Origin: Nonomuraea lactucae
GTDB lineage: Bacteria > Actinomycetota > Actinomycetes > Streptosporangiales > Streptosporangiaceae
NCBI RefSeq assembly: GCF_003313395.1
Contig: NZ_QNFZ01001061.1
Coordinates: 1 to 32,222, forward strand
DNA: 32,222 nt
Reading direction: 5' to 3'
Positions within the stretch are counted from its first letter, which is position 1. Every line of letters begins with the position of its first letter. This document shows positions 1 through 32,222 of this stretch, piece after piece. The notes beneath the pieces are model-generated. The model was not told the DNA's origin. It ran no database searches and was given only the letters and a program-made list of their open reading frames with translations. The position numbers and the translations under genes are program-made.

Positions 1-1327
1 CGACCCCGGCGAGCAGCGGCCGGACGAGGGCGCGCGCGACGGGCGCGAGCCGCACCCCCGACCGGTGCACGAAGTAGGCGGCCAGGGGCAGCGCCGCCAG
101 CAGGCACGCGACGGCCTGGCCGATGGCGGCGCCACGGATGCCCTGCCACTGCGTGCCGACGATCAGCGCGGGCACCAGGACGGCCCCGTAGCCGACGTTC
201 ATCCAGACCGTGGCCCTGGTGTCGCCCTGGCCGGTGAGGATGTCGAGGGCCAGCGAGAGCAGCATCCTGACCACCATCACGATCGCCAGCCAGCGCAGCA
301 CGCCCGCCGACTGGTCCCATTTGGGGCCGTACAGGAACTCCACGAGCGGGTGCGCGAGCACGCTCATCGCCACCGCGACCGGCAGGATCGCGGCGAGCAG
401 CAGCGGAGCGGCCCGCCGCACGCCGTCCGACAGCGCCTCCGGCGTGTGCTCGGCGAGCCTGGAGAAGCCGGGGATCGACACGTTGCGCACGGCGGTGCCG
501 ATCAGGCCGGGCACCCAGCTCGACACGTTGAACGCCAGCAGGTAGTAGCCGAGCCAGACGTGCCCGAGGATGTCTCCCACCACGATGTAGCCGGCGTTGA
601 GCAGCACGCTCTCCAGGCCGATCCCGGCGGCCGACGGCAGCCCGAACGCCAGCAGCCTGACCGCGACCGCCCGGTCCACGCGGAGCCGGACGGGCAGGCG
701 CGCGGCGAAGAGGACGATGACGCCGGTGACCACGGCCGCCGACACCTGGCCCCAGGCGAAGCTGTACGGCCCCGCGCCGCCCGCCGCCAGGGCGATGGCC
801 ACGGCCGCGTTCACCACGAACCCCGCGGCGATGGCCAGCGTCAGCCTGTCCTGCTGGAACCTGCGGATCAGTACGGCCGTCCGCACGGCGGTGAAGCCCT
901 CGACCACGATGACCGCGGTGAGCAGCCTGACCACGCCCGTGGCCTGCGGCGTGCCGGCCAGCTCGGCGAAGGCGGGCGCGCCCGCCCAGAACACCGCGTA
1001 CAGCCCCATGGCCGACACGAACGACAGCACGGTCGCCGTGGGCGCCATGTCCTCGAGCCTGCCGCGCCACTGCATGGTCGCGGCCATGATGCCGAGGTCC
1101 TTGACCGACATGACGAAGGCCGTCGCGGCCAGCGCGACGGCGTAGACGCCGAAGTCACCCGGCGCGAGAAGGCGGGCGAGGACCAGCCCCATCACGAACG
1201 ACCCCGCCTTGGTGGCCAGGTTCCCGAGCAGCCCCCAGCGCAGCCCCCGGCCGGCCAGCCTGCCGAGCGAGCCGGCCCGCGGGTCCGCCTGGCCGTCCTC
1301 CTCGGTCTGGAGCTCCGTGTCGTTCAT
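1..1327 (-). CDS. Wzx/MviN-type polysaccharide flippase (C-terminus cut by window edge)
   Basis: Reading the minus strand from an ATG at 1327 gives an uninterrupted frame of about 442 codons that runs off the left edge with no stop. The N-terminus has a short acidic leader, then a family-typical first helix region (WGLLGNLATKAGSFVMGLVL, then ARLLAPGDFGVYAVAL), followed by further hydrophobic segments. This matches the polysaccharide biosynthesis/oligosaccharide flippase family, which moves lipid-linked sugar units across the cytoplasmic membrane. It lies 21 bp after the stop of the cysteine-repeat gene and is the last visible gene of the sugar operon, so its substrate is probably the glycan built by the upstream enzymes (inference). 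The long plus-strand frame in this interval is its GC-rich shadow. The exact C-terminus cannot be seen. Confidence 0.9.
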   Translation of the reverse strand, partial: MNDTELQTEEDGQADPRAGSLGRLAGRGLRWGLLGNLATKAGSFVMGLVLARLLAPGDFGVYAVALAATAFVMSVKDLGIMAATMQWRGRLEDMAPTATVLSFVSAMGLYAVFWAGAPAFAELAGTPQATGVVRLLTAVIVVEGFTAVRTAVLIRRFQQDRLTLAIAAGFVVNAAVAIALAAGGAGPYSFAWGQVSAAVVTGVIVLFAARLPVRLRVDRAVAVRLLAFGLPSAAGIGLESVLLNAGYIVVGDILGHVWLGYYLLAFNVSSWVPGLIGTAVRNVSIPGFSRLAEHTPEALSDGVRRAAPLLLAAILPVAVAMSVLAHPLVEFLYGPKWDQSAGVLRWLAIVMVVRMLLSLALDILTGQGDTRATVWMNVGYGAVLVPALIVGTQWQGIRGAAIGQAVACLLAALPLAAYFVHRSGVRLAPVARALVRPLLAGV

Positions 1328-1348
1328 CGGCCGCCTTCCGCGCCGGGC

Positions 1349-2329
1349 TCACCGCGCCGGCTCCTCGATCCGTTCCAGCCAGATCTCCCGCCAGAACGGG
1401 ACGAACTCGCGTGGACAGTTGACGCTGTAGAACCCTCCGCAGAAGACGCCGTCGAGGATGATGCACGGGTTCTTCATCTGGAGCAGCTCGCCCGTGCGCT
1501 CGTCCACGCACCGCTCGACCCGGGCCGCCACCCGGGCGGTGCGCCCGCAGTGCCTGGCCATCTCCTCCTCGAAGCCGAGCCCGCGGTTGTGCCTGCGGTG
1601 GTCGAGGGTGCCGACGATCTCCTGCTTGGACCTGATCCGGACCAGCTCGCCGGGCTGGAGGTCGAGGGTTCCGGTCGGGGTCCGGCCCGGCCTCCCGCCG
1701 GGGACGAACCCCCATGACAGGCCGCCCTTGATCCACAGCCGCCTCGGCAGCAGCCGCCTGCTGAGGCTCTGGTAGCGGTTGAACAGGGCGAAGAACAGCC
1801 CGCGCAGCGTGGCGAGGACGCCCGCGTTGCCGGTGCGCACGTCGGTGACGTACTGCCTGACGTCCTTGACCGGGAGGCAGGCGGGCGCCGCGCGCAGCAG
1901 CTCCGTCGCCTGGCAGGAGAAGCGCTCCTCCCCCTCCGGACCGGGCGGCTTCCTGGAGTTGACCTCCAGGAGCGGCAGGAGGGCGGTCGCGGGCTCGGTG
2001 GGAGCGGCGGGCGGCCGGGGCGTGTCGCCCACCTTCACCAGCCACGCCTCCTTCCAGTAGAGCGAGCAGGCCGTCTGGCAGCCGCCGTGCGCCTGGCCGT
2101 CGCAGCGCGCCCGGTCCAGGTGGACGGCCCGCTCCATGCGCCGCATCCGGCCGTGGTCGATCGTGTCGCAGAGCTTGTGCGCCACCTTGCGCACGGTCAT
2201 CCGCCGGCCGCAGAACTGCCGCATCTCCGGCATGAACGGCAGTCCGTCGAGCTCCCCGCGCTCGTCCAGCGTCGCCAGGATCTCCGCTTCGGCGCGGACC
2301 TCCACGACGTCTCCGACCTTCAGCCCCAT
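1349..2329 (-). CDS. Cysteine-rich tandem-repeat protein of unknown function
   Basis: The product is 326 aa from an ATG at 2329 whose A is shared with the TGA of the upstream gene (TGATG), indicating coupled translation; a longer upstream start would lie inside that gene. The protein consists of two copies of a domain of about 85 residues, roughly residues 5-95 and 226-321. They align without gaps over the first 35 residues (G-x-x-V-x-x-R, E-I-x-x-T-L-D, G-L-x-F, E-M, then C-G-R). Both share a four-cysteine spacing: C40-C54-C76-C84 and C261-C274-C297-C305 (13/12, 21/22 and 7/7 residues between), ending in W-K/R-E-x-W-L. Repeat 1 has an additional C88, replaced by Phe in repeat 2. The spacing suggests a structural metal site or disulfides (inference). 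No signal peptide or membrane helix is evident. I recognise no assigned function. Its position in the sugar operon suggests a role in glycan synthesis or modification. Confidence 0.85.
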   Translation of the reverse strand: MGLKVGDVVEVRAEAEILATLDERGELDGLPFMPEMRQFCGRRMTVRKVAHKLCDTIDHGRMRRMERAVHLDRARCDGQAHGGCQTACSLYWKEAWLVKVGDTPRPPAAPTEPATALLPLLEVNSRKPPGPEGEERFSCQATELLRAAPACLPVKDVRQYVTDVRTGNAGVLATLRGLFFALFNRYQSLSRRLLPRRLWIKGGLSWGFVPGGRPGRTPTGTLDLQPGELVRIRSKQEIVGTLDHRRHNRGLGFEEEMARHCGRTARVAARVERCVDERTGELLQMKNPCIILDGVFCGGFYSVNCPREFVPFWREIWLERIEEPAR

Positions 2330-3591
2330 CACGCCTTCTCCTTCACCAGTCCGGCTGTGCGCAGAGCCTCCGCGGCGGACTCGACCACCGCGAAGGGCAG
2401 CCCAGATCGTTCGGCGATGTCGAGGAGGCTGTGGTCCCCGTCGGACAGGTTCAACACCCATAACATCGCCATCTGGCCCTGTTTCGTGTCACTTCTCCCG
2501 CCCAGAGATCCGTACAGGCCGCGCCTGCCGAGCTGCGGCTCGCCGTACGGGCTGAGGTTGAGGTAGGCGCGGTCGCCCTCCAGCACGCCGACGACCTGCC
2601 AGAGCGCCTCCAGGGTGTCGCTCATCGCCTCCGCCGTGACGAACGCGGGGGTGTCCGCCGAGGTGTGGTATTCGGGGTACCCGGCGTACGTCGTCCTGGT
2701 GAGGCTGCCGAACGGCAGGTCGAAGCCGGGCGAGCAGAACTGGCGCTCGTCGTAGCCGTACGGCGTGAAGTCGAGCACCGTGTGCGGCCGGTCGGCGAGC
2801 ACGTGGGTGACGGCGCGGTCGATCCCGGCGTCGCCGCGCCTGCTCCGCTTGTACGTCAGCGAGCCGGCGTCGCCCGCGCAGGCCAGCGTGAGCCCGTGCC
2901 TGATGAGTCCCAGGCGGTCGCGGTTGAGCGCGAGCCAGCTGATCGCGCCGATCGTGCCGGGCATGAACAGGAACCTGTAGGTGTGACGGGGGCGCTCCAG
3001 GCGTTCGGCCAGCGCCACGGCCACCGCGATGCCCGCCAGGTTGTCGTTGGCCAGCGACGGGTGGCACACGTGACAGGAGACCACCACCTCCTCGGCCAGC
3101 TCGCCGGGCACCACGTGCTCGGCGATGGTCAGCGACCCGTCGGCGAGCGTGGAGTCGATCAGCACCTCGTACGGCCCGTCGCCCAGCCCGTCGAGGGTGT
3201 CCTGGCTGAGGCAGAACCCCCACGTCTCGGAGTAGTAGCTGGTGCGGTAGGGGATCAGCGACGGCTGCTCGGGCAGCGTGTGCAGGCGGGGGCGCAGCTC
3301 CTCCAGCGTGAACGTGCCCGACACCGGCACGCTGTAGCCGACCACGTGCAGATTCGAGGCGCGGAAGTCGATCACTCGCCGTCCCTCGGGATCCTTGACG
3401 TAGGCGTCTCGGATGTTCCACTCCTTCGGCACGGTCCAGTCGAGCACGGGCGTGCCCGTCGGCACCTCGGTCACGGTGAGCGGCAGCCGCTCCCCGACGA
3501 TCTCCAGCGTCCGGCGCACCCCGTCGCCGGTGATGCTCCGGCAGATCGGATAGAGCCGTTCGACGAGCGTGTGCATCTCCGCGGGCGTCAT
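2329..3591 (-). CDS. COG4310/DUF4910 aminopeptidase-fold protein with C-terminal winged helix
   Basis: The product is 420 aa from an ATG at 3591 that overlaps the preceding stop by 4 bp (ATGA). The N-terminus (LVERLYPICRSITGDGVRRT) and the core motifs SCHVCHPSLANDNLAG, PGTIGAI, YGYDERQFCSPGFDLP and YPEYHTSADTP are those of the COG4310 family, whose central domain resembles M28 zinc aminopeptidases. The His and Asp of the HPSLANDN segment and the Asp-Glu of YDER are likely metal ligands by family analogy. The last 80 or so residues (after LYGSLGGR) resemble a winged-helix domain. Members occur in bacterial polysaccharide and nucleotide-sugar clusters. The substrate is not established, and an amide bond on a sugar intermediate is a guess. 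It sits between the epimerase and the cysteine-repeat gene, both overlapping. Confidence 0.85.
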   Translation of the reverse strand: MTPAEMHTLVERLYPICRSITGDGVRRTLEIVGERLPLTVTEVPTGTPVLDWTVPKEWNIRDAYVKDPEGRRVIDFRASNLHVVGYSVPVSGTFTLEELRPRLHTLPEQPSLIPYRTSYYSETWGFCLSQDTLDGLGDGPYEVLIDSTLADGSLTIAEHVVPGELAEEVVVSCHVCHPSLANDNLAGIAVAVALAERLERPRHTYRFLFMPGTIGAISWLALNRDRLGLIRHGLTLACAGDAGSLTYKRSRRGDAGIDRAVTHVLADRPHTVLDFTPYGYDERQFCSPGFDLPFGSLTRTTYAGYPEYHTSADTPAFVTAEAMSDTLEALWQVVGVLEGDRAYLNLSPYGEPQLGRRGLYGSLGGRSDTKQGQMAMLWVLNLSDGDHSLLDIAERSGLPFAVVESAAEALRTAGLVKEKA

Positions 3592-4607
3592 GGGCGCAGC
3601 CCGGCGGAGATCTCCCTGGCGGCCATGCGGTCCGACAGCCTGGTGAGGCGCGTGTAGCGGCGCTGGAAGTCGTGCCTGGTCAGCCCGTACAGGCGGTAGG
3701 CGTCGGCCAGCTCGGCCGCGCCCGCCTTGACGCTCCAGCGGGCCTCGTAGCCCGGCAGCGCCTCCCGCAGGCGGGAGAAGTCCACGCGGTAGGAGCGCGG
3801 ATCGTTCCCGGCCTCGCCCGTGATCACCACCGCGGACCCCGGCACGGCCTCGGCCACCTCGGCGGCTATCTCGGCGACCGTCACGTTGTTGCGCTCCGTG
3901 CCCACGTTGAACGCCCTGGCGTGCACGGCCTCGCGCGGCGCGTCGAGGGCCAGCAGGAACGCCTCGGCGATGTCCCTCGCGTGGACCAGCGGCCGCCACG
4001 GCGTGCCGTCGGACAGCACCCGCACCTCGCCGGTCAGGAAGGCGTGGCCGACCAGGTTGTTCAGCACGATGTCGGCCCGCAGCCGGGGCGAGAAGCCGAA
4101 CGCGGTGGCGTTGCGCATGAACACCGGCGTGAAGCTCCCGTCGGCCAGCCCGGCCAGGTCGTCCTCGACCCGCACCTTGGACTCGGCGTACGGGGTCACC
4201 GGCCGCAGCGGCGCGTCCTCGTCCACCAGCTCGTCACCGCCCGAGGCCCCGTACACCGAGCAGGTGGAGGCGTACAGGAACCTGCTCACCCCGGCGTCCC
4301 GGGCCAGGCGGGCCAGCCGTACCGAGGCGCGGTGGTTGATGTCGTAGGTCAGCTCGGGCGCGAGCGAGCCGAGCGGGTCGTTCGACAACGCGGCCAGGTG
4401 CGCCACGGCGTCGAACCCGGCGAGCAGGCCGGGCGGCACGTCCCGCACGTCCACCGCGTGGGCGGGCGGGTCGTTCGGGGCGGGGCCGAGCACGCAGTCG
4501 GCGAACAGGCCCGAGTCGAGGCCGACGACGTCGTGACCGGCTCGCGCCAGCACGGGGGCCATCACGCTGCCCAGGTAGCCCTGGTGTCCGGTCAGAAGTA
4601 TCCGCAC
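3588..4607 (-). CDS. NAD(P)-dependent extended SDR nucleotide-sugar epimerase/dehydratase
   Basis: The product is 339 aa from a GTG at 4607, one base after the deacetylase stop. A Rossmann glycine motif lies at the N-terminus (TGHQGYLGS), with D at the end of beta 2 (GLDSGLF). The catalytic pair is YAESK (Y-x3-K) preceded by the STCSVYG serine segment. This is the extended short-chain dehydrogenase family acting on NDP-sugars, typically as a C4 epimerase, 4,6-dehydratase or reductase. The exact reaction cannot be read from sequence. The gene overlaps the COG4310 gene by 4 bp and follows the PIG-L deacetylase, within a tightly packed sugar-modification operon. Length is normal and no key residue is missing. 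Confidence 0.92.
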   Translation of the reverse strand: MRILLTGHQGYLGSVMAPVLARAGHDVVGLDSGLFADCVLGPAPNDPPAHAVDVRDVPPGLLAGFDAVAHLAALSNDPLGSLAPELTYDINHRASVRLARLARDAGVSRFLYASTCSVYGASGGDELVDEDAPLRPVTPYAESKVRVEDDLAGLADGSFTPVFMRNATAFGFSPRLRADIVLNNLVGHAFLTGEVRVLSDGTPWRPLVHARDIAEAFLLALDAPREAVHARAFNVGTERNNVTVAEIAAEVAEAVPGSAVVITGEAGNDPRSYRVDFSRLREALPGYEARWSVKAGAAELADAYRLYGLTRHDFQRRYTRLTRLSDRMAAREISAGLRP

Positions 4608-4608
4608 G

Positions 4609-5259
4609 TCACTCTCCAGCCAGGTCGAGGGTCAGCTTGCGGGTGTGGAACGCCTCGGCGTAGCGGGCGCCGCACTCGATGCCGCGGATGCGGGCCAGCC
4701 CGAGGAACGCCTCCCGGTCGTACCAGGCGCGGCGCCGCTGCGACGGGTAGTGCCGCTCCAGCAGGCCCGCCTTGGCCTCGGCCATGGCGGGCTCCAGCGG
4801 CTGGTAGACCGAGGGCCGGCCGAGGTCGCCGTCCCACTTGACGATCTCGTAACCGAGCGCGAGGTGGTCGCGGAACACGGTCGGGACCAGCTCGGCCAGG
4901 CCCCGGTGATCCTGGTGCGCGTCGCCCTCCCACGGGGCGAGCACCAGGTCGGGCCGGGTGCGGGCGCGCAGCTCCTCCAGGGCGTCCTTGGCCTCCTCCC
5001 AGTGGGCCGGCAGCCGCCCGTCCGGGATCTTCAGCACGGTGACCGCGAGGTCCGCCCCCGGGCAGAAGGCGGCCAGGGCGGCACGCTCCTCGTCCTCCCG
5101 CTCGGTGCCGCCGCCCGACAGCACGAGCGCGTCCACCCGCACGCCGGGCCGCGCCGCGCAGAGGGTGAGCAGGGTTCCGCCCGCACCGATCGCGATGTCG
5201 TCGCAGTGCGCGCCCAGCGCCACGACACCGTCCAGGACGGCGGGCCGCAGCCCGTTCAT
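4609..5259 (-). CDS. PIG-L family deacetylase
   Basis: The product is 216 aa. The start chosen is the ATG at 5259, which overlaps the TGA of the nucleotidyltransferase (ATGA); an alternative six codons upstream lies inside that gene. The metal-binding motif appears as GAHCDDIAIGAGG (the family's AHPDD with Cys for Pro, a variant I have seen in sugar-operon members), and the second motif is DAHQDHRG. PIG-L/LmbE proteins are zinc-dependent N-deacetylases acting on N-acetylglucosaminyl or similar N-acyl groups. In this context it probably removes an N-acyl group from a nucleotide sugar or glycan intermediate (inference). The protein should be cytoplasmic. A truncated relative is fused to a response regulator at 19703-20407 in this window, but that copy is from a different subfamily. 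Confidence 0.9.
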   Translation of the reverse strand: MNGLRPAVLDGVVALGAHCDDIAIGAGGTLLTLCAARPGVRVDALVLSGGGTEREDEERAALAAFCPGADLAVTVLKIPDGRLPAHWEEAKDALEELRARTRPDLVLAPWEGDAHQDHRGLAELVPTVFRDHLALGYEIVKWDGDLGRPSVYQPLEPAMAEAKAGLLERHYPSQRRRAWYDREAFLGLARIRGIECGARYAEAFHTRKLTLDLAGE

Positions 5260-6032
5260 GATTCCCACAGCGCCCACGGCCGCTCGCCGCGCGCCCAGGA
5301 ACGGTCCAGCTCCAGCCGCTGGTTGACGGTGTCGCTCGGACGCCAGTAGCCGCGGTGCCGGTAGGCCAGCAGCCTGCCGCGCTTGGCCAGCTCGGCGCAG
5401 GCGTCGGCCACCAGGTCGCCGTTCTCCGGGATGTGGTCGAAGACCTCCTGGCGCAGCACGAAGAAGCCGCCGTTGACCCAGAGAGGCAGCCGGCTGACCG
5501 GCGTGATGCCGCCGACCAGGCTGCCCTCGCTGACGTCCACGACGTGGAAGGTGTTGGTGGGCGGCACGACCATCATGGAGGCGCCCGCGTCGGAGGCCGC
5601 GAACCGGTCGATCATCTCGGGCAGCGGCGCGTCGGTCAGCACGTCGGCGTAGTTGGCGAGGAACATCTCGTCGCCGCCGAGGTGATCGCGCACCCTGCGT
5701 AACCGCTCGCCGATCGCCGAGTCGACCCCGGTGTCCACGAGCGAGACCGTCCAGTCGGAGATGTCGGTCGACAGCAGCTCGACCCGGCCCGCGCGCAGCA
5801 CGAAGTCGTTCGACACCGTCTCCCGGTAGGTGAGGAAGAAGTCCTTGATGTGCTGCGCGCCGTACCCGAGGCAGAGGACGAACTCCTTGTGCCCGAAGTG
5901 CGCGTAGTAGCGCATCACATGCCAGACGAGCGGCCGTGGGCCGACGGGCTGCATGGGCTTGGGCAGGTCACCGCCGGGGGCGGAGCTGCGCATCCTGGTG
6001 CCCCGCCCGCCGCAGAACAGCACCACCTTCAC
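5256..6032 (-). CDS. RfbF-like sugar-1-phosphate nucleotidyltransferase (glucose-1-phosphate cytidylyltransferase type)
   Basis: The product is 258 aa from a GTG at 6032 that overlaps the methyltransferase stop by 4 bp (GTGA); this overlap decides the start over a longer frame inside that gene. The N-terminus carries the nucleotide-binding signature FCGGRGTRMR and the PKPM lysine motif, followed by PLVWHVMRYYAHFGHKEFVL and LGYGAQHIKDFFL. That pattern is closer to glucose-1-phosphate cytidylyltransferases (RfbF) than to thymidylyl- or uridylyltransferases. It would activate a sugar phosphate as an NDP-sugar, probably CDP. With RmlA also in the locus, two separately activated sugars are implied. 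The middle contains the family Asp motif (LANYADVLTDA) expected to bind metal. Confidence 0.88.
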   Translation of the reverse strand: MKVVLFCGGRGTRMRSSAPGGDLPKPMQPVGPRPLVWHVMRYYAHFGHKEFVLCLGYGAQHIKDFFLTYRETVSNDFVLRAGRVELLSTDISDWTVSLVDTGVDSAIGERLRRVRDHLGGDEMFLANYADVLTDAPLPEMIDRFAASDAGASMMVVPPTNTFHVVDVSEGSLVGGITPVSRLPLWVNGGFFVLRQEVFDHIPENGDLVADACAELAKRGRLLAYRHRGYWRPSDTVNQRLELDRSWARGERPWALWES

Positions 6033-7240
6033 GACACGACCTCCAGCTCCGGGATCGGGAAGACCAGCCGCCCGCCCCACTCGCGGACGTACGAGAGCTG
6101 CTCGACGAGCTCCTCGCGCAGGTTCCACGGCAGCACCAGCACGTAGTCGGGCCGGTCGGCCGCGATCCGCTCGGGCGGCAGGACCGGGATGCGCGAGCCG
6201 GGCGTGAACCTGCCGTGCTTGTACGGGTTTCGGTCCACCGTGTACGCGAGCAGGTCCGGCCGGACGCCGCAGTGGTTGAGCAGCGTGTTGCCCTTGCCCG
6301 GCGCGCCGTACCCGACGACCGTCCGGCCCTCGGACGCGGCGTCGAGCAGGAACCTCAGCAGGTCACGCCGGACCTTGGCCACCCGGGCGGCGAAGTCCTG
6401 GTAGCCGGACAGGTCGTGCAGCCCGGCGGCCTTCTCCATCGCCAGCACGTCCGCCACCCGGTACGACGGCGTGGCCGACTCCCCGGGCACGGCCCACAGC
6501 CGCAGGGACCCGCCGTGCGTGGGCAGCAGCTCCACGTCCACCAGTGTCAGCCCGCCGCTCGCCAGCGCCCGCCTGGCCGAGGCGACCGTGTAGTACTGGA
6601 AGTGCTCGTGGTAGATCGTGTCCCACTGGTTGAGCTCCATGAGCGTCATCAGGTGCTGCACCTCGATGGAGACCCGCCCGCCGTCGGCCACCAGCGCCCG
6701 CAGGCCACGGGTGAAGCCGGTGATGTCGGGGATGTGCGCGTAGACGTTGTTGGCCACGACCAGGTCGGCGGGCCCGTGCTCGGCGCGCACCTGCTGGCCG
6801 GTCTCCGGCGTCAGGAACGCGCTGAGCGTGGGCACTCCCCGCTCCCTGGCGGCCCTGCCGACGTTGGCCGACGGCTCGATGCCGAGGCAGCGCACGCCCC
6901 GCTCGACCAGGTGCCGCAGCAGGTAGCCGTCGTTGCTGGCCACCTCCACCACGAACGAGCCGGCCCGCAGGTCCAGGTCCTCGACGAACCGCCGCGCGTG
7001 CTCGACCCACGAGGCGGAGTAGGAGGAGAAGTAGGCGTACTCCACGAACGTCTGCTCCGGAGTGATCAGCGGCGGGAGCTGCGCCAGCCAGCACTCGGTG
7101 CAGACCCGCAGGTGCAGCGGGTAGGTCGTCTCGGGCTCGTCGAGCTGCTCCGCGGTGAGGAACGACTCGCACGGCGGGGTCGCGCCGAGGTCCACCACCC
7201 CGGCGAGCCCGGCCGAGCCGCACAGCCGACAGGTCGCCAT
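6029..7240 (-). CDS. SAM-dependent sugar C-methyltransferase with N-terminal zinc motif
   Basis: The product is 403 aa from an ATG at 7240 directly after the TGA of the oxygenase gene. Residues 4, 7, 47 and 50 are the C-x2-C / C-x2-C pair of the N-terminal zinc domain (CRLCGS, VCTEC). The SAM site is FVVEVASNDGYLLRHL near residue 95, and YHEHFQYYT matches the His-Glu-His active-site region of the TylCIII/NovU/TcaB9 family. The C-terminal third (GRTVVGYGAPGKGNTLLNHC) is the second Rossmann-like domain of this family. Family members methylate C3 (or C5) of dTDP-4-keto-deoxysugars, giving branched sugars. The target here is inferred to be the keto-deoxysugar of the locus. Confidence 0.92.
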   Translation of the reverse strand: MATCRLCGSAGLAGVVDLGATPPCESFLTAEQLDEPETTYPLHLRVCTECWLAQLPPLITPEQTFVEYAYFSSYSASWVEHARRFVEDLDLRAGSFVVEVASNDGYLLRHLVERGVRCLGIEPSANVGRAARERGVPTLSAFLTPETGQQVRAEHGPADLVVANNVYAHIPDITGFTRGLRALVADGGRVSIEVQHLMTLMELNQWDTIYHEHFQYYTVASARRALASGGLTLVDVELLPTHGGSLRLWAVPGESATPSYRVADVLAMEKAAGLHDLSGYQDFAARVAKVRRDLLRFLLDAASEGRTVVGYGAPGKGNTLLNHCGVRPDLLAYTVDRNPYKHGRFTPGSRIPVLPPERIAADRPDYVLVLPWNLREELVEQLSYVREWGGRLVFPIPELEVVS

Positions 7241-8137
7241 TCAGCTCACTCCAGCCAGGGCGGCGGCCTCGTACTCCAGCGCCAGATCCTCGGGCATCGG
7301 GGCGAGGTCGGCGCACCGTGCGAAGTCGCGCAGCGTGGTGCCCGTGCAGCGGGCGTCCACGTTCGGCGCTCCCCTGCGCGCCCGCACGTCGTCGAGGTGC
7401 ACCGTGCGGAAGTCGATACTGAACCTGGTCCTGCCGGAGGTGTTGGGGACCGTCGAGTGCAGCTGGGCGCCGGAGAACAGCAGCACCCCGCCCGGCTCGG
7501 GGACCACCCTGATCTGCGGGTCCAGGCGGATCTCCTCCTCCGGCCTGGGCTGCTCGCGGGTGTCGCTGCGCACGTGCCGGGCCGCGCTGTGCCGGCTCGT
7601 ACGGTTCCACTCGGCGTAGTCGTAGGCCGCGCTGCCGTTGCGCACCGGGGTGTCGAAGTAGCCGGGGTGGAAGGCCATCACGTTCTCCGCCACCACGCCG
7701 TAGACCGGCATCCACCAGTTGACCTGGCTGAACGGGGCCGAGTACCAGCAGTCCCGGTGCGGGTGGAAGGCGTAGGAGATGCCAGAGACGAGGTAGTCGT
7801 GGGAGGTGGAGGTGCGCAGCCGGGGCACGTCGAAGTAGGTCCGGCAGGGGTCGCAGCCGCGCTCCGCCATGAGGGCCGGCAGCAGTTCCTTGCACCGGGG
7901 GTGGTGGATGAACCGCGGCTTCAGGTCCGCCAGCAGCGCGGCGAACTCCTCCACGGGCAGCTCGTGCTGCGCCGTCTCGGGGTCGAGGCCGCCGAACGCC
8001 TCCGCGATCAGCTCCCTGGCGAACCCGGCCAGCTCGGCGGACGCGGGCGAGGCGGGGTAGACGAACAGGTCACCCCGGAACAGCGCGTCGCGCCGGGCGT
8101 CGTCGGTCACGCCGCTGTTGGACAGAACGGCCGTCAT
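7241..8137 (-). CDS. Phytanoyl-CoA dioxygenase-like 2OG-Fe(II) oxygenase
   Basis: The product is 298 aa from an ATG at 8137 with AGGGG about nine bases upstream. An ATG three codons earlier has no room for a ribosome site. The facial triad is visible as HPHRDCWYSA (H-x-D) and, distally, GAQLHSTVPNTSGRTRFSIDFR (His, plus Arg for 2-oxoglutarate). This is the PhyH-type cupin fold, which hydroxylates or oxidises unactivated carbons. It is the first gene of the minus-strand operon running to the flippase and abuts the methyltransferase (TGA then ATG). A role as an oxidative tailoring step on the sugar or its lipid carrier is inference. Confidence 0.85.
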   Translation of the reverse strand: MTAVLSNSGVTDDARRDALFRGDLFVYPASPASAELAGFARELIAEAFGGLDPETAQHELPVEEFAALLADLKPRFIHHPRCKELLPALMAERGCDPCRTYFDVPRLRTSTSHDYLVSGISYAFHPHRDCWYSAPFSQVNWWMPVYGVVAENVMAFHPGYFDTPVRNGSAAYDYAEWNRTSRHSAARHVRSDTREQPRPEEEIRLDPQIRVVPEPGGVLLFSGAQLHSTVPNTSGRTRFSIDFRTVHLDDVRARRGAPNVDARCTGTTLRDFARCADLAPMPEDLALEYEAAALAGVS

Positions 8138-8196
8138 ACGAAACATCCCCTTTCACTGGTATAGGTACGGAGTCCGCGGCATGGCATCCTGCGATC
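8138..8196. promoter_or_regulatory. Short divergent promoter region between oxygenase operon and rmlC-like gene
   Basis: Only 59 bp separate the two divergent starts (8137 minus, 8197 plus), so both promoters must overlap here or lie inside the opposite gene. The minus-strand side supplies an AGGGG ribosome site. The plus-strand gene has no clear Shine-Dalgarno sequence, so a leaderless or very short leader transcript is possible. I see no convincing -35/-10 pair. Confidence 0.4.
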
Positions 8197-8775
8197 ATGG
8201 ATCCCCTCCCGATCGAAGGGGCGTGGCTCTCCACGCCGCGCGTCCACAGCGACCCTCGCGGCTCCTTCGCCGAGGCGTTCCGTACCGCCGGCCTGCCACA
8301 CCCCTTGGAGACGGCCCAGGTCAACTGCTCGGTCTCGCAGCCCGGCGTGGTGCGCGGCGTCCACTTCGCGGCCGTGCCGCCCGGCCAGGCCAAGTACGTG
8401 ATGTGCGTCTCGGGCGAAGTCATGGACGTGGTGGTGGACCTGCGGGTGGGCTCGCCCGGGTTCGGTCACTGGACGGCCGTGACGCTCGACGACGAGACGC
8501 GCCGGGCCGTGCTGATCGCCGAGGGTCTCGGCCACGCGTTCATGGCGCTGAGCGAGCGGGCCACCGTGGTCTACCTGTGCTCGCAGCCGTACGCTCCGGG
8601 CCGGGAGCACGGCGTGCACCCGCTGGATCCGGAGCTCGGGATCGCCTGGCCGGAGGGCGTCGAACCGCTGCTGTCGGCGAAGGACGCCGCCGCGCCCGGC
8701 CTGGAGGAGGCGCTCAGGGCAGGGCTGCTGCCCGACTACGAGGAGTGCCGCAAGTTCTACACGACGCTGCACTGA
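8197..8775 (+). CDS. rmlC: dTDP-4-dehydrorhamnose 3,5-epimerase family protein (RmlC-like)
   Basis: The product is 192 aa from an ATG at 8197. It has the RmlC cupin hallmarks: SDPRGSFAEAF, SQPGVVRGVHF (active-site His), KYVMCVSGEVMDVVVDLR, AEGLGHAFMAL, and YAPGREHGVHPLDPELGIAWP. The family epimerises C3 and/or C5 of dTDP-4-keto-6-deoxyglucose; antibiotic-sugar members often epimerise one position only, so double epimerisation is not assured. It is the only plus-strand gene in the sugar locus, and its last 19 bases overlap the 3' end of rmlD on the opposite strand. Context with rmlA, rmlD and a C-methyltransferase fits rhamnose or a branched deoxysugar. Confidence 0.9.
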   Translation: MDPLPIEGAWLSTPRVHSDPRGSFAEAFRTAGLPHPLETAQVNCSVSQPGVVRGVHFAAVPPGQAKYVMCVSGEVMDVVVDLRVGSPGFGHWTAVTLDDETRRAVLIAEGLGHAFMALSERATVVYLCSQPYAPGREHGVHPLDPELGIAWPEGVEPLLSAKDAAAPGLEEALRAGLLPDYEECRKFYTTLH

Positions 8776-9644
8776 GAACCCGCCTCCGTGGCGCCGGCGT
8801 GCCTGGAACCGGGCGCGCCGGCCATGACGGGCCAGGCGGCGCGCAGGCCCTGGCGCCAGCCCCGGATCGGCTCCCACCTGGTGTGGGCGAGCACCCCGCT
8901 CGCCGGTCGCGCGGCGGGCCGGGGACAGGCCGTGCTCGGCACCGGGCGCACCCGCCCGGGATCGGCGCCCAGCAGGGTGAAGACCTCCCGTGCCAGCCCG
9001 CACCAGGTGGTCTCGCCCGAACTGGTGCCGTGGTAGACGCCCGGCGGCAGGTCCGACTGGGCCAGCCGCACCAGGTAGTCGGCGAGGTCGGCGGCCCATG
9101 TCGGCTGGCCGCGCTGGTCGTCCACCACCTCGACGGTCTCCCGCTCGCCGGCCAGCCTGATCATCGTGCGCACGAAGTTGGGGCCGGCCGCGCCGTACAG
9201 CCACGCGGTGCGCACGACGTAGTGCCCATGCACCAGCGCCGCGCGCTCACCGGCGAGCTTCGTCCTGCCGTAGGCGTTGAGCGGCCCCGTCGGCGCGTCC
9301 TCACGGTACGGCTCGCGACCGCGCCCGTCGAAGACGTAGTCGGTGGAGACCTGAAGCAGGCGGGCCCCGGAGCGGGAGCACGCCTCGGCGAGCCAGGCGA
9401 CCGCGTGGCCGTTGACGGCCAGCGCCTCCTCCTCGCGCGTCTCGGCCTCGTCCACCGCGGTCCAGCCCGCGCAGTTGACCACGATCCGCGGCCGGTAGCC
9501 GCCCACGAAGTCGAGCACCGCCCGCCGGTCGGTCACGTCGAGCTCGGCCCTGGCCAGCGCCAGCACCGGCTCGCCGGTCAGCGCGATCCTGTCGAGCACG
9601 TCGGCGGCCAGCATGCCCCCGCCACCGGTGATCAGCCATCTCAT
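8757..9644 (-). CDS. rmlD: dTDP-4-dehydrorhamnose reductase (RmlD)
   Basis: The product is 295 aa from an ATG at 9644, with a GGAAG-like ribosome site upstream. It shows the SDR glycine motif (ITGGGGMLAADVL), the NCAGWTAVDEAE segment, QVSTDYVFDG and the catalytic YGRTKLAGE (Y-x3-K), all typical of RmlD. It reduces the C4 keto group of dTDP-4-keto-rhamnose-type sugars with NAD(P)H. It starts 16 bp after rmlA and is co-directional, so the two are likely cotranscribed. The 3' end overlaps that of the convergent rmlC-like gene. The C-terminal 30 or so residues are low-complexity and probably unstructured. Confidence 0.92.
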   Translation of the reverse strand: MRWLITGGGGMLAADVLDRIALTGEPVLALARAELDVTDRRAVLDFVGGYRPRIVVNCAGWTAVDEAETREEEALAVNGHAVAWLAEACSRSGARLLQVSTDYVFDGRGREPYREDAPTGPLNAYGRTKLAGERAALVHGHYVVRTAWLYGAAGPNFVRTMIRLAGERETVEVVDDQRGQPTWAADLADYLVRLAQSDLPPGVYHGTSSGETTWCGLAREVFTLLGADPGRVRPVPSTACPRPAARPASGVLAHTRWEPIRGWRQGLRAAWPVMAGAPGSRHAGATEAGSQCSVV

Positions 9645-9660
9645 GCGTGTCGCCGCTTCC

Positions 9661-10728
9661 TCACGAACTGATCTGCACCTTGCTGTGATCGCCGAGCACC
9701 AGGCGGTGGGCTCTGGGCGTGCCTGCCGCCGGGGTGACCTCGACGTCGTGGCCGATGAGCGACGACTCGATCCGGCTCACTCCCCGGATGGAGGCCCTGG
9801 GCAGCACGATCGAGTACTCGATCTCGGCGTGCTCGACCACGCAGCCCGCCCCGATGGAGGTGAACGGCCCGACGTAGCCGTCCTGGACGCGGGCGCCCGC
9901 CCCGATGATCGCCGGGCCGACCAAGCGGGAGCGCTCGACCACGGCACCCGGCTCGACCACGACGCGGCCGATCAGCTCGCTGGCCGCGTCCACCGAGCCG
10001 CCGACCCGGGGCTCCAGCGACTCCAGGACGAGGCGGTTCACCTCCAGCATGTCGGTGACGTTGCCCGTGTCCTTCCAGTAGCCGGAGATCACCGACGACT
10101 CCACGCGCAGGCCCGCCTCGATCAACCACTGGATGGCGTCGGTGATCTCCAGCTCGCCCCGCCACGACGGCTTGAGCTCGGCGACCGCCGCGTGGACGGC
10201 CGGGCTGAAGAGGTAGACGCCGACGAGCGCGAGATCGCTCTTGGGCCGGGCGGGCTTCTCCTCCAGGCGGACGACGCGACCTCCCGGGTCGAGTTCGGCC
10301 ACCCCGAACTGGCGCGGGTCGCGGACGCTGGTGAGCATGATCTGCGCGGCGGGCCGCTCGCGGGCGAACCGCTCCACGAGGCCGCCGATGCCGCCGACGA
10401 CGAAGTTGTCGCCGAGGTACATGACGAAGTCGTCGTCGCCCAGGTAGTCGCGGGCGATCAGCACGCCGTGCGCCAGCCCGAGCGGCGCCTCCTGGCGCAG
10501 GTAGGTCACCTCCAGGCCGAACGCCGAGCCGTCGCCGACGGCCGACTCGATCTCGGCCTGCGTGTCGCCGACGACCAGCCCGGCCTCCCGGATCCCGGCC
10601 TCGGCGATGGCCTCCAGACCGTAGAAGAGCACCGGCTTGTTGGCCACCGGGACGAGCTGCTTGGCCGAGGTGTGGGTGATGGGCCGTAACCGGGTGCCCG
10701 CCCCTCCGGCGAGCACGAGCGCTTTCAA
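9661..10728 (-). CDS. rmlA: Glucose-1-phosphate thymidylyltransferase, long form (RmlA/StrD type)
   Basis: The product is 355 aa starting at TTG 10728, one base after the stop of the sugar-phosphate transferase. A GGAGAAGGGG ribosome site lies within the end of that upstream gene, about nine bases before the TTG, which supports this unusual start. The N-terminus has LVLAGGAGTRLRPITHTSAKQL, followed by MYLGDNF and the EKP motif. The long form has a left-handed beta-helix tail (residues ~245-355) as in StrD, rather than the ~290 aa RmlA of E. coli. It makes dTDP-glucose, the entry to the dTDP-deoxysugar pathway; no RmlB dehydratase gene is seen in the window. Confidence 0.93.
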   Translation of the reverse strand: MKALVLAGGAGTRLRPITHTSAKQLVPVANKPVLFYGLEAIAEAGIREAGLVVGDTQAEIESAVGDGSAFGLEVTYLRQEAPLGLAHGVLIARDYLGDDDFVMYLGDNFVVGGIGGLVERFARERPAAQIMLTSVRDPRQFGVAELDPGGRVVRLEEKPARPKSDLALVGVYLFSPAVHAAVAELKPSWRGELEITDAIQWLIEAGLRVESSVISGYWKDTGNVTDMLEVNRLVLESLEPRVGGSVDAASELIGRVVVEPGAVVERSRLVGPAIIGAGARVQDGYVGPFTSIGAGCVVEHAEIEYSIVLPRASIRGVSRIESSLIGHDVEVTPAAGTPRAHRLVLGDHSKVQISS

Positions 10729-10729
10729 G

Positions 10730-12184
10730 CTAGTAAGCCCCTTCTCCGCGGGTGACGACGGACCAGGTCTTCCAGAGGATCTGCAGGTCGAGGATGAGCG
10801 ACCAGTTCTCCACGTAGCGCAGGTCGAGGCGGACAGACTCCTCCCAGGTCAGGTCCGAACGGCCGCTGACCTGCCAGAGCCCGGTCATGCCCGGCTTGAC
10901 GACCAGGCGGCGGCGCACGTCCGTGCCGTACTGGGCGACCTCCTCGGGCAGTGGCGGGCGCGGGCCGACCAGCGACATCTCGCCGCGTACGACGTTGAAG
11001 AGCTGGGGCAGCTCGTCCAGCGAGTAGCGGCGCAGGAGGCCGCCCAGCGGGGTGATCCTTGGATCGTTCCGCATCTTGAACATGACGCCGTCGAACTCGT
11101 TGGCCTCCTGCAGCGCGCCCTTGAGCCGCTCGGCGCCCTCGACCATCGTCCGGAACTTCACCACCCTGAACTCCCGGCCGTGCCTGCCCACCCTGGTCTG
11201 GTAGAACAGCGCGGGCCCGCGGCTGGTGAGGCGGATCAGCAGCACGATCGTCAGCAGCGGCACGGCCATGAGGAGCAGCGCCGCGCCCGCCACGCACCGG
11301 TCGAACACGCTCTTGACGACCTGCTTGGCCCCGTCGAACTCGGGGTGCTCCACGTGCAGCAGCGGCATCCCGGCCACCGGCCTGATGCTGATGCGCGGCC
11401 CGGCCACGTCCATCAGCGCGGGAGCCACGAACAGGTCGGTCCGCTCGCTCTCCAGGCTCCACGCCAGCCTGCGCAGCGCGATCCCGTCCATCTCCGGGCA
11501 GGCGAGCACGGCCACAGCGTCGGCGCGTACCCGCGCCGCCGCGTCCGCCACCTCGCCGAACGACCCGAGCACGGGGATCCCGTCGAGGTCGACGTCCATG
11601 CGGTCGGCGGGCAGGCACGCCCCCACGACCAGCATGCCGTGGTACGGCTGGCCGCGGAACTGCATGACCAGGTCGAGGATCGACTCGCGATGACCCACTG
11701 CGACGACCTGGCGCATGTACTGGCCGACGGCCCTCCTGCGGTGCAGGCGCTTGCGCATCTTGTAGCGGAAGTAAAGCGCGGAAAGCAGCGCCAGCGGCAA
11801 CATCGCCATGACAAAACTGCGCGCCACCGCGGTCTGCGTGGCATACGCGCCAATCGCCACCGTGGCCATCAAACCCGCGCCGCCGTTGAATACCGCCCTG
11901 AACTCCTCGGTGCCCTCGCCATGAGCGCGCTGGCGATACGCGCCGCCCATCGCCAGGGCGAGCGGCCAGGCGACGACGAGGCCGGCGCCGAGAAGGAACT
12001 CGGCCAGCGGGATGAACGCCCCGGAAAGGAGCCGGACGCCGAGCACGAACACGCACGCGGCCAGCGCGCACGCGAGGTCGCCGCTCCACAGGATCCGCAG
12101 GTACGCCCGCGTCCAGATGCTCGACGCACGGCGTGGCACGGCTTCGAGGAGCACGACATCGGACTCCCCCGTCCCCACCCTCAT
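10730..12184 (-). CDS. Polyprenyl-phosphate sugar-1-phosphate transferase (exopolysaccharide initiating enzyme)
   Basis: From the ATG at 12184 the product is 484 aa; a GTG 15 codons upstream is possible but has no better ribosome site. Several hydrophobic segments occupy residues ~30-140, then a central Rossmann-like region, another helix near MAVPLLTIVLLI, and the catalytic bacterial sugar transferase domain. The latter shows GREFRVVKFRTM, DPRITPLGGLLRRYSLDELPQ, LFNVVRGEMSLVGPRPPLPE and KPGMTGLWQVSGRS. The family transfers a sugar-1-phosphate from an NDP-sugar to undecaprenyl phosphate, starting glycan assembly at the inner membrane face. It heads the operon with rmlA and rmlD. Confidence 0.93.
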   Translation of the reverse strand: MRVGTGESDVVLLEAVPRRASSIWTRAYLRILWSGDLACALAACVFVLGVRLLSGAFIPLAEFLLGAGLVVAWPLALAMGGAYRQRAHGEGTEEFRAVFNGGAGLMATVAIGAYATQTAVARSFVMAMLPLALLSALYFRYKMRKRLHRRRAVGQYMRQVVAVGHRESILDLVMQFRGQPYHGMLVVGACLPADRMDVDLDGIPVLGSFGEVADAAARVRADAVAVLACPEMDGIALRRLAWSLESERTDLFVAPALMDVAGPRISIRPVAGMPLLHVEHPEFDGAKQVVKSVFDRCVAGAALLLMAVPLLTIVLLIRLTSRGPALFYQTRVGRHGREFRVVKFRTMVEGAERLKGALQEANEFDGVMFKMRNDPRITPLGGLLRRYSLDELPQLFNVVRGEMSLVGPRPPLPEEVAQYGTDVRRRLVVKPGMTGLWQVSGRSDLTWEESVRLDLRYVENWSLILDLQILWKTWSVVTRGEGAY

Positions 12185-12411
12185 AGCACCACCCAGGCAA
12201 CTCTGTTGGTATGACGTTCCCTGAACCACGCAAGGGCGGCGGCCCCCACTAAAGACTAAAGATCAACTGCATAACGGGGAACAACGTCATATGTCCACAA
12301 TCGGACGCAAAGCGGGGTGTTCGAAGGGTTGACTAACTGCTCAGAAGGTGCTGATCTACCTGACTGTGGCCTTTACCGCGCCATTCCGTAATATTGCCGA
12401 AATCTTGGGCG
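12185..12411 (-). promoter_or_regulatory. Leader/promoter region of the sugar-transferase operon
   Basis: This 227-bp gap is markedly more AT-rich than its surroundings, as expected for a promoter and leader of the 12184 gene. It contains a perfect tandem heptamer CTAAAGA at 12249-12255 and 12256-12262 (plus-strand reading). On the minus strand a possible -35 TTGTTC and a weak -10 TTTAGT with 18-bp spacing can be drawn, but this is only suggestive. No ORF is convincing here. Confidence 0.4.
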
Positions 12412-12774
12412 TTAGTCGTACTCGAGGTCCGGCAGCGCGGTCGGCGGGTCGGGGCTGCGCCACACGACCACGGCCCCGTCGTTCGCCGCCTCGGCGGCGA
12501 GGTGCAGCCGGTCCAGGTCGAAGTCGGGCAGGTAGCGCAGGCGGGCGAGAAAGGTCGCGTCGGTCGCCGACCGCGGCACGACGCAGCCCTCACCGTCGCG
12601 GTCGAGCAGGATGTAGAGCACGTCGTAGTCAGGCGAGGTCGCCGACTCCGTCACGACACGGACCTCGACGACGTCTTCCCACGCGAGGGCCTCGACGCTC
12701 CCGTCGGCGTAGTGACGGGTCACGCCCTCTTCAGTGACATACACGTAGGAGTCCGGCATCGGGTTGCCGTGCAT
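12412..12774 (-). CDS. Small uncharacterised actinobacterial protein
   Basis: The product is 120 aa from an ATG at 12774; an in-frame ATG five codons later (12759) is an alternative, and neither has a strong ribosome site. The sequence begins with a beta-rich pattern (YVYVTEEGVTRHYADGSVEALAWEDVVEVRVVT), followed by DVLYILLDRDGEGCVVPRSA and LRYLPDFDLDRLHLA. This arrangement resembles a common family of single-domain actinobacterial proteins without assigned function. No signal peptide or membrane helix is present. It lies upstream of the sugar-transferase leader on the same strand, but the 227-bp gap argues against cotranscription. Confidence 0.75.
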   Translation of the reverse strand: MHGNPMPDSYVYVTEEGVTRHYADGSVEALAWEDVVEVRVVTESATSPDYDVLYILLDRDGEGCVVPRSATDATFLARLRYLPDFDLDRLHLAAEAANDGAVVVWRSPDPPTALPDLEYD

Positions 12775-12822
12775 GGGCGCGATTCTCGCGAGTCATGGGG
12801 CCGTACCGCAAGGGTCGGCCGT

Positions 12823-13476
12823 TCACGGGCATGACTGGCCGTCTCCCGAGCGCCTATCGCCGCCCCACGAGTGGCCCAGATGCGCGGCGACCGCCGCCCG
12901 CGCCGTCTCAGCCGGACCGTCCGCGATGGCGTCGAGCAGGTCACGGTGCTCGCGTACGAGCACGTCACGGTCCTCGTACACCTCGCGCAGCCGGACCAGG
13001 CCGAGCCGGGTCTCGGCGGCCAGCGCGCCGTAGAGCCGCTCAAGGCGCGGGCTGCCCACGGCCTCGATCAGCGCCTGGTGCAGCGCCATGTGCGCCGCCA
13101 CCGCGTCGGACCAGGCGGCGTCGCCGGGCAGCGCGTCCATCCGGGCGAGCGCCGCGTCCGCCTCGGCCACCCGCCGCCCGGCCACTGCCTGGGCCATCAG
13201 GTCCTCCAGTGGCCGGCGCACGTACATCAGGTCGTCCAGGTCGGCGAGCGTCACCTCGGGGACGTACGCGCTGCGGTTGCGCTCGCGCCTCAGCAGCCCC
13301 TCGTGGACGAGCGCGGCCAGCGCCTCGCGGACCGTCGGCCTGGCCACGCCGTACGCCGCCGCGATCTCCTGCTCGGGCAGCGGCGTGCCCGGCTGGATCT
13401 CGCCGGAGAGCACCCTGCGGCGCAGCGCGTCGGCGAGCGCGCCGACGGCCGAGACTGGTCTGAGCGGCGTTGTCAC
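12823..13476 (-). CDS. GntR-family transcriptional regulator (FCD subfamily)
   Basis: The product is 217 aa from a GTG at 13476 that overlaps the transporter stop by 4 bp (GTGA). The N-terminal winged helix is clear: LADALRRRVLSGEIQPGTPLPEQEIAAAYGVARPTVREALAALVHEG split over residues ~13-60. The C-terminal all-helical domain (LYVRRPLEDLMAQAVAGRR-like helices, then AAHMALHQALIEAVGSPRL and REHRDLLDAI) carries the spaced His residues of FCD effector domains, which often bind a metal and a small carboxylate. It is coupled to the EamA exporter gene and probably autoregulates it through the palindrome at 14445-14465 (inference). Confidence 0.9.
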   Translation of the reverse strand: MTTPLRPVSAVGALADALRRRVLSGEIQPGTPLPEQEIAAAYGVARPTVREALAALVHEGLLRRERNRSAYVPEVTLADLDDLMYVRRPLEDLMAQAVAGRRVAEADAALARMDALPGDAAWSDAVAAHMALHQALIEAVGSPRLERLYGALAAETRLGLVRLREVYEDRDVLVREHRDLLDAIADGPAETARAAVAAHLGHSWGGDRRSGDGQSCP

Positions 13477-14438
13477 GGCTGCGACTCTAGTGCCCTCTCC
13501 CGTACGGCACCGCCGCGTGCCACGGATCTCCTCTCGGGTACGGCCACCGCCACGAGGCTGATCGCGAGCAGCCCGAGACCGGCGACCGAGACCGGGGCCA
13601 GGCGCTCGCCCAGCACGACCAGGCCCAGCAGCGCGGCGACCGCGGGCTCGGCCAGCGTGAGGGTGGCGGCCGTGGTCACCGGGGTGGTGCGCAGGCCCCT
13701 GCCGTACAGGAAGTAGGACAGGGCGGTCGCGGCCAGGCCGAGGTAGAGGGCGGCGAGCAGGGCGCGCGGCTCGGCCAGCCACTCCCCGCCGCGCCAGAGC
13801 AGGACCGGCAGCATGATCACGGCGGCGCCGCCGAACAGCGCGCCCATCACCGCGCCGGACGGCGCGCCCGTGGAGATCGCGCGGGCCGCCGTGACCGCGT
13901 AGAAGGCGTAGAGCAGCCCGCCGAGCAGGGCGAACAGCACTCCGGACACCATCTGACCGCCGGCCTGCGCGCCGCCACCGACGATCAGCGCCGCGCACCC
14001 GGCGATGGCCGCCGTGGTCGCCATGGCCCACCGGCGGCTCGGGCGCCGGCCGTGCAGGGCCCACGACAGCAGGCCGGTGAAGACGGGGCCGCTGCCGATG
14101 GCCACCACCGTGCCGATGGCCACGCCGGTGCGGCCGACGGCCGCGAAGAAGCACAGTTGGTAGGCGGCGACCGCGGCGGACGCGAACAGCACTCCCGAGG
14201 TGACCACTCGCCCGCCGCCTCGCCCGCCGGGGATCCTTCGGCCCGCACCGGCGCGTGGCATGGTCGCCGCGCTCACGCCCTTCGCGCTCAGGCCCGCCAC
14301 GAGTGCGAGCGCGGCGCCGCCGATGACCAGCCTGGCGGCGGCCAGGGCGATCGAGTCCGCGGACACGAGCAGCCCCGCGGTGCCGGCCGTGCCCCAGAGC
14401 ACGGAGGCGCCCACGACCGCCAAAGGTCCGTTCTTCAT
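13473..14438 (-). CDS. EamA/DMT-family membrane transporter
   Basis: The product is 321 aa from an ATG at 14438. About ten hydrophobic helices form two EamA repeats, starting with VVGASVLWGTAGTAGLL and ending with LLGLVVLGERLAPVSVAGLGLLAISLVAV, including the conserved EPAVAALLG and GER motifs. The family exports amino acids, nucleotides or other metabolites. An unusual Gly/Arg-rich insertion (residues ~58-78) lies between helices 2 and 3. It is cotranscribed with the GntR regulator, whose start overlaps its stop. A perfect palindrome sits 7 bp before its start codon. Confidence 0.9.
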   Translation of the reverse strand: MKNGPLAVVGASVLWGTAGTAGLLVSADSIALAAARLVIGGAALALVAGLSAKGVSAATMPRAGAGRRIPGGRGGGRVVTSGVLFASAAVAAYQLCFFAAVGRTGVAIGTVVAIGSGPVFTGLLSWALHGRRPSRRWAMATTAAIAGCAALIVGGGAQAGGQMVSGVLFALLGGLLYAFYAVTAARAISTGAPSGAVMGALFGGAAVIMLPVLLWRGGEWLAEPRALLAALYLGLAATALSYFLYGRGLRTTPVTTAATLTLAEPAVAALLGLVVLGERLAPVSVAGLGLLAISLVAVAVPERRSVARGGAVRERALESQP

Positions 14439-14444
14439 ACAGTC

Positions 14445-14465
14445 ATTGTCTGACAGTCAGACAAT
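14445..14465. promoter_or_regulatory. Perfect 21-bp palindrome, probable GntR/FCD operator
   Basis: Arms ATTGTCTGAC and GTCAGACAAT flank a single central A with no mismatch. It starts 7 bp upstream of the EamA start codon and overlaps the stop codon of the upstream small gene. It contains two overlapping TTGTCTGACAG-type elements, which fit the TNGTNNNAC core known for FCD-type GntR regulators. Repression of the EamA-gntR pair by the GntR protein is the simplest reading. Confidence 0.7.
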
Positions 14466-14834
14466 TTCGTCCAGTAGCTCCTCGATCAGGCGGCCGGCCT
14501 CGCCCGCCAGCTCGCCCGCGTAGTCGTCCAGCACCGCCAGGCAGGCGTGGATGTCGGGGGTCGTCCTGCGGGAGAGGTCGAGGAGCACATCACCCTCGGC
14601 CTCTGCCACCCCGTCCACGTGGAAGGCGTCGCCCGAGGCGATGACGGAGACGGCGAAGCGGACCTCGCGGCCGTCGGGGAGCGTGAAGAGGATGCCGGTG
14701 CGGGCGCCGGCGGGCGGGAGGAAATAGGTGAAGGACCTGCTGCGGACGAACGGGTGGCGTAACTCGGCGAGGATCTCCGCCACCCGGCTCAACGCCGCCA
14801 GCAGGCCGGCCGCGGCCAGGCTCTCGCTGTCCAC
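14457..14834 (-). CDS. Small uncharacterised acidic protein
   Basis: The product is 125 aa from a GTG at 14834, with no clear ribosome site. It has no recognisable catalytic motif. The pattern is a helix (LLAALSRVAEILAELRHP), then a beta-rich core (SFTYFLPPAGARTGILFTLPD, GREVRFAVSVIASGDAFHVDG), then an acidic C-terminal helix (YAGELAGEAGRLIEELLDEIV). Periodicity and GC-rich third positions indicate a real gene. It could be a small soluble hypothetical such as an immunity-like or ligand-binding fold, but I cannot assign it. Its 3' end overlaps the palindrome upstream of the EamA gene. Confidence 0.7.
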   Translation of the reverse strand: MDSESLAAAGLLAALSRVAEILAELRHPFVRSRSFTYFLPPAGARTGILFTLPDGREVRFAVSVIASGDAFHVDGVAEAEGDVLLDLSRRTTPDIHACLAVLDDYAGELAGEAGRLIEELLDEIV

Positions 14835-14843
14835 CCCCCGAGC

Positions 14844-14966
14844 CTAGATCACCAGTCGGACTGCTGGCCAGGCGCGACCCTCCGCTGGGGTCGGGTCGGC
14901 GGCCAGGCGGGCGTGGCGTTCGGCCAGCACCGCGCGTGCGTCGTCCTCGCGCCACTCGCGCAGCCC
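14844..14966 (-). pseudogene. Possible C-terminal gene remnant (41 codons, no start)
   Basis: On the minus strand a frame ending in TAG at 14844-14846 reads as plausible actinobacterial coding sequence (GLREWREDDARAVLAERHAR, then LAADPTPAEG...), with G/C at most third positions. Upstream in the same frame the sequence loses this character (several Cys and Arg codons) and there is no start. It looks like the tail of a lost gene, but chance coding-like sequence cannot be excluded at this GC content. Confidence 0.35.
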
Positions 14967-14995
14967 GGATGTTCGTCTGCAACATCGATGTCAGG

Positions 14996-15352
14996 CTATC
15001 GCCCGATCTGATGGGCGACCTCGAAGGCCTCGACCAGGTGCTTGGGCGCGGTCAGGCACCACGCCTCGGCCACCAGCTCGAACAGCTCCTCGTAGTCGAT
15101 CCGGTCGAGATGGATCACCACCCACCCGAACCGTCCCGCCGTGAACTGCACCTCGAACACCTCGGGCCGCTCGGCCACCAGCGCGATCTGCTCCTCGATG
15201 GTCGCCTTGACGCCGACGGTCTCGGTCTCCTCCCACAGGTAACCGAAGCCCTTGCCGCCCACCTTGAGGCTGATCCAGTCGCCGCCGTGGCCCGTCCGCA
15301 CCTCGGGCAGCTCATCCAGCAGCTTGAGGAACTCTTCGACGCTCACACCCAT
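14996..15352 (-). CDS. MmcQ/YjbR family protein
   Basis: The product is 118 aa from an ATG at 15352; AGGAG lies just upstream (spacing 3), and a GTG two codons later gives better spacing, so either may be used. A TTG start ten codons upstream is unlikely. Signature elements are VSVEEFLKLLDELPEV, GYLWEETETVGVKAT, VFEVQFTAGRFGWVVIHLDR and a C-terminal ELFELVAEAWCLTAPKHL, typical of MmcQ/YjbR small proteins. They have a CyaY-like fold and are annotated as possible DNA-binding proteins; the function is not established. Confidence 0.88.
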   Translation of the reverse strand: MGVSVEEFLKLLDELPEVRTGHGGDWISLKVGGKGFGYLWEETETVGVKATIEEQIALVAERPEVFEVQFTAGRFGWVVIHLDRIDYEELFELVAEAWCLTAPKHLVEAFEVAHQIGR

Positions 15353-15431
15353 GCGCTCCTGTGTACCAAAGTCCACCGACAAACCGGTTACGGGTTCCCG
15401 AAGTGCACCGGCCGGGAGAGTGGTTCACGGG

Positions 15432-16964
15432 TCACGGCAGCAGCAGGCCCCAGTACAGGCCCCACGGCACGAGCACCACCCCACCGGCGAGCAGCAGCCC
15501 GAGCCGTACCCTCTCCCCTCGCGGCACGGAGCCGGGTCGGCGCGCCCAGGCACGCGCGGTGCGGGCGGTGGCGACCACGCAGGCGACGGCGAGCACCTGC
15601 AGCACCAGCCAGATCACCGGCCTTCCGGCCACCAGCGGCCCCGGGGCCGCCAGCTTGGCGCCGGTCATCACCATGTAGGTCAGGTACGCGAACGAGCCGA
15701 GCACCACCACGGGGCCGCTCGCGCTGAGGAAACGCGCCGCCCGGCTCACCGGCGCGCCCGACCGGCGGCGCAGGCGGCGCACCAGCGCGACCACCGGATA
15801 CGCGGCGAAGGCGACGGCGAACAGCACGAGGGCCGCGAGCTGGACCCGCGCCGACTCCCACCAGACGGGAGGCTCCAGCGGCACGGTCGCCGTCTCCTGC
15901 ACGGGCTCCGGCCCCCACGTCACTGGCTCCCCTCCCGACGTCACGGACTCCGGCCCGGACGTCACGAACCCGGACCCCGGCATCCGATCCGCGGGTGGCC
16001 TCCCCGAGGTGACCTCACGCACCCAGGACCCGACCAGATCCGCGTAGCCGGGCGCGAGCTCGGGCAGCCGCGTCACCCCACCGTCCGGCGTGAGGTGGGC
16101 GGCGTGCTCGGCCCCCGCGAAGAAGCGGAACGTGTAGCGCCGGTTGCCACCATCGCGGAAGGCCGCGGCGAACCCCGGAGGGCTCTCCCGGGGCGGCGTC
16201 AGCAGATCGTGCACCCCCCAGATGCCGAGCACCGGCTGCCGCACCGCCGCGAGGGTCGGAGCGGGATCGTAGTACGGCTCGGGGAACATGCCGCCATCGG
16301 CCAGCATCCTGTAGAGATTGGGCTCGGCCCGGTCGACCAGAGAGCCCGACACCCCAGCCTTGCGCATCCCCGCGGCCACGGCCCACGCCTGCTGGCGCAG
16401 CGGCTGCAGGCTGTTCGCGCCCACCAGCACGACGAAGGCCACGTCCGCGGAGCGGGAGGCCGCCATCGGCGCCACCCAGCCGCCCTCACTGAGCCCCCAG
16501 ACGCCGACCTTCGACGGGTCCACGCCGGGCTGTGACCGCAACGCGGCCAAGGCGCCGAGCGCGTCTCCGGCGAGCTGAGAGTACGACCGGCGGAAGAGCG
16601 AGTAGCCCTCGGAGCGCTTGTCGTAGATCAGCACGGCCAGCCCGCGCCGCGCGAACTCCACGGCCTCGCCCATGAGTTTCGTCCGCGGCGTGCCCGCCCC
16701 GGCCCCGTGCACCAGGACCACGCCCGGCCGCCGTTTCTCCGCCCCCGCGGGCGCCAGGACTGTGCCGTTCATGGCCAGCCCGCCGTCCCCGCGGAAGCTC
16801 ACCTCGGTCGCCTTCAGATCACCGGGTACGGCCGGCGGCCCCCCGTCGGCCCCCGCCGTGCCCGTCACGGCCGACGGCCCGGCGGCGACCGCCGGACCGG
16901 CCACCCCCACCGTCAGGGCGGCTGCGATGACCGCCACCAGCATGCTTCGTCGTGTTCGTCCCAT
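15432..16964 (-). CDS. Secreted alpha/beta hydrolase with C-terminal four-helix membrane domain
   Basis: The product is 510 aa from an ATG at 16964, opposite the ArsR gene. A signal peptide is clear (residues 1-28, RRSMLVAVIAAALTVGV, AVAA). The hydrolase core shows VVLVHGAGAG, nucleophile S159 in GLSEGG, likely Asp253 (VHDLLTP) and His287 (AEHAAHL), giving a normal Ser-Asp-His set. A low-complexity linker with three heptad-like repeats (VTSGPES, VTSGGEP, VTWGPEP) leads to four hydrophobic helices after residue ~365. The catalytic domain should face outside with the tail in the membrane. The substrate is unknown; dienelactone hydrolase/BAAT-like esterases are the nearest types. It is probably repressed by the divergent ArsR regulator. 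Confidence 0.85.
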   Translation of the reverse strand: MGRTRRSMLVAVIAAALTVGVAGPAVAAGPSAVTGTAGADGGPPAVPGDLKATEVSFRGDGGLAMNGTVLAPAGAEKRRPGVVLVHGAGAGTPRTKLMGEAVEFARRGLAVLIYDKRSEGYSLFRRSYSQLAGDALGALAALRSQPGVDPSKVGVWGLSEGGWVAPMAASRSADVAFVVLVGANSLQPLRQQAWAVAAGMRKAGVSGSLVDRAEPNLYRMLADGGMFPEPYYDPAPTLAAVRQPVLGIWGVHDLLTPPRESPPGFAAAFRDGGNRRYTFRFFAGAEHAAHLTPDGGVTRLPELAPGYADLVGSWVREVTSGRPPADRMPGSGFVTSGPESVTSGGEPVTWGPEPVQETATVPLEPPVWWESARVQLAALVLFAVAFAAYPVVALVRRLRRRSGAPVSRAARFLSASGPVVVLGSFAYLTYMVMTGAKLAAPGPLVAGRPVIWLVLQVLAVACVVATARTARAWARRPGSVPRGERVRLGLLLAGGVVLVPWGLYWGLLLP

Positions 16965-17043
16965 ACTGCCGAAGATACTCTGCAGAGACTTCTCGGCAAA
17001 TGGGTCTCTGCAGATATCGTTCGGCAGGACTAGGCTGCTCCTC
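16965..17043. promoter_or_regulatory. Divergent promoter with inverted-repeat operator
   Basis: The 79-bp region between the hydrolase and ArsR genes contains TCTGCAGAGAC (16979-16989) and its exact reverse complement GTCTCTGCAGA (17004-17014), separated by 14 bp. Each arm contains the self-complementary core TCTGCAGA, with centres 28 bp apart, and GATA/TATC flanks extend the symmetry. Two regulator dimers could bind here and repress both genes. Confidence 0.65.
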
Positions 17044-17604
17044 ATGAAGGATGACGAGCCGTTCCTCCTCGACGACCCCGCGCGATTGAAGGCGCTGGCC
17101 CACCCGATGCGCCGGCGCATGCTGCGCCACCTGGAGGTCCACGGCCCGGCCACCTCCACGACGCTCGGCGAGCTGCTCGGGGCCAAGACCGGCACGACCA
17201 GCTACCACCTGCGCCAGCTGGAGAAGTACGGCTTCATCGAGGAGATCCCCGAACGCTCGACCGGCCGCGAGCGGTGGTGGCGCAAGGCCCCCGGCCCCCG
17301 CGACCTGCGGCTGCCCACTCCCGACCAGCTCTCTCCCGAGGACCGTCCGGTGCTCGCCGAGTTCCACCGCATCGGGCTGGAGGAGGATCTCAGGCTGTTC
17401 GAGCGCCTGCCCGCGATCTACGAGGGCGACCCGCGCTGGGTCAAGGCGTCCCGCGGCCTCGGGCGGATGACGGAGCCGGAGTTCGAGGAGTTCTTCGAGG
17501 CGTACATGGCCCTGCTGGCGAAGTACTCCCACCGGGCCGAGGATGCCGCGCCGGACGCGCGCCCCCTTTACATCCGCCTCTTCGCCTTCCCCGCCGACAG
17601 GTGA
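17044..17604 (+). CDS. ArsR-type winged-helix transcriptional regulator
   Basis: The product is 186 aa from an ATG at 17044; earlier in-frame starts lie within the divergent hydrolase gene. The HTH region is residues ~12-70: RLKALAHPMRRRMLRHLEVH, GPATSTTLGELLGAKTGTTS, YHLRQLEKYGFIEEI, then a basic wing (RSTGRERWWRKAP). The C-terminal ~110 residues are helical and acidic and resemble the effector/dimerisation part of larger ArsR_5-type regulators. No CxC metal site is seen, so metal sensing is unlikely. Its divergent partner is the secreted hydrolase, with shared dyads between. Confidence 0.88.
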   Translation: MKDDEPFLLDDPARLKALAHPMRRRMLRHLEVHGPATSTTLGELLGAKTGTTSYHLRQLEKYGFIEEIPERSTGRERWWRKAPGPRDLRLPTPDQLSPEDRPVLAEFHRIGLEEDLRLFERLPAIYEGDPRWVKASRGLGRMTEPEFEEFFEAYMALLAKYSHRAEDAAPDARPLYIRLFAFPADR

Positions 17605-17702
17605 CTCCCGCACCCGTACAACAAAGGGTGCTTTATGGGGTTTGTCCGGTTAAGGTGGCCGCACCGCGGCGTGTCGCGGTGCGTGTCAGCGCAGGAGGAA
17701 GC

Positions 17703-18758
17703 GTGCCGATCTTTCTTGCCCGCGTGCTGTCCAGGCTCGCGCTGCTCGGCACGTGGTGGACCCCGGTGATCGTGTTCAGCCTGGTGTTCGTCACCAGCTG
17801 GCCGTTGATGACGCTCGTCGAGCCGGCGGACAGCGTGATCGTCGAACCCGGCAACTACTGGTGGTACTTCGTGGTCACCGCCTCGACCGTCGGCTACGGC
17901 GACGTGTTCCCGAGGTCGGCCGCCGGCCACGTCGTCGGCGCGTACGTCATCGTGGGCGGCATCGCCACCCTGACGACGGTGTTCACCAGGCTCACGACCA
18001 CGCTGGAACGAGCCAAGGGGCGAAGGATGCGAGGTGCCGTCACCGTGGACATGTCCGGCCACATCGTGCTGCTCGGCTACACGCCGGGACGCACCGAGCA
18101 GATCGTCGACGAGCTGACGGCCGACGGCACGACCGGGGTCGTGGTCTGCGCCTGGGAGGACGTGCGGACGCATCCCATGTCCGACCGCGACGTGACGTTC
18201 GTGCGCGGCGACCTGACGGACGACGGCGTGCTGCGCAGGGCCGGCGTGCACCGGGCGCACAGCGTTCTGGTGGACGCCCGCGACGACAACGAGGCGCTCG
18301 CCGTGGCCATCACCGCCGACCACGTCACCGACGGCGCCCACCTCGTGGTGGCGCTGCGCGACCTGGGCAGGGTCCGCCATCTCCGCTATGTCACCGAGTC
18401 GCTGAGCTGTGTGCAGTGGCACAGCCCGTACATGATCACCGAAGAGCTGAAGGACCCCGGCATCACAGACATCTACACCCAGCTGATGACGCACGGCGGC
18501 GCCGGCACCTACTCGGTCCGGCTGCCGGACTCCCTCGGTCCGGTGCTGGTGGACCACTGCCAGACCTCGCTCGGCCGCCGCTACGGCGCCACCATGCTCG
18601 CCGCCCGCGCCGGCGACACGCTCCTGGTCAACCCCGACTGGACGACCGAACTCCCGAGCGGGGCGGTGCTCTACTACGTCGGCTCGCACCGCCTCACGCC
18701 CGACGAGATCGCCACCGCCCTGCGCGACGTGCCCGGCACCACGCGAACGCCACTCTGA
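17703..18758 (+). CDS. Two-helix potassium channel with RCK (TrkA-N) domain
   Basis: The product is 351 aa from a GTG at 17703 preceded by AGGAGGA three bases upstream; a longer frame extends into the ArsR gene and is rejected. TM1 spans ~18-38, the pore helix and selectivity filter TVGYGD are at residues 62-67, and TM2 follows (HVVGAYVIVGGIATLTTVF). The cytoplasmic part begins with GHIVLLGYTPGRTEQIVDEL, the nucleotide-binding start of an RCK domain, and a RCK-C-like region (YSVRLPDSLGPVL) follows. It should form a tetrameric K+ channel at the membrane gated by a ligand such as a nucleotide or cation. Confidence 0.93.
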   Translation: MPIFLARVLSRLALLGTWWTPVIVFSLVFVTSWPLMTLVEPADSVIVEPGNYWWYFVVTASTVGYGDVFPRSAAGHVVGAYVIVGGIATLTTVFTRLTTTLERAKGRRMRGAVTVDMSGHIVLLGYTPGRTEQIVDELTADGTTGVVVCAWEDVRTHPMSDRDVTFVRGDLTDDGVLRRAGVHRAHSVLVDARDDNEALAVAITADHVTDGAHLVVALRDLGRVRHLRYVTESLSCVQWHSPYMITEELKDPGITDIYTQLMTHGGAGTYSVRLPDSLGPVLVDHCQTSLGRRYGATMLAARAGDTLLVNPDWTTELPSGAVLYYVGSHRLTPDEIATALRDVPGTTRTPL

Positions 18759-18771
18759 CCTCCCGGGTCAG
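18755..18771 (+). terminator. Weak hairpin at the end of the channel gene
   Basis: CTGACC and GGTCAG arms with a five-base loop begin within the stop codon region of the channel gene. The stem is only 6 bp and no T-run follows, so it may be a weak terminator or processing structure, or chance. Confidence 0.3.
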
Positions 18772-18853
18772 GCCCGGAGGCGGCCACCTGCCGTACAGTC
18801 GGGAAAGGCCGGGCCACAGAAGGGCTACGGGAGCGCTACAGGAGGGACCGCCG

Positions 18854-18928
18854 GTGACTCCAGGCTGCGGCAACTGCGACTGCTACCTCGAAGACATCGT
18901 CCTCGTGAAGCCGCCAGGCGAACGCTGA
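18854..18928 (+). CDS. Putative 24-residue cysteine-containing peptide
   Basis: A GTG at 18854 follows a near-perfect AGGAGGG ribosome site (18840-18846) at 7-bp spacing. The product is 24 aa: starts M-T-P-G, then CGNCDC (Cys 5, 8, 10), a hydrophobic stretch LEDIVLV, and a KPPGER tail. The C-x2-C-x-C cluster resembles metal-binding motifs such as in metallothioneins, but three cysteines are too few to call one. It lies 95 bp after the K+ channel gene on the same strand, and its second half is antisense to the end of the decayed kinase. It could be a small functional protein, a leader peptide or noise; the ribosome site is the main support. Confidence 0.4.
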   Translation: MTPGCGNCDCYLEDIVLVKPPGER

Positions 18929-19706
18929 CACGAGACCGGAGGTGGCCCCGGCGGCGGGGCCACCTTCTGGAGGCGCACCTCCACCGTCAGACCGCCGGCG
19001 GGGTCGGCGGTCGCGGAGAGGGTGCCGTGGTGCGCGGTGACGACCGCGTGGACGATCGCGAGGCCCAGCCCGTGCCCGGTGCGCCGCTCGCCGGAGTCGT
19101 GGTGAGTGTCGTGGTGAGTACGGCCCGCCCCGCGCGCGAAGGGCTCGAACAGCATGTCCACGTGATCCGGCGTCACCCGCGGCCCCGTGTTGGCGACCGT
19201 CAGAACGGCCTGCCCGCGCTCCGCTGCGACGGTGACCGCGACCCGGCCGCGTTGGTCGTTGTGCCGGATCGCGTTGGTCACGAGGTTGGCGGCGAGCTGC
19301 GCAGCAGGGTGGGATCGCCGGCGACCAGCGCCGGGTCCAGCCGCGAGACCACGGACACGCCCCGCCGGGCCGCCTCCTTGGAGGTGACCTCGATCGCGTC
19401 GCAAGCGAACCCCACCAGGTCGGCGGTCGTGGTGACGCCCAGGCCGTAGTCGGCCCGGGCGAGGTCGAGCAGAGCGCCGCGATCTGCTCGCTGCGCGCGT
19501 TGACCTCGGTGAGGTCGGCGAGCAGCGCGGGCACGTCGCAGGCCGCGGGATCGGCCGCGGCGACGTCGAGGAGCGCCTGGCTGGTGGCCAGTGGGGTGAG
19601 CAGCTCGTGCGAGGCGCTGGCGGTGAAGCGCCGGTGGCCGTCGAACGCGGACGCGGGCCGGCGACGGAACCGGTCCGCTGCCGGGGTCCACGACCCTCGC
19701 GCTCAT
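18883..19706 (-). pseudogene. Decayed two-component sensor histidine kinase
   Basis: An ATG at 19706 overlaps the regulator stop (ATGA), but the kinase that follows is broken. The H-box (FTASASHELLTPLA, His codon 19607-19609) lies in a different frame from that ATG. The segment LLDLARADYGLGV and its continuation to LVAGDPTLL return to the ATG frame after about 19475. The ATPase domain (NLVTNAIRHND, FEPFARG, GHGLGLAIVHAVV) lies in a third frame from about 19310 to a TAG at 18883. Two of the shifts look like single-base losses. No sensor domain, membrane helices or HAMP precede the H-box. Sequencing error could explain the single-base shifts but not the missing N-terminal half. It was the partner of the upstream response regulator. 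Confidence 0.8.
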
Positions 19707-20407
19707 CCCCTGGCCAGCCGGTAGCCGACGCCGATCTCGGTGTGGATCACTGGCGGATCGCCGAGATTGCGCCGCAGCGCGTGAATGGTGATCCGCACCG
19801 CGTTGGTGAAGGGGTCGGCGTGCTCGTCCCATGCCTTCTCCAGCAGGTGTTCGGCGCTGACCACGCCTCCCTGGGCGGCGAGCAGGATCTCCAGCACCGC
19901 GAACTCCTTACGGGTCAGGCGGATCCCCCTGCCGTCCCGGCTGGCCTCCCTGCTCACCGGATCGAGCCGTACCCCCTCGGCCGCCAGCACCGGCGGGCGC
20001 GCCTGGGAGGGGCGCCGATGCAGCGCCCGCACCCGGGCGACCAGCTCAGGGAGCCGGAACGGCTTGGTGAGGTAATCGTCGGCGCCGAGGCCGAGCCCGG
20101 TGACGGTGTCGTCGAGCGTGCGCGCCGCGGTGAGCATCAGGATCCGGCACGGTGCCCGCTCCGCCACCAGCCTCCGGCACACCTCGTCGCCGTGCACGAC
20201 AGGGAGATCCCGGTCGAGGATCAGGACGTCGTACGCGGTGACCGAGAGCCGTTCCAGCGCCGCGGCCCGCCGGGTCCTCTCCGCCCAGGTGCAGTTCACC
20301 ACTGGCGTCCTGGCGCCCCCGTCGGAGTATCTGGCCAGGGTTCCGCCCGTCCAGATGGCCTCGTCGTCCGGGTGCGCGTGCACGCGCAGCAAGCCGAAGT
20401 CCACCAT
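19703..20407 (-). pseudogene. Chimera: PIG-L deacetylase N-terminus fused to a truncated OmpR-type response regulator
   Basis: One open frame of 234 aa starts at ATG 20407 with a GAGG ribosome site. Residues ~4-45 (LLRVHAHPDDEAIWTGGTLA, then YSDGGARTPVVNCTWAE) are the start of a PIG-L deacetylase, including the HPDDE zinc motif. From about residue 48 it becomes a receiver domain (AALERLSVTAYDVLILDRDL, D65 as phospho-acceptor, later LTAARTLDD and the KPF lysine), then a complete OmpR/PhoB winged helix (RLTRKEFAVLEILLAAQGGV, VRITIHALRRNLGDPPVIHT, GVGYRLARG). The receiver lacks beta 1, alpha 1 and beta 2 with the acidic pair that binds magnesium, and the deacetylase lacks everything after its first motif. 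The open frame could still make a DNA-binding protein. The downstream kinase is broken as well. Confidence 0.8.
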
Positions 20408-20487
20408 GATCCTCTATTCCCTCCGCGCCCCCGCCAACACGGCGAACGGGCATGTCAGCACGGGCTGGATCGTGCCCTGCCAGCGGG

Positions 20488-22053
20488 TCAATCAACGGCC
20501 GGGACCGCCTCCCCGGGGTCCCGGGCGGGAAGCGCGCCGGCGGCCGGGACGTGCCGGAGTCCGACGATCGCGAGGACGGCCAGGCCCAGGAACAGTACGG
20601 TCGCGACGAGCGCGACGACGTTGAGCCCGCTGGTGAAAGCATCGCGGACCGAGTTCAGCAGGTCAGCCCCGGCCTGGCCGGAGACCTGCTGGGCGGCCGG
20701 AACCGCGCTGGCGATGCTCTCGCGGACCGCGCCGGCTGCGTCGGCTGGGACCCCGGCGGGGACGCTCACCTCGGCCCGGTAGACCACGCTACCGATGAGC
20801 CCCAGGATCGCCACCCCGAGCGCCGTACCGAACTCGCCGAGAGTACCGGACAACGATCCGGCCGACCCGGCCTTCTCCGGCGGCGCGGACGACATGATCA
20901 GGGTGGCGCTCAGAATGCCGACCGTGCCACCGCCGACGAAGGCAATAGTGAGGCCGGTCAGCAGGGTCGCCAGGCCGGTGGGGCTGCTCGTCACCTGCGT
21001 GATCACCAGCATGCCGATCGCCGCGAGCACTGCCCCGGCGGCGAGCACGTAGGCGGGGCGGACCTTGCGCGCGGTCGCGGCGGCCAGGTTGCCCACGACG
21101 ATCATTGCGATGGCCGGGGCCAGCATCCACAACGCGACCTGGAACGGCATGAGCCCTTGGACCATCTGCATGAACAGGGTGGCCAACAGGGTGGTCCCAC
21201 CCGAGAAGAGCGGCGCGCACAGCGCGAGCAGCGCCGCGGCGGCCAGCGCGCGACTGCTGAACAGGCTCAGGTCCAGCAGCGGACTGCTCAGCTTCCGTTG
21301 GCGCCGCACGAACACCACCATGAAGACCAGGCCGACGAAGATCGTGGCGATCGGCAGCACGTCCCATCCGGTCCTGGCCGCTTCTTTGAGTCCGTAGATG
21401 ATCGGCAAGATGGTCGCCAGGGACAGCACCACACTGATCACATCCAGTCGGCCCGCGCTCGCGTTACGGGACTCGGGCACCAGGAAAGGGCCCGCGAGCA
21501 GCAACAGCGCCATGATCGGTACGCCCATGAGGAAGATCGAACCCCACCAGAAGGCGCCCAGCAGCAGCCCGCCGACCACCGGGCCGAGCACGATGCCGGC
21601 CATCAGAGACGTTCCCCACACGCCCATGGCGGCCCCCATCTGCCTGGGGTCCCTGAACATGGTGCGGATCAGCGCCAGGACTGACGGGGTCACAGCCGCG
21701 CCGGCGATACCTAGCAGGGCACGGGAACCGAGCAGCATCATGGTGGAGGTCGAGTAAGCGGCCAGCAACGACGCGGTGATGAACGCCGCCGCGCCCAACA
21801 GCAACAACCGGCGCCGGCCGATCAGGTCGCCGAGCATTCCCATCGTGATCAGGAACCCGCTGACCATGAAGCCGTAGATATCCATGATCCACAGCTGCTC
21901 GATGCTGTTGGCCCCGAGGGCCGAGGTCACCTGCGGGAGCGCCAGGAACATCACATTGATGTCCACGGCCGCCAGCATGGTGGGCAGGCACAGTACGGCC
22001 AGGCCGAGCCACTGCCGCGGCCCGGCCTTGGGGGAAACGTCGACTGTAGTCAA
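20488..22053 (-). CDS. DHA2-family (14-helix) MFS drug exporter
   Basis: The product is 521 aa from a TTG at 22053, with AGAGGA about eight bases upstream and no other start nearby. Sequence features are the DHA2 N-terminus (LAVLCLPTMLAAVDINVMFL), motif A (GDLIGRRRLLLLG), motif C-like GTSLMAGIVLGPVVGGLL, and about 14 hydrophobic helices. The EmrB/QacA family exports drugs or other hydrophobic compounds by proton antiport. An extracytoplasmic loop (VPAGVPADAAGAVRESIASA) precedes the last helix, as usual for the group. No dedicated TetR repressor is adjacent. Confidence 0.93.
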   Translation of the reverse strand: MTTVDVSPKAGPRQWLGLAVLCLPTMLAAVDINVMFLALPQVTSALGANSIEQLWIMDIYGFMVSGFLITMGMLGDLIGRRRLLLLGAAAFITASLLAAYSTSTMMLLGSRALLGIAGAAVTPSVLALIRTMFRDPRQMGAAMGVWGTSLMAGIVLGPVVGGLLLGAFWWGSIFLMGVPIMALLLLAGPFLVPESRNASAGRLDVISVVLSLATILPIIYGLKEAARTGWDVLPIATIFVGLVFMVVFVRRQRKLSSPLLDLSLFSSRALAAAALLALCAPLFSGGTTLLATLFMQMVQGLMPFQVALWMLAPAIAMIVVGNLAAATARKVRPAYVLAAGAVLAAIGMLVITQVTSSPTGLATLLTGLTIAFVGGGTVGILSATLIMSSAPPEKAGSAGSLSGTLGEFGTALGVAILGLIGSVVYRAEVSVPAGVPADAAGAVRESIASAVPAAQQVSGQAGADLLNSVRDAFTSGLNVVALVATVLFLGLAVLAIVGLRHVPAAGALPARDPGEAVPAVD

Positions 22054-22305
22054 TCTCTTGGTCCTCTCACTGTGAGGGAGCAGTGGCTGTGCGATACGGC
22101 GCCGCGACTCATCACCGCCAGGGGGCGGCTCGTCTCGTCACATGGGCGTGTACCGGCTGCAGGCGCGGCGCATCCACCGGGCTGGTTGCATTCGTTGGCC
22201 GCCGGCGATGCCAACGATGGGGGTATGCGTGCCGGTGTCGACGTCGGCGGTGGGGGGGCGACGGGTCGGCGGTGCCAGTGCGCGGCAGGGCTCCGACCGA
22301 GGAGT
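22054..22305. other. 252-bp gap upstream of the MFS exporter
   Basis: This is the promoter side of the exporter and the tail of the TIGR03086 gene. Short frames exist on both strands, but none has a ribosome site with family-like sequence. I see no clear terminator or operator. Confidence 0.4.
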
Positions 22306-22872
22306 TCAGCTGGGGTCGCGTCCGAGAAGACCGAGCAGCCGGTCCTGCGCCGGAGCGTCCTCGGGGACCTTCACCTCCGGGCCGCACACGCCATGGGCCC
22401 GTAGTCTGTCCTCCCCGAGCACCATGAACACTCCTTGCCAGACCTTCCAGACCCGATCGATCTCAGCCGGGTCGATCCTGTCGTCCTGCCCGACGGCCCG
22501 GGCGAGGTCCCACCCGTGGATGACGAGGTCGGCGCTGATGACCTGGTCGATGTGCTGCTCGACCGTCAGGCGGCCGACGGGGGTGTCGTCCTCGGACAGG
22601 GCCAGCTCGGGATCGTCGAGCACGGCCTCGACGTCGGCGCGGGCGGATCTGAAGGCGGCCAGCGGGTCGTCGTCCACCGTCGGCACCGGACTGAGCCGGC
22701 GGCCGAGGGGGCGCAGCATCACGCCGTGCATGTCGATGACGTGTCGCACTACGTCTCGGGCGGTCCACTCCTCGCACGGGGACTGGTTGGACCACTGGTC
22801 GGGCCGCACACCGGCGACCTTGCGTTCGAACGCGTCGGCCCGGGTGCGGTAACGGCCGGCGACCGTGTTCAT
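22306..22872 (-). CDS. TIGR03086-type metal-binding protein (DinB/mycothiol-dependent maleylpyruvate isomerase-like)
   Basis: The product is 188 aa from an ATG at 22872. The N-terminal bundle contains WSNQSPCEEWTARDVVRHVI with His44 and, later, DLVIHGWDLARAVG. These are the typical histidine positions of the TIGR03086 branch of the DinB/MDMPI superfamily. Members are four-helix-bundle proteins that bind a divalent metal and in actinomycetes may use mycothiol as cofactor. The substrate is unknown. It lies 16 bp after the SRPBCC gene and is co-directional with the ArsR-SRPBCC pair, so an operon of three is likely. Confidence 0.88.
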   Translation of the reverse strand: MNTVAGRYRTRADAFERKVAGVRPDQWSNQSPCEEWTARDVVRHVIDMHGVMLRPLGRRLSPVPTVDDDPLAAFRSARADVEAVLDDPELALSEDDTPVGRLTVEQHIDQVISADLVIHGWDLARAVGQDDRIDPAEIDRVWKVWQGVFMVLGEDRLRAHGVCGPEVKVPEDAPAQDRLLGLLGRDPS

Positions 22873-22888
22873 GGCGCCACCGTCCGGT

Positions 22889-23392
22889 TCATTGCGCCAC
22901 CGTCCGCACCAGCGCGGCGAGCACCTCAGTGAGCCGGTCGTAGCTCTCGGCGATGCCGCTTTCCGCGCCGAAGTTGATCATGGCGTCGCGGATCTGCTTC
23001 GAGGGGTAGCGCATGGTGCTCGTCAGCGTGGTCCTGTTGTCGCGCTCGACCAGGACGATGGTTGTCAGCGATTCCTCGCCCGCTTCCGCATCGCAGTAGT
23101 CGTTGGCCTCGGTGCGGGTCAGACGCTCGGGGGCGGCGATCTCGCGGTGAACGCCGTGCAGATGTATCTCGGTGCCGTCGGGGCGGCACAACACGTAGCG
23201 CCAGGTCCCGCCCACGCGCAGGTCGACATCGCACACCACCAGTTGGTAGCCGTGGGGGCCGAACCAGCGGCGCAGCAGCTCGGGCTTGGTCCACGCGTCG
23301 AAGACGAGGCGGCGTGGCGCGTCGAACACCCGTGTCAGCACGATCTCGCACTCGGTGGGGGCGGTCACCGTCATCGTGCCGCTGTTGTTCAC
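22889..23392 (-). CDS. SRPBCC/AHSA1-domain protein
   Basis: The product is 167 aa from a GTG at 23392, with AGGAGG six bases upstream and a 4-bp overlap with the ArsR stop (GTGA). Family hallmarks are EIVLTRVFDAPRRLVFDAWT, KPELLRRWFGPHGY, VDLRVGGTWRYVL and a C-terminal amphipathic helix. The START-like fold forms a cavity for hydrophobic ligands. AHSA1 proteins coupled to an ArsR regulator are a recurrent pair in bacteria; the ligand is unknown. Confidence 0.9.
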   Translation of the reverse strand: MNNSGTMTVTAPTECEIVLTRVFDAPRRLVFDAWTKPELLRRWFGPHGYQLVVCDVDLRVGGTWRYVLCRPDGTEIHLHGVHREIAAPERLTRTEANDYCDAEAGEESLTTIVLVERDNRTTLTSTMRYPSKQIRDAMINFGAESGIAESYDRLTEVLAALVRTVAQ

Positions 23393-23790
23393 GGGCGGCC
23401 TCCTGGTTGCTCATCGCTTGCGGTCATGTCTCTTTCCCCCATGGATTTCAGCTCGTCGATCAGTCCGTCGAGACGCTCGAAGCTCTCGCTCCAGAAGCGC
23501 CGGTAGCCCTCAAGCCACTCGGTGGCGTCGCGGAGCGGCCGCGCCTCTAGGTGGCAGGGACGTCGTTGCGCGTCGCGACCGCGTGACACCAGACCTGCCC
23601 GTTCCAGCACTTTGAGGTGCTTGGAGATGGCGGGTTGGGTCATCGCGAAAGGCTCGGCCAACTCCATCACCGAGGCCTCACCCCTGGCCAGCCGCGCGAG
23701 GATCGCGCGGCGCGTCGGGTCGGCGAGCGCGGCGAACGTCACGTCCAGGTGATCGTGTGCGGCAGTCTCATAACCACTCAGTTTTATCAC
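23389..23790 (-). CDS. ArsR-family transcriptional regulator of the SRPBCC operon
   Basis: The product is 133 aa if it starts at GTG 23790; a later GTG (VTFAALADPTRR) is possible. The winged helix is clear: TFAALADPTRRAILARLARG, ASVMELAEPFAMTQPAISKH, LKVLERAGLVSRGRDAQRRP. The C-terminal part (LRDATEWLEGYRRFWSESFERL) is the usual helix of regulators paired with AHSA1 proteins. No metal-binding CxC motif is visible. Upstream lies a GTTAGATAAC dyad (23797-23806), which may be the operator for autoregulation. Confidence 0.9.
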   Translation of the reverse strand: MIKLSGYETAAHDHLDVTFAALADPTRRAILARLARGEASVMELAEPFAMTQPAISKHLKVLERAGLVSRGRDAQRRPCHLEARPLRDATEWLEGYRRFWSESFERLDGLIDELKSMGERDMTASDEQPGGRP

Positions 23791-24313
23791 CTCTTGGTTA
23801 GATAACTACTTGGGAATATAGAGGCCGTGCCGCTCACCGTCAAGGGCGATGACCGCAGGCGCAAGCGAACCCCCTCGGCCTGTCGTTAGCGAAGCTGTCA
23901 CCAAGTACACGCAAGCACTTTTGCCCTGGTCAATAGCCCATCGACTCCGACCTTCCGGCTCTTACCCTGTTCGCGGGACGTGTCGGGTCATATGCGGCAT
24001 GTATTGACATTGGATCTCGGGGGGTTGATCTGGGTGGGCCGGCCTTGCCCCGGGTGCCGTGCCACGACCAAGGCCGTCGGCCCGAAAACGGCAGCACCAC
24101 GGCGGACGCGCAGGCCCCCGCCAGCGGCCCGCTGTGCGTCAAGCCCGCAGCTCCGGTCGGACCGATCAAGTAGCGGCCGGCCGAACTTGAGCAGGACGCC
24201 GGGCACCCGTCCCCAGCATCCCAGCGCCCTGCCCACCCTCAGACCTCCCGAACTTTTCACTGCCACCGCTCATCAAAGAGATGGAACACCACGATCCGTC
24301 AGAGAAGCGGGGG
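23791..24313. other. 523-bp gap with promoter-like sequence and a possible gene remnant
   Basis: Next to the ArsR gene is the dyad GTTA-GA-TAAC (23797-23806), close enough to its start to be an operator. A -35-like TTGACA occurs near 24005 on the plus strand without a good -10. A plus-strand frame ending in TAG at 24171-24173 (about 24084-24173) reads like a protein C-terminus (ENGSTTADAQAPASGPLCVK) but has no start, so it may be a remnant. The rest shows nothing convincing. Confidence 0.35.
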
Positions 24314-24847
24314 ATGAACGGGATGCAGGTGAAAGGCCGGTTGATCAGGCGCCCGGCAGTGACGGCGGTGCTGATCGCCGCCGCACTGACGACGGCCGCG
24401 CTCCCCGCGGCGGCGACGCCGGACGCCAAGGCCCCCGCGGCGCAAGGCGCCTTCGGGCCGTACGGCTACGGCGGTGTCAAGCTGGGGATGACCGCCAAGC
24501 AGGCCAGAGCCACGGGGAAGATCGTCCACAAGCGGCCCGGACAGTGCTCCGGATGGGACTACAAGGCGCACCGCAACCCGAGCGACCGGGTGGGCCTCTT
24601 CATCTCGAAGCGGCGCGGCGTCGCCGTCATCTTCGCCCCGGCCGGCGTGCGCACGCCCAAGGGCATCGGCGTCGGCTCCACCCTCAGCCAGATCAAGAAG
24701 GCCTATCCCCAGGTGGTGAACAGGGTGAACGGCTACTACGTGAGCGTCCCGGGCAACAAGAAGGCCCACTACTACTTCGGGGTCAACCGGCGAAAGCAGC
24801 TGGAGGAGATGGCCCTGACCCTCAGGAACCAGGACTGCGTGAACTGA
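24314..24847 (+). CDS. Small secreted protein of unknown function
   Basis: The product is 177 aa from an ATG at 24314 (an ATG three codons later is equally possible). A signal peptide is clear: basic KGRLIRRP, a hydrophobic stretch AVTAVLIAAALTTAALPAAA, and a likely cleavage near residue 38. The mature part has GYGGVKLGMTAKQARATGKI, a short Cys-containing segment (PGQCSGWDYKA), a basic GLFISKRRGVAVIF segment, GVGSTLSQIKKAYP, and a terminal Cys (QDCVN), so a single disulfide is possible. The two G-x-x-x-G-M/S-T-x-x-x-x-K segments suggest a repeated structural unit. I recognise no family. Confidence 0.75.
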   Translation: MNGMQVKGRLIRRPAVTAVLIAAALTTAALPAAATPDAKAPAAQGAFGPYGYGGVKLGMTAKQARATGKIVHKRPGQCSGWDYKAHRNPSDRVGLFISKRRGVAVIFAPAGVRTPKGIGVGSTLSQIKKAYPQVVNRVNGYYVSVPGNKKAHYYFGVNRRKQLEEMALTLRNQDCVN

Positions 24848-24935
24848 GCCGCACCCCGGGGACGCGCCGTCACCAGCGCCCGCGAGCGCCTGCCGAGCTC
24901 GCGGGCGCCGGCGGCGGCGCGTCCGCCTGCGGGGC

Positions 24936-25727
24936 TCAGGCCACCTTGGACGACGGGGCCGTCCAGGTGTTGCACGCGTCGGGCGACGCGGCCTGGAAAC
25001 CTCTCTTCAGCCAGGCCGCGATGTTGCGGCCCTTACCATGGTCCCGGGCCTTGGCCCACTCGTCGCCACTCACGAGAGTGACGTCCAGCAGGTCCTCCCA
25101 CTCGCCCTTCGTACGGTCGAGGGAGTCCCAGACGCTGCCCATGAAGGCGCCCGCCAGGCACTCGGCCTGGAGTTCGCTACGCCGGATCTGCTCGTTCAGC
25201 TCGCTCTTGCCCTTGTACGGGTAGCGCTGGAACGCCCGGGCCATCCCGGTGACCTGCTGAACGTGATGCCCGTATTCGTGGGCGACCACCTTGAAGAGGA
25301 ACAGGTCCCCAGGGTTCGCGAGCATCTCGTCATCCAGGAGGACGAGGAAGCGCCGGTCGGTGTCGCAGTACATCGCCGCGACGTTCTTGTCCCACGAATG
25401 CCCGCAGAAACGCCGTGGCTTGGTGATGAATCCGACCCTGGCCTTGGCGAACCGCAGTCCGGCGCGCTCGAAATGGGCTTGCCAGGAGGCGTTGAGACAG
25501 TTGAGCACCGAGGTGATGTATCGCTTGGCGGAGGGGACGTGCTTCCGCTTGATGTGGCGCTCCCGGCACTCGCTCGGTTCGAGCTCGCCGGTGCCGTACA
25601 GCTTGTTCTTGGTCAGAACGGGATCCCTGATGGGATGAGTGGCCGCATTCGCCGTGCCGGACAGTAAGAGGGAGAACAGCGCACAGGCCACAATGAGGGG
25701 AGCAGCTAACCGCATGATCGGCATCAT
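24936..25727 (-). CDS. Secreted neutral zinc metallopeptidase (YpfJ/Zn_peptidase family)
   Basis: The product is 263 aa from an ATG at 25727 with AGG seven bases upstream; other Met codons at 25724 and 25715 are alternatives, all giving a signal peptide (LAAPLIVACALFSLLLSGTA). The catalytic motif is VVAHEYGHHVQQV (HEXXH, residues 150-154), with a downstream SELQAECLAG where Glu189 is the likely third ligand. Four cysteines before the motif could form disulfides in the extracellular protein. This is the Zn_peptidase/YpfJ family (neutral zinc metallopeptidase); substrates are unknown. Confidence 0.92.
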   Translation of the reverse strand: MMPIMRLAAPLIVACALFSLLLSGTANAATHPIRDPVLTKNKLYGTGELEPSECRERHIKRKHVPSAKRYITSVLNCLNASWQAHFERAGLRFAKARVGFITKPRRFCGHSWDKNVAAMYCDTDRRFLVLLDDEMLANPGDLFLFKVVAHEYGHHVQQVTGMARAFQRYPYKGKSELNEQIRRSELQAECLAGAFMGSVWDSLDRTKGEWEDLLDVTLVSGDEWAKARDHGKGRNIAAWLKRGFQAASPDACNTWTAPSSKVA

Positions 25728-25887
25728 GCCAGTACCTGGAGAGCCCACGCGATACGTCGCGCCCGGTCCACCGCCCTGACCTGGGCATTCATGGGCTGGA
25801 CAGATCCGGCGTCCCGGGGGGATTCTACGGAGAGAGGGGTGAGGGCCGGCCGGGCAGGTGACCGGCCGCTGCCGGGCTGGAGGGCCC

Positions 25888-26367
25888 ATGGCCGCCAACG
25901 TGATGGTCGTGGCCGAGCGGGAGTACGAGTACCCGCGGCCGGAGGTGTTCCGGGCCTGGACGGTTCCGGAGGAGATGGCGCAGTGGCGCGGGAGTCCCGG
26001 TTGGCACGTGGAGCCGGACACGGTCACGTCCGACCTGCGGGCGGGCGGCCGTCACCACCACGTCAAGGTCCGTGACAACGACCCCACCGCCCGGGTGACC
26101 ACCGACGCGGTGTTCACCGAGTACTTCGAGCCGGACGTCTTCGTCGCGCGCCAGCGGATCACCGGCGACCCCGGCATCGACCCGGACGTGCCGCTGGAGT
26201 TGCGGGTCGAGTTCACCAAGACGGGGCGCGACCACACCCTCGTGCGCGTGGTCCAGGGGCCCTTCGAGCCGGAGGTCGCCGGCTACCACAGCAAGGGCTG
26301 GGAGCTCGAACTCGACCGCCTGGACGGCTACCTGGCGCGGCGCCGGGCCCATGGGGGTGCCCGATGA
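25888..26367 (+). CDS. SRPBCC/AHSA1-domain protein (second copy in the window)
   Basis: The product is 159 aa from an ATG at 25888 with GGAGGG just upstream; the upstream ATG at 25858 has no ribosome site. It shows EREYEYPRPEVFRAWTVPEE, DLRAGGRHHHVKVR, and a C-terminal amphipathic helix (HSKGWELELDRLDGYLARR) typical of AHSA1 proteins. It overlaps the following transporter by 4 bp (ATGA), so the two are coupled. It is not closely similar to the copy at 22889-23392. A ligand-binding role connected to the transported sugar is speculative. Confidence 0.85.
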   Translation: MAANVMVVAEREYEYPRPEVFRAWTVPEEMAQWRGSPGWHVEPDTVTSDLRAGGRHHHVKVRDNDPTARVTTDAVFTEYFEPDVFVARQRITGDPGIDPDVPLELRVEFTKTGRDHTLVRVVQGPFEPEVAGYHSKGWELELDRLDGYLARRRAHGGAR

Positions 26368-27740
26368 CGACGACGCGGACGCCCATGCCGCACATCACCA
26401 TCGTGCGGCAGAAGCCGCTGATGACCATGCGGCAGATCCTGCTGATGAACTTCGGGTTCTTCGGCATCCAGTACAGCTTCGGCATGCAGCAGACCGCGGT
26501 GAACCCCATCTACAACTTCCTCGGAGCCTCACCGGAGGAGCTGCCGCTGCTCAACCTGGCCGGCCCCATCACCGGTCTGGTCATCCAGCCGATCATCGGA
26601 GCGCTGTCGGACCGCACCTGGAGCCCGCGGTGGGGCCGGCGCAAGCCGTACTTCATCGTCGGCGCGATCGGCTGCAGCATCTGCCTGTTCCTGTTCCCGT
26701 TCGTCGCCGCCCTGTGGATGGCCGTGCTGCTCCTCTGGCTCCTCGACGCCAGCAACAACACCGCCATGGAGCCCTATCGCGCGTTCATCGCCGACCGGCT
26801 CCCCCCGTCGCAACTGGCCAAGGGCTTCCTCGCGCAGAGCTTCTTCACCGGTTTCGGGATCACTCTCGCCAACGTCTCGCTGTTCGGCTTCCAGAGCCTC
26901 ATCAGCGGGGCGACGTCGGCCGGTATCCCCTACTGGGTCGTCGGATCGTTCATGCTCGGTTCGGTCTGCTCCATCACCACGGTCCTGGTGTCGGTGCTCA
27001 CCACACCGGAGCTCCCGCCGAGCGACGAGGAGCTGGCGGTGATCCGGGCCAAGAGGGGCGGCCTCGGCAGCGCGATACGGGAGATCTGGGACGCCATCGT
27101 CGAGATGCCCGGCGAGCTGCGCAAGCTCGCGCTGGTCTACCTCTTCCAGTGGTATGCCATGTTCTGCTACTGGCAGTTCGTCTCGCTCTCCATCGCCGAA
27201 TCCGTCTACGGCGTGACCGCGGCCGACCCCGGGTACGCCGATGCCGTCTCATGGACCGGCCTCGTCAACGGCTGGTACAACATCGTCACGTTCTGCGTCG
27301 CGTTCCCGCTCGTCAGCCTGGCTCGCCGGCGCGGCGCCAAGTGGGTGCACATCCTCTGCCTCATGTGCGCCGCGGTCGGGTTGATCATCTTCGCCAACGT
27401 GACCAACCCGTACCTGCTCTTCGTCCCGATCATCGGTCTCGGCATCGCCTGGGCCTCGATCATGGGCGTCCCGTACATCATGGCCGTGCGCATGATCCCG
27501 TCCACGCGCTACGGCGTCTACATGGGGATCATCAACATGATGATCGTCGTGCCGATGCTCATCCAGACCGTGACCTTCGGCCGGATCTTCGAGAGCGTCC
27601 TCGGCGGCGATCCGACCAACGCCATCATGTTCGCCGGCTTCCTGCTCGCCGCCGCCGCCGTCGCGATGACCTGGATCAAGGAACCGCCCTTCGTCCGCGA
27701 CGTCGACGACCTCCTCCAGGCGCCCGCCGGCGCGCACTGA
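26364..27740 (+). CDS. GPH/SLC45-type MFS sugar:proton symporter
   Basis: The product is 458 aa from an ATG at 26364, overlapping the SRPBCC stop (ATGA). The N-terminus resembles sucrose transporters: LLMNFGFFGIQYSFGMQQTA, GPITGLVIQPIIGALSDRTW, and the motif SPRWGRRKPYF after helix 2. About 12 hydrophobic helices follow. The GPH/SLC45 group imports sucrose, maltose or related glycosides with protons. A strong hairpin terminator lies 10 bp beyond the stop. The substrate cannot be read from sequence. Confidence 0.92.
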   Translation: MTTTRTPMPHITIVRQKPLMTMRQILLMNFGFFGIQYSFGMQQTAVNPIYNFLGASPEELPLLNLAGPITGLVIQPIIGALSDRTWSPRWGRRKPYFIVGAIGCSICLFLFPFVAALWMAVLLLWLLDASNNTAMEPYRAFIADRLPPSQLAKGFLAQSFFTGFGITLANVSLFGFQSLISGATSAGIPYWVVGSFMLGSVCSITTVLVSVLTTPELPPSDEELAVIRAKRGGLGSAIREIWDAIVEMPGELRKLALVYLFQWYAMFCYWQFVSLSIAESVYGVTAADPGYADAVSWTGLVNGWYNIVTFCVAFPLVSLARRRGAKWVHILCLMCAAVGLIIFANVTNPYLLFVPIIGLGIAWASIMGVPYIMAVRMIPSTRYGVYMGIINMMIVVPMLIQTVTFGRIFESVLGGDPTNAIMFAGFLLAAAAVAMTWIKEPPFVRDVDDLLQAPAGAH

Positions 27741-27750
27741 CGACAGGACG

Positions 27751-27786
27751 CGTCCCCCACCGCGGGCTCGCGGGCGGTGGGGGACG
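27751..27786. terminator. Strong bidirectional hairpin terminator
   Basis: A perfect 13-bp stem (CGTCCCCCACCGC at 27751-27763 and GCGGTGGGGGACG at 27774-27786) with a 10-base loop sits between the convergent ends of the sugar transporter (27740) and the nitrilase-like gene (27801). The symmetry and location suit termination from both sides; no T-run is present, as is usual in high-GC actinomycetes. Confidence 0.85.
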
Positions 27787-27800
27787 GGGAGCGGTGAGGG

Positions 27801-28928
27801 TCAGCCCTCGTCGGTGTCCTTGCTCCCGGCGGGCCGTTCGGTGTCGAAGACGGTCTCCGGCGGGAGTGGCCGCTCGTCGGAGACGGTCACGTACAGGCCT
27901 CCCTTGGTGGCCCTGGAGGTGCCGAGGCGGACGAACCCGGGATCGCTGGCGAGCGCCTCGTCCGGGCGCAGCCCCAGGAACGTGTCGTAGGCCCACAGCA
28001 GGGCGTCGCCGAGCCAGTTCTGGCCCGTGAGCGAGTGCAGTCCTTTGAGCCACGGATGCCGCGGCACCTGGGCCTGGGCCAGGATGCCGCTCTTGCCGGT
28101 GATGGCGCCCACGGGCGCCGAGTCGTTCGCGGCGACCTCGGCGTGCTCGCTGATCCTGCGGTTGTGGAGCCACTCGCGCTCCCACTCCGCCGGGATGCCG
28201 TATCCCGAGATCGCGATGATGTCGGCACGGGCCATGAGCCTGGTGAAGGGGCCCTTGGCCGCGTCGAGGCAGATGACGAAGGAGAGCCGGGCCGGCCTGC
28301 CGCCCCGAGGATCGGCGATCTCCAGATCGACGGGGCCGCTCCCCGGCACGGGGGTGAACGTGTCAGGCCACTGGTCGATCACGCTGTGGTGATACTTCGA
28401 CATGATCACATACGGGCGGTCCGCGCCGGACTCGATGAGGAACCCGACGTTCATCCCCATGATCTTGCCGTCCGGGGCATGCTCGCCCGTGTCGTGCGCG
28501 ATGCCCCCGACGGCTATGAGGAACCCCGGAGGCAGCTTCGCCGCCTCGGCGCGGAAGCCGTCGCGGATCGCCTCGACGGTCTCCGTGTTCAGCGGTGAAT
28601 GCGCGCCGTGCGAGAACCTCTCGGCCGGATTCGAAATATCCTCGAACACATTGAAGGCGAATTCGGGGAAGAGCAGGAGACGGAATGAATCGTCCGGCTT
28701 GTCCAGGAACTTTGTCTCGCGGAGCAGCGCGAAATACTCGCGGACGGCCCGGCGCCCGTCCTCGGCGTTTCTTATCACCTTCTGGTACGGCCCCGGCCTG
28801 GCCGCGCTCCAGGTGTTGTAGGCGCGCCTGAAGTCGCGGTACGCGGCGCTCCGGGTGGAACGGCCGAGCATTCTCCCTCCGTATCCGAACAGGCTTCGCG
28901 AGGCTCCGGAACCGACGAGTGGCAGCAT
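27801..28928 (-). CDS. Divergent nitrilase-superfamily (carbon-nitrogen hydrolase-like) protein
   Basis: The product is 375 aa from an ATG at 28928; a TTG 23 codons upstream is unlikely. A plausible catalytic triad is Glu89 (LLLFPEFAFN), Lys178 (YVIMSKYHHS) and Cys220 (LSFVICLDAAKG), with spacing 89 and 42 as in nitrilase-superfamily amidases. The overall sequence is divergent and longer than the usual ~270-300 aa because of N- and C-terminal extensions. No signal peptide is evident. Such enzymes hydrolyse or condense amides and nitriles. It is divergent from the NRPS and may tailor the peptide, but that is only positional inference. Confidence 0.72.
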   Translation of the reverse strand: MLPLVGSGASRSLFGYGGRMLGRSTRSAAYRDFRRAYNTWSAARPGPYQKVIRNAEDGRRAVREYFALLRETKFLDKPDDSFRLLLFPEFAFNVFEDISNPAERFSHGAHSPLNTETVEAIRDGFRAEAAKLPPGFLIAVGGIAHDTGEHAPDGKIMGMNVGFLIESGADRPYVIMSKYHHSVIDQWPDTFTPVPGSGPVDLEIADPRGGRPARLSFVICLDAAKGPFTRLMARADIIAISGYGIPAEWEREWLHNRRISEHAEVAANDSAPVGAITGKSGILAQAQVPRHPWLKGLHSLTGQNWLGDALLWAYDTFLGLRPDEALASDPGFVRLGTSRATKGGLYVTVSDERPLPPETVFDTERPAGSKDTDEG

Positions 28929-29269
28929 GATGTGGTCCGTTCTGGCCGGGAATTGGCGAACGACCACCAAGCAATCACCGCCCGCGGGGACAGACAATGG
29001 CTGGCATTGTCACCGCCTCGACAGGGTTACCTGTCCCCCACCCTGACCTGCGGAGGCCATTTCCGGCCCGCGGCACTAATGGCGGCGCCCGGCGGCCGAA
29101 AACTCGTGCGCTCGGGCGCGGGCGACCCGGGTGTCGCCGGAGCCGGTGCACCCGGGCGCTGACCGGAACCGGACAGGTATCGCGGTCCATGCATCGACTA
29201 TGGCCGGATTAATGATGTATGAATGCGTTCATCCATCTTCTGCTGTCCCCATCAGAAAGTGAGGCGGGA
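28929..29269. promoter_or_regulatory. Divergent promoter region of the nitrilase-like gene and the NRPS
   Basis: This 341-bp stretch without a gene contains two perfect dyads near the nitrilase side: GACAATG-gctgg-CATTGTC at 28993-29011 and GACAGG-gtta-CCTGTC at 29020-29035. A third, GC-rich one (GGCGAC-ccgggt-GTCGCC) lies near 29120-29140. Nearer the NRPS the sequence becomes AT-rich (around 29195-29225), as expected for its promoter. No reliable -35/-10 pair is assigned. Confidence 0.55.

Positions 29270-32222
<2,953 letters not shown>

Follow-up and report, generated by a model that had tools for sequence, protein, structure and literature searches.

A PIG-L deacetylase head fused in frame to a truncated OmpR-family response regulator beside a broken kinase gene in Nonomuraea lactucae

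PIG-L deacetylases begin with a strand–helix–strand unit in which an acidic HPDDE motif follows the first strand, and atypical response regulators (RRs) that act independently of phosphorylation keep the whole receiver fold. Among the OmpR/PhoB RRs, the solved structure nearest to the protein described here is that of Streptomyces coelicolor VanR (7lza, 7lz9), the aligned parts being 63% identical. Designed proteins that combine CheY or NarL with HisF fragments are known from laboratory work (PMC8250049). Among the entries listed in our literature search, none described a PIG-L/RR chimera such as the one reported here, which is encoded in a 32,222-nucleotide stretch of N. lactucae DNA (hereafter, the window).

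Composition of the chimeric reading frame

The open reading frame (ORF) at window positions 19703–20407 on the minus strand has an ATG start and 234 codons. Pfam domain matches and a codon-by-codon comparison confirmed the in-frame PIG-L/RR chimera proposed in the initial annotation. From its N-terminus, the chimera includes (i) a PIG-L deacetylase head with the HPDDE motif (codons 1–48; 20264–20407, minus strand), in which residues 8–51 match positions 2–45 of the 129 in Pfam profile PF02585 (29.3 bits against a cut-off of 28.2); (ii) a receiver piece (20027–20263, minus strand), with residues 45–127 matching positions 29–111 of the 111 in the Response_reg profile (PF00072); and (iii) an OmpR-type winged-helix DNA-binding domain (19715–19930, minus strand), with residues 160–231 matching positions 2–77 of the 77 in the Trans_reg_C profile (PF00486). 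The C-terminal winged helix of an OmpR/PhoB RR is thus whole and, as initially described, the frame stays open through it. The receiver and the PIG-L catalytic domain are both partial, and no deacetylase enzyme is expected because so little of the PIG-L profile is present. The ORF joins two unrelated genes, and the fusion is private within the sequences searched (see below).

The switch between the two parents falls at residues 48–50 (window positions ~20268–20258): codons up to 48 are PIG-L-like, and codons from 50 onwards are RR-like. The join coincides with a 6-base tract, GGGCCG (20263–20268, minus strand), which the codon-by-codon comparison found to be common to the PIG-L and RR genes of a related genome, G006. 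The initial annotation placed the join after about 45 PIG-L residues, near the motif AAxLERLS; the chimera itself stands, but the "LER" similarity lies 3′ of the switch. The receiver was also thought to begin at its third strand. It begins earlier, since the RR piece aligns with residues 34–217 of the G006 RR; RR residues 1–33 are unmatched, and the acidic "EDE" has gone with them. Retained in the receiver piece are D65 (the Asp of "LILD") and K115, both in invariant columns, and T93, in a nearly invariant one; we take D65 to be the phospho-acceptor Asp, and T93 and K115 to be the conserved receiver Thr and Lys.

Under a simple independent-base model, at least 6 shared bases occurred at the join in 0.4% of trials, and microhomology at the join, judged with the G006 genes in place of the real parents, is therefore plausible. 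Any join has a one-in-three chance of being in frame, and the chimeric ORF owes its length to the RR frame that survives. By appearance, the start codon and the purine-rich stretch upstream of it are usable.

Intact parents and distribution of the fusion

Separate full-length genes, for which the initial annotation had suggested looking, were found in relatives. G006 encodes a 219-residue RR (start set by homology) followed by a 373-residue kinase, and the RR and kinase of a second genome, G069, are 97% and 90% identical to these, respectively; over residues 48–230, the chimera is 86% identical to the G069 RR. Relative to these two intact pairs, the window locus is disrupted in the manner of a pseudogene. 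Among the 54 other congeneric genomes searched, 24 have a PIG-L head with 70%–83% identity to that of the chimera. G006 has a PIG-L gene as well, at 2.04 Mb on a single 9.57-Mb contig that carries the RR gene at 7.85 Mb, 5.8 Mb away.

The fusion was found in one genome. In a comparison of 161 sequences (E 1e-3), with flanks mostly of 1.5–5 kb, PIG-L and RR occurred together only in the window and in five loci cut from it. A 75-residue query spanning the join had matches in 32 of the 298 genomes of the order (E 1e-12) and was matched right through in the source genome only; the other matches covered either the PIG-L side (to residue 44–46) or the RR side (from residue 38–41). RR matches were present in all 60 genomes of one search. 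Besides the window's own, one of the matches listed extends well ahead of the join (residue 24 onwards, in G025), as do those of 3 of the 80 loci in a second set (L028, L083, and L105); these four loci gave no PIG-L match and encode ordinary RRs whose own N-terminus is present (starting at residue 1 or 8). A scan of viral contigs for PIG-L yielded no confirmed relative. An old fused family, which the initial annotation had named as an alternative to recent fusion, was rejected, the architecture not having been found elsewhere in the 298 genomes or the 161 sequences.

A second PIG-L sequence of the source genome bears on the origin of the head. Contig C737 carries, at ~2730–3075, a PIG-L wreck (locus L158) with stops and a native-like upstream region. 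Its order is a PIG-L-like upstream sequence, a 27-base stretch resembling codons ~40–49 (23 of 27 bases; E 1e-4 with a very small search space), and, directly thereafter, codons ~169–255 with stops. The 3′ piece is 71% identical to the protein of another relative, G032, and was the sole other piece of the genome found above 64% identity. A move of the head out of the native locus was considered and set aside: the wreck lacks codons 1–39 and looks complementary to the head, yet codons ~40–49 seem to be present in both places and in differing versions, which makes two copies more likely than a move. These short matches suggest that the window head is probably a second copy. In the wreck, the internal deletion has its break close to codon ~49, where the chimera also switches, and within the GGCGGGCCG stretch common to both; the two breaks at one place may reflect chance or a fragile site.

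The initial annotation invoked a microhomology deletion. The shared GGGCCG tract is consistent with microhomology, but simple deletion between adjacent genes is not favoured, given the distance between the genes in G006, the separate wreck on C737, and the occurrence of the pair together only in the window among the 161 sequences compared. An unseen intermediate with neighbouring PIG-L and RR copies is possible.

The chimera had also been placed under the deacetylase promoter, a proposal that is now less well supported. For the 93 bases that precede the chimera, the best score against the PIG-L upstream regions of 21 relatives was 17 (95% point of shuffled sequences, 24), a weak comparison in that, among the 18 pairs of relatives listed, 8 likewise reach no more than 24. 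The upstream region of the C737 remnant scored 50 against those of the relatives (shuffle maximum, 31), and a score of 103 was reached by the pair G032–G006, two relatives with PIG-L heads that rank among the nearest to the window's.

The kinase remnant and its surroundings

The remnant of the cognate histidine kinase gene lies at 18958–19666 on the minus strand and aligns with the G006 gene in three pieces. The boundary between RR and kinase comprises ~420 bases in G006 and ~50 in the window, so the N-terminal ~137 residues of the kinase have been lost; two further single-base frame breaks lie near 19479 and 19300. The locus therefore lacks the intact partner kinase of a two-component system, and the working regulator proposed in the initial annotation becomes less well supported. 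The remnant also contains a perfect 12-base tandem duplication (GTCGTGGTGAGT twice, 19096–19119), and G006 lacks the 12 bases at this place.

On the other side, the gene of a major facilitator superfamily (MFS) efflux-type transporter (20488–22053, minus strand) is whole by Pfam (MFS_1, positions 5–346 of 347); all 25 NCBIfam matches listed for its protein fall below their cut-offs. Its stop lies 80 bases upstream of the chimera start on the same strand. A scan of 18700–22200, of a kind that suits actinobacteria poorly, found no sigma-70-type site, and the simplest guess is that the chimera would be transcribed from the MFS gene upstream.

Of 30 other window ORFs taken as a Pfam control, 22 have a family match, which extends over 90% or more of the best profile in 17 and over part of it in 5; the ORFs had been chosen for open frames, which biases the set toward whole genes. 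The damage therefore looks local to the chimera/kinase region. A mobile element was considered and set aside: no clear flanking repeat was found, and no transposase occurs among the Pfam matches of the window ORFs. Positions 1–12229 hold a minus-strand sugar or polysaccharide cluster, with flippase-like, epimerase, C-methyltransferase, RmlD-like, nucleotidyl transferase, and sugar transferase families and a DUF4910 protein (2329–3999). Inside this cluster is a whole, distant PIG-L-family gene (4609–5277, minus strand) in which AHCDD replaces AHPDD; it was rejected as donor of the head on account of this distance (over 117 residues, it is 30% identical to the G032 gene). Elsewhere in the window are two AHSA1-type proteins on opposite strands ~2.5 kb apart (22889–23392, minus; 25843–26367, plus) and a nonribosomal peptide synthetase module with condensation and adenylation domains (29219–32221, plus strand), the frame of which is open past the contig end.

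Interpretation and comparison with known systems

We consider it probable that the chimera is a decay relic in a broken two-component operon rather than a new regulator, because the partner kinase is broken too. According to this reading, an operon of an OmpR-family RR and its kinase would have undergone decay in the source genome. Illegitimate rearrangement at the short GC tract common to both parents would have replaced the first 33 codons of the RR gene with a PIG-L head, probably from a second copy, and the kinase would have been destroyed separately by a deletion and small frame breaks. The open frame would persist because the join happened, by chance, in frame. If made, the product would have no cognate kinase; its DNA-binding domain would be whole but preceded by a receiver that is missing the acidic pocket and the first strands. 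As the initial annotation put it, such a product is likely phosphorylation-blind, and it is expected to have no selected function. We infer the rearrangement mechanism and the lack of folding and of function. As a relic, the locus would be a snapshot of the death of a two-component operon, in which an in-frame join makes a decayed gene resemble a new protein in annotation.

It is unlikely, although it is the better of the two main alternatives, that the chimera is a domesticated orphan regulator, kept after the death of the kinase as a phosphorylation-independent DNA-binding protein and perhaps co-transcribed with the MFS gene, which is on the same strand 80 bases away. In its favour, the winged helix is complete, and the chimera and the intact G006 RR each deviate at 1 of 47 strongly conserved RR columns. 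The dN/dS ratios between the chimera locus and G006 were 0.28 for the RR part and 0.44 for the kinase pieces; those of the PIG-L head were 0.14 against G032 and 0.17 against G006. When amino-acid changes were polarised with outgroups at columns where G006 and G069 agree, which dropped 15 kinase and 5 RR columns, the RR part had 10 changes on the source-genome side and 14 on the other, and the kinase had 30 and 17 (p 0.08; 2 more unpolarised); the two differ with a Fisher p of 0.08. Before G069 was added, the counts were 36 and 19 for the kinase (p 0.03) and 13 and 15 for the RR part (Fisher p 0.11), an initial RR-part count having been 14 and 13; a kinase count of 51 and 16 was anchored on G006 and is biased. 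The in-frame count for the winged helix was 4 and 8. The RR part is thus not accelerated, whereas the kinase tends to be. A very recent event and continued use of the RR part would both be compatible with this pattern, and counts of such low power do not separate recent decay, beginning with the kinase, from such use. Against retention stand the occurrence of the fusion in one genome only, so that constraint after the fusion cannot be shown, the incomplete receiver core, and the head, which is not confidently folded (see below).

An assembly or mixed-culture artefact, which would have made the join or the damage, is less likely still. The source is an 8.67-Mb draft in 1068 contigs with 3.37% estimated contamination, sequencing errors might account for the single-base frame breaks of the kinase, and one genome has two seemingly overlapping PIG-L pieces. 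However, the window, which is one contig, is free of N, the ~6 shared bases at the join are little for an overlap misjoin, the boundary has shrunk from ~420 bases to ~50, and most other tested window genes look whole. Thus, decay ranks first in likelihood, a kept DNA-binding protein second, and an artefact third.

The fold of the head was predicted with AlphaFold, which is weak evidence on a recombinant protein. With homologues aligned from residue ~48 on, pLDDT was 87–91 in most ten-residue blocks of the winged helix, ~75–83 in the receiver piece, and below 50 in residues 1–49, where the short strands drawn at 4–7 and 36–38 also fall below 50. MAFFT alignment with full-length RRs sets HPDDE against the acidic EDE, with neither hhalign similarity nor a confident fold: on this alignment, which is biased in favour of the head completing the receiver, residues 10–33 remained below 50, and no strand appeared before residue 61. 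A comparison of PIG-L heads with RR N-termini by hhalign found no profile similarity (probability 0.5%). Structural replacement of the receiver start by the PIG-L head is thus unsupported by the two runs and the profile comparison, and a natural segment swap, in which the PIG-L strand–helix–strand with HPDDE would stand in for the lost receiver strand–helix–strand with EDE, is highly improbable; if true, a receiver-like domain keeping D65, T93, and K115 would drive the winged helix without the old kinase.

The chimera resembles VanR in the later receiver portion and in the winged helix, and differs in that its first ~33 receiver residues are replaced and its kinase is broken. It is not called VanR because it scores 235 bits with the NCBIfam VanR-O model, far below the cut-off of 505. 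With the PIG-L/LmbE/MshB-type deacetylases it shares the HPDDE head, as far as profile position 45 of 129. Like the atypical phosphorylation-independent RRs (2hqr, by its title, and RitR, 5u8k), the chimera would presumably act without a kinase; in contrast to these, its receiver is truncated, and any function would be hypothetical. The CheY/NarL–HisF chimeras, in the portion of the article drawn on here, differ in being designed, whereas prediction does not support folding of the natural chimera; they are alike in that alpha/beta fragments of different folds are joined (PMC8250049). A product that folded and functioned would provide a natural parallel to such laboratory fragment-recombination experiments.
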